A DNA stretch of 64,000 nt from Coptis chinensis (lineage: Eukaryota > Streptophyta > Magnoliopsida > Ranunculales > Ranunculaceae). Under the pieces are notes generated by a model that was given only the letters and a program-made list of their open reading frames with translations, made no database searches and was not told the DNA's origin. Positions 1 to 64,000 of the stretch are shown here, one piece after another (within the stretch, counting starts at the first letter, position 1; each line of letters begins with the position of its first letter). The DNA lies in NCBI GenBank assembly GCA_015680905.1, contig CM027380.1, positions 15,208,001 to 15,272,000 of the forward strand, in the 5' to 3' direction. The position numbers and the translations under genes were made by a program.

Positions 1-84
1 GATTAAATTGTAGAAGGCATGCTCAGCAATATTGCTGGATTTTTCTGGCAGGAATCACTTCAGTCTTGTAGTTCTATTTTGCAG

Positions 85-3000
85 GTCATTATGTCATCCT
101 GGAATTGTTGAAATAATTGGACCAATCGCAGCGACAGTTGAGGATGTCATGCTAGTGTACGCTTTTTGTTGTTTTTGAATTTCTTTTACACTGAAATCTC
201 TTACGTCTGATGACCTATTCTACATGGACACACCATATTTTAAAAATAATCTGTGTCTGATATGTATCCACGTGTCTGTGTCGGACACGTCATGGACACA
301 TATTGTATGTGATATACCTGAATTTTCGATATTTTATCGTGTCAGATATTTCGTATCCGTGTCAATGTAACTTAACTCTGATCGTGAGTTTTTCTCTACT
401 CTGGTTCAACATGGAAGTCAAGTGGTTACATGACTGTGATTGAACTTTTTTATTTTCATTTAATGGTGACACTTTTATCATGAACATGAATATGTTATCC
501 TCTCTCTCTATTGTCAATCTGATATGACTGATGGGTTATTCAGGTATGCAGCAATATCTTGCTCCTCTCCCTCTGACAGATACAGTTTGAAGCCAGTAAG
601 TTTAGTTTTTTCTTTATTTTTGTTTTTGTTTTTGTTTTTGCCTTTGTTTTTTTGTTTGTTTGTTTGTTTGTTTTGTTTTTTTGAACCTCCTCATCTAAGT
701 TTTTGGTTTCCTGTTAAGTGTCTACTGGTAAGTTTTCCTGCTTTCAATATGTTATGCAATGAGGTTTTGTCGTAACATATCTCAACATATCTTGTTTCCA
801 TGCATTTGTCAGTTGTAAATTTACTACCTAGGCTTTCGTGCATAAACAATTAATCATATACACTAATGTAATATAAAGGGTCATGAAACAGGGTTAGAAA
901 AGTAAATCGTGAGAAGGGGTAGCAATTAGAAGCCATTCATGGCTTCTTTTCGGAAACCAAGTTTGATTACCGGGACTAAGAGTAAGGAGACTGAGACTTG
1001 AGCTTGTTTATGTAGTCTAACCAATCATTACTCCCTAGTGCACATTATAAACATTTTAGGAGTTGTTTTGGTACGTACATGGAAGTAGATTGAAACTTAA
1101 ATTGATATATATATATATATATATATCAAACGAGTTGAATTTTTGTAGAGATGTTCTTTATGGTTAGTAGATCATATCCACAAAAAATTAGGTTTGTGAA
1201 GTTGTGGGTTGTTTTAGATTTGGTACTTATTTTAAGGTCCTTTTAGGAGCCGTGCAGAAAACTTCAAGGCAGGGCAGCGAACCAATTGCAATATCAGAAA
1301 AGAAAAAGAGATTCCTCTACAACTACAACTGTTTAGTAACGGAATGGTCGCACACAATAGCAACAAAATAAAGAAGAAAACCCCGGTGGTGGTGGCTGGA
1401 GAAAACAAGAGTATACAGCGGAGTTGCGGCAAACACCCACGACGATTGAATTTGAAGAGAAGAACAGTGGCAGCGACTGAATAAAAGAATGCAGTGGCTG
1501 CTAGAGCAGATTCAATAACTCAATTAAAGTTTACCAAAATTTATCCTTTGCTCCATAAAATACCACCCGATCTTGTTGCCTTTCACTAAACTAAAATCAA
1601 CACTAACTGATGTTGGAGCTGACACAATAATAAAAAGATTCACATACTAATGCTTTAAAATTTATTTAGTTGATCCTTTTCTAGTATGGGACAGTATTGA
1701 GGCAAGCGCAATATATTCATATGACACTACCACCTTTTGTATCTCTAAACGGTATCGAGCGCAGTATAAGTTTTGTTTCTTTTCTTTTCCTTTTTGTTAA
1801 TATAGAGTTGTTAATATGGAGAGGAAAGACGAGAGGAAAGAGAACCAGATAGAGAAAGAGGTAACAGAGAATAGTAAGGCCTAGGGAGAGAGAGTCACGA
1901 GAGAGAAAATAAGAGGTTAGTTATTTCCTTTTATTTCCCTATTTTTATTGCGTGGGTTTTTTAGTTTCTTTGTCAGTGAGATTCATTTTTTTTGTTAAGT
2001 CCGTTTAAGGACGTAATTCAGAAAGCTGGGCTGTATATATATATCTTCATGATTGCTGGTCTATGTTTTTCATGATTTTATTTCTACTTAGCATATACCA
2101 TTTTAATGGTTCCAAATCATTTTACCATACATATTTTCAGCAAATGTGTGACAAATTTGTTGTCAACCTTTTTTGTTCAGGCATCCCCTTGTTTGCCAAA
2201 TTTATCTTCATGCAACAGTTTAAATGATGTGGGATCACTGTGTCTAGGAAAATATACGGAGGTATGTATTAGTTCTTTCATTGAAAAATTGATATTTACC
2301 GATATTTGATTACAACTCAGTGATTTAGGGATGCTCTCCTGCAGTGGTTCAACGATGTGTACTCAACTGAAATCTCCGACAGGTGTGAGGATGTTCTTAA
2401 TATGCTTTCAACAACTCATGGATGCAAAGTAAGTGTATGCTGACAATTTCTGCTCGCAAAATGTATCGTTAAATATTGAAAAAGCTCTTTGCAATTTGAT
2501 GATTGAGATCCTAATTAATGCTTGTATTTGACTCAAGACAATAGAAGTTGTAATACCAGAGTTGCATGAGATGCGCACTGCCCATACTGTTGCATATGGC
2601 TCTGGAGAAATGTGTACATTGTTTCCTGATTATCAGGCGGGGTAAGTTCCCATAAAAGGATATGCTTTCTGAAATACTTAATTCTTGAGATTTTGAATGT
2701 TTGAACATACTATTAACTTTGATGCCTTCTTCAACTGTCAAAAGAAAGCTGTGATTTTGCTATATATTAAGAGCCACCTTTCTCTATTTGTAGAAATGCA
2801 GCTCAGTTAACACATGATACTCGCACCAATCTGGCATTTTTCCGTTCATTCTCTGCATCTGATTATGTTGCTTCTGGACGTCTTAGGTGAGGCGAAATTA
2901 ACATACATAATCTGGATTATCATTTTGTTGTCAGTATCTATGAAAGTGTTGTTTGATAGAAAGAAATGAAGAAAGAAAGAAATAGAAATATATATAGGGG

Positions 3001-5909
3001 TAGGTTCTGTTTACAACACTTTTTATACAACGTTTTATACAATACCCTTTGAAAATATGAATTAAGCCTTGATTCCTTGTAGATATGATCTCCACACCAT
3101 GGATGGAGATCATCTCCACAAAAATTGAGCTCATTTGAAAACGCCTAACCATGAGAAAAATTGCTCTCAACCTATGAATTTTTATCAACGGTTTAGAAAT
3201 ATCGATTTTGTAACTTTTTTTTGGCAAACTTAGAAATGTTCAAAGGACCCAATTTTTTGTGGAGATTATATCCATGGTGAGAACATCTTATCTACAAAAA
3301 ATTAGCCCTTAAAACATCTTGAAGGGTCCGGTGGGGGGTATTGTATAAAACGTTGTATAAAAAGTGTTGTAAACGGAACCTACCCCATATATTGTTTTCA
3401 ATTTTTTGGCGGAAGCATATATTGTGGAGAACCTTTCAGTTTGACAAATACTCAAGATGTTATGGAATAGGTATCTTCATAGTTTATCTTAAAGCAATCA
3501 CTATATTTTGCGAAGTTGATCACCATGATACAGTTTTCTCTGTTCATTTAGATTATATTCTTACTTTTTAACATTAAAAAATAAGGTCAAAAGATGTTTG
3601 GTATGATTGATTTTCCTCATTGTGAGTATGCAGGCGAAGAATAATGTATTTTCACATGGAGATTTTCAAGAAGGTTGACATCATAGTAACTCCAACAACT
3701 GGGTATGTGGTTTCACTATTTGCATATGAATATATGATGGCTATGCAGTGTGGTCTCTTCCAAAAGGGTGGTGCAACCATTACCATGTTCCCAAGCATGT
3801 CTCTTTCCGACATGACACTGTCAAATAATTACCAAATGTGGACTGTGGATTAGCTTTTATCAAATATTATTCTTTTTTGCCCTCCAAAATGTGAAAGAAT
3901 TTCATAACAAATATTACGGAAGTCTTTTGTATCCCCTCATTATAGGTCATTGATATGTACCACAACAAACTACAGAACATAATCCATGATGACACTGTCA
4001 AATAATTACCAAATGTGGAATGTGGATTAGCTTTTATCAAATATTATTCTTTTTTGCCCTCCAAAATGTGAAAGAATTTCATAACAAATATTACGGAAGT
4101 CTTTGTATCCCCTCATTATAGGTCATTGATATGTACCACAACAAACTACAGAACATAATCCATGAAAGGTACTATTTGTAAATTATTCGAAACCTATTGC
4201 CGAGTCCCTGAATCCTGTTTTTCATAACTCTGCCAAATATGACATGTTGTACCTGAATCGATGCGGACATCTGTAACATGATGAAAGTACCCATGCAATG
4301 CACTCATAGGATTTTTTTTCTTTTAATTCTACACAAATCTTGTGCCTTTTCATCTGTATATAATATTTAATCTTTTTTTTTGGTTCCAATGACAAATTAG
4401 AGTGACTGCACCTATATTACCTGTGGAATTAATGTTATATCTATCTACAATTATGAAGGAACAATAGCAAATTATATCTTTTTGCATTACAGAATGACTG
4501 CACCTATAATACCCGTGGAGTCTCTTCAGTTTGGGGAGACAAATCTCGAGGTCTCAGGTTGGTTGTTCTACCTTAAACTGCACTCTGGCAATATTCTCTC
4601 GGAGTTTTGGATACTCTCAAATAATGACTTATCAGAAGAGATGATTGCCTCTTTGCATAATTGCATGGTTAATGTAATTTGTAAGTCATGCCAAGGGTAT
4701 GGGTTTCAGACTCAGCAAATATAGTGCTTTTGGCAACATAGCCTGACTCTTCTCTTGTTACTTCGATCTGCTGTTGCATTTCTTTAATTTTGCTGATGTG
4801 TAACAGTGTAAGCCTATTAAACCTAATTAGGGGTGTTGCATAAACCTTTTAGTCGTGCTTGTGGAGGTGCTATACTAGTATACTGCTATCTCATGATGCA
4901 CCTCGTTGAGTTTATGAATTGACTATTAATTTATTTTGACGAAGTTAAGCATAATACTCTAAAATATCAATTATGTATCTCAATTCTCATTTTTGACGTT
5001 TGAATCTATGATTTCAGCTTATCTGATGCGATTCATAATAGCGGCAAATCTTCTTGGACTCCCGGCTATTTCTGTCCCTGTGGGTAAAATGTGTCTTTGT
5101 GGTGATTTCTTTTAGTTTATTCTTTGTTAAAACAAAATCTCTTTGTATGTAGTTATGGACATAGTTACTTGCTAATCTTAAATACTCTAATTAAACAGCC
5201 CATTTTTTTACCTTGAGGCTTGAAGCTGTACAAAGTTTATGGTTGAAGCCCTGAAGGCGGCTATAGCATGTAATCCTGATGCAAATGCTTCTAGCGTACA
5301 TAGTCTTGGCGCAAAAAAAGAGGAAAAATGGGAGTAGTCTATGTGTGTGCCAAACGAGCTGGAAAGCGACCTAAACTGTGGATATTACCAATATGATAAC
5401 AAAAGGGGGACAGCTATCCTTATCATTTATAGTTATTTTTGCTCTTGAGCTTTAAATTCACTTAGTTATACAAGAGTATCCTACTGCATCCATCAATTTC
5501 TATCCACACATAATCTTCTTGTATTCAAGGTTCCTGATGCTTTTCGCATTTTAGTAGATGACAGATGACGCGCTTGCCATTCTGGTACATAATTTTCTGT
5601 ACTGATCTTGTCTCCATTTTCAGATTGGTCATGATAAACAAGGTCTTCCAATAGGTTTGCAACTAATAGGACGTCCCTGGGCTGAGGCTACAATTTTGCG
5701 TTTAGCTTCTGCAATTGAGGTATTACTATGCTACTTACGTTCTAAGTGAAGTTCATGTGCATTTGTGACTAATCCTATTGGATCTGTTAATGTTTTTCTT
5801 GTTTGAAAAGTGCACTTCCTGAAGTGTTGTTTCGTTGTATTTTCAGGAACTTTGTGCAGAATCTAGAAAGAGGCCATCAACATTTTATGATGTTCTAAAG
5901 GTGAAGTAA
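85..5909 (+). CDS. FAAH: Fatty acid amide hydrolase, copy 1 (3' part, 11 exons)
   Basis: Plant FAAH hydrolyses N-acylethanolamines to free fatty acid and ethanolamine at membranes. It belongs to the amidase-signature family. Exons read in the sequence: 85-156, 544-595, 2181-2261, 2345-2428, 2538-2641, 2794-2886, 3634-3702, 4493-4557, 5018-5079, 5624-5719 and 5847-5909 (stop TAA). All join in frame with GT-AG introns and match the C-terminal half of Arabidopsis FAAH as I remember it, including VEIIGPIAATVEDV, KVDIIVTPTTG, ANLLGLPAISVP and GLQLIGRPWAEAT. The catalytic Lys and Ser residues lie in exons left of the window, so activity cannot be judged. The 11 exons correspond one to one, with the same lengths and phases, to exons 10-20 of copy 2 downstream. 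Exon 5018-5079 must end at CCT with donor GTGGGT to keep frame. The first intron uses donor GTACGC where copy 2 has GTAAGC. No break is seen in the visible part. The introns carry two MITEs and a tandem duplication. Confidence 0.93.
220..370. mobile_element. MITE-like repeat, GTGTC family, copy 1
   Basis: About 150 bp in the first visible intron of FAAH copy 1. The left end reads CTACATGGACAC and the right end GTGTCAATGTAA, an imperfect inverted pair. The interior, including the shared string CATATTGTATGTGATATACC, also occurs in the element at 15080-15214. The two copies sit in different FAAH introns, so they are separate insertions and not part of the gene duplication. Superfamily is not certain; no clear target duplication was found. 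Confidence 0.6.
1105..1230. repeat. (TA)n tract followed by MITE-core sequence
   Basis: A run of about ten TA units is followed by a palindromic core of the form TTTTGTAGAGAT ... ATATCCACAAAAAATTAG. The same core occurs inside the inverted-repeat element at 2997-3386 and in the element near 54160-54535. This is probably a degraded or partial member of that family, in the 1.6-kb intron of FAAH copy 1. Its ends could not be defined. The rest of this intron (about 1230-2180) holds only purine-rich, low-complexity sequence. Confidence 0.4.
2997..3386. mobile_element. 390-bp MITE with about 50-bp terminal inverted repeats
   Basis: The left end (GGGGTAGGTTCTGTTTACAA) and the right end read in reverse (GGGGTAGGTTCCGTTTACAA) match over about 50 bp with only a few differences. 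The element carries no coding sequence and lies in an intron of FAAH copy 1 between exons 2794-2886 and 3634-3702. Both flanks are (TA)n-like (ATATATA before, ATATATT after), so the target duplication cannot be told from the microsatellite. The family resembles Micron-type MITEs that choose TA microsatellites, but the superfamily assignment is open. Confidence 0.85.
3812..4165. repeat. Tandem duplication, unit about 177 bp, two copies
   Basis: Segment 3812-3988 is repeated immediately at 3989-4165, both starting with ATGACACTGTCAAATAATTA. Only about two differences are visible: one substitution, and one T fewer in a short T run. The near identity suggests a recent local duplication. It lies in the FAAH copy 1 intron after exon 3634-3702 and does not touch coding sequence. 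Confidence 0.9.
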
Positions 5910-6759
5910 ATTGGTTCAATTCGTCTCTGCCTTTGCTAAAATGGTGGCTGGAGTATTATTTGTAAGACTGCAAGTCCGCAACAGCTTATACTATATGTGT
6001 GACTTGAGGATTCACAGAGAACGTCTGTGCTAGAAATGTGTATCTGGTTCGTCTATTGATTGGTGAATAAATGCCATTTCTTAACAATGGCGAATATATT
6101 TCTTTTCTGCTATAGTTGGAGTAAAAGTTCAAATCCAACTTGCTTGCAACCGTAACAAGTGTATGATTCAACAAAATCATTGATGACGATTAATTTGATC
6201 TATCTACAACTCTAGCCAGTCTAGACCTTTCCATCTTAGGTGAACTGAATATGTAATACCGGGTGTCTCTGTGTCTCTCCCTCCCGACTTGGAACTAGTA
6301 GAGTTATTAATGTGTGCCTAGGAAGTTGCCATGCAGATTTAGCTATCACTATATGATTCAAAGGGAATTTTTGTAATTGAATAAATCAAGTTGTTTTTTA
6401 AAGAAGAAAGGGTTCTCCTTAGCTTGCCTCTTTACTTTTAGGGTGGCGAGTTACTCTTGTCTACTTGTATTACTCTTCCTTCGTCTACTATATATATCCG
6501 GTGTCAATCATGTGTTTGTAAATTTGTGTTCTGCTTAACAGGAGATAGCAGTTAACACTTATATCTGCATAATTTGCATCTACAGAGCTTCACAAACAAA
6601 TTGAATTCAGCCCATTCAGGACTCAGGAAAACAAAAAAAATCAAACTGAAATCACTGGATAATAAATTAAGGAAGAGATTTGGGGTCTATTCATCTACAC
6701 GAGTGATTAAGGATTTCATTAAATTAGTTTTGGGGTCTAAACTAAAGATAATAAAAATA
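5910..6759. other. 3' flank of FAAH copy 1
   Basis: This 850-bp stretch follows the FAAH copy 1 stop and reaches to the tRNA on the other strand. Its first few hundred bases should be the 3' UTR of FAAH copy 1. No coding signal is seen; short open frames here have no recognisable content. A run of five A residues at about 6754-6758 gives T5 on the minus strand, just downstream of the tRNA, which fits an RNA polymerase III terminator. Confidence 0.5.
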
Positions 6760-6833
6760 TTCCGTTGCCGGGATTTGAACCCGGGTCGCCTGGGTGAAAG
6801 CCAGGTATCCTAAACAGGCTGGACTACAACGGA
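6760..6833 (-). tRNA. trnE-UUC: tRNA-Glu (anticodon UUC)
   Basis: On the minus strand a cloverleaf can be drawn: acceptor stem TCCGTTG/CAACGGA; anticodon stem CCTGG/CCAGG around loop CTTTCAC with anticodon TTC; T arm CCGGG-TTCAAAT-CCCGG. It closely resembles the cytosolic tRNA-Glu of plants, has no intron, and is followed by T5 on its own strand. The CCA is not encoded, as expected for a nuclear gene. Oddity: the D loop reads AGCCTGTTTA, one or two bases longer than usual, and lacks the normal GG pair (G18-G19). The copy may therefore be slightly degenerate, although all other arms pair perfectly. Coordinates include the discriminator base. Confidence 0.87.
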
Positions 6834-7422
6834 TTTATGAAATGAAATGAAATAACAACATTCTCATACAGCTTTAAAAACGAAAATTGATATCCTATAC
6901 TACAAAGTCAGGAAAAATATTGAAATACCGCTCATATTGAGTTATTGACACCGTAAAAATGTACAATATCGACTACAGAGGCCATACATACTTAGTACTT
7001 ACCCAAAAGTTGCTTAGCTTAGAGCAGAATCTCATCCATCTATGGATTCTTTCAACATATTTTTTCGGTTAAAAATAAAATGCTCTTTTAATGGTGAGAC
7101 TGTTATTACTAAATTTTTTTTTTGATAAAGCTGTTATTACTAAATTCACACAATCAACTAGGTGACTTTATTTTAACAGAATAAGTTTGGGGACATACCC
7201 TATTTGCTATCCACAAGAGCTCATGTGCTGATTGGTGGAGAGGTTGCCTAAAACTATTTACCTGCCCAAAAAACTGTTTATCTGGCCCACAAAATGTTTG
7301 GACCTACGAGAAGATGCTGTTTGTGGACAAGTCTGTCCACAAATTCGCTCTTTTATTTTAATGGCTCGTGGGTAGAGAGGTCAGTAGGTATATAGTCATC
7401 TTGAACTGGAAATACTTTAAAA
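6834..7422. other. Intergenic stretch without gene
   Basis: No coding sequence or RNA was recognised. There is a small direct repeat of TGTTATTACTAAATT near 7100-7146 around a T run, and otherwise AT-rich unique-looking DNA. The last 8 bases (CTTTAAAA) are the left target duplication of the next element. Confidence 0.5.
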
Positions 7423-8080
7423 CCTTGTTAGCAATTCGCCGAATTATTCGCGAATTGAATTTTTGAAGGGAAAAACGTATAATATTTCCGAATGTTTGAA
7501 AGATTTGCAATAATTCGAGATTTTTTGCCTTAAAACGAATAATACGAATTTTGCCGTTCGGCTAAAAAAAAAAAAAAAAAAAAAATCGGTTGCATTTTTG
7601 TTATTTTTTATGTACTTTATGTCTTCACTCTTACTTTAAGTCCTTCACTCTTACATTTTTAGTGATAAATTAATCCAAAAGTTTTGCTTTTATATTTTTT
7701 GGGCAATATTTAAATTGCAATGTCATGGTGTGTGTATTTTGAAATTTGAACATTAATTTCAATCCAAAAACAAATAAATGAAGATATCTATGTGACTATT
7801 CAATTGGTTTCAATGTTTTTGTAATTAAATTGTTTAAATATGTTTGTTATGTTGTAAATAATGATAACTATTATTAATATTTACTATCATAATATCACGA
7901 ATTTTTTACTTCCGAATTTTTGCAACTAAACGTTTAAAACGCGTATTAATTAAACACCGCATAATTGCCGTATTGCAAATTTTTGACCAAATATTTGACC
8001 GTACCGCTTTTTTGAATTACCGAATAATTTTAAATTATTCCAGTACTGAATTTTTGTCTTATCTCGAATTGCTAACAAGA
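7423..8080. mobile_element. Non-autonomous hAT-like element, 658 bp
   Basis: The ends form an inverted repeat: CCTTGTTAGCAATTCG at the left and the complement of TCTTGTTAGCAATTCG at the right. They are flanked by the direct repeat CTTTAAAA (7415-7422 and 8081-8088), an 8-bp duplication typical of hAT insertions. A 9-bp reading, ACTTTAAAA, is also possible and would point to Mutator instead. The interior is AT-rich with many CGAATT/AATTCG motifs near both ends and an A run of about 21 at 7565. No transposase is visible. Confidence 0.8.
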
Positions 8081-8184
8081 CTTTAAAATTAAGCAGGTAC
8101 ATTTATTTATTATTATTATTATTTTATCAGCATCAGTATATATCTATATGAGGCATGTGCTGATACTTGTACATTGTTTTAAGC

Positions 8185-9489
8185 AAGGACCAAAATATCG
8201 CTGATATATATGATATATCGCCGATATATATATCGGTATTTTAGTACACCAACATCGATATTTCTGACATATATCCACCGAATATAGAATTTTTTTTTCC
8301 CGATATATATCGGAATTTTCGATATAATACTTTATATTGCCGATATAATTGATATATCCGATATTTACGATATATATCGGTTGACTTTTTGACCATTTTT
8401 AAATATAAATCCAATATTTCCGATATTTTTTGATATTTTAAATAGTTTGGACTAGGGGTGATTTCGGATCGGATCGGATTAACCTCCTTCGGAATTTTTC
8501 CGAATTTTTTTCGGAACCTAATATGCTAGCCAAATCCGATCCAATTTTTTTTCGGATTCAAAATATATTTCCAATTTTGGAATCCTTAGTAAATTTTCAA
8601 AGATCTCTTTATTTTCAATTATTTTTGGAATATCATACGCCAATGTTCATTGTAGGGAGAGAAAACCATGTCCACAACACCAATATATACAACAACAAGA
8701 ATACTGCGACTTGTTTACCGGAAAACCCATTTTCATTCAAACAAGTGATCCAAGAAAAAATGAGAAAAAAAATCTGCAGCCACCAACAGCAAGCATTGCA
8801 TTCTGTTGAGGTCTGGGTATTTGTAATGTTTCAATCTTTTTTTTCGTGTGTGGAAATTAAAGCGTGAAGTGTCTGCATGAATAATGGATTCTAGTCTTGG
8901 ACTCTAAGTAGCTTTACATAACATTCTATCTATTGGAATTTGGCTTTTGGATTGGTCTGAAAGTCATTGTATGACTCAATGACATTTTTTTTCATATCAT
9001 TGTTGTTATGGCAAATAGTGTAATGACAGTGGAGTGATCCAATTCAAGCGGAGAAGTAGTGGCTAGGTTATATTTTTGTTTTGTTTTTGGAAGTAAAAAA
9101 CTAGAAAATGAATGAACGGTCGAGATCTAATCAAGTGAATAGTGAGAGAAGTATATATTTTCGGAATAAATTGGCAATAATATTGGAAATTTCGGATCGG
9201 CTATATATCGGAACTTTCGGATTGGATATCGGATCGGATCGGATCGGTTTTAGAGTTATATCCGAATCCGATCCAATTTTTTTTCGGAATTTTTGAAAAT
9301 CGGAAAATCGGCCCATGAAAAGTACACCCAAAACCAGACCAATTTCGGGTCGGATTTCGGAAAAATTGGAAATTCGACAAAAAGAGGCACCCCTAGTTTG
9401 AACTGGTCACAAAAAAAATAGATATATCCGATATATATTGATTTTTAGATACACCGATATATTGATCGATATCGATATTTTGGGCATTG
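8185..9489. mobile_element. GATATATCGG palindrome-rich MITE, copy A (split by hAT)
   Basis: The outer ends, AAGGACCAAAATATCG at the left and the complement of CAATGCCCAAAATATCG at the right, are inverted repeats. They are flanked by GTTTTAAGC (8176-8184) and GTTTTAAGT (9490-9498), a 9-bp duplication with one mismatch. The element body is filled with CGATATATCGG-like palindromes. It matches copy B at 33475-33895 along its whole length apart from a 943-bp interruption, which is a separate hAT element (8453-9395). A 9-bp duplication suggests a Mutator-type MITE; this is inference. Confidence 0.8.
8453..9395. mobile_element. hAT-type element, 943 bp, nested in the GATATATCGG MITE
   Basis: The ends are TAGGGGTG and CACCCCTA, a short inverted repeat of the plant hAT type, flanked by GTTTGGAC (8445-8452) and GTTTGAAC (9396-9403). 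The uninterrupted sister MITE at 33475 shows the empty site in the corresponding place (TTTGGACTGGTCAC). Subterminal regions carry many TCGGATCGGATCGG and TTCGGAA repeats in inverted arrangement. An open frame at 8523-8867 has no recognisable domain, so the element is non-autonomous. Confidence 0.85.
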
Positions 9490-10030
9490 GTTTTAAGTGG
9501 TGGAGTGGGAACCAAGTTAAAGAGGAGACATCATCATCATCAATCATTATGCTTATTATTATATACCACCTTTGTTTTCCAAACTCATCATATTCCTCTT
9601 GTCCTTCTCCACTGTCAAAAAAAGAAAAGAAACAATGGGATGAAGAAGAAGACCATATCATTTCCACATGGCCATGCATGCAAATCGCATCTTTAGTATT
9701 CGGCATATCTATAATATAGCTACCTCCGTCAATATAGTTGGAAAAAGCCATTTAATATTGTAGACTTGTAGTATTGCTTTTAATACTAGTGTCCCTTCAT
9801 TAATGTCAACTCCAACGACCTTTTCTACTCTTAGTACTCTTTCTTTATTTCCACATTTCTGCAGAACCACATTCATTCTCCTGTTTCATCGAAATCGGGT
9901 AAGATTTTTTTACAGTTTAAACTTTCCATATTCATATCAACTTTCCAGTTTTTTCATCTGTCCTTGAAGTTAGCAAATTCTGCTGTCTGTGTTTTTTCAT
10001 TCTTATGAATTAGCAGATTGAGGAATATAA
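9490..10030 (+). promoter_or_regulatory. Upstream region and likely 5' UTR intron of FAAH copy 2
   Basis: This is about 540 bp between the MITE and the FAAH copy 2 start codon. A probable leader intron runs from 9899 (donor GTAAGA after GAAATCGG) to 10016 (acceptor TTAGCAG), leaving a short leader before the ATG at 10031. A TATA element could not be singled out. Open frames in both strands around 9407-9751 look like chance frames in repeat-derived DNA. If the leader is right, the promoter lies within a few hundred bases of the MITE end. Confidence 0.45.
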
Positions 10031-13000
10031 ATGGTGAAGAAGATATTTAAGTTACCGGTTGAGGAGGTTGACTTGACGACAGTCAAGTATGAGCGTGAAG
10101 TACTCAAAGGTTTAATTTTAATTTTTGTTTTTTTGTTTTTAAGTTTTGGATTGTAATAACTGTATTGATATTGTAGTTTTAATTTGCAGCTCCTCATTTA
10201 ACTGGCTTTGGATTAAGACTTTTCGTTCAATTGGCGGAAGCCCCAGTTATAGGATCTTTGATTATGTCCTACTTGAAAAAGCAGAATGGGTTTACTGAGG
10301 TTTGGTGTTCTACATACTTAATTCTTGGATTTTATATGTTGGTCTGATGTTAAGCATGCAAACTTAAATAAGAAAATGTTTCTTTTTCGCAGCAGTTAGA
10401 GAATACGGTGATTCCAGAAACGCCCATGTTTCGACCTGAGTTCCCACCTCAAGGTTAGTAGGTTACTTTTCGTCCTCAACATAATTCCATGTGTTCCAGG
10501 CTTCCAGCTAGTGAAGAATACTTGTATTATCATTTCTCAACCACTTCAGTTTATGGCCTAAAATTGATTCTTGTGATCGCGCGAGCATATTTGGCTCTGG
10601 GTTTATTCACACAGAGTTTCCTTGATATAACAGAGCCTGAACATGGAGTTGTCGTGTTGGAAGAAGACAGTGTACCTACTACTCGTGTTGAATCAGCCTT
10701 AAAGTGCCTTCCCCGTATGATCCTGCTTGCAGCTGGAATGTTGATTCTTCTCCATTCCTCTACTGGAAGATACGTGATTTTGCACATGCTTATCGGTCCA
10801 ACTCTGTGACTCCATCTATGGTAACTCATTTTGATCAATTGATCATTGTGCAAACAAAATTACAAATCAAGAGACTCATTCTGAGCATTTAGGTCGCAGA
10901 GAAAATTATCTCAGCTCTGGAGGAGTTCAATAATAAGAAGCCTCCAATGCCAATGTTGATCTCTTTTAGTCCTGAAGATGTGAGGAATCAAGCTGCAGCT
11001 TCTACAGAAAGGTTCAAGGAAGGTAGTTCTTGTACTTTTACATATTTATTCCGTGATTATCCATTTTTATGTTGTATGTGGTGGGTTTGTAAAGTTCAAA
11101 CTTTAAGGGATCTCTTCATACTTGAGAGTTCTAATATACTCAATTTTGTTAAGCTCTTCCTAATGCATTGTGGATTCGTGGATATGCACCCTGCAGGAGA
11201 ACCACTGTCTATCTTAGATGGCATTTTCATGGCCATCAAGGATGATATAGACTGCTATCCTCATCCGACTAAGGGTAAGATTTGAAAGCAGTACCTTTTA
11301 CCATTGCTTCCTTAATATATGAGCATACTCAGCTTGCCCCTTTATGCATCAGGTGGCACAACATGGTTCGACGAGGTCCGCTCAGTCAAAAAGATGCAGT
11401 TTGCGTTTCAAGATTGAGAAGCTGTGGAGTGATTTTGATAGGAAAGGCAAATATGCATGAGCTTGGGATGGGAACAACTGGAAACAATCCAAAATATGGG
11501 TAAGCGTTTTAAGGGGTTTCCTGATTCGAATGTAGGAGCTCTAATATTACCGAACAAAAAGAGAACAAAAATGTTGTGAGACCCAGTTGTTCTACTATAG
11601 TTGTGAGCTGTATTTACTGAAACTTCTCTTTGTTGTTACGGACAGACACAATAGCGTGGTTTTGTCAAACATGTAGGATAGCTTGGAGCTTTAATCAGAA
11701 TGCGGATTTTATTATTCAGCTTGATACCCCTTTTCAATTCACAACCAAGTTCAGGAACAGTTTTTTACTTTCATATGTCTTAATGTATTTTGGCTAAGTG
11801 AATTTTGCCCATGTATGAAAGCTACCGTTCTATTAAACAACACCTTGGATATATTTGGAGGCAAGTAGGCAACCATACCCACTCTGATACACACACACGC
11901 AAATATGAAAAAGGTGTTTGATCAGGAATTAAAATAATTTGAAGGATCAAGGGTCGAAATGGAACACATTGGCAGTGTTGCTTTGGCCGTAAATATCTTT
12001 TAGCTAAAATCAAGTTGCATGGTTGTTCTATATGTTCATCTGTAGCAAATGGGTCAATATTGGCTTGACGGTAGTGCAGCCACATAATCGTGGTAGATTC
12101 AGACTTTCTCTGTTTATTTACTTTTTTTCTGCACATAGTAAGTATGGGTGTTTTCAACGGTAGGTCTAACCACTAATGTAATATGTCCAATATTTCTTCT
12201 GGTGCTAACATTTATGAAACCTCACTGTATAACAGAACAACGAGAAATCCACATGCTCTGGAACGTTATACTGGTGGATCCTCCTCAGGCCCAGCAGCAC
12301 TTGTAGCTTCTGGATTATGTTCGGCCGCATTAGGAACAGATGGTGGAGGTTGGTCCACTCAACCACTAACATGTTATATATGCACTTAAATTTTCTTGTG
12401 AGGATATTCTCTTAATCTATGTTCATTTTTCTCGAAAAGGGCAGGTTCAATTCGAATTCCTTCATCACTTTGTGGTGTTGTTGGCCTAAAAACAACATAT
12501 GGACGGACTGACATGAATGGGTAAGTTTTCTAGTTCTGAGAAGGGTAAACATCTTAAACTTGCTTGTGTATGAAGCTGTGCCATATTGGAAAATTCTGTA
12601 GATTAGCATACAATTATAACCATAATACAGTGGACAAATATTAGTATAAAAAGATTAAACATGATTGCCCAACGTGGGACTGAAATTCCTATTGGAAGTT
12701 AGTTCAAATCATAGAAGACTAGTCGCAAACTTTTTGATTTTTGAACTTCTATTTGGCAGGTCAATATGTGACAGTGGGACCGTAGAAATAATTGGAACAA
12801 TCGCAGCGACAGTTGAGGATGTCATGCTAGTGTAAGCTTCTTTTTTGTGTATGATATTCTTTTACATTGAATCGTGTTACTCCTCAGCAGGATCACTTAT
12901 TTTGTGTTGTTCAACATGGACGTCAAGGGATTGGTCGAATGCGATTTATTTTTATACTTCATTCAATAAAAAACTCTCATTATGAATATTTATTCATTAA

Positions 13001-16000
13001 TCTCTCTCAGAATTGTCAATCTGATATCACTGACGGGTTGTTCAGGTACGCAGCGATATTAGGTTCCTCTCCCTCTGACAAATACACTTTGAACCCAGTA
13101 AGTTCTTAATCTCTTATTTTCTGGAAACTTGTGTTATATTGTTTGTTAGTCCTGTTTATTCCTATTAATTTTTTATTGGTAAATCTTAATGCTTGTATAT
13201 TTTCTTCTCTCAACATTAGTATATTGAACTACAATGAAGTTACTCTAACCAGAATACCAGATAGACTTACTCTGTTTGAATGTGTTTCCCTGTAAAGGTT
13301 TTGTCAGCACGTGCATTATTTTATCCTGTTTGAAATCTTTGAATCTGTTTCAGTAATAAGTTTGTGTTTTAGCCTTTGGTAGTTTAACATTAAAGAAAAT
13401 ACATGGATGAAGTATAAAAATTTATGAAAAAGGGATAGGAAAGTGAGCAATAGAAGTAGTACTGAGTACCGTTGTAACTTGTAAGTAGGGCAGGGAACGG
13501 TCGGATATGGCCAAACCCGAACCCGAATAGTTTTACCATATCAAACCTGAATCCGATAGACCCGATCGGATAACACTAAAAATTTAAAAACAGTCTAAAA
13601 CTTGTATCTGAACCCGACATACCTGAATCCAAATCCAACCCAAATTAAAAAACCGATATGAAAATCAACCCGAACCTGCCTATTCGGGTCGGGTTTGGGT
13701 CCATCCCGACTCGATTCCCTGCCCTACTTGTAAGCATCAAACTCAAAAGAATGATGCGCATGAAAAATTCTAGGAATAATCAAATCAAGAAAAATGAGAA
13801 ATATTATTTCATATGGACAAAATTATACAAGAATAAATGTTATTGAGGCTATATGTTGTACTTTACGAGTGACACTGTTGAGTGGCATATAAAAAATCCT
13901 GAAGAAAGTAAATAGATTGGGGAACAACAATAGCCATTGAGACCTTAGATACAACAATTTATATGTCAAACATTTAATATGCTAGGCAATAGCATTAATA
14001 TAGAACAATAACGTATTAACAAATAGCAAGGTGTGTGCCTCATTGAGCCTCAAGGCATATGTCTTCAGATGTGTGCCTCATTGGTTTGAGACTTAAGACT
14101 CTTAAACAAGCGTTTTTGCCATATGAGGCTTTAACGCACATTGAGGTGTGAACGTTGGTGCATTTTTTGTTAACATTGGTATTAGAAGCCATTTGTACCG
14201 TTTTTGTAGGAACCAAGTTTAAGTACATCTTCCAAGATATTACTACAGAGGATGGGAACCTCGAATTAGATTATGTAGTCTGAGAGTGTATGGAATCCTT
14301 CATGTTTTTAATCAATCATAGTAGCTAGCAGTCATTATGAGTTTATGACCATTTTAAGTATTATTTTGATAATAGACATGTAAGAATCCAGTGAAACTTT
14401 CAATTATTGTCTTTAATCTCTACATGGCATCTTTCCTTTAGATGCCCCCAAATCATCTTATAACTTGCCATACATATTTCAAATACTATCTATCATAGTT
14501 TCTGTCAACTCTTTCAGTCCTCCCCTTGTTTTCCGTTTTTATCTCCATACAACAGTTCAAATGATTTGGGATCACTACGTCTGGGGAAGTATTCAGAGGT
14601 ATATATTTGGTATTTTTTTTGTTAAAAATGTTGAAATTGATAAGAAAATGGATTATAATTAAGTGATACACGGTTGTTCTCCTGCAGTGGTTCAATGATG
14701 TGTACTCAACTGATATCTCTGATACATGCGAGGACGTTCTTAATATGCTTTCCACAACTCATGGATGCAAAGTAAGTTTTTACTCTATAGCATTTGTTCC
14801 GATTCTCTTTTGTAAGCTGCGCTTAGTGAGGCTACACAAAAGATATGTCTAGATAATTAAGTGACATTAACATTGTACATGTGTCAGAGTCAAAGACAGT
14901 TACAAAATGTCCAACACAGCATCTTGTTAATACCCTGTGACCGGGGTAGCTGATCTCAACTCTTTTTAATATTCATTTCAACATGAGTTTTAGTTTGTCT
15001 CTAGATCAATTGATCATAGCTACCTGACATTACTCCAGTCCCCTCTATAAGACTATATAACCCTTGGTTTATGCCTATGTTACATTGACACGCCATATTT
15101 CAAAAATAATCCGTGTTGGAGACATATGGACACAATACATATTGTATGTGATATACCTCAGTTTTTTATATTTCGCCGTGTCGGATACGGACACGCGTAT
15201 TTGTGTCAATGTAACTTAGGTTTATACAAAGAGTATGATATTTCTTCCCTTCACCTTTCTTCTTCTCTTTTCTTCCAACTAGAACTAGGCAAAGAAATGA
15301 GATTTTCTCGTCTCTCTTGTTGTTTCTCACTTCCTCCCCTTCCTTTCATCTATCTGTGTCCTTGTGTCTGACACAAATCATTCTGAATATATGAAGTGTC
15401 CACTTTATGTAGGTAGATAATGAAAAGGGTCTGTGCCATTTGACAACTTAGATTCTAATGCATGTATTTATTTCGATTCAAGAGAAAAGAAGTTGTAATA
15501 CCAGAGTTGCATGAGATGCGCACTTCCCATATTGTTGCAATTGGCTCTGAAGCAATGTGTTCACTGGCCCCTTATTATCAGGCTGGGTAAGTTCCCATAC
15601 TTATTGAAGGAAAGTACTTTATTCTTGGGGACTTGATCACGGTAGGGGTTATGCCTCTTATGGAGAAGAATAACCTTGGTATAATGATATTGTGCATGTG
15701 GAACGTACTTTTTAACTTCAAAGCTCCATTATTTTCTTTCACTGATCAAAATAAAGTTCTGATTTTGCTTCATATTACTACCTTCTTTCTCTCTGTTGTA
15801 GATATGCTGCTAAATTGACACATGATACTCGAACAAGTATGGCATTGTTCAGCTCATTCTCTGCATCAGATTATATTGCTGCTGCACGTCTTAGGTGAGG
15901 CGAAAGTAACAAATATAATTTACTAGCATATATAGTTTGGACTTTGGACCATCTTTTGTTCTCAAAAAATTTCAAAGACTAGATATATATTATCTGCATA

Positions 16001-18768
16001 TTATTAGATAACATAAATATCTTATAATATCAAAAGATGAAACATGCATGTTCATAGTTCCACATACCGACGCTTATTTAGTAAAGTTGATCGTATCACA
16101 ATGAAGTACTTTTGTCTTTTCATCTAGATCATTTTTAGCATTCAAAATTAAAATAATAAGATGTTCATTCCAACAACCTTCCTCTATCTGATTATGCAGG
16201 CGAAGGATTATGCATTATCACATGGAGATATTCAAGGAGGTTGATATCTTGGTGACCCCAACAACTGGGTACGTGGTTTCATTAATATCATATGATCATG
16301 AGCTATGTTGCACAGTCTTTTCATAGGCTATGTGCACGGTCTTTTGGTTCCTTTTTTAAGATCATTTGATGTCTATCATAGTATACTCCATAATATAACC
16401 CGTCAAATATAGTACTTTATTAGATTGTGTAAAATTTATTACGGAGTCCATTTGTCCAGTTTTTGGAATTCTTCTTAATCCAACACTTAATACCTGATCA
16501 TTCCATCACCGATAACAGTGTCTGTGCAAACACATTCCTAGGAGTATTTTATTTCTTATCATATTTGATTCCCTTTGTTTCTTTTAGATATCGGTAGTGT
16601 ATGAGGGGAAAAGAAGGTGTTATCTACTCAAGTTTCATTCTGTTGACTGTCTGGTTGACTAAAGGCTACTTTGATTTTTAACGTATAAATTAAGAGATTT
16701 TTTTATGATGGATTCCTGTATTTGGTACGAGGCGCCTGAAAAATCTAAAACATTCGAGCTTATTAGTATTTTGTATCAGAGATTTTTAAATTAAGATTTT
16801 AGAATAGTGCAAGGAAATCTCTTCCAAGAAACATTTGTATACACCAACTCGAAGAGGTTAGATTACAGGCTTCCAACCCTTTCAGATGTCACTTGTGGAT
16901 AATGTCTGCAAGTATGGGAAACACCACCTTACCTATCTAAGTGTTTTGGCGCATCATATTGTGTTTTGCGGAGTGTGGTTTTTAACAAGTTGGTTTTTGA
17001 AATATGAAATGATAATTTCGTGCATAAATTGTGTATTTCTACAGTTATGAATGTAAAATATTTTTTTTTTTTCTTTTTGCTCAACAGAATGACTGCACCT
17101 AAAATACTTGAGAGTTCTCTTCAGTTTGGGGAGTCAAATTTTGAGGTCTCAGGTCAGTTGATTTGCTTATACTACACTGGAAATATGCATTTGTTTGGAC
17201 TTCTTGTAACTCTTTGTCAGAAAGAGACCGTTGGTTATGAATATAGTGATTTTGTACATGATGCTAATGGTGTTGGTTTTCAGCATATATAGTGCTCTTG
17301 ACAATATTGTGATACTCGTCTCTTGCTAGTTCTATCTCCCGTTTCATTTCTACTGTATAAAGAATCTGTTAAACCCATTTATGGATGTTGCATAAACCTC
17401 CTAGCGCCATGATTATAAAAACTGTGTTCTCATGATGCACACATGCACATTTGTTAAGTGGATGTTGCCTAAACCTCACAGCGAAGCATATAAACATTGA
17501 GTTCTCATGACTCACACATCCACATTCGTTTAGTTTTTTTTATAAAAACTTTATTTAGGTGATGTTAAGCATGATCCTCCAAAATTGATTCTTTATCTTC
17601 ATTCTCACCTTTTCCATTTGACACAACAATTTCAGGTTATCTTATGAGGTTTATAATAGCAGGAAATCTTCTTGGACTCCCGGCGATTTCTGTCCCTGTG
17701 AGTAAAATGTGGCTTATGCTAGTATTTTCTTCGTATATTTGCTTCTTATGTACTAATGCTTGTGGGTAACTTTCTAATTGTAACCTGTAAATAAACCACC
17801 TATTCATTTTGCTACGAGGCTTTTGGTTGAAAGCTAGGCTGTGGAATGTAACTCAACACCTTTTTTTTCTTATGTACATTGTCAGGAGCCGAATTCTAGG
17901 GCAGCATAATAGTTGCTAAAATTATTATTTTTCATTTCCTAATTGCTGGTTACTTATTTTCTAGTTTTGAAGTCAATTTTAATCAGAATTTAATTTTCGT
18001 CTCTAGTAGATTTGGGACTCTAGATTCTGGTTTATTTTGCTAATAGTTACAGTTGATCGTAATAAAGGTTGCAGAGTATTAGAGGCATTGAGTTGAGTAT
18101 TTAGGAGATTCTTGTGTCAATATTGTTTAACCTCTAGGTTCTCTAGGCAGAAACCCTTAGAAACTCAAAACTATTTCTCTTCTGTAACAATGATCTCCAC
18201 AGTGAGATTGTCTTACCATAAACCAGCCCTTTTCTCTTTCAATGTTGGCCTCATCAGTACATGTCAAAATTTGGCTGAGCAGAAAACTATAACAATATAT
18301 CAGGTAAAGAGCCTATTGTGTTTTTATCTGTATATACTGTTCTTGTTGAACACAATTTTAGTTCTTTGGTAGTCTTTCCTTGAGTAAATAAACTTAAGCT
18401 AAGCTTCTCTTTTATTTGTCCCGTTCTGACCTTGTCCTCTGTGTATATACCGTATCAGATTGGTCATGATAAACAAGGTCTTCCGATAGGTTTGCAACTG
18501 ATAGGCCGTCCCTGGGCCGAGGCTACAATTTTGCGTTTAGCGTCTGCAGTGGAGGTAATAGCTTTTATGTAGCTTAAGATTTGAATTACCGGAAAAACAT
18601 AAGATATTGTGACATTCGTTTTTGTTTGAATTCATACTGTATTTATGTAGTGCTGCTCGAGTTTAGAAAAGCATCTCAAACGTTGGAGTTTCGGTGTATT
18701 TTCAGGAATTGTGTGCTGAGTTTAGAAAGAGGCCATCAACATATTATGATGTTCTGAAAATGAAGTAG
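10031..18768 (+). CDS. FAAH: Fatty acid amide hydrolase, copy 2 (20 exons, two single-base frame breaks)
   Basis: N-acylethanolamine amidohydrolase. Exons: 10031-10109, 10190-10299, 10393-10453, 10634-10820, 10893-11022, 11197-11274, 11353-11499, 12236-12348, 12445-12520, 12760-12831, 13046-13097, 14518-14598, 14688-14771, 15483-15586, 15802-15894, 16200-16268, 17088-17152, 17636-17697, 18459-18554 and 18706-18768. The start MVKKIFKLPVEEVDLTTVKY aligns with Arabidopsis FAAH. The catalytic triad is visible: Lys about 204 in AIKDDIDC, Ser about 280 in TGGSSSG, and the nucleophilic Ser about 304 in the first codon after GTDGGG. The exon sum is 1822 nt, two short of 608 codons. One base is missing beside the C run near 10711-10715 (LKCLP to YDPAC) and one in the A run near 11389-11394 (RSV to KDAVC). 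With both counted, length equals the family's 607 residues as I recall it. Either the copy was disabled recently or these are consensus errors; all 40 exon edges are otherwise sound. Confidence 0.92.
13486..13726. mobile_element. hAT-type MITE, 241 bp (GGGTTCGGGT family), copy 1
   Basis: The ends TAGGGCAGGGAA and TTCCCTGCCCTA are perfect inverted repeats, flanked by a perfect 8-bp duplication CTTGTAAG (13478-13485 and 13727-13734). The interior is rich in AACCCGAA and TTCGGGT motifs arranged as an imperfect palindrome. It sits in intron 11 of FAAH copy 2. The clean duplication indicates a relatively recent insertion. A sister copy is at 22316-22579. Confidence 0.92.
15080..15214. mobile_element. 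MITE-like repeat, GTGTC family, copy 2
   Basis: A 135-bp element in intron 13 of FAAH copy 2. The ends TTACATTGACACG and GTGTCAATGTAA form an inverted repeat of about 12 bp. It shares its interior with 220-370. The bases TA at each edge could be a TA target duplication (Tc1/Mariner-like), but this is not certain. Confidence 0.65.
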
Positions 18769-18830
18769 CTTGGTTCAGTATCTCTGTGTTGCACATTGGC
18801 TTCTTCTAGATCTCCAACAAGCTCTTTGGT

Positions 18831-18918
18831 GGCTGGAGTACTTTTGCTATGACGGCATGTCTGTAACAACTCAAACTATGTGCCGGCTGGAGTACTTTTG
18901 CTATGACGGCATGTCTGT
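18831..18918. repeat. 34-bp direct repeat, period 54
   Basis: GGCTGGAGTACTTTTGCTAT and the bases after it occur at 18831-18864 and again at 18885-18918, in the probable 3' UTR of FAAH copy 2. The two copies look identical over about 34 bases. Confidence 0.85.
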
Positions 18919-19006
18919 GACATGAGAACTGCTCTATCATCTATGTTAGAATTTTGATATTGTCTATTGATTAGTGAATACGTGTCTTTTCTTAAGACTG
19001 ATTAAT

Positions 19007-19240
19007 AAATTAACTATCTGAAACTACATTAAATTAACCATCTGAAACTACATTAATCACAAGTTTTCTAGTTTTCTAAGAACTTCAACATGGCATAGCT
19101 GTTAAAAATATAGTGTTGAGGATTGTTTTCTAGTTTTCTAAGAACTTCAACATGGCATAGCTGTTAAAAATTTAGTGTTGAGGATTTTTTGCTAAGAACT
19201 TCAACATGGCATAGTTGTTAAAAATTTAGTGTCGAGCATT
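19007..19240. repeat. Short tandem repeats in intergenic DNA
   Basis: A roughly 26-bp unit containing CATCTGAAACTACATTAA is repeated at 19007-19058. It is followed by three copies of a 54-62-bp unit containing CTAAGAACTTCAACATGGCA at 19062-19240. The copies differ at a few positions and in the length of the T run between them. Confidence 0.85.
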
Positions 19241-20014
19241 TTTATTGCTACAACGATATTGGGAGGCAATAAAAATCTGATACTCGGCAATTTGTTTAGT
19301 AGCGTAGAAATAGTGAAATTCTACAACAATGTGTTCACCTGAGAACGCTAATGCATAGATCTTAATTTCATCCTTTTTAGTGCCCTTTGTATAACATGAA
19401 CTTGAAATCCTTCACCAGTTTCTTTTTCAATGCTCTTCTTCTGTCAAGGATTGATTTTATGAAGTTCAAATACAGAGAATGCTAGACATGGGTGGGCTGA
19501 AAAATAGTAACCAAACGAAAATGGAACTACCACTATCCTAGAAAACCAAATATTCATTCACGACTCTTCAAGTTCCAATAACATTGAGTATGCATGCAGG
19601 CTTGCTAGATAGAAACTTTGTAAAAGGATGCTGACATTTTTGACATAGCCACATCACAAAAGAACCATCTTGTCCTTGGCACAAATTTACTGTCATAACA
19701 GTCATAAATTCCAGTCCCAGTTGCATGATACCATGAATATAACACAAATTATATGGCATATCCTCTAAAGGGATCGAGGAAGCACATGCCACTATCATAC
19801 CCTCATATAAATTAAAGTGGTGAATCGATTCTTATCACTTCGGCTGAACTCAAATTCTAACATGTAAAAGAATGTTGCACTTGCCTCATAAACCACCAAC
19901 TTGTGCAGTATCCAATCAGATAAGCCACTTTGCAGAATATCAGGGTGCAATTGGAAATTTGGAATCTCTTCCAGCTTTTCTGTATCAATTATGAGGATTA
20001 GTTGGTACCAGATT

Positions 20015-23000
20015 CTATGACTGTTTCTGAAGTGCACTGTTGTCACTGGGAAGATCAGGCCCCTGAGGAATCTTTCCAGGGTAATTGGTCGTTGAAGAAT
20101 CTGATCCAATCATACTGCAAATCAACAAAATCACTAAGAACTCTGGATAAGAAGAAACATATAGCTTATTTTCAGGAGAGAGTTTGAAAAGACAGGACTC
20201 ACTTGGTATCTACAATTACCATTGAACGCAGCTCACAATTGGTAAAGCTGTAAGGATAAACAGATACAAATGAGTCACCAAGAAACAGAATTACCAATAA
20301 AAAAGTCTGTGAATTGAAATGTGGCACGCATGCCCATTCAGATATATTGTAACCACTTGGTGTTGGAGAGACTTGATATCATTCATGCTTTTATTCATAA
20401 AAACAAATAAACCCTGTTAGTGGCTTAGTGCCTTTCAATCAGGATCGTTGGGTTGGGTTTAGCCCTCTCTTATGAGAGGTCTGAAAGGAACAGATTGTTT
20501 GCAGTATATAGTTTGGAATAGAGGGAGAAGATTTTCAAGTAAGGGGACCACTTACGAAAAATGTATTGGGAAATAGTGTGTGGAAGAAACTTTTCTACTA
20601 GATAAAATTGGCCCTTCCGAATCAGTCATGAAGGAGCTTATAATGACCATAAGCTATAAACTCAAATACTAGTGTCTGGTCTGCATTTCATAATCTTCTT
20701 CATACACAAAGTGGGCACTGCACACTTACTGTTTGCAGATTTCTTCTTTCATCAAGGGATGATATCTATTTCCAAGTTCTTTAAAGGTATGAAACAAGAA
20801 ACCACTATGTGTAACAACTGCAATTTCCTTTTCTTTCCGCGTCCACAACCTAGATGGAAGAAAATGAAGCGTTAGAACTTATAAACCGACTTGTCTGTAT
20901 TCATTTGTATAGAGAGAAGCAAAGCACAACATGTTCAAAAAAAGATCTCTCGAGAGAAATGCACAATAAAAGAAGACGCAACAAGTTGGACTTTGATTAA
21001 TGATATGCCTTTTGTTGCACCTCGCAGATATTGGGTATAGACGTCCTATAAGTAAATCTCAATGAAGCTTAGTTGAGACACAAGTTTCAACGGTGACTGT
21101 GTACAGTATTCTGCATATGTAGCATCTGAGTTCTGTACTTGAATACATGAATTCAGTTACAAGGGTGCAAATCGTGAACTTCGGCTCTAAGTAGTAAAAC
21201 ATGGTGAACCGGCACTCACCATTTCAAGAATTTCATTCCCCTATCAGCAACATCTTCATTTGGCTCTCTGATGTCAGCCTTCCACCATGTGTCCTCATCA
21301 CTCTCTATCTGAATACATATCAAAATACTCAGTTAATGCATCAATTCAACACTAAGAAATGATTGTTAGAGCAGCAAAAGTGATCGCACGAGTACTTGTT
21401 TACAGGTTACACAGCACACACAGATTAATTACTTGCCAGAGAAAAATCTATTGCAGGAAACAGAGGCAGATACTCGTCAATGCTTCTCCTCTTATCACAT
21501 GGACGAACTCCCTGTCGTCAAAAGTAAACATTAACAAGGACATATAGAGGCTCTATATGGTGCAAAGAAACAGAACTGGAAGCCTCTGTATGCCATATTT
21601 TCATTATTTTTCAAATCTAAGTACAATCCGTTTCTTAGGATAAGAATTCTGAACTTGAGGTAATAAGTGGTAAACTGAAGAAAACAGTAAGCAAAATAAC
21701 ATGTCCCCCAAGAAATGAGAATATGTTATGAAGAATAGGTCACTGGATAATAAGCACACTAAGGATGAGTTTAGAATGATTCTCCCACATTTTGCATTCA
21801 TGAAAATCTGAGTATCACACACAAATGCATAACAGTATATACATCACATGTTGCTGGGAGCTCCAAACATAATTTGGATACATTGTCGTAAAACATACCA
21901 AATGCTCTCGACAAAGCTCTACAGCTACAAAAGGTGGGGAATTTAAACTTGAGTATGCAGAACGATCACTTTTCCCTGCATTTGCCACCATTAAAGGAGT
22001 CGCATCCATTCCATACTCATAACCTTCACCACCGAATACTCCAACAGCTGTTTGCATTGTCCTGTAATATCAGGAGGAATAAGAGAGGAATCTAAATGAC
22101 ACTCCATCGAGAATAAGAATGTACACTCTACTTTTATACTTATCATTCTTACAAACATTGGGAATCCAGTCATGACGAAGAAGTCCTTATTTTTACTTTT
22201 GTACTTGTGATTTGGTATATATTCTTCTTAAAATTATCTGAAGCATGTACTTGGAGAGTAACATAAGACATCTTTAAAATGAATCATTATCCTTGGAGGG
22301 GGCCATTATCGTAATTAGGGCAGAGAATCGGATCGGGTTTGACCCAAATCCAAATAGTTCGGGTTCGGGTCAATTTTCATATCCGTTTATTTATTTATTC
22401 GGTTCGGATTCGGATTCGGGTCCGACAGGTCTGTCGGATATAATTTTTGGGCTTTTTTTGAATTTTTAGTGTTATCCAATCGGGTTGAAGATTTCGGTTT
22501 GATTCGGGTTCGGATATTGTCAAACTATTCGGGTTCAAATGCCCATATCCGACCTGAACCCAACCCGTTCCCTGCCCTAATCGTAATTAAGAGGTTGGTG
22601 TTCCACATTTCTTATATTGATTCTCCATATGTTTGAAAACGAATCATTATCCTTTCTTGTTGTATGTAGGATTCGTCATCCTACAATTTTTTTTCGTTGA
22701 TATCACCATATGAGATTCCATCCATTGTCTCTGCTGCATTCAATTTCCCTTTATGATCCTAAACTTGCACCAAAACTCCATACATTAGGTCCTCCACTTT
22801 TGCATGCCCAAACCATCTCCAACAGATTCCATTGCTTCAACGAGATGTTATGGTATTTAAACCATAGTTGCAACCTCCACATCATTACAGTTAATATAAG
22901 GAATCCTAGCTTCAAATGCCAGTATATTTCCAAGTTGATTAGGTATGATATGTAACACTTGAATCTGAAAGACAAGACTTTGTTAACCGTAGATTGTCAT

Positions 23001-24607
23001 TTGCCAAGTCATCATGGAAAGCAGATTAAGATCCTTTTCAAATCCAATATACAAAATCTTATTAGGAAAAGTAAGAGGCTCTATGATTTTACCTTAACAA
23101 AGGGGAAGTGACCACCAAATCAATCCTATTAGAAAGTCCACAAGCCCGAACATGCTTACGCAAATTATCCACCTGTTACAATTATCACAAATATTATCAT
23201 AAAGCTATTTACTTTGGTAGTATAACCATAGCACGTAGCATAAAGTGCAAGGACCAAATATTTATTTCATGTTTTTTTTTTTTCTTTAAAACAAATCAAT
23301 TCCCATGGGACATAGGAGTTTATAATCCCTTACCTGCTGCCAGCCAAGAGGTGTAAGATGCGCATCAAAAAGTGCTGGAGATAAATATGCTTTAAAGTCC
23401 TTTTCAGCTTCTACATTATGAATCCCTTGAGCATGCCTAATCTATAAGTATGGTTTCGTATGAACATCAAAGAAATCAAATATGGGAAGAACAAGAAACC
23501 AAATATTCTTGAAAATCTTTTCTTGGACCTAAAGAAAAGGGTAAAGAGAACTAATACAGACCAGGTGTAAGGTTTTACAACGGTGTAAGGGAAACAAGCT
23601 TGGATCTGCGATGCCATCCATTTCTGTCAGAAACCAAGAAAAAAAAAATATTTAACCTTTCAATAGAACATCAAACGAAAAAAGCATAAGAGAGTGCCTC
23701 GTGTTGCAGTTTAAAGCTTAAAGAAATTACAACCCAAACTGACAAAATACATAGAATAATCCCTTGCATTTTCTCTGAAGCCGTTACAAAAAAAAAAAAT
23801 AGCATGTTTTCTTAGGAAGGATATCGTGGATGTCACACTCTTACTTAAGACCCATCTGTTACAATCACAGAAGAAAGCTGGAGAAGTGAAACATTTTCAG
23901 CATAGACAAACCTTGCAATAGCACAATATATAAGAAGGAGATGAAACAACTAAATGTTTATCTTCTCAATCAGAAGCTTCAAGAACACTGAACTAAGGGG
24001 AGCCATGTTCATTATATATTTCAACTTCTTTGGTATTACATGACCCAATTGGCCAGAATATTCTATTTCAAAATAAGCACCCCTAAAAGATTGGATGTGC
24101 CGTATGTTCATTCTTTATGCTCCAATAACTAGAAAACATCAGGAATGTAAACAAAACCCGTCTAGTTCTAGAACCAATGATGATTCAATACGTGTAAATT
24201 TACCCAGTAACATGTCAACCAAACTCAATATGCTGCAAATGGGAATTTAATAGATGCTTAAGGTTCCACATCAACATTGTCCCAAGTTGACATGTCAATT
24301 AATATTTTCTCGATAACTAGATGGAATCATTCAACACAATTAAACAATATTAACATTATGGTCATAAAAATCGAAACTTTAACAGTTGTGAAGTACAGAA
24401 GCTAAACATTTGACATGCCCAGATTCACATTCATGTTCTAGAATCACAAAATGAATAATTTTTTTATATAAATGGGTGGTTCTTGTTTGTACCTGAGAGA
24501 GAAGAGAAGCAACGAAGAGTGGGAAATGGTGATGCTTGGAAACGCAGTGAGCTGTTGAAATTGGGAGTGAGTTGAACAAGTGAAGGAAAGAGGAAGGAAC
24601 TAGTCAT
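20015..24607 (-). CDS. Phosphoglycerate-mutase-like (histidine phosphatase) protein, 10 exons
   Basis: Histidine-phosphatase superfamily, the plant phosphoglycerate-mutase-like protein 1 group; its substrate is not established here. Exons, 5' to 3' on the minus strand: 24493-24607, 23562-23623, 23334-23441, 23093-23172, 21899-22061, 21437-21511, 21220-21308, 20730-20849, 20203-20247 and 20015-20114. The predicted protein has 318 residues. The phosphohistidine motif IRHAQGIHN is in exon 3, the second catalytic His in VVTHSGFLFHT in exon 8, and QTAVGVFGGEGY in exon 5. Exon 1 encodes about 38 residues rich in Ser, Phe, Leu and Pro with almost no acidic residues, joined in frame to MDGIADPSLFPLHRCKTLHL; it looks like a plastid transit peptide. 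Translation from the second Met (23619-23621) would give a 279-residue form of the usual family length. The intron between 21437 and 21308 has a GC donor (GCAAGT). No disruption was seen. A MITE sits in intron 4. Confidence 0.93.
22316..22579. mobile_element. hAT-type MITE, 264 bp (GGGTTCGGGT family), copy 2
   Basis: The ends TAGGGCAGAGAATCGG and the complement of TAGGGCAGGGAACGGG form inverted repeats. They are flanked by the perfect 8-bp duplication ATCGTAAT (22308-22315 and 22580-22587). It lies in the 1-kb intron 4 of the phosphatase gene. Its interior of TTCGGGT/ACCCGAA repeats is shared with 13486-13726. Confidence 0.92.
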
Positions 24608-25463
24608 GATGCTGAGTGACTGAGACTGTACCTTGTTTTTTTTGGTTCATTCTCTGCCCAACCACTCTGTCTCTTGTCCATGTTCCATGTATTCAGATTT
24701 TTTTTCTGTTTTTTTCCTAATAATAAAATATCTTAACAAAGATCAATGAAAATAGAGTTGATTAATGATTATCCTGTGTCACATAAAATAAAAAAATCTT
24801 TTAAGCCTACCAAATTGGCTATGGGTCAAAAAAAGTGTCAACCAGACAATATGTAAGGATTGTAAGCAACTGTTGAATGTGAAACACGTTCACAAGAATT
24901 ATAGGGTGATCTGTACACACCGTAAATAAATAAATAAAATTATTTTAGACACATTTAGATTTCTAAATTATTTTTGTTTTTTTATTAGATGTACCGAAGA
25001 CAAAACAAGCCATTAATTTACTAGTATACTGCTAAGCAATGGGGGCGTGAGCGGAGCGGAAGAGATTGAGAGTGCGTGGAGAGGGAGAGGGACGAAAAGA
25101 ATAGAAGAAATGAAGACAGACAGACAGACCAAACCCCTCCCCCCCTTTGCCCAGAACGTTCGCTCCGCTCACATGAATATACATCGTGGGACCCCATATT
25201 AAATCCTATATACTCTACATTCTTTACTTGTAATTGAAAAATAACGTATTCATCTTTTTCTTCTTTCAAAAGAAAAAAATGATATTGATTTCTTCTTTCA
25301 AAAGAACTAATACCAAAAAAACGTATTGTTACTATTATTTTTTAAACATTTTGTCCCTATTGGAAATACCCCAAATTAATTTGGGAGATGTTATTGGATT
25401 GAGACGGTTATTAGGGTATAACAAAAACTTAAGTTAGTTATAGGGTACGGGAGTGTTTTTATG
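24608..25463. other. Upstream region of the phosphatase gene
   Basis: This 856-bp stretch holds the promoter of the minus-strand phosphatase gene; no clear TATA element was found next to its first exon. At 25047-25058 and 25161-25172 the 12-mer GTGAGCGGAGCG occurs in inverted orientation around a purine-rich stretch. The open frame on the minus strand there (25021-25269) is low-complexity and has no recognisable content. The last five bases, TTATG, are the target duplication of the next block. Confidence 0.45.
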
Positions 25464-28400
25464 TGTCACACCCCGAATTTCGACAGAATTCGGAAAAAAC
25501 ATTATTTGCTCCCGACTCTTCGATCTCCGAGGTGTGACGCACTCTCAACTCCCAAAAACCCATCAACAGTGTTAAATATGCGGATAATTAAAAACCAATA
25601 AAAATTTCAATTAACCAAATGTCCTCTTCATTACAAAAATTTACAAATAAGATTAGGTTACAAATCTCTTTTCAATAACTCCTTATTTAAAATTACAAAT
25701 GAAAGTACAAATACATTGTTTGCAGACCAAAAATCTATATCACCTTAAGGGGAAAACAAAATACATCCCGAAATGCAATGCTAACGCAAACCACACGCAG
25801 TTGTAGCCAACCTTCTTCAACACTAAACTGTCAAAACTTATCAACTATGTTCATTGAATGAACACACCCGATAAGCAAACATGCAAATCGGTCAAGATTA
25901 TCAACAATCTTTGGTGTGGGTAGTCCTAAAATACAACATATGATATACATATATATACACAATCCATAATGCAGTTAGTTCCTCCACCGGGTTTTAACTT
26001 TCAACGACTAATACAACATCCTTAAGTATAATAATCTAAAAGCGGTAGTTCTTCCAATCGAGGCCTTTAACTTTCCACTAACCCACAAACAAACTACGCG
26101 CATCATAAATAAGGCATTTAGTTCCTCCACGAAGCTTTTAGGTTATAACTAAACTACTAACCAACCCGGACATATACAATCATCTATCTAGAGATATATT
26201 ATTTACCAACATATTACCATAATTATATTAGTTTAGACTTTCTTTGTGTGTCCCTAAAATCACGTCGTATCTATGTCTTACCTAGTTTCCCTGGCTACCA
26301 CAATCGCTACCCAACGCCAACATGTACATCCACATGCCTCCCTTATATATAATGTACCACTCGTGAAACCACCACGAAATGGATGCGCGACACCGTAAAT
26401 CCTCACACGGAAGCCATTATATAAGTAATGCCACTATTCGGCATAAAATATTGCGCATCTCGTTCTATTTTGCGAACGGAATAATCAAGCCACTATTCGG
26501 CTACGATTGCCCAACACATGGGTCAATCAACATCTCATATATATACAACATCTTATATATCAACATCTTATATATCAACATCTTTATATATTAAATCGCG
26601 CGCAGGGCGGATCACATGAGTTGTGGTAGTCGGGGTTCTAGGATTTTCGTTCGTAATTTATTAGGGTGTCATCCATCTATGACTTATAATAATTACACTA
26701 TATATCGTCTTGGTCAATTACCTTATTGCACTAAGCCACACTATTTAGAAATATCTCAATTATATCTAAGTAACCACTTTTATTATTTCACGTGCCAATA
26801 TATTATTGCACTACGCCACAAACCCGTGGGAAAATATCCACACATATTATACTACCTCATAGTAGCATCTCACATATAAAATAATAAAGCTTTTATACAT
26901 CTATGTCTCCAAAACTATTGCATTCAATATATATATATCTTACACACTACTCACGTCAAATCATAATTAGATAATGACAAACAACGTTATATAATGTTCG
27001 ACAATATTTTATTACTATATTAGTCCATATAATCAAATATGTGAAAACTGGAAAACAGTCAACATTCCACAGTCAACGGTCAAAGTCAACGGTCAACGGT
27101 CAAAGTTAACATGTCATGGTCAAAGTCAAACTGTCCTTGTCAAAGTCAAACTGTCGTTTCCGTGTTTGACAGGTTCAGGGTCATAGCCATGGTTCATGGC
27201 TAAGGTCAAAGGTGCATGGTTCATGGGCTCATGACCAAGGTAATGGTTCGGACCCAACTGGCCAAGCCCAAACCTTAAAACCCGAAAGTCTAAACATGTA
27301 AAGACTCAGAAAGATCTATTTTTAAGTCCAATGGACTGCCCCAAGCAATATTATAAATTGGCCCAAAACCGTTAAGTGATCGGGCCCAAAGGAAACTAAT
27401 TAAACTGATCCAACACATAAATGGTTCGGCCCATCAATTTAACTGAACTGGTCCACAAATTTAAAACAAAACCGGGCCCAAATAGCTAATAGAATTTGGC
27501 CCATACAACTAAAATTAGATTTCGGCCCACATAAAACTAAAACTAAAATTTCGAAGTTTCCTCCATCGAAATTTCGGCCAAGCCACTACAACATTTCGGC
27601 CCAACCACTTAAACTAGCTAAGCCCAAGAGAGACCGACCCAGGCCCAAGCCCAGCCGGTCATCTCCTTCCTCCAGCAGTTCTCCTCCACCACCAGCACCA
27701 AACCGACCACCCCACCTTCTACACGACCCCCCAATTAACCTAAGCGGTTTTACTCCAAATGAAAAACCCAATCACATTAACAAAAGCAAAACCCCCATTC
27801 ACTAACTCGATAACCCATCCCCAAAACTAGATCTAAAACCTTACCGCTGCCATTAATGGCTTCCATCACCATTCAACAGCCCCCATCCACATTCCAACAT
27901 CAACCAAACATTAACCACCCATCAAATCAAACAAACACAGTTCAAACGATTTTCAAAACGCAAAAAAACCAATCCCAAGTAATGGCGATGCGCCATTAAC
28001 GCCTCCCTCAAGGCTTCACTGCCCCCACTCGACCTTCCACCGCCACCAAATCATCCCCAATCATCAATCACTCCCATAACCACATACAACAGTTTAACAT
28101 AAAGAAACATAGTTTATACAATATGAGCAGGGCGATTCCGTTGGGCGGGCTTTAGGCGACGCCATTGGCGCCCATTAGAGCTTGAATTTTAAGCTCGAGT
28201 TTCCAAAACCGAAGTTTTAATTTAAACACAAACCGACATCTTCTTCGTGGGGCTTATGCGCCTTATTTACTCTGTCGAGCTTTTCGACGATTTAAGTTCG
28301 AGTTCAACGGTTTAGCGGTTAAATTCAAACCGAATTTAATAAAATTTAATAACACAAATAGCACGAATTCAATACAACGGGATAATGAGCGATATAAAAA

Positions 28401-28832
28401 GCGAAAAGATAATCGCCCGATGTATGTAAACTACAAATCCGGTGAAATAGCCAAATAGCTACTCACAAAACAGTTTATATGGGCAGAAAATTAGTAAATT
28501 CTAAACCGATGAAAATCATAGTTCTAGTAGTGGTGAGAGTTAACTCTACTCACCTGTATGAACAGCTCCTACGAATTTCTCCGAGTCCGAGCCGTCAGCC
28601 CACTCTTAAATCCGGCTTTTATCTCCGCCCATTTTTAATATTTTATTATTCTCTGAACCCTATTTTCCAGAACAATGTGTTTATATACTTGGGTCCGAAA
28701 CCCAAGCCCAACACCGACTCGGGCCCAAAACCAGGCCCACGTATCCAAAATCCAATCCAGCCGATTTTTAAATAAATAATTTAATTAATTAATAAATAAA
28801 TAAAAACGTATTTTAAAAATACGGGCGTTACA
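25464..28832 (-). mobile_element. Long solo-LTR-like block, 3.4 kb
   Basis: It begins TGTCACACCCCGAATTTCG and ends ACGGGCGTTACA, so it has TG...CA ends, and it is flanked by the 5-bp duplication TTATG (25459-25463 and 28833-28837). No gag or pol homology is visible inside. A TATA-like GTATATAAACAC lies on the minus strand about 150 bp inside the right end, which suggests minus orientation. The simplest reading is a solo LTR of a long-LTR element, probably Ty3/Gypsy; the family is inference. It is an old fossil, but its flanks are still exact. Its termini resemble those of the block at 35135-39707. Confidence 0.7.
27057..27150. repeat. Cluster of GTCAA motifs (W-box-like) inside the long LTR
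   Basis: Within about 95 bp there are ten GTCAA pentamers, nine preceded by A or G, so on the minus strand they read TTGACY. That is the core of the W box bound by WRKY transcription factors. They occur as a degenerate tandem array of GGTCAAAGTCAAC. Whether it acts as a regulatory array or is only a simple repeat cannot be told from sequence. Confidence 0.6.
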
Positions 28833-28917
28833 TTATGGGTGTGTCCAAGATCACCCATTTACCCAGATTATATGCTTTTGTTCTAGTGAATTTGCTCGAT
28901 TATTTATGAGTGAGAAT

Positions 28918-29175
28918 TGTTGACGTGTGTAAAGTCCCACAATGTCATAAGTGTGGACACTTATTGTATTATTTAGTAGTTGTTGTTTTGGTGTGTAAGG
29001 AAAATTTATCACCCAAGTTAGGTTCAGTATAAATATATGAACCGATGGGTAGAGTCACATACTTTCTAACCTTTATCCTTCTTGCGCCTCCATCCTTTTT
29101 TCTTTTTCACCTTATCTCCTAACCCTAACTAGCTAATCTCTAATTATTATATGACTCTCTTAGCATCAACTAACA
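28918..29175 (+). repeat. 5' LTR of Copia fossil 1
   Basis: This 258-bp block starts TGTTGACGTG and ends CAACTAACA. It is followed at once by the initiator-tRNA-Met type primer-binding site. Its partner is the split 3' LTR at 40458-40533 and 47964-48108. Confidence 0.88.
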
Positions 29176-31016
29176 TGGTATCAGGAGCCAACTCTATCTG
29201 GAGAATGTTAGGAGAGAGATCCGAAGTGTCAAAGTTCCAATTTTAGTATTTTTATAATCAGTTTTAGTATTGTATCTTAATATTGTTTTTTTTCAAGAAT
29301 CTCTTTGTCTTCAAGTATTTTTTTCAAAGGTTTGAAGTGATATAGGGGGGCACGCCCTCCAAATTGCCTTCATATAGGGGCACACGCCCTCTTCAAACCT
29401 ATATAGTGAGTAATTTTTTTTTTTACAATGACTAAAGTTGTTCCAAAAATCGATGAATTCGGTAATACACATGTTTTCTTTGTTGGTATGACATCTGTTA
29501 AATTGGAGGGTGGTACCAATTACCTACAATGTACAGAAGTAGTTACAATTTACCTTACTGGCAAAGGTAAAGAAAGTCATCTGACAGATTCTCCAGTCAC
29601 AGATGAGAAAGTAAAGGCAACCTGGATGAAAGATATATAATTTTATGTGGAACACTATGGAGAAGGATGTTTGTAATATTGTCCATTTTTTAAAACCTCT
29701 AAGGAGATTTGGGAGTATCTATAAGAATCATATTCTCAATCTCAGAATATTTCACGTATCTTTTAGTTGTATAAAAACATTTTTGATCTAACTTAATGAG
29801 ATATGTCTATTTATGAGTATTATAATTCTCTTTGTAGTAAGTGGGAATAACTAAATATTTATCACCCACTGACTACAGAGATCAATCAGTTGAAGAAACA
29901 AGCAGAGGATTTTCGAGTATCTAATTTCCTATATGGTCTACATCCCGAGTTTGCTAATGTGATGGCCCAAGTTCAAGCTGAATCAAAACTCCCTACTCCG
30001 TCTGAAGCTTATTCTCATCTTTCTCGTATACTGCACCCCCTAGCCTCCAAGGCACAGTGACAGTGTGACTTTATTGATCCCTCAAAGCAACAATAATTAT
30101 AATAACTCCTCCTAGGGTCATGGTAATAGAGGTAGAGGGGGTAGAGCCAGTCGTGGGCGTGGAGGTGGCCGGTCATAGCTAAGGGAGTGGACGTGGATGT
30201 GGTCGTGGTATGGGTGGTTTTGCTCATTGTGAGCATTGTGGGTGCACAAATCACAGTTCTAATTTTTGTTGGGATATAATAGGATGCCTACCTTGGCATA
30301 AAGCCAACAATGCCACAGTATTTGATCACAAAGACACCGACTTTTAGGAAGTTCAAGAAGATCTTGCAGCCTTGATAAAAAGGATACAAAGCTATTCCAG
30401 TTAGTTCATCGAGTTTATCAAGCACATGCACCCACTGCAACCTTAGCTTATTCAGGTAAAACATATTTTCATACAAGTGGTAACAACTATTGGGTCATTG
30501 ACTCAGGAGCTTCTGATCATATGACAAGTAATCCCCAATTGTTTTATAATATTGAGTATACTTAATAAACCATCATATGTCATATTAGCAAATGGGGCTA
30601 AGGCTGGTATTCTTGGTCGGGGTACTATTCAGTTAACTCGTCATGTATCACTTGTCTCTGTTTTGCTTATTCAAGATTTTCCGTTTAATCTATTGTTTGT
30701 TCATCGTCTCACCCAATCTCTTAACTGCAATGCCATATTTTTCTCCACTCACATTATGTTTCAGGATCTGCAGACAAAGACACTAGTTGGTGGGTGGTAT
30801 GAGCATGGCAGCATCTATTACTTTCAAGATGGCTATGAGCACTCTCACCAGAAATAGGCCTTCACAATTTCAGTCTCTCCTATTCAATGTCATAGGCGAC
30901 TTGGTCATCTAGCTTCCTCTAAGCAATTTGTGTTGTTTAGTTCCTAGTATTCCTTCCATTATTCAGTCTTTAAGTTGTGAAGTTTGTGATAAGTTAGCTA
31001 AGCATCGTTGTGCTAC

Positions 31017-32629
31017 TGATAAGTGCTCAAAAAGTGCAATTTAACCCTCGATTATGTCTCTTGTTTAGCTATCTTAATGGACTAATAGTGTTTGTAAGTT
31101 ATGTTTTATGATTCTACAGGTGAAAAAGAGAGTTTTGTGAAATATTAGAGAGAAAGGGATAAAACGGAGCATTAAGGATCACGTGGGAAGCCCGTGGACA
31201 ATCATGGAGAAGGCCAATGAATTGAAGCTATTAAAGATGTGACTTAGACCTATTTTAAAGCCTATTTGGAAGCCCAAGACAAAAGGATTCGATGCAAAAG
31301 AGGATAGAAGGATAGAGCAAAAGAGGCAAAATAGACTTTCGTGTTTGGGACGCACCCCCGTTTGGGATGCAAGGATCGTGCGTCCAAATGCAATGCTCGG
31401 GTCTGAGACGCAAGGATCGTGCGTCCAGACGCATGAAACGACAATGTAGCCACTTCCTTCTCAGTTTTGGAGATGAAGTTGGACTCTGAAAGAAGTTGAT
31501 TTGTATTAGGAAACAAATGACGGTTTGGAATGCTTCTAGAACTCATTGTAACCCCTATAAATAGAGGACCTAAGTGCCTCATGTAATTTGCCAATTCACT
31601 TATATTCTTGTCTCCAGAACTTGAGGCAGAGAGAGATTAATAATAAAATATTCGGTTTTAACTAGTCGAGTCTTAATAAGTCAGTCTTTCTAGTCTTATG
31701 TTCTTCGACTCTTCTTCTTCTCGTTCTTCTTCTTGTTCTTCGTGTTCTTCTTTCTTTATGGAAGGCTAATCTTCTCCTTCAAGGGATGAGATGAAGCCGA
31801 TGCTTAAGGTTTAATGATTCTTCTGGTTCATGGTGTTCTTCAATCAGATTAGTTATTTATGTTTTTAGTTATTAGTTCTATTGCCCACACCAGGGGATGG
31901 AAGTATAGAATAGGGTTTATGTTTTGCAATATTAATATCATACTAGTGTTCTTTACTTTTCTTTAAGTAGTATAGTTCTTTAGAGTTAGGGAAGTATTCT
32001 TTGTGTTGCCTTAGAAGGGGTAGCTCAAGGAGTGGCTGCCTAGGGGAAGTATTCTTTGTGTTTGCCTTAAATGGTGATTCATTAAATGACCACCCTATTA
32101 GGAAGTACTCCTTGATGTTGCTCTCGGTAATACATTGAATGGCTACCCGAGTTTACATAAAAGGAAAGAAGATATTAATAGCATAAACATAGGAACAACC
32201 TTAAGTAGAGTTAATTGTTAATGATGTTTCGTCCACGAGGACATCGACACTCGCTCGATTGCCTAATTGTAGTCTACTTGTAAGAACAACCATGAAGCAA
32301 AAGGTCATAGATCAAAAGTATTAGTGGATTCTAATCTCTTGAATTCTCTCTCTTATAAATTCTCAATAGTTTAGTTAATTTAGTTTAGTTTAGCATTAGA
32401 ATCTAAAATCTTTACAATCATAATTTTTAATCCCTCAAACCCCCTTTCCAGTCCTGTCTTTCACATAACATACATTTAAAAGTGGAACGATACCCTACTC
32501 ATTCTTTACTTATTGAGGGATAATTAGGTTTTGATACGTTTTTATTTTGTTTAACGACCATCATCCATTTACATCATCTATCTACATCATCCATATACCA
32601 TCTCATACACACAAAAGAAGCGCGTGTCA
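31017..32629 (+). mobile_element. Solo LTR, 1.6 kb, inserted in Copia fossil 1
   Basis: It begins TGATAAGTGCTCAAAAAGTG and ends GCGCGTGTCA. Both sides carry the exact 5-bp duplication GCTAC (31012-31016 and 32630-32634), and the interrupted integrase region of the host element resumes directly after it. A TATA box (TATAAATAG, about 31558) marks a promoter in plus orientation. No internal coding region is present, so it is a solo LTR left by LTR-LTR recombination. The length suggests a Gypsy or long-LTR Copia family; the family was not assigned. Confidence 0.85.
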
Positions 32630-33474
32630 GCTACTTACAAAAATAGGTTGAATAAGTGTTCTAGTGCTCTTTTTCAGTTAGTTCATTAAGATGTTTGGGG
32701 TCCTTGTAGAACCACTCGCTTTTTTGGAGCCAAGTACTTATTACATTTATAGATGATTTCTCTCGTGTTTGTTGGGTATATATTATGGAAAATCATTCTT
32801 AAGTATTCTTTGTCTTAAAAAAATTATATGCTGAGATTACTAATCAGTATTTTGCAAACTTGCATATTTTTTGAACTGATAATGCCAAAAATTATGACTC
32901 TACCTTATTCAAGTATTTTTAAGATGACCATGTCATTACACATCAAACCTCATATGTGCACACACCACAACAAAATAGGGTTGCTGAGAGAAAGAACATA
33001 CCCATTCTTGAAATTGCCCAAAGTTTAATGTTTCAAACAAATCTTCCAAAGTTAATGTATCAAACAAATCTCCCAAAGTTTTATTGGGTAGAGACAGTCT
33101 TTAGTGCCACATAATTGATTATTGTATGTCCTCTTCAGTATTAGGTGGCCAAACACCACACTCTGTCCTTTTCCCTGGTCAACCATCTTTTCATCTCCCT
33201 CATTGTATTTTTGGCTGTGTTTGTTTTATTCATAATCTTCAATCTAGTCGTGATAAATTGGACTCTCGTGCTATTAATTAAGTGTGTCTTCCTTGGGTAT
33301 TCACGTACGCAGAAAGGGAAGGAACAAGTACTAGTTATAGTCCTCATCTACGTAAATCCTTTGTTTGTGCTGATGTGACATTTTTTGAGGATGTCCTATT
33401 TTACTCTTCAGAGGGGGGAGGTGTCTACTAAGCCCTTTAAGGACTGTGTTTTGTCTCCTAGTATACTTTTAACC

Positions 33475-33895
33475 AGGGCCCAAAATATCGCCGAGATATC
33501 GATATCTCGCCGATATATCTCGGTAAATTGGTACACCGATATCGATTTTTCCGAGATATATCCACCGAATATTGAACCCCTTTTTTTCCGAGATATATCG
33601 GAATTTCCGATATGAAAGTTTATATCGCCCGAGATAATCGATATTTCGAGATAATCGATATATATCGGTTGACTTTTGACCAATTGTTAATAATTTAATA
33701 TTGAAATTTCGAAATATCCTATATATCAGATATATCGGCGAGAGATCCGAGATATCCGAGATATATCGGTGAGATATCCGATATTTTAGAAACTTTGGAC
33801 TGGTCACCAAAAGAACCGAGATATCCGATATATCCGATATATCTCGGTTTTTGGGTACACCGATATATTAACCGATATCGAAATTTTGGGCCTTG
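33475..33895. mobile_element. GATATATCGG palindrome-rich MITE, copy B (uninterrupted)
   Basis: 421 bp flanked by the exact 9-bp duplication CTTTTAACC (33466-33474 and 33896-33904). The ends AGGGCCCAAAATATCG and the complement of CAAGGCCCAAAATTTCG form inverted repeats. The body consists largely of CGATATATCGG and CGAGATATC palindromes. It inserted into Copia fossil 1 between the integrase and reverse transcriptase regions. It supplies the empty-site reference for the hAT insertion in copy A. Confidence 0.87.
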
Positions 33896-35993
33896 CTTTT
33901 AACCACTCCAATGTTAGACGAGGGTGTTGTTGACCTTCCAGAGACTGTTGGTATTACTGAAGGTGTTGTTCCAGACGATGTTGTTCCCGAAGATAGTGCT
34001 CCAACAACAGATTTCTAGAGCTCAAGGAAGAGGGGCATGAGCCGCGCTCCTCGCAGAAGCATTTTAGGAAGGGCATGCACGACATGCATGTTTACCCTTG
34101 AATGACGTCTGTTCAACTGCTCCGCTGCCCCCTCCTTTTCCCACTATGTCTGTGGATCCTGCTGTCACTCCCAATGATCTCAATGTTCCTATTGCCCTAA
34201 GGAAACTTGAACGTCTTCCTGACAGTATGCGTTGTCTTAGTAAGTATGCTCAATATTTTATTTCTTAGTATATTTCCCATGATCATTTACCACCATCTGT
34301 CCAGTCCTTTGCTACATCCTTGTTGTCTGTCTTTGCCATTTTTAACTACAGGGACACTTTATCCCATCCTGGCTAGAAGCAAGCAATGGAAGAGGAGTTG
34401 AGTGCCTTGTATTCTAATGAGACTTGGGTCCTTGTAGATCTTCCCCCTGGGAAGAAAGTAGTTGTTTGTAAGTGGGTTTTCACTGTTAAGCATAATCCAT
34501 ATGGTATTGTTTCTCGTTTAAAAGCTCACCTTGTTGTTAAAGGCTTTACCCAGACTTATGGTATTGATTACTCTGAGACTTTTTCTCCTGTTGCCAAGTT
34601 AGCCTCTGTGCGTATTGTTATTTCTATTGTTGTTCATCATCACTAGCCTCTGTACCAATTAGATGTGAAGAACGCATTTTTGCATGGTGATCTCCTAGAA
34701 GAAATTTATATGGTACAACCTCCTGGTTTTGTTGCTCAAGAGGGGAAAATCTGTCTAGTACAGATTTTATGGGCTCAATAAGTCTCCTAGAGCTTGGTTT
34801 GCAAAGTTTAGTCATGTTTTGATGGATAATGGAATGATTATGTGTTAATATGATCACTCTGTGTTTTATGAAAAGACCAAGTAATGAATTAGTATCTTAG
34901 TTGTGTATGTATATGGTATATCATTGTCACAAGTTCTTACCAACAAGGTATTGTACGCTCGACTTAAAGTTAATCTCTCAAAGCATTTCCAAACCAAAGA
35001 TCTCGGAGAATTGAAGTATTTATTAGGCATTGAAGTCACAAGGTATCCTGGTGAAATTCATCTTTCACAGAGGAAGTATGTATTGGACCTACTCAATGAG
35101 ATAGGTAATTTAGGAGCTCGCTCAGTAGAGACTTTGTCACACCCCAAATTTCCAGACAATATTTAAAACAATGATATTCAATCATCTGGAAACCCAGGGT
35201 GAAACAAAACTCAATACCCTGTTATCAAACACGATATAAAAAAAACTGAAATCAAAATAAAACTAAAAGGAACAACTCTTCATCACATTATTAAACTACA
35301 AAGAACTAACCAACTCTATTACATCTGTTTCAAAATAAAATCGTACACTTCAGAAAAACTTAAACCAGAAGACTCCAAGAGCAACTCCAAATCACGTGTC
35401 TTCGTCTATTGCACTCCACCATCTATGTTTCCAAGAACACACACATGTTGCAAGACAAAGCAAACATGGGTCAGCAAATTGAATTTGTTGGTATGAGTAA
35501 GACTAAAAAAAATATAAAATAGTATAGCAGTATGTTAAATCTTTCAAATCAAGAAATATACTATTACAATCCTTTCAACTTGGAAGACAATTTAGTTTCG
35601 TATTCTCAAAACGGCATGCAATTTCTTCCTAAGTAAGATTTCAACCCCCAATATACATTTCCAATAAATCTCATATAACAGTATCCATCATTCTCACTTT
35701 CCAAAATAACTCACAATATAATTTTCACTTACATTGCACTTATTATATTATATACGAATATAATAACTTATTTAAATATGAGTTTGATACACTTTACCTT
35801 TAAGCTAGAACGTCGTCTTAGGGTAGGATAACGTCTCTGCATAAAAAGTTAATAAGTCCTACCCTCCTGCAAAACAAAGTTAGATTTTCCAAACGTAATC
35901 ATTTATAATATACATCTATTTCACTCTCACTGCAACCATCATGGGTATATATAATCTGATATAATATATCGCCAATATTAACATTCTTGTCAC

Positions 35994-36128
35994 ACCACCA
36001 TATCCATTATATCATAATATATCACCAATATTAACTAACATTCATATCCCACCACCATATCCATCATATCATAATATATCACAAATATTAACTAATATTC
36101 ATATCACACCACCATATCCATCATATCA
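35994..36128. repeat. 57-bp tandem repeat, about 2.4 units
   Basis: Units start with ACCACCATATCCAT at 35994, 36051 and 36108 and continue with ATATCATAATATATCAC and AATATTAACTAA. The spacing is exactly 57 both times. It lies inside the 4.6-kb LTR-like block. Confidence 0.85.
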
Positions 36129-37481
36129 CGCTAACCATATTCACATTCCTTCGTAAGAAATTATATGCATTATATCATAATATATCACAAATCATGTCCA
36201 ACAACTCGCTCATACTTAAAGCCAATATTTTTTTTTAAAAAACACTCGTCTACTTATGAGAACGAGGAAATATATCACAACTAGAGAGTACATTCATCCC
36301 TCGTGAGTATTAACTCACACAAACCACGTATACATTTCTCATAAGAAATCATGTACATCATAATACATAAATATTCATATGCAATAACTCAGTCACACGT
36401 AAAATCAATATTTTACTTTGCTTATTAATTATCTCGTTGACTTATTTATAAAAGACACAGCCCAACCTTTAGTTTATACTCCACGATTTGCACTACACAC
36501 ATTTGCCAAATCACACATATCCGTGTGCCTCACTTACACCGAGTATCACTACAAGACATATGTCCCAAATGGGGATATCGCCTCTAGGAAACATATTTTC
36601 ATCTTGTAAACTCGTAACTTGTGAGTCACAGCCATCTCTGGGCTTTCCATACACATACACAAAGCCTCTTTTAGGCATAACAAAATATCAGGTTATTCAT
36701 GACACATTCAATGAATACCTTGGGTCATTCCCGCAACATTCAAAGAATACCCATCATAACATTAACAGTTCATTCATGTCACATTCAATGAATACATTGG
36801 GTCATTCCTGCCACATTCAAGAAATACTCATACATACATTCCCGTACACTCAAGGAATACAACCCACCCGCAAGGCGAATGCCTTAGTTCCTCTCTAAGA
36901 CGGCTTTTCACATGACATCATTAGTCATAAATATTTCTTTTCATCAAAGAGGCGTGGAGAGATCTAAATATGTGGGTGACGCATTAAATTTTCACCGGAC
37001 ACTTTTACACCGGATTTTAACACTCAAAAGTTCTCATTTATTATAATATTTTAATTACAAAACAAACATCGTCTCAAATAATAATTCATTACTAAAGATT
37101 TCAAACACAATAATTAATCAACTCACCTCATTATCAATTATATAAATCATAGATATCAAAAGGTTCAATCAAGAATAACGTATTAGTTAAATGTCTCATG
37201 AATACATTTTAAACAACCACAATCACGTACACAATTAAATACTAATATTTTTCACATATAGTTATCACAATAACTAATAACTAATAACTAATAACTAATA
37301 TATAATATAGTGGCTGCATTTTTGCTCAAAGCTGCTTACGTATCCAAATCTTTCAAGATTGGAATCAAGTCTTCGTAGTTCTTATCAGCCCCATAGTCAA
37401 AGTCAAAGAACAATAAGAATTCATGCTTTACAGTTGCACACTTCATTTCCTTTTCATTCCTCAATTATATATTTATATATA

Positions 37482-37516
<35 letters not shown>

Positions 37517-37789
37517 CAAAACTTTAATGTAACATGTCACGTGAGATAACATAAATCTATATTAACATTAATTTAGTATATATACAACAATTATACTTGG
37601 AATATAATACAAATGTGAAATTAAACAATCAAGATTCAAGACACTCATATGTCTAAATAAAATCATTTATCTCATTGCAATAATAAAAGTTAACTAGAGC
37701 TCCCCTAAAAAGAAAACATGGCAGGTTATCTAGGTAACTTGCCAAAACAATAACGTTTCCTATAGCCATCCAAATGATACACCACTTGA

Positions 37790-38600
37790 TTATTTGAAAA
37801 CTAGGATAGATATACTTACTTTTTTATGTAGAACTCGAAGTCCCAACCTCAACCCATCGAGAAGAAAACTTAGGTTGAAAATGGTAAAAATCCTAATTTT
37901 CAGCAAACTAGAATTCTGACGCATTATTTTCCGGAGACCCCAACTCTTTCCACAGGTGTCCAAACGTGACAAGGCTTTTTGATTTGAAAAGAAAACTCTC
38001 AGAACTTACTCATTTATGTTTTACAAAAATACTCAATCTCATTCTAAATGTGCCAAAATTAGGCTTGAACACAGTGCACAAAAACTGATTTCCGACGCAC
38101 TGTTTTCTGTCAGTCAAACTTCCAGACGTCATAATTAATTCCACGGGTCTTTGAATGAGATGAGGCCAATTGGGATAGAAAGAAGACTTCCATATCTTAC
38201 TCTTTTATGTTTTATAAGAATTCTAACTCTCACCCTAACTATTTTAAAACTGGACTTGAACACAGTGCGCAGAAACTGATTTCTAACACATTGTTTTATG
38301 TCAACCAAACTTCAAGACATTATATCTATCTCCACAGACCTTGGAATGTGACGAGGCCAATTGGGTTGGAAAGAAAACTCAGAAAACTCACTTTTTCATG
38401 TTTTGGAAAGAGTTTGAATCTGACTCTAACTATGTGAAAACTTGATTCCAAACCAGACATAGACCGGATTTGTGCAATCAGAAAAGTTTGACATGCCAAC
38501 TTCCGAAGGGTGTAAGTCCTTCTACATAAACCGAAATGCTATGGGGCTTTTTGAGTTTGAAAAAGGGCTGATAACACTTACTTAAAGTTCTTTAAATAAA
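37790..38600. repeat. 190-bp tandem array, about 3.5-4 degenerate units
   Basis: Successive units share the landmarks TTACTCATTTATGTTTTA, CTTGAACACAGTGC, AAACTGATTTC and GATGAGGCCAATTGGG, spaced about 190 bp apart (for example 38009, 38199 and about 38386). A weaker unit precedes them near 37816. Units differ by perhaps one base in five to ten, so the array is old. It lies in the 4.6-kb LTR-like block and has no open frame of note. Confidence 0.8.
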
Positions 38601-41600
38601 ACCAAAATCAATCTCTAAACACACTGAAATTCGTCTCCAAATCAGACAAAATTCATAACATGAACATGAGCAAAACACACCAGTTTTGCAACAAAGTGTA
38701 CACCTATATATGAGTACTTATCTAATTTAATAGAAGAGTTCATTGCTCAGGTAAGACCTTTATACTAAAAGAAAATCAAGAGATAAGTTTAAAACCAATG
38801 TGGAGGTTAGGCTTATAGCCTTGTATAAGTCTAACTTGTAGGTTCATTCAAAACCGATATATATAAAGGTTACACTAAATCTGACACTAATAGTTTTGTA
38901 TAATTATTAAATGGGTAACAAGTTAAGGGTGTATCATACCTCCTGTATAATCAAAACCGTACCCTTTCTAGAGTTTCATTATAAATCCATCCATAGACGT
39001 CATGTGTCATAACTTCTTATATTTTGAATATTCAACTCCACAATTTCAAATAACCAATTCTTAGCAATGCAAATAAAATCAACCAATATAATACAAAGTC
39101 TAACCACCAGGTAAGCATATCAATACATATACACATAAATTTAGCCAACATGATACCAGCGTGGAATACCCACATTAATTTCTACCCGTGAAAACCATAT
39201 CAAGAAATACTCACACCATTTGTTATAATCACTACTTTGTGACTATCACAAGAACAAAACCTAAGTGCGAATGTATCTGAATAAGAAATAAATAAAAATA
39301 AACCACTCACTAATGTAGTTAATTAATGTGAAAATCTAACTAAGTTAGGTCCACTCACCTCTGTTGTGTTTACGAGCGGCGTGAAGGAATAAAAACTTGA
39401 GAACGAATAACGCCTCGTAACAATCATCAGAAAGCAATCATAATAATCTTCGTCATTCTCTTATTTTTCCACTGTGTAAAACTCTCTCTCTCTCTCTCTC
39501 TCTCCCTGTTTAAAACTCTCCGTATAAACTCTTGTGTAAAACCTTTTTTTTTTCAAAAACCCCTTAAAAATAGGGAATGGGGTTTATCCTCTTTACCTTA
39601 TCTCTTTCTAATCTTTATCCTTTTTATTTTTATCTATTATTATTATTATTATTATTTAACTTTATATATATTTAATTAAAAAGGAGAATAAAAATAGGGG
39701 TGTTATAGACTCCTATGGATTCGAACAACAAACTCCAGTCAGATGTGAGAGAGTTGTATTCCGATGTTGAGAGATATCGTAGACTGGTGGGAAAACTGAT
39801 TTATGCTACTATCACTCGCCATATATCCTTTTGTTGTTAGTGTAGTATCTTAGCACCACAGATTCCTCACTACCAAGCTGTTATTCGTATTGTGTGGTAT
39901 TTGAAAGGTTTTCCAAGTCGTGGATTGATATATCATTCTAATAGATATTTTGATGTTGTTGGATATGCATATGTTGATTATGCAGGATCTATCTTAGATA
40001 GACAATCCACCACTGGGTATTGTACCTTCTTTGGTAGCAATTTGGTGACTTGTAAAAGTAAAAAGCAAACAATTATGGCAAAATCTAGTGTAAATGTTGA
40101 GTATAGAGCTATGGTTTAGGGTACTAGTGAGTTAGTGTGGATTCGTAATTTGTTACATGCATGATATGAGTTGGGTTTTGTAGTACAACTACCTATACCA
40201 CTTCATTGTGACAATCAGGCAGCCATCCATATTGCCTCTAATATAGTATTTTGATCATGAGCAAACTAAGCACATATAGGTGGATTGTCATTATGTCCGA
40301 CATAAAGTTGAAACAAATAAAGGAGATTAGTACTCTTTACGTGGCGTCTAATAATCAGTTAGCTGATATCTTCACCAAACTAGTGTTTCGTCCAGTCTTG
40401 AATTATATTTGTAACAAGCTGGGCATAAGTGATATCTATGCTCCAGTTTGAAGGGGGTGTTGACGTATGTAGAGTCCCACAATGTTGTAAGTATTGACAC
40501 GTATTTAATAGTTGTTGTTTTGGTGTATGAGCATGTTGTCCCCAAAAAACTATGGAGCATACCACCCCAATGCAATAGAAGCGAACAACCAATATCAAAC
40601 GCGGTAGAAGCAACAACCCACAACTACGGTGTATGAAATCAATTAAATAACTCCTAAACAATGTAAACTACTCACCAATTCAAACAAACAACCAAGAGAA
40701 GAGAGACAAAAATTTACGTGGTTTAGCTTGCACCTAATCCAATCCACAACCAAATAGAGAAATTTCCAATAGAGAGTATTCAAAAGAGTACAATAAACTC
40801 TCACCTTGATTCCAAAGAATCCCCAAAGCTTCCCAAGAAGAAACTCACAAATCTCTATTTGTCTCTCCTCACAACAATGTTATCTCAACTCTACAACTTT
40901 CAATGGTGTAGACAACTACCAAAGAGTTTGGGCATAAACAAATGAAGAGAAGACTCAAGTCTTTCTTTTTCCAAAACTCTCTCAAGAGAGGCACCAAATC
41001 CCAAACCCTAGCAACCAATTTTTGTCTCACACTTCTCTCTTCTAAACCCTAACTTTGTTTTAAAGTGTAGCTTAAATTTCAGTGGGTTCATTTTGGCAAC
41101 TCACTACACCATAATAGGATATTTGCAACACGCACCTTTTTTGCTTTGCAACGGTTATTTACCGTTAGTAAATTGCCAACACTATATAAGCGTTGGAAAT
41201 GTTGTAAAGCGTTACTTTATTTCATTAAATTTCTGGAATTAATTGCTAACGCTTGAAAATCGTTTGAGAAGTGTTACAAATCCAAAAAACCGAAACAACA
41301 TCGAAATTTCAAAAAGAAATAAACAAAAAAGAAATCGTGGTCGGTATATAGAAAACCTCTCATTCTCTCTCACAGCCGCTAGGTTAGGGTTTTGTTATCT
41401 TTGTTCCTCTTTCTCTCCTTCAACCCCTCCTCCTCTTCCCCAGAACAATCACTTCCTACCTTCTTCTTCCTTTTCTAATTACCAACAAATGGATTGGGTT
41501 GAAACCAAAGCTTTCAAAACCCGTTTTTAGCCTGAGATGTTTGCTTTGAAAACAACAACAACGACCCAACAAGTTTGAGGCCCATCTTCTTGTTTTTGCA

Positions 41601-41989
41601 GCTATTTGTGTTGGGTTTCTTGGTCTCTCTAACTTAAGAAGTATATTTTTTTTTCTGTAAATCTACTGCTGTGTGTTTGAGCTTCACGTTCTTAAACGCA
41701 AATAGTCATAATAACTTCTACTCTGTACTCATACTTTTATTGCTTTCGTAAGTAATGCATTATCTTAATGGAATTTTAATCCCTTAGTTAATGGTGAAGA
41801 ATAAGAAGTTAAGTGTCCGGTCCGATCTTATCTTGTGCTTAAATGTTGGCATCTCGGGTGCGGGTTTATTTAGAAATCCCCGATGGTGGAAACTTGGCGT
41901 AAAACAATTCATTCTAAGATGATTCTCAAGTCTTAATCTCAATCCTCTATCATACTTCTGTTTCGTAAAAGGACAGCTTAGCGAAAAAA

Positions 41990-42190
41990 TTGTTGGTTGG
42001 AGGAGAGTGGATAAGAGTACTTATAAATGGCTTCTCTATTGATTCTTTGATAAAGTTAATTCCTGATTCAGATGTTTTTTCTTGGCAGGGAGTTCCTTAT
42101 GTTATATATTGGAAGGATTCGTTGTCATGTTATGCAGCTTGCCATTTTCGTGAGGCATTAATGTTAGTGGTTCAGAAGTACTACATTTAA
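41990..42190 (+). pseudogene. Captured fragment of an unidentified host gene
   Basis: An open stretch reads ...LIKLIPDSDVFSWQ then GVPYVIYWKDSLSCYAACHF. A good splice acceptor (TTTTTTCTTGGCAG) lies at about 42076-42089, just before GVPYVIYW, so this looks like part of a captured exon. The string reminds me of the conserved C-terminal region of plant FAM91-like proteins, but that is memory without a check. It lies in the same CACTA element as the two firmer fragments and on the same strand. Confidence 0.4.
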
Positions 42191-42356
42191 CTGTTATGAA
42201 AAATGCATCTTGGATGGTGGGGATAGCTAGTTAAATGTGTATCTGTTCTATGTCTAATTACTTAAAACTTGCGCCTAGGGTTGATACTTGTCACATGTTT
42301 GATCAACACTTGTGGTAATCAATCATTTTATGAATCTTGGCTATCAAAAATAAAAG

Positions 42357-43297
42357 GAAGTTTTGCGTTTCTTGAAGTGAATGACGGGTCCTGTCAGACT
42401 AGTCTTCAAGTTATTGTTAATTCTTCTGTTACTTGTCTATCCACTCTCGCGGCAGGTCGGCACTTGCGTTTATGTTGAGGGTGTTTTGACGAAAACTCCT
42501 CAAGGTACTAAACAGAAAGTTGAATTAAAAGTCGACAAGCTTTTTCATGTTGGTCCCGTCGATTCGGCTACTTACCCGATTCCCAAAACCAAACTCACTC
42601 TTGAACGGCTTAGAGATTTTGTTCATATGAGGCCAAGGACTAACACCGTAATTTTTTTTTTTTTTATATACTATACTGTATGATTTATATTATTTATTTA
42701 TCTTGTGTTTTTGGGGTTCATATTTCTGCAGTTGCTCGAATAAGGAATGCACTGGCTTATGCAACTCACACATTTTTTCAGATGCACAACTTATATGTGC
42801 ACACTCCGATTATTACTACTAGTGATTGTGAGGGTGCCGGAGAGATGTTTCAAGTTACAACATTATTTAGTGATGCAGATAAGGTGGACAAGGAGCTGAA
42901 ACAGAAACCGCCTCCATCTGAAGGCGATATAGAAGCCGCAAAAACTTTGTCTCGGAGAAAGGAGAGGTCAAATCTGCTAAAGCCAAAAGGAAGATATAAC
43001 TGATTTGGTGGACTGAGTTAAAGAAGGCCAATGCAAGGATGATCTGACACATCTAGAAGAAAAATTTAAACTCAAACCCGCCTCCCGAGAAGGATGGGAA
43101 GATTGATTATACTCGTGATTTTTTCGCTTGGCAAGCATTTTTAGCGATTCGGCCGACTCGAGGTTGAGACATTTGCTTGTGCTCTTAGCAATGTTTATAC
43201 ATTTGGACCAACTTTTCGAGCTGAACATTCTCACACATCAAGGCATCTCACAGAATTTTGGATGGTAGAGCCTGAGATAGCATTTGCAGATTTAGAG
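42357..43297 (+). pseudogene. Captured asparaginyl-tRNA synthetase fragment
   Basis: The segment matches cytosolic plant AsnRS (class II; charges tRNA-Asn). Recognisable pieces in order are FAFLEVNDGS in the anticodon-binding domain (about 42361), [33 protein letters not shown] followed by a GT donor (42648), [37 protein letters not shown], and finally [17 protein letters not shown] to [10 protein letters not shown] with donor GTATGA at 43298. An intron of about 70 bp (42648-42719) is retained. The piece starts inside the gene and stops before the C-terminal catalytic motif. The frame changes at least twice (near 42460 and in the linker around 42950-43130), so no synthetase can be made. It is a gene fragment inside a transposon. 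Confidence 0.88.
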
Positions 43298-44002
43298 GTA
43301 TGAGATGTTATTTTACGTCATTTCAATTGTACCAACATAAAACTGACCAAAGATTACACTCCAGCTTTATAAAATGTTCATGATATACAACAACATGTGC
43401 ATACACACATTAGAACACACACTGGTTGAACCTCCAAAAATATGTTTGTATCAAACATAGTCAGACATTCATGTAGTCCACTGTTCACAGAATCAGAATA
43501 AAAATTGTCTCATGATCTCCCTTCTCCCTAGATTAACCTTATTTTTTTTTTTATCCGTGTGCGATTAGGGTGTTTCTATGACAGGTCATATTTTGTATTT
43601 CTTTTAACTATTTTCTTTGTAGGGGATATCGTGTACATGAGTGTTTACTGGACCTCTAACTTTAATCTCCAACTAATTTTTGATATCTATTGAACTTTTT
43701 TTCAATCTTTTTTGTTTAATCTCTTGTTATTTTTATTCTCGGATCTGGGTGCACAGCAACGTGTTTTTAGTTCTGTTTGATTAAACATTGTTTCTTTGTA
43801 ACTTCAGATACATTTTTAACAAGTTCTTCAGTTATTTGTTTATATCAAGAAGATGTCATCCAAAATTCATAGGTTAAAGTCTACTTTGAAAGTGCATTTC
43901 TAAGAGCAGTTGCAATGTGCTCTTGGCAACGGAGTGTGGCTCAGTGTGGCAGGCTGAAAGGTGTACTGTTGTGTTCTGAGTTATGGCTGATGAGAGTTGA
44001 AA

Positions 44003-44707
44003 CATGCTCTTAAAGCTTCTTCTTAGTTGGCTGCAAAAGAAGGTCCTTACGAGACGTACCAAGGGTGCCCTGTGAGCAAGGTATGTAACTAGAGGGTTGT
44101 AACTTCTTTTGTGCATTTCTGTTTCCTTTGGGAGGAAGAATACACAATCCCCTCTCATTTGAATAAGGATAAAAGATGTGGCTTGAGTTGTCTGTTAATA
44201 AATCATTCGTTGTGCATGTAATAAGGATTTTATAATTTTTGGACTATAGGGGATTCTTCAACCAGACATGTGGGGTGTAGTACCATCAGATAGGTGGGAT
44301 TGGTCAGCTCTCAAGTCACTGATCAGCAAGAATGGAGGGAGAAATTCTCTTCTTGTAGCTCCTATGTCGACTGCTTCAACTAGCCAAATACTTGGCAACA
44401 ATGAGTGCTTTGAGCCGTATACCTCTAATATATACAGCCGTAGAGTTTTAAGGTAAACTATTATCATTGTTATGATAATAATATATATTTTTGTATGATT
44501 ATTTTTAAGATTTCAAAAGTTATGTACTATGCAACCTTATCCCCATTTTTTATTTATTACTGGTGAATTTGTTGTGGTGAACAAAGACCTTCATGACTTA
44601 GTTGAGATGGGTCTGTGGTCTCCTGCTCTGAAAAACAAGATAATTTATGAAAATGGATCGGTTCTTACAGTCGTAGAGATTCTCGATGACTTGAAAGCCA
44701 TTTACAG
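44003..44707 (+). pseudogene. RNR1: Captured ribonucleotide reductase large-subunit fragment
   Basis: It matches the plant ribonucleoside-diphosphate reductase large subunit, which makes dNDPs. Three exon pieces are kept with introns between them: 44003-44080 (HALKASS, a stop, then LAAKEGPYETYQGCPVSK), 44250-44452 ([53 protein letters not shown]) and 44561-44707 (GEFVVVNKDLHDLVEMGLW to DDLKAIY). The piece includes the [10 protein letters not shown] region with the active-site Cys and Glu of the family. The first exon has a stop where functional genes have an acidic residue. The acceptor before 44561 reads AC instead of AG, and one Leu codon is missing after VVVNKDL. It covers a small internal part of the gene, so it is non-functional. 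Confidence 0.9.
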
Positions 44708-47338
44708 GTATAACTGGGAAGTTCACATTATTTTATGATGGCGGAAAAATGAAGAAAGAACTTTTGCCCAAGAGTTGTATACTTGTTCAGTGATGAATTT
44801 TTCTAGTTTATATTATTTATCTTTCATTTCACGAAGACAAAGTGCGAACAAAAATACGGTTCAGTTATAAATATTTTTAGAATTAGTTAGGTTTTGATTA
44901 TATATGAGTTATCATTTGTCGTAAGATCAATTGAATATATTGTTACTCATTTTCTAATTAGAGAAAAGATGTAATTTTTTATTCTTTTATAATCAGAAGT
45001 GTTTCAAGTTCAATTTGTTTAATTGCTTATTATTATTATTTTTTAATATATTTTTCTTTGGAAAATGATTTGTTCAGGTTCATGAAAAGGAAAAATGGAT
45101 AAGTTCATATATTTGTTTCTATATGTAACCTGTCATTTGTGCTGGTTATGGGTGTATGGGGCAGGAAAAAAAAAATATATTTTTTTACCCTATCAACACA
45201 TTAGTAACGGTTGTAAACCGTTGCAAAGCAAAAATAAGTATTAAAGCATCTATTAATAATAGTTACAAATCAAACTACGCAACGCTTTTTAACCGTTAGT
45301 AATTGTTACTTTGCAACGGTTAATAACCGTTGGAAAATTTGGTTTGCAACGCTTTGTAAACGTTAGTAATTGTGACTCTGCAACGCTTTTTAATCGTTGG
45401 AAAATTTGATTTGCAACGCTTTTTAACCGTTGCAAATATTTCCAACACTTTGCCCACGCCCAATTTGCAACGCTTAAAAAGCATTGCGAAAATTATTCGC
45501 AACGCTTTTTTGCCGTTGCAAATGGCCTATTATGGTGTAGTGTGATTGCCAAAATATCAAGGCCCATTAGGCCAATCCCAACAATCCTCCACCTTGGTGA
45601 GAATTTCTCAAATTCGAGCCGACCAATCCGTTACACCAAACCAAACTGACCAAAGTGCTACACCCGACCAACCAACAAACATCAAAGAGAGAACCAACCA
45701 ATCCAACTATCAATGTCCCTAAGGACCCAACAATGACTGCACCACGAAGTGGTTACCTACGTACTTGGTAAAGGGATCAAGCCTTCGTAGTTCTTCCATA
45801 CCCCCAAAAAAGGGGTCAATCAACAATCATTGTCCATATCAATGCCCGGAAGGGCGTGAGTCCCTCAAGGGATCACCAACAAACTTTAACACAAAGGGGT
45901 CAAAAGTACCAAATATCATCTCCACTTCCATGCATCAACTAGAGAAGTTCCAATACCATCTCTCGGATCATGAGATGTTTTTATTCCATCTCTAGGATTT
46001 GGAGATATTCCAATACCCCGAAACCTCGTATGGTTTCCAACAACAACAAGTGGCTTCGCAGCTACAGTATACTCATGGACTTGAGTATTTTCAACGACAA
46101 CAATGATTTTTTTTTTCACTAGCTGCGTACCTAACCAATTTCTCATAACAAGGAGTGGCATCAATCTCCACCTCTTCCGATATCTTTTCCACATCCGAAT
46201 CAAAATGCTCAAATGAAACAATCTTCTATTTCTTTCCAAAGCCACAACTTTTCCTCCTAGTAGCTTTTCCAATAACCGAACAACAAGGAGAATGATCATC
46301 ACTTGCCCCAACCATACTTCTATTTAGGAAGTATAAGCTCTCTCATCGTGTGCCTCTCATTACCACACGTGCACCAGCAACAACCTTTAGAGTTCCATCA
46401 GATAAAATAATTTTCAACCCACAAGACTCTAAAACACTCAATGAGATGAGATTATTTTTCAAATCAAGAATATACCTTACATTAACCAAATTTCTAATTG
46501 TTCCATATTCTAACTTCAACCGAATTGTTCTAACTCCACCAATTTTGCAAATATGGCCATTGCCTAACAAAATATCACCATCTAACTCCTGAAAGTTAGC
46601 AAACCAATCCCTATTGGGACACATATGGTAGGAGCAACCTGAATCCAAAATCCACTATGACGTGGAGCAACCAATAGAAGATGTAACCGACAATGACAAA
46701 GTTTCAACCACAATCTCATCTTTACAACAACGTGCACGATTCAATTTTTTCTTTAATTTGGAGCACTTATTTTCTAATGTCCCCAACGACGACAATATGC
46801 ACATTCATTATTCACAAGAGCTCTTCTACTTCTCGACTTCTGCCTAGAACCAACCAAACTACCAGTGTTCAAATAGAGGCGGTCCTCTACATTCCTTCCC
46901 AAGTACTTGTCTTCCAATGTCTTGAACATATCCTTCGTAAAGGTTTCCAAAATGACATAGTACTTTCATGTTCAACATCTCCCAAACGTCTACTTTCATA
47001 TCTCTTGGCTTATCGCCAAGAGCATCATCCAAACTATTTACGGTTAACAAATCAACAACCTCCATTTTCCACATATCAAAGTCGATGTTCCAATCTAAAC
47101 TCTCGATATCAACCATTACAATAGGAGTCCCAACCATAGAATTTGACATAATTGTCACATTCTCAATTTCCATAACACCCAAACACTAACAACCAAAGAA
47201 ACACCCTCTTAGAAATTTCTTCAAACACTACCAATGCGGAAACAACTAATGAAACCAAAATATTTGATTTCAATCAAACTTCTACCACAAACAAACACCA
47301 ACTATGCCAAGGTAGAACCTTTGGCTCTGATACCAATT

Positions 47339-47958
47339 TGTTGTGCTTTAAAAACTATAGAGCACACCAACCTAATGCAACGAAAGCGAACAACTAATAT
47401 CAAACGTGGTAGAAGTAACAATCCACAACTACGGTGTATGAAATCAACTAAATAACTCCTAAACAATATAATAAACAATGTAAACTACTCACCAATTCAA
47501 ACAAACAACCAAGAGAAGAGAGACAAAGATTTACGTGGTTTAGCTTGCGCCTAATCCATAACCAAATAGAGAAATTTTCAATAGAGAGAATATTCAAAAT
47601 AGTACAATAAACTCTCACCTTGATTCTAAAGAATCCCCAAAGTTTCCCAAGAAGAAACTCACAAATCTCTATTTGTCTCTCCTCACAACAATGTTCTCTC
47701 AACTTTACAACTTTACAACTTTCAATGGTGTAGACAACTACCAAAGAGTTTGAACATAAACAAATGAAAACTCAAGCCTTTCTTCTTCTAAAGCTCTCTT
47801 AAGAGATGCACTAAATCTCAAATCCTAGCAACCAATTTTTGTCTCACACTTCTTTCTTCTAAACCCTAACTTTGTTTTAAAGTGTAGTTTAAATTTCGGT
47901 AGATTCATTTCGGCAAATAGTTGCCAAAATATCAAGGCCTATTAGTCCCATCCCAACA
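47339..47958 (-). repeat. 5' LTR of Copia fossil 2
   Basis: A 620-bp LTR, TGTTG at the left edge and CCAACA at the right edge as written on the plus strand. It aligns over its length with 40534-41101 joined to 45543-45583. The adjoining primer-binding site lies two bases to its left. Confidence 0.88.
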
Positions 47959-48108
47959 GAGCAAAACTTATCATCCAAGTTAGGTTTAGCATAAGTTACG
48001 TAACCTTTATTTTTCTTGTGCCTCCGTCCTTTTTTTTCTTTACATTATCTCCTAACCCTAACTAGCTAATCTCTAATGACTATATGACTCTCTTAGTATC
48101 AACTAACA

Positions 48109-51100
48109 ATAATAAAACGTATTATCATGGATTAGTTTGAGGTAATTGGGGCATAGCAATGGCAAATAGTACTAGCAAAATAAGTCATAACCAAACGATC
48201 CACATTGTTGGGTTTTGAATGGGGCATCATCTGTACACAAGCTCTAATGTCGTGGGGTATCAAATTCCATTTACTCGAGTAACATTGTTGCTCGAGTAAC
48301 AATCAAATTTCATCCGATTGTGTCACTAAATTAAAGACTAGGACAATACCAGTCCTTCACATTGTTGCTACAATGAAAGTAAATGGGGTACGTCAGAAAA
48401 TAAAACATAGAATGTTCACAAGTCGCTAACTCACTACTACACTCTAAGGTCTCTTGGGCTATGAATAGCAAGTCCCATTTTGTTTTGGCATGATGAGCAT
48501 CATGATTCATGCAGCAGATGTAAATATCATCCACAAATAAGTCATGAGTGATCCATAGAAAATGAGCACACCGAAAACTGGGCCTGGCCCTGAAATTAAA
48601 CATGCAAAAACAGAGAGCAGACTACTAGCTAGGCCGATTGCAGATGGACCTGGGAACCTACACTTTGCCTCTTCATGTGATGACTGTTCGGCCCGTGCTA
48701 ACTGCGCTTGCTCCAGAAGACCAATTATTTTGTCTCTGTAACCTTTTCGGCATTTCGTTATTTGTCAACCTACATGTTACATACCTACATCCACCAATTC
48801 ATTCATGTCTGTGTTGGATCGAATAATTTATTACAACTCACAAGATAACAAGGCTGAGAATATCTGGGTTGCTGATTAAGTGGCTGATTGAACTGGGACC
48901 AATATTGTCGCCAATAAGTTTATCGGGAAAAAAGATACTAAAATGATACAAAATATCTGTGCTCGACAAACGTTATCTGGTTGCAAAATGCTTAGAACAG
49001 TTTCGCTTACCAAACACTAATCGGTATGTGGAGAAATAATGTACAGGAGATGATGTTACTCAACAATGTCTGACTCAAACTACCCAATGCAAGAGTTCTG
49101 TTTTTAGTAAACAGAGATACGTTGCTCAGAATAAGAAACCCTGTAGGCTTTGGCACCAACTTCTTGCTTAAAAATTGCTGCAATCCAAATCATCATATCA
49201 ACATAACTGTGAACCATGTGCTGTGTACAATGCTGGTCCTAGCCATGCCCAGCAGAATGCCAGTATGTTTAAGCCAAAAATTATAACTAGTCCGAAATAG
49301 TTATCATTCACCCCCCCACATGTACTTAATTGCCAAGTACTCACTTTGAACGGATTCTACGTGAATCCACTGTCACAGGAATCTGTCAGGTGTCCCATCC
49401 TTGACGACGTTGTTGCTTCTCTAATAGAAGAGTGGGATTGTATTAGACTCCTAGATGCGCATGGTGTTCTGTATCATACCAGTTACACACAGTGTGTACT
49501 ATGTACATCGGTAGATGTTTACACGGTTACACACTCGAACTGTTTCGCTCGTAACTCGTAACAAGCATTTCCCACTATACGGAGTCCGAAAGAGACTCGA
49601 ATACTGAGGCATCAGCTGGGCGGGATTGGACTATTGCAGTTGAATGAAGCAACTTACTTCAAACAAATCAACAGTAGTTCTACATAATTTCAACTAACAA
49701 TGGTTACTTAAAATGATATTGCCCAAGTGGCCTTCTGAGTGAGCAACGGACTCGTGTTGTGTAGCACATGTTCTATAAGAATTGATTATCAGACACCGGT
49801 TTTTCTAAATTTGAAAATGATGCTGAATTGATCATCTACCAATCTTCAGATTTTAATTTCTCCAATTATTCTTATATCATGGCGGTTTAAGGAAATACAT
49901 GACGATCATTCCTTAGATGTTTCTACACATTCTCAAAATTATAGAAAAATGTCCCACATTCACACAAGCAAATGTTAGACAAAGAGTGCTAATAAACGTG
50001 ATTGGATAGAAGCAAACTATAATCTAGTGATTAGTGAGTATGGATTGATATATAAGACTCACTAGTAGTACAGCGCAGAACTGCTATAGAAGTATCACTA
50101 ACTTAGGTGAACTTCTGATTCGAATGGACTGTACTATATCACTTTTTACTAGCACGGAAATCTTTGGAGCCTGGTAGATCGATTCAATCAGAACATAAAA
50201 ATAGTCATCAACTTTGCGAGGAAATAGTATGTACAATTTCTGCCACTTCAAAAACTATTATGTGAAAAATTACTTTGAAATACAAAATACAAAAGTACTA
50301 GTGTACATCTGACGTACATGACAATCTAAGGCCACTGGCCATAGCTTTCATTTCAGTACTATCCCGCCATCGTCCTAGTGTCCTATAGCGGTCACTTGGC
50401 CCAATTTCTCTGCGAAGAACAAATGCAATTTAAATATGGAATGCTAAAATGCAGGAATGGTACTGCTAAAATGAAAACAAGTGAGTGGGAACCATATATA
50501 AGAGATATATGAAATTGTATTAAGTGGTTATTGTTTTTATTTATTTTTTGTTACACTGATGATTTGTTTTTCTTCTCCAAACAAATTATTTGGAATATAA
50601 AATCTCACTTAAATTGGAATGTATTATGTATCCTTCACTTCTATTTGTTAACACATGAAAGACCCTACTATGATTCGACCCAAGCACACCTGCGTACAGA
50701 TTATCGAAAAAAAAAATGTACTCGCGTGTGTAGCAGTAGCAACCAATAAAATTGGTCGCACAAACAAACATGTGAAAACAATCAAAACCCACACCAAAAT
50801 TAATCCATCACCAGAGCTATATAGAGATTACAAAGAATAATCTAAAGATCACATTTTTGTTGTTATTGTTTGTAACTTTACTCACATCTTTTCATGAACT
50901 TTATTGGGGCCCCATATCTTCTCTTGATGATTTAGACTCAACAGAAAGCCGAACTACAACGATTTACCCATGCAGTCAAAAATTTCACTCAATATATGCA
51001 ATCCAAACAAAAGCAAACAAAACCAAAATAGTCCGAGTCCCTCTCTTTTTTCTTCCAAAAGTACTGATTCGAATAGTTTGCATTTAGTCTTATTTGGAGC

Positions 51101-54100
51101 TAATTTTTGGAGTGAAGCGTGTGTGTGAAAACCGGTTTTGAAAAAAGCCCAATTCATTGTTGTTGTGGGCTCTGAGATCATACGAAGAAGCAAAAAAGTG
51201 GGGTGTCATTGTCTCATTCACACGATCATGTGAAGAGGAGTACGAAAACTGCTTTCAACAAAAACCGCTGCTGCCGGAGTTGTGGAAGCTGGCCGCGGTT
51301 TTTTTATTTGTATGTATTCTCATGTCATGTCATAAGGGTCCTTCACTCCTTTGTAATTGTACATTTGTACGAAATGTGATCATGCTTGCTAATACCTGAA
51401 ATTTCTTTTACCAAGGAAACATTTGTACGAAATATGATCATGTTTAGTCAAACCATTGTTCGCTGTGGGCATTTGCAACAAAGTTCACCTCTAAAAAAGT
51501 TAAAATCATGTGAAACCTAGAATCAAAATCAGTTAGCTAGCTTAATTTAGGTTTACATCCCTTGATAGTTTTCTTAGGATAAGTCTAATATTCCACAATT
51601 ATTAGTAACATTATACCTTTCAGATTGGGAAGTAGTTTGAAACCCTAGGTGTGTAGACTGTATACTGAACCACTGCCATGTGCATTTGTTTCCGCAAATT
51701 CACTCCAGAAAGAGATGGGTCAAGAAGATTATTTCGCAATCCCCACGCAATATACGGATGAGATTCTACTCTGGGTTGTTTGAATTACCAAACTGAAATT
51801 GATGTCCATCCATAAACGGTATGTGAAGGTGTGGACTTATTACCTGTGTAGTTTCCAGACCATCATTTGTTAGCCATTGCCAACTTCTGTGACCTCACAA
51901 TGTTTGTGCAATTCCATACTTCATTCCGTTGTTTGGTTTCATAATAATAATAATAATAAAGGCTACAGTGCTATACACAGTGTCTCTCAATTAATTTAAC
52001 AAAGAGTGTATATATATGAGAATAAGAACAACAAAATTAACAATACTCTAGGATTGGTTCGTTCTTAATTACTTTTTAGTTCTTACAATTTCTCCCACTC
52101 TCAGTCTAGTATACAGGACTTGCCAATTTTTTTTTCTTTTCTTGATAAAATGACCTACCACAGTAGCACTATGGTAACGCCAGAGGTGACTCCAGTTTGT
52201 TATAGTATATTAAGTGTGACATCGAAAAAATGCATTGTGGAATATGTATGGATCTAATAGTTCAATGGAGTGGCCAAGGCATCACTGCATGTCTGCATCA
52301 GCGGTGAGGCACATGCAATTTATGCTACTACACTACATAATATTTTGGATTAGTTTCATGTCTTGTTTTCAGTGAGAATATTTGGATTAATCCGATGAAT
52401 TTTGGAGACATGTATACTATGTCGATGGATCCTATTGAGGATATTTGGCTACGTGATATTCATGCAGATCGACCACCTACACTTTTTCCCATCAAAATAT
52501 GAATTCAACTTTGCAATGACATTCCATCAGTACGACTCTATGAGAGGTTGAGAACCAATAAGTTAAGGACTTAAGGACACCATATATAACATTATATACC
52601 TGCTATGGACAAACATATATGGTTAATTCAATTCATCAACATAATAATGCTAGGAGTCTGTAGTTCGATTTGACCCTGTGAGAAAACACCTGTATATAGC
52701 TAATAATTTTGTTTTTGATAAAAAAAAAAATAATCTTGTTTTTACAATTAATAATGGTTGATGGGGTGGTTAGTAACTTACAACATAAACAATCTAGCTC
52801 TTTGTTGAGTTTGTTCTATATGTAGTTAATTAGTTCTATAAGAAAAATGACGTCAATTTTAGTTCTAAATAGTACCATTACCATGCATCATCGCATATGG
52901 CCTTCAAACATAGTGTTCCTGTAACCAGAAATCGATTCAACGACCAATGAAACCTGTCACTTGATGATGGAAATTGATGTCTAACGTTGTTTCACCAGTT
53001 TAAATGTTAAATGTAACTGTATTACACTATTACCAGGTCGAATGGTCGCTGGAATGAAGTCATGTGATCAAGGTTAAGAGAATCTAACAATTAATTGTCC
53101 TAATTAATTATTTGACAGAGGGCATCCATTGATGGCACGTACCGACCAGGTTAGCGTAAAACTTGTCCTAATCTAATGTTCTTGTCCATTTCTTATTTTG
53201 GCAGGTATCATAAAATGAGAAAATCCATTAATGTAAGTGCCAGCTAACTCAGTTTATAAAATCTGTGGGCGATGATAACATATGTATGGGTTCAAACCCA
53301 CTATATTATCGAGTTACTAATCCCTTTAAAAATAGACTCGCTTACACATTTTATAGGTGCCAACTACTAAAATGGGTAAATATTTTAAGTGATGATACCT
53401 GAGAAATGATGTACAATATCAAATTACTAATCTCTTTAAAAATATGTTTGTTTACATATTTTGCATTTTGCAGATGCCAACTAATAAAGTTAGTAAAATC
53501 TTTGGATGATGATATGGTGTTTGAATTCTGCTAGCATAAAAAAATAATTAATCTCATTTAAAACAAGTTAGTCAATAAAAAAAAAAAAAATCATTTGTTT
53601 CCTCTTAAACTAAAATAATAATCAAATAGAAAATCTGTACTTGGCATTTGGCAATCAAATAAAATAAATGGAGAAATAACAAAAAACAGCATGCGAGGAA
53701 GCCAAATCTAACCGGCATTTACTTTAAGGTTGGCACCTGTCAAGGAAGCTCAACATATGCTCAAAAAACCAAAGAGATATATGGGATTTGTTTGTATTTG
53801 ATTAAGGATTAATTACATATTTCTAATACAGCATGCAAAGAACCTGACATTTTTTTTTTGTAAAGATATAGGAAAGAACCTGACATGTTCTATGCTAACT
53901 CAATCCCTTTCGGTTCAGACAGAAATGTGGGTCAAAGTTCTCAGACTATCGTAATTAATTAAGTCTGTTCGATTGCAGTTTTCGGTGAAAAAGACCTGAA
54001 ATCACCTAGAGAGGAAACAATGACAGGAAAGAGAGTGAGATACAAAAGCAGATTCCATTTTAATCTGTAGGCCTCTAGGTACTAATAGCATACTATATTG

Positions 54101-54159
54101 CCCTAAACTAATAATGTTACACGTGTTCATTAGTTTATATATCTATCTATATATATAGA
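48109..54159. other. Long intergenic stretch with no firm gene
   Basis: This 6-kb stretch is AT-rich and has only short open frames without recognisable domains. There are small poly-A/T runs, an (ATA)n at about 51941-51957, and one minus-strand frame (50298-50409) that reads like a terminal exon but could not be assigned. No tRNA, LTR pair or clear inverted repeat element was found by eye. It separates the transposon nest from the bHLH gene and may hold distal regulatory DNA. Confidence 0.45.
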
Positions 54160-54535
54160 TATTGAGAGGATCCGTTTACTATGGTTTATACTACGTTTCT
54201 TCACAAAACGAGTTAAGAGCTAATATTTTGTAGATTTAATCTATTAAATATGGATAGCTATTTCACTAAAATTTGTTTTTTTTAGAAACCTTAAGCCTAG
54301 TTAAAATAATATTGTCAATTTTGAATTTTTTTTAACGGTCCAAATTTTTTGATTGCCTAATATTTTTTTGACATTGTTAAATACTATTATATGAGAAATT
54401 TTTTTGTGGAGTTGATCTTCATGATTTGTTAGGCATATCCACAAAAAATTAGATTCTAATTCATGTTGTGGGTGAAATTGTGGGACATGGTTATTATAAA
54501 CTATAGTATATTTATAATTTATCCCTCCCCATATA
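54160..54535. repeat. Degraded MITE of the ATCCACAAAAAATTAG-core family
   Basis: The left end (GAGAGGATCCGTTTACTATG) and the right end (complement GGGGAGGGATAAATTATAAA) are imperfect inverted relatives, both including a TACTATRGTTTATA string. The interior carries ATATCCACAAAAAATTAGA and its partner, as in the elements at 2997-3386 and near 1140-1190. Both flanks are TA-rich, as for the other members. It lies directly upstream of the bHLH gene. Confidence 0.5.
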
Positions 54536-54540
54536 TAAGA
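54531..54540 (+). promoter_or_regulatory. Candidate TATA box of the bHLH gene
   Basis: TATATAAG lies about 130 bp before the ATG at 54669, a normal distance for a plant promoter with a leader of about 100 bp. It lies in the TA-rich flank at the right edge of the degraded MITE, so the core promoter may be partly transposon-flank derived. Position and sequence are seen; function is inference. Confidence 0.45.
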
Positions 54541-54668
54541 TATATGTTCATTTCTCTTAGTGCAAGTGTGCAACTTCATGCAATCAAGGTACTCATTAGA
54601 TCAGCATTCTTACTTCACTTTGTTTGTAGAGTGAACAGCGTGAGAAACTAGGGAGTGTGGTACGAAAC

Positions 54669-55978
54669 ATGGAGTTCAATGAGCATGGATTCTTGGAGGA
54701 GTTGTTATCACTAAGAAGAGAGAACTTAGAAACTTTTCCTAATGGAATAATGAGTGACCAGTTGTTCGGTAATGACTGGAGTTTGGATTGTGTGAATCGG
54801 AATTTTGATGGGATTATACCGAATTCATCGTTCGAAGGGTTCAATGTATCGGTTGAGCCTAGTTTCAATTGTTCCTTAAATGATAATGTACACTATCCAT
54901 TTGAAGATGGATACTTGTTACCAGAAATGAATTCATTATATCAAAAGAGAGATACACTTCCATTTCCATTTCCATTTCAAGAAGATATTCCATTGGTTAC
55001 GGAGTATGAAGAACAATGTCTACTGAAAGATGAATCTCACAATTTGGAGGAGAAGGGGACTATATGTAAAGTAGAGTCAACTCAAGCTATTGAAACTCCA
55101 ACTTTTAGTATGGGAGTATGTCTTGATAGAAAGAACAAGAACAAGAAAGTGGAAGGGCAGCCTTCAAAGAATTTAATGGCAGAGAGAAGGCGAAGAAAGC
55201 GGTTGAATGATCGTCTTTCGATGCTTCGATCAGTGGTTCCAAGGATTAGCAAGGTAACCAACTGCATATACTTGTTATATCATCAGAAATTTGTCATTCC
55301 CATATGGCTACATTATCTGTGTTTTTTCTATATAAAAGTATGGTGAGTCATGAAATTTGTTCTTACAGATGGACAGAACATCTATACTTGGAGATACCAT
55401 TGAATACGTGAAAGAACTTCTAGAGAAAATCAAGAATCTGCAAGATGAGATTGAAGTTGGTTCAAATCAATTGAACTTAGGTGCAATCTTGAAGGATTTA
55501 AGAACAAATGAGATCCTAGTGAGAAATACACCAAAGGTAAGGTTTATGTTTGATAGCTATAAATGACTCAGAGAACTGTCTTAATTTGTCCATCAAGAGT
55601 TTTTCTAACATTACCAATTTGCAGTTTGATGTAGAAAGGAGGAATATGGATACTCGAGTTGAGATTTGCTGCTCCTCGAAACCGGGTTTGTTGCTCTCTA
55701 CTCTGAGCACCCTTGAAGCATTTGGCCTTGAGATTCAACAATGTGTTATAAGTTGTTTCAATGATTTTGCATTGCAAGCTTCATGCTCTGAGGTATAAAA
55801 CTAAAGAGAGTATTCATCTTATGTTCACTTTAGATGCCATCAGCGTAATATATTCAAGGCCACTGATTACAAATTGATTCTATACTAACAGGGGTTAGAG
55901 AAAAGAGGAATAGTCAGTTCTGAAGAGATTAAAGAAGCATTATTCAGAAATTCAGGTTATGGAGGGAAGTGTCAGTAG
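54669..55978 (+). CDS. BHLH93: bHLH transcription factor, bHLH93/bHLH61 type, 4 exons
   Basis: Exons: 54669-55253, 55369-55536, 55625-55792 and 55892-55978. The predicted protein has 335 residues and is intact. The acidic, variable N-terminus (MEFNEHGFLEELLSLRRENL) is followed by the basic helix-loop-helix at about residues 163-215. It contains EGQPSKNLMAERRRRKRLND, LSMLRSVVPRISK at the end of exon 1, then MDRTSILGDTIEYVKELL at the start of exon 2. The basic region keeps the Glu and Arg residues expected for E-box DNA binding. Exons 3 and 4 encode an ACT-like C-terminal domain (DTRVEICCSSKPGLLLSTLS, IQQCVISCFNDFALQASCSE) and the family's ending EEIKEALFRNSGYGG. Arabidopsis bHLH93 has the same layout and is linked to flowering under short days. 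An in-frame GTG 12 bases upstream was not used, since plants start at ATG. Confidence 0.95.
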
Positions 55979-56393
55979 AAATGAGAACACCAAGAGAAGG
56001 AATTACAAGTCTTATAATTTTTTAAGGAGCTTTGCAAGTGAGAGCTTGTAGCTGTTACCTCTTTAGCATTTTAAAATTTAAATAAGGAGGTGTTTTTTAT
56101 CATAACCATCTCCAATGTTTGCTAATGTAATATTGTAATCTCTAGCTCCTTCTTCTTTTTTTGGTGAAGTAATCTCTACTTCTTGAATTGAATATTTGAA
56201 TGTCTTTGCTCTTTATGCCTACGTATAATCCAAAAAGTAACTCCTTAATAGTAAATTATTATAATTTTTTGTTGGGAAGAAAAGGTGGAAAAATGACATC
56301 TCCAACAGTCAACTGAAAATGAAAAAGCAATCAAACCAAAACCTAAACAGGGAAAAAGAATTTCAAAAAAGGCAGTAGACTTGACAGAATTTC

Positions 56394-56442
<49 letters not shown>

Positions 56443-56633
56443 CTATATACTGTCAAGGTTTTTATTTATTTATTTTCTGATCAAGCCTACGAGTAAGTCA
56501 TTAAAAATTTAACATCAGGTTTTATACTTGTGTAATATTTACATCATTCCTTTAAAAAGGGGAACCAACTTCACCCTGAAAAGTGAAAACACAGTATTTG
56601 GAAGGGAAACGACCTTTAGGTTGTGCTCGGCTT
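55979..56633. other. 3' flank of the bHLH gene
   Basis: It holds the 3' UTR of the bHLH gene (AT-rich, several AATAA-like strings near 56080-56100) and then unique-looking DNA with a long T run, listed separately. The last five bases, GGCTT, are the target duplication of the following Copia element. No gene was seen. Confidence 0.5.
56397..56442. repeat. Homopolymer run of 46 T
   Basis: An uninterrupted T run of about 46 bases between the bHLH gene and the next Copia element. The sequence to its left (about 56270-56396) is A-rich. It could be the tail of a minus-strand retroposed sequence, slippage, or an assembly artefact; no SINE or LINE homology was recognised. Confidence 0.9.
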
Positions 56634-57287
56634 TGTCGGGAATTATACCAATACCAATCGATTCTCCCACTACACAGATAACTCATATATGGAAACAATT
56701 CAACTCCGGACAAAATCTAAATATCAACTACAGCCTATACTAATATGCCCAACTTGCTAAACAACTATCAACAACAAATAATAATGCAAAGCAGTAAAAG
56801 CAAACCACAACACAAAGATTTACCGTGGTTCGGCCAATGATACCTACTTCCACAAGAGTCAGTTCTTTATAAAGTGGGAAGGAAGATTACAATATCTCTT
56901 TTCAGTCTCTCACCTTACTAGATCACTCTTATCTCTTTACAGGGTTGTATCTCTGTAAAGGTTATCTCTCAATCTTGATAGCTTTCAAGATTGGTTTCTC
57001 TCTCTTTGTTTTTGTCTGATTCTTAGTCTTAGGTTTTCCAAAACCTTGATTTTGTTTTTATATCAAAAAACCAAATTTCGCGGTTACTGTAGAGAGGCCC
57101 ACGAAAATCAGAACCGAGACACGAGCGCACGTGCGCCCAAAATACTGTAATGCTTCCACGGCAAGAGTGTAGGTCACGCCCAAAACAATTTGGAATGATT
57201 TTCACGACGCGACGCAAGCAAGCTTTCGACATATTCACCTTGAGAATCAGCTCCGTTTCTCTCCTCATGTGAGGGATAACTCCAACA
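56634..57287 (-). repeat. 3' LTR of Copia fossil 3
   Basis: 654 bp, starting TGTCGGGAATTATACC and ending GATAACTCCAACA on the plus strand. It aligns with 61527-62203. A stretch around 57078-57150 differs much more than the rest, perhaps through recombination with a related element. Confidence 0.9.
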
Positions 57288-60200
57288 ATCTCCCCCTCCC
57301 AAACAGTGAGGGGGGATACCTCCATGCAATTTCCAAATCAATAGGAGGAGTCTGCTACCATTCCGGTGGTAGCACATCAAATATCAAACTTACCTTTCGG
57401 TAAGACTTTGGTCATCATATCCGACCCGTTCTTGTCGGTATGGATATTCTCGATACACAAATGCTTGTCTTCGAGTACTTCTCTAATCCAATGATAACAC
57501 ACGTGTATGTGCTTGGATCTAGAATGAAAATTCGGATTCTTGCTCAAGTGGATGGGGCTCTGACTGTCACATAGAACTACAAACTGTTTCTACTTTAGCC
57601 CTAGTTCGTCGAAGAACCTCTTCATCCATAGCATCTCTTTGAAACACTCAGTGGTTGCAATATACTCGGCTTCTGTAGTGGAGAGGGCAACACACTTTTG
57701 CAACTTAGATTGCCAAGAAACTGCTCCCCCTGCAAAAGTAACTAGATAACCGGAGGTGGACTTCATCGAGTTAACATCACCTGCCATGTCTGCATCAGTG
57801 TAGCCTTCAAGTAAGGGCTTACTTCCACCAAAGCACAAACACGATTTGGAAGTGCCCTTGAGATATCTCAATATCCACTTAACACCTTCCCAATGCTCCT
57901 GACCACCCGGATTTGATAGAAATCGGCTTACAACACCAACGACGAAAGCAATATCCGGTCTTGTACACACCATGACATACATTAAGCTGCCCATTACGGA
58001 TGCATAAGGAATCTTTTCCATCTGACTCTGCTCATGCTCACCTTTTGGACACATCTCTTTGGTCATGCGGAACTGGCCACCAAGCTAACAACTGACTGGC
58101 TTCGCTTGATCCATGTTGAATCTCTTCAACACCTTCTCAATGTAGCTTTCTTGAAAGCCACAACTTCCATTCTTTCTATCACGAAAGTGATCCATTATCC
58201 CAAGTATCTACTTTGCTTGACCCAAATCCTTCATCTCAAAAGACTTACTCAAGTCTTTCTTCAGCTTGGATATCTTGTTGATGTTTGGGCCAACTATCAA
58301 CTGATCAACATATCATCCACATACAACAATAGCACTATGAAATCCCCATATGGAAATCTCTGAACAAACGCACAATGATCGGAAGCAGACAAGCTCTTTA
58401 TCCTTGCTTCGCCATAAAGGAGTCAAACTTTATGTACCACTGTCTTGGTGCTTGCTTCAACCCATACAAGCTCTTTATCAGCTTGCATACTAGGTGCTCC
58501 TTGCCTTTGACCTCAAACCCCTCTGGCTGGTCCATGTAGACATCTTCTTCAAGGTCTCCATGAAGAAAAGCTGTCTTAACATCTAGCTGCTCAACCTCTA
58601 GGTTCATACTTGCGGCCATACCCAATACCACCCAGATAGAAGTCATCTTCACTACAGGAGAGAAAATCTCATCAAAGTCAATCCCTTTCCTTTGACCGAA
58701 TCCCTTCACAACACAACAAGGCGAGCTTTGTGCCTTGGGTGAGGATTGTTCTCCTCATGCTTAACTTTGTATATCCACTTATTCTTAAGAACTTTTCTCC
58801 CTGTGGGTTTCTCAACTAACTCATAAGTGTGATTCTTATGCAAAGAATCCATCTCGTCATGCATGGCCTTCAAGCACTTTTCTTTGTCTGTACCTTCAAG
58901 TGCCTCTTGATAGTACATAGGTTCTCCACCATCCGATAGTAGCACGTACGTATGTGGTGGTGGATACTGGTTGAAGCTAGTCTCCCTCCTGTCGGACCTC
59001 CTTGCCCCATCTGGCCGGTGCCTCAGGAGGATGCACTTCTGCTTGCTCTGGTGGTGGTTCATGCATCTCATCTGCATCTTCTATACCAATAGGTTCTATC
59101 CCATCATGAGCAATATGATTCTCATCTTGAGCTTCAAACTCATGGTTCTTTGCATTCTCAATGCCTTCTGCACGTTTCACAGTAGGAAATTCTGGTTCTG
59201 AATCAACAAGATCATTGGTGAAAGCCTGTAGCTTCTCACCCTCTTCAAAGTCTGCTATAGTTTGGTTTTCTAAGAACACAACATCTCGACTTTGGATTAC
59301 TCTCTTGTTAATCGGATCATAGAGTTTGTAACCAAACTTTTCATCTCCACAACCCAGAAAAATGCACTGCTTGGCTTTGTCATCAAGCTTGGATCTCTCA
59401 TCCTTCGGAATATGCACAAATGCCCTGCACCCAAATACCCTCAAGTATCCATAATCAACATCTCTGCCTGACCATACTCTCTCTGGATAATTACTATTAA
59501 GAGTCTTTGTTGGCGACAGGTTGATAACATGCACGGCTGTACGCATTGCTTCTACCCAGTAGCTTCTAGGTAGCTTAGAGTGAGATAGCATGCATCTCAT
59601 CCTCTCTACAATGGTACGGTTCATTCTCTCTGCTATTCCATTATGTTGCGGTGTCTTGGGAACGGTCTGCTCATGACAAATCCCATGACTCTGGCAATAC
59701 TCTTCAAATGGCCCAATATACTCACCCCCATTATCTGAGCGAATACACTTCAACAACTTCCCAGTCTCTCTTTCCACCATGCTATGGAATTTCTCAAACA
59801 CGCCAAGTACTTCATCCTTGGTCTTCAGACTATAGGCCCATATCTTTCTTGACGCATCATCAATGAATGTCAAGAAGTACGAAGCTCCCTGGTGGGATTT
59901 TACTCTCATAGGACCACATAAGTCTATGTGTTCAAGGACAATGTCCTTTCTGCGAGATGGGAATCTTTGGAAAGACACTCTGTGTTGGTTTCCTACCAAA
60001 CAATGAGTACATGTATTTAAATGTGTACCTTTAATGTCTGGCACGACCTTTTGCTTAGCAAGAACTTCCATCCCTTTTATGCCCATGTGACACAGTCTCT
60101 TGTGCCACAGTTCAGATGAAACTTCTTCTTCTGCCGCATTCGCTTTTGCTTTACACAAACTAGCCTGTGTTTTGTAAAGAGAGCAAGTTTTCTTTCCTCG

Positions 60201-61526
60201 GCTGCTACAATGGAACCCTCGCTTTCGGTTCCATACCCGTTACCAAACGAGTTTACAAAGCCATCGTCATCTAATTTCCCAGCCGAAATTAGGCTTAACC
60301 GTATGTCAGGGACATGTCTTACATCCTTGAGTGTCAAGGTGTAGCCGACATTGGTTTCTACATGAACATCTCCAATGCCTATAATCTTCGAGACTCCACT
60401 GTTACCCATCCTTACTTCACCATATTCACCACAGCTGTAGGTAGTGAAGAATCTCCTGTGCGGTGTGACGTGATAGGATGCTCCTGTATCTATCACCCAC
60501 TCTGTATCCTGACATGAGGTAGTAAGACAGCACACACCACAATCTGACATAATTCCCACTAGGTCGTCGACTAGTGCGGTAGTATCTCTGCCTGTGTTTC
60601 CGTTCCTCTGCACCATGTCTTCATGTACACAGTTATTCTTCTCATCCTCTTCGTTGTCGCGACTCATATCTGAAGTGACCTTTGGTGGCACAATAGTAAC
60701 ATTGCCTCTCTGCCTTAGGAGTTCTAGCTTCACCCCTAGATTTACTTCTGTCATCACCTCTAGAACGAGATGGTTTTGTGTTTTGACCTCTCCCCCGTTT
60801 CTCTGTGAAAAGGATCTCTCGAAAGTGAGAGGAGCTGCTTCTTGCACTCCTTCTAGTCTCCTCATTCAACAAAGGCGTGGTAGCCATCTCCATGGTAACA
60901 ATTCCATCCTTGGTCGCTCCATGTAGAGAAACTACTAATGTCTCCCAACTTTGGGGTAGAGCCTAATAGAAACAAAGCCTCAACTTTGTCTCCCAAATTG
61001 ATCTTCATCAAATGCATCTGATTGATGATATTATGTACTTCATTAAGATGCTCAGACATTGAAGAACCTTCTTGGTACTTCATGTCTGCAAACTTCTTAA
61101 TGACTAGCACTTTGTTTCCGCCCGACTTCCTCTTATAAAGGTCTTCGAGTTTCTTCCACAGACTGAAGGCTGTAGTCTCTTGGGACACATGGTGAAAGAC
61201 ACTGTCGTCAATCCACTGTCGAATGTATCCAATTGCTTTTCTGTCAAGCTTTTTCCACTTAGCCTCATCAGTCTTTTCTGGTTTTACTCCCTCATTCTCA
61301 ATGGGAAGTGCCAAGTCCTTGCAGTATAGCAAGGTTAAGTCTTCCATCTTGGCTTTCCAGATGGTGTAGTTTTTCCTATTCAGACTCATTATGTGAGTGT
61401 TTACGGAATGGTCTATCTCTACAAGTTATTTAACCTCAAATCTTCTCTCAGGAATTTCGTCAAACACCTTCTGACTAAGATTCAGATAACACCCTAGGCT
61501 ATTCTAACCAAGGCTCTGATACCACT

Positions 61527-62203
61527 TGTCAGGGATTATACCAATACCAATCGATTCCCCCACTACACAGATAACTCGTATATGGAAACAATTCAACTCC
61601 GGACAAAATCTAAATATCAACTACAGCCTATACTAACATGCCCAACTCGCTAAATAACTATCAACAACAAATAATAATGCAAAGCAGTAAAGGCAAACCA
61701 CAACACAAAGATTTACCGTGGTTCGGCCAATGATGCCTACTTCCACAAGAGTTAGTTCTTTATAAAGTGGGAAGGAAGATTACAATCTCTCTTTCAGTCT
61801 CTCACCTTACTAGATCACTCTTATCTCTTTACAGGGTTGTATCTCTGTAAAGGTTATCTCTCAATCTTGATAGCTTTCAAGATTGGTTTCTCACTCTTTG
61901 TTTTTGTCTGATTCTTAGTCTTAGGTTTTCCAAAACCTTGATTTTGTTTTTATATAAAAACCAAATTTTGTTGATCTTGTAGAGGCCCACTTAAAAATCG
62001 GACGAGCGCAGTCTTTACGGAGCCTTAGGTGCACCTAAAAAATACTGTAATGCTTCCACGGCAAGAGCGCAGGTCACGCACAAAACACTGGAATGATTTC
62101 ACGGCACGAGCGCAGGTGCGCCTCCTCTGAGAGCAGGTGCGCTCTGACATATTCACGCAGAATCAGCTCCGTTTCTCTCCTCATGTGAGGGATAACTCCA
62201 ACA
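61527..62203 (-). repeat. 5' LTR of Copia fossil 3
   Basis: 677 bp, starting TGTCAGGGATTATACC and ending GATAACTCCAACA on the plus strand, next to the primer-binding site at 61512-61524. A CTTTATAAAG TATA-like motif is shared with the other LTR. Confidence 0.9.
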
Positions 62204-63001
62204 GGCTTCTTGGTAAGAAGCAGATTGTAAGTACAATTTTGATTGATTTTCTGATACTTAATAAGCTTTGAGGGGGTTAGGAAGGGACGAAGGTTTAAAT
62301 TTCACAATTTTATTGGACTATTCATCTGTTAAACAGACTCTTCAAACAAACTTTTACCAAGTTTCTATAACAATCCACAACAAGTTTAGCTAACTCTTCT
62401 GATATCAGTCTTCAGATCTGTAATGATAGGTTCTGATAAAATTAAAATACAGATATGATAAAACCATTTTTGCAAACATCCAATTTCTTTCTAGTTTAAC
62501 CAGTTTGTATCAGCCTACTAGCTAGATAAAAAAAGAGAACTTGCTTTATAATGGATCAAACTTCAAAGACGTACAATAAGGTCTAAAGGGAGGTTGTGCA
62601 CATACCATGATACCATACAAAGAGATTTAAGGAGGAATAATACAAAGAAAGGACTAAAAACTGGTTATCCTTAGCTCCCAAAGCCAGTAAAGCAAAAATG
62701 ATATAAATTAGCTTTGGCACCTAATCCTTCTGATCATAACTAATGGACGTGGGTGTTGATGTGGATATTGGGAAGTGAGAGTTGCGATCTCAAGCTGCAA
62801 CTTAGGATGGTTAGTAAATGAAGGTAGCATTCGACCTTCACAATCTGTCACTAACTCACGCAGCAGCAAGAGATGAGAGGAAACCATGATTTCCTTAATT
62901 TGTTTGGTATGAATTTACTCCAAAGGATCTCAATTATTAAATGTGAAACCGCGGTTATAATAGAGAATTTCAAGGTTCATTTTTCGAACTCAAAGTGCCT
63001 T
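62204..63001. other. Intergenic stretch without gene
   Basis: About 800 bp of AT-rich DNA between two LTR elements. No coding region, inverted repeat or RNA gene was recognised. The locus before the Copia insertion joins 56633 to 62209 and shows no open frame across the junction that I could recognise. Confidence 0.45.
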
Positions 63002-63351
63002 TGATGCCCCACATGGAAGCTATGCTTTTGGCATCAACACACATGCATTTATTGGGCCAAGAGATAGGCCCAAGGCCATAGTATGTATTGGGCCAATAAG
63101 ATAGGCCCAAGAGATACTAGGACCTAGGAAGTAAACCTAAAGAGAGATGGAGGGCTAGGATTGAAAAAGAGGAGAGATAAAAGAGAGGAGGAAAGAGGAA
63201 GAGGGAGGGAGCTCTAGAGGGAGGGAGAAGAAGGAGAAAAGAGTGAACTACGATGACTTGATTCCCGGAAGGGATACGTAGGCAACCCAAGAGGTGCAGC
63301 CAATTCATAGTAGGACCGGAGAGGTCCATGGTCAGAGTTTAGGGTGCAACA
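63002..63351 (+). repeat. LTR with Tat/Ogre-type signature, element runs off the window
   Basis: The segment begins TGATGCCCC and ends GGGTGCAACA. It contains GGATACGTAGGCAACCC, a string I associate with LTRs of Tat/Ogre-lineage Gypsy elements. It is followed at 63354 by TGGTGCTGTCTGTGGGG, close to that lineage's primer-binding site TGGCGCCGTCTGTGGGGA. The left boundary is inferred from the TG only, since the partner LTR lies outside the window. Purine-rich DNA at 63140-63240 gives chance open frames. Confidence 0.55.
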
Positions 63352-64000
63352 AATGGTGCTGTCTGTGGGGACAGAACAAAAAGTCTGTAGATTGTCTACA
63401 TTTTAAGGAGATCTCCTATTACTAAACACTGTCATGCTATCGAAATCTCCTAACAATCATTTTCAGCATATAATGTCTTGTTTTGGGTTTCATTCAGTTG
63501 GTAATGTGTACAAGGTTGTTCGGATATTGGGGGCTAGGTCGAGATTACTGAAGACGATGGTTGGGTGTTGTTGGATGGGTTGCAATCACTTGGGTCGGTT
63601 TTGATGTTGGTTCTTAGTTTGGTTCGGGTTTGTGGTGATGAAGGAGATCGAGACTTATTGCTTTTCCATCAACCAGTGTATCAGTGGTGATGAAAACCAA
63701 GTGTATCAGTGGGGATGTTGATTTCATTAAAGTTATAGGGTTTTCAGTGGTAGTGAAATCCGAGTGATTGGTAGTGGGTGGTGGCTGATTCGGTGGTGAC
63801 CGATTGAGTGGTGGCGGAAGCTGTTGAGGAAGGAGAAAGAGACTGCGATCCAGTGCTCTCAGATGTTGAGTAACCTTTTTAGGCAGTTGGGCTAGGTTGG
63901 TTTAGTTCTAGGGCCAATTCTTAAGTTGTTGTGGGCTGGGCCCTTATCATTTTAAGGGGATCGAGTGTGGGAACTGGTGGTGAAGGGTGTGGGCTTAAAC
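63352..64000 (+). other. Internal start of the LTR element, no gag seen
   Basis: After the primer-binding site the sequence up to the window end shows no gag homology or long open frame, only GT-rich, GGTGG/TGGTGG-rich DNA. It may be a long untranslated leader, as Tat/Ogre elements often have, or a non-autonomous derivative. The window edge prevents a decision. Confidence 0.4.

Follow-up and report, generated by a model that had tools for sequence, protein, structure and literature searches.

CACTA transposons that carry pieces of host genes have been described in several plants, and a survey of grapevine found that gene pieces are captured across the class II superfamilies, including CACTA (PMC2528002). 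In the soybean wp allele, the 5.7-kb CACTA element Tgm-Express1 carries exon and intron sequence from five genes, which code for an unknown protein, CDC2, FPK, malate dehydrogenase, and cysteine synthase, and these parts enter spliced chimeric transcripts (PMC1947982). In rice and maize, more than 10,000 new Pack-TYPE elements have been annotated, Pack-CACTAs among them (PMC8903248). According to the Pack-TYPE model, neighbouring insertions can be mobilised jointly together with the DNA that lies between them (PMC8903248; PMC13317346).

Here we describe a 4441-bp interval within a window of 64,000 nucleotides, the window being the whole stretch of DNA that was analysed. The interval is an old, decaying, non-autonomous Pack-CACTA. 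We are highly confident that it is a non-autonomous CACTA transposon carrying broken fragments of two or more unrelated genes, for which we propose that the cargo was gained by fusion of neighbouring elements. To judge from the Copia sequences around it, its cargo, and the type of element, it is most likely a plant transposon. Like Tgm-Express1, it is a CACTA element with several unrelated gene fragments that include both exons and introns, at 4.4 kb versus 5.7 kb. However, Tgm-Express1 has five fragments, with neither asparaginyl-tRNA synthetase (AsnRS) nor ribonucleotide reductase (RNR) named in the passages that list them, whereas two fragments are confirmed here. Furthermore, Tgm-Express1 occupies an intron in a gene that is expressed, and its fragments are spliced, whereas the element described here sits in the long terminal repeat (LTR) of a retrotransposon. 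With its five gene fragments Tgm-Express1 is the richer precedent, and multi-gene CACTA elements are already known (PMC1947982).

The locus also resembles the Tpn1 family of Japanese morning glory, which consists of non-autonomous CACTA elements with conserved termini and an interior of captured genic sequence; that family is reported with 339 copies and transposase-bearing members, whereas a single copy is seen here (PMC5105172). With the Pack-CACTA and other Pack-TYPE elements of Arabidopsis, rice, and maize it shares a non-autonomous structure, bounding terminal inverted repeats (TIRs), and captured coding DNA. However, those are described as families annotated genome-wide, and the present case is a single copy without a clean target-site duplication (PMC8903248). 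Narrow searches of open-licence papers found neither the combination of AsnRS with CACTA gene fragments nor the AsnRS and RNR donor pair in a CACTA context, and the end sequence CACTACACCATAA was not found in the open-licence papers searched. One account places a ribonucleotide reductase gene together with a Helitron insertion (PMC8495827). Prokaryote and viral collections, where a plant element is not expected, contained 0 exact matches to the end together with the first subterminal word. The locus clearly exemplifies a kind of gene-shuffling element that is already known, and it changes no concept. Its features are collected in Table 1.

Table 1. Positions of the element, its cargo, and the surrounding retrotransposons in the window
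Feature	Position	Strand	Evidence or detail
Non-autonomous CACTA-superfamily element with gene fragments (Pack-CACTA), 4441 bp	41102..45542	.	TIRs, arrays, empty site
Left TIR, CACTACACCATAATAGG	41102..41118	+	Exact copy search
Right TIR, CACTACACCATAATAGG inverted	45526..45542	-	Exact copy search
Left subterminal units	41144..41270	.	29-mers at 41144 and 41172; weaker one at 41242, matrix score 18.9
Right subterminal array	45200..45523	.	Eight 29-mers, type GCAACGCTTTTTAACCGTTGC
Possible captured promoter/5' leader	41345..41500	+	By eye
Possible exon of a third gene (GVPYVIYWKDSLSCYAACHFREALMLVVQ), behind GGCAG acceptor-like site	42089..42175	+	Reading frame
AsnRS fragment, OB-fold part to class II motif 2 part, one retained intron	42353..43297	+	Pfam, PDB, frames
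RNR large-subunit fragment, three exons	44003..44707	+	Pfam, PDB, reading frames
Internally deleted Copia LTR retrotransposon, split by CACTA element	40534..47958	-	LTR pair; Pol_BBD domain
Whole 5' LTR of inner retrotransposon	47339..47958	-	Alignment to split 3' LTR
LTR-like segment of outer Copia element	28918..29175	+	Partner 40458-40533 + 47964-48108

Termini, subterminal arrays, and insertion site

A first-pass annotation of this DNA had proposed a 4.4-kb element with CACTA ends at 41102-45542, flanked internally by GCAACG arrays. The perfect inverted termini, the arrays, and an empty site all bear this out. The sequence CACTACACCATAATAGG, which starts with CACTA, has just two perfect copies in the window, and these are the two ends of the element, 17 bp each and inverted. 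When up to three mismatches were allowed, there were 3 matches in the window; 100 shuffles averaged 0.12 and always stayed below 3. Past a 2-base difference inside the TIRs, both ends agree again over ATTTGCAAC (left copy at 41121-41129).

Short direct and inverted repeats follow the termini on both sides. One repeat family, with 29-nt units of the GCAACGCTTTTTAACCGTTGC type, has ten members, of which the left side has two and the right side eight. The left 250 bp had 11 matches to the core motifs and the right 350 bp had 28, compared with maxima of 3 and 4, respectively, in same-size stretches taken every 25 bp elsewhere in the window; because the motif set and matrix were derived from the element itself, these counts show confinement and are no independent test. 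The arrays are confined to the element, with none elsewhere in the window. The annotated word GCAACG occurs 13 times on the plus strand of the window and 10 times in the element, and 8 of those 10 copies sit in the end arrays. The 2 internal copies (43756 and 43926) fail to score as 29-nt units. Subterminal arrays of this kind are bound by CACTA transposase proteins. The first-pass annotation had also named a finding that would speak against a single element, namely, ends from different repeat families; the TIR and the subterminal units proved to be common to both ends.

The retrotransposon that holds the element supplies its empty site. In a self-comparison of the window, 40534-41099 matched 47339-47916 at 87%, and with the right flank joined on, the LTR similarity ran across the insertion point to the LTR end. 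The CACTA element splits the 3' LTR into 40534-41101 and 45543-45583. The 5' LTR lacks the CACTA interval and is uninterrupted at the corresponding place (GGCAAATAGTTGCC at 47912-47925), as expected for a single mobile block.

The definition of the CACTA superfamily includes a 3-bp target-site duplication (PMC8978399). Neither by eye nor by alignment to the sister LTR did we find a clean 3-bp duplication, the flanks being ACT and TGA. The LTR similarity resumes 2 bases from the left end of the element and 3 bases from its right end. In the sister LTR, 4 bases (ATAG) separate GGCAA from TTGCC, compared with 5 (CT plus TGA) in the occupied LTR, a gain of 1 base instead of 3. A short palindrome formed by the flanks TTTTGGCAA and TTGCCAAAA extends the inverted ends outward; it is part of the target, since almost the same palindrome is found in the sister LTR. 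The lack of a duplication could be due to a small deletion or to point decay, given that 49 of the 597 sites aligned between the two LTRs differ. Because there is no clean duplication, assignment to the superfamily is based on the ends, the arrays, and the empty site.

Cargo of the element

To identify the cargo, we scanned all six frames of the element against Pfam with X at stops and E values of up to 1, and the exon pieces were also scanned singly (n = 7). A transposase family was not found in any of the six frames, and the element carries fragments of AsnRS and of the RNR large subunit, a combination that marks a Pack-CACTA. Apart from the two frames with these fragments, the other four of the six had no Pfam family at E values of up to 1.

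An AsnRS fragment on the plus strand had been annotated at 42357-43297, and the protein matches support it. In the whole-frame scan, tRNA-synt_2 was matched at 3.3e-10 in two stretches of one plus frame, and the joined exons matched the asparagine-tRNA ligase 6pqh in PDB at 3.4e-17, the sole sequence listed. The piece corresponds to residues 42-190 of 490 in 6pqh, plus Pfam positions 91-127 of 308. Taken singly, the short AsnRS pieces fell below the Pfam cut-off (best, 0.026 and 0.078) or had no match. The frame changes near 42455, and both sides of the change align to 6pqh. The intron (about 42648-42721) starts with GT at 42648, and the exon resumes at 42722 with ISAVARIRN, preceded by AT instead of AG; resumption at this position gives back the length of 6pqh there (RTNLFGAV in 6pqh). 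Between about 43000 and 43160 there are 5 stops in the frame that holds IEAAKTL and, downstream of it, the best Pfam stretch. The piece closes with FADLE, followed by a donor-like GT at 43298. It may resemble the Arabidopsis paralogue SYNC2/NS2 (AT3G07420), and from this presumed likeness we suspect two more frame changes after 43000.

The RNR large-subunit fragment also stood, and the boundaries annotated for it, 44003-44707, fit the reading frames. Ribonuc_red_lgC was matched at 5.1e-21 in one plus frame of the whole-frame scan. The joined exons had a best PDB match at 2.6e-55, and 23 of the 24 listed sequences were named RNR, the remaining one being a PIT54 protein. In chain 3hnc_A, which has 792 residues, the piece corresponds to residues 539-681; it is one codon shorter than the two solved chains compared. 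Of its exon pieces scanned singly in Pfam, one matched strongly (1.5e-23) and a second reached just 0.17. The reading runs from 44003 with HALKASS, then an in-frame stop, then LAAKEGPYETYQG. By eye, the intron at 44081-44249 retains GT..AG; the intron at 44453-44560 starts with GT at 44453, but AC instead of AG stands before the exon at 44561. The fragment stops at 44707, ahead of a donor-like GT.

Both pieces contain introns. Because these introns were retained, the cargo was captured from DNA and the mRNA route is excluded, in agreement with the first-pass annotation. In 2 of the 3 internal introns of the cargo the 3' AG has apparently been lost; the lost acceptors were placed by the position where the frame resumes, and the splice sites were read by eye. 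A third gene had been suggested near 42090-42178. We find an exon-like piece there, yet it matched 0 Pfam families and its one PDB match was at chance level (E, 1.1); a third donor gene behind this piece is possible. Ahead of it, 41360-41500 looks to us, by eye, like a putative plant 5' leader, with a TATA-like GTATATAG, pyrimidine-rich sequence, and TAGGGTTT.

Route of capture and alternative readings

We propose that the CACTA element was moved by cut-and-paste through the transposase of a related autonomous element and that its cargo was acquired as DNA, the most likely route being that neighbouring elements fused and took in the intervening host DNA. About 0.7 kb separates the AsnRS and RNR pieces, and each is an internal part of its gene. 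Because internal parts at this distance rule out intact neighbours taken as one block, there were two captures, or one capture and a later deletion, and the cargo would have been gained in two or more steps or in a single step with a deletion afterwards. Thereafter the cargo would have decayed without visible coding constraint.

The same element could have received its cargo by another route, for example, by repair synthesis that copied gene DNA into a gap, and we regard this as a real possibility that falls short of being probable. Such a route would be in keeping with the lack of inner subterminal-repeat remnants between the pieces: with the ten-unit matrix the best internal score was 4.3, compared with 29.4 to 40.9 for the units and a best of 9.5 outside the element. 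A 2026 review also allows, in its treatment of unlinked gene fragments, for a route that has yet to be discovered (PMC13317346). However, the fusion model is supported in other genomes, in which the inner ends were deleted or mutated (PMC8903248), and the absence of inner repeat remnants is neither for nor against fusion. Much less credit can be given to the idea that two unrelated CACTA ends surround ordinary gene relics with no single element between them. The lack of a clean target-site duplication would suit that idea, which we consider close to untenable, given that the 17-bp inverted termini are identical, that the same subterminal units stand at both ends, and that the interval is missing from the sister LTR as one block. 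On these grounds it is largely refuted here.

The first-pass annotation had further raised a chimeric transcript, and the locus might be an expressed chimeric gene in which the leader drives a spliced transcript of the exon-like piece at 42089-42175, AsnRS, and RNR1, with a selected fusion product or regulatory RNA as the outcome. All of the recognised pieces share the plus strand and come after a leader-like stretch, one intron has GT..AG, and the fragments of Tgm-Express1 are reported to be spliced into chimeric transcripts (PMC1947982). Nevertheless, the RNR piece has an in-frame stop, the AsnRS piece shifts frame near 42455 and its later stretches are separated by 5 stops, and 2 of the 3 internal introns have apparently lost their 3' AG. 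Because of the stops in both pieces, the frame change, and the lost acceptors, a working chimeric protein is unlikely, and the same defects weaken the claim of a chimeric transcript; we consider an expressed chimeric gene quite improbable. It is more improbable still that the captured leader, of housekeeping type, is a working promoter and that an AsnRS-RNR1 RNA feeds small RNAs directed against the two essential donor genes; if true, this would link translation and DNA-precursor supply to one transposon.

Nested retrotransposons and age of the insertion

The Pack-CACTA lies in a retrotransposon that has GAGCA on both sides (40529-40533 and 47959-47963). Because this retrotransposon keeps a Pol_BBD (Copia-type) domain (E, 6.5e-26) and its interior is just about 1.75 kb long, we read it as an internally deleted Copia relative. 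By eye, a purine-rich tract adjoins its 3' LTR, and TGGTATCAGAGCC, which we take to be a primer-binding-like site, adjoins its 5' LTR. Its two LTRs differ by 40 transitions and 9 transversions at the 597 aligned sites (K2P, 0.088). At 6.5e-9 to 1.3e-8 substitutions per site and year, this divergence gives the retrotransposon an age of 3.4 to 6.8 million years, and thus a rough upper limit of 3 to 7 million years for the CACTA insertion at this place.

When 40534-47958 and one GAGCA were removed, 28918-29175 aligned across the join with 195 of 258 columns identical (E, 1e-51). Because the alignment crosses the join, the inner retrotransposon lies within, and splits, an LTR-like segment that belongs to an outer Copia element on the plus strand. 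The locus is a three-level nest, with the CACTA element in a Copia element that is itself in the LTR-like segment of another Copia element. Both empty sites are inside the same window, which makes this a clean, internally dated case of multi-gene capture. The outer Copia element has its reverse-transcriptase domain at 34377-34643 (RVT_2, 2.2e-19).

Target site of the CACTA element

The CACTA element, a non-autonomous Pack-CACTA, is flanked by a short palindrome, TTTTGGCAA / TTGCCAAAA, at 41091-41101 and 45543-45553. Using the sister LTR, which is the whole 5' LTR of the interrupted Copia element and lacks the insertion, we found an almost identical palindrome around 47912-47929. Therefore, the outward extension of the element's inverted ends is part of the target. 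In the self-comparison of the window and an alignment with the inner Copia element taken out, the surrounding region forms a nest of three levels, the order of which is listed in the table.

Features of the nest and its downstream region
Feature	Coordinates	Strand	Detail
Nest: CACTA element, within the 3' LTR of the internally deleted Copia element, within the LTR-like segment of the outer Copia element	28918-48108		
bHLH transcription factor exon	54630-55343	+	HLH 1.1e-05
Additional Copia element	56633-62203	-	LTR-like direct repeats

The repeats of the additional Copia element (56633-57287 versus 61526-62203) are 88% identical, and its coding part is broken across several frames.

Possibly duplicated blocks and a dispersed repeat

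The self-comparison also revealed a series of mostly collinear matches (70-84% identity) between 66-5918 and 12741-18777, with one additional match (69%) that breaks this order. This pattern suggests a tandem duplication. Directly ahead of the second block lies a Pfam Amidase match (12177-12386; 1.5e-13), which resembles a fatty-acid amide hydrolase gene. Additionally, a dispersed repeat was detected at 8177-8405 and 33467-33692 (81% identity), the latter copy being overlapped by a minus-strand frame (33469-33867) that reads as short repeats of the type ISDISDIS.
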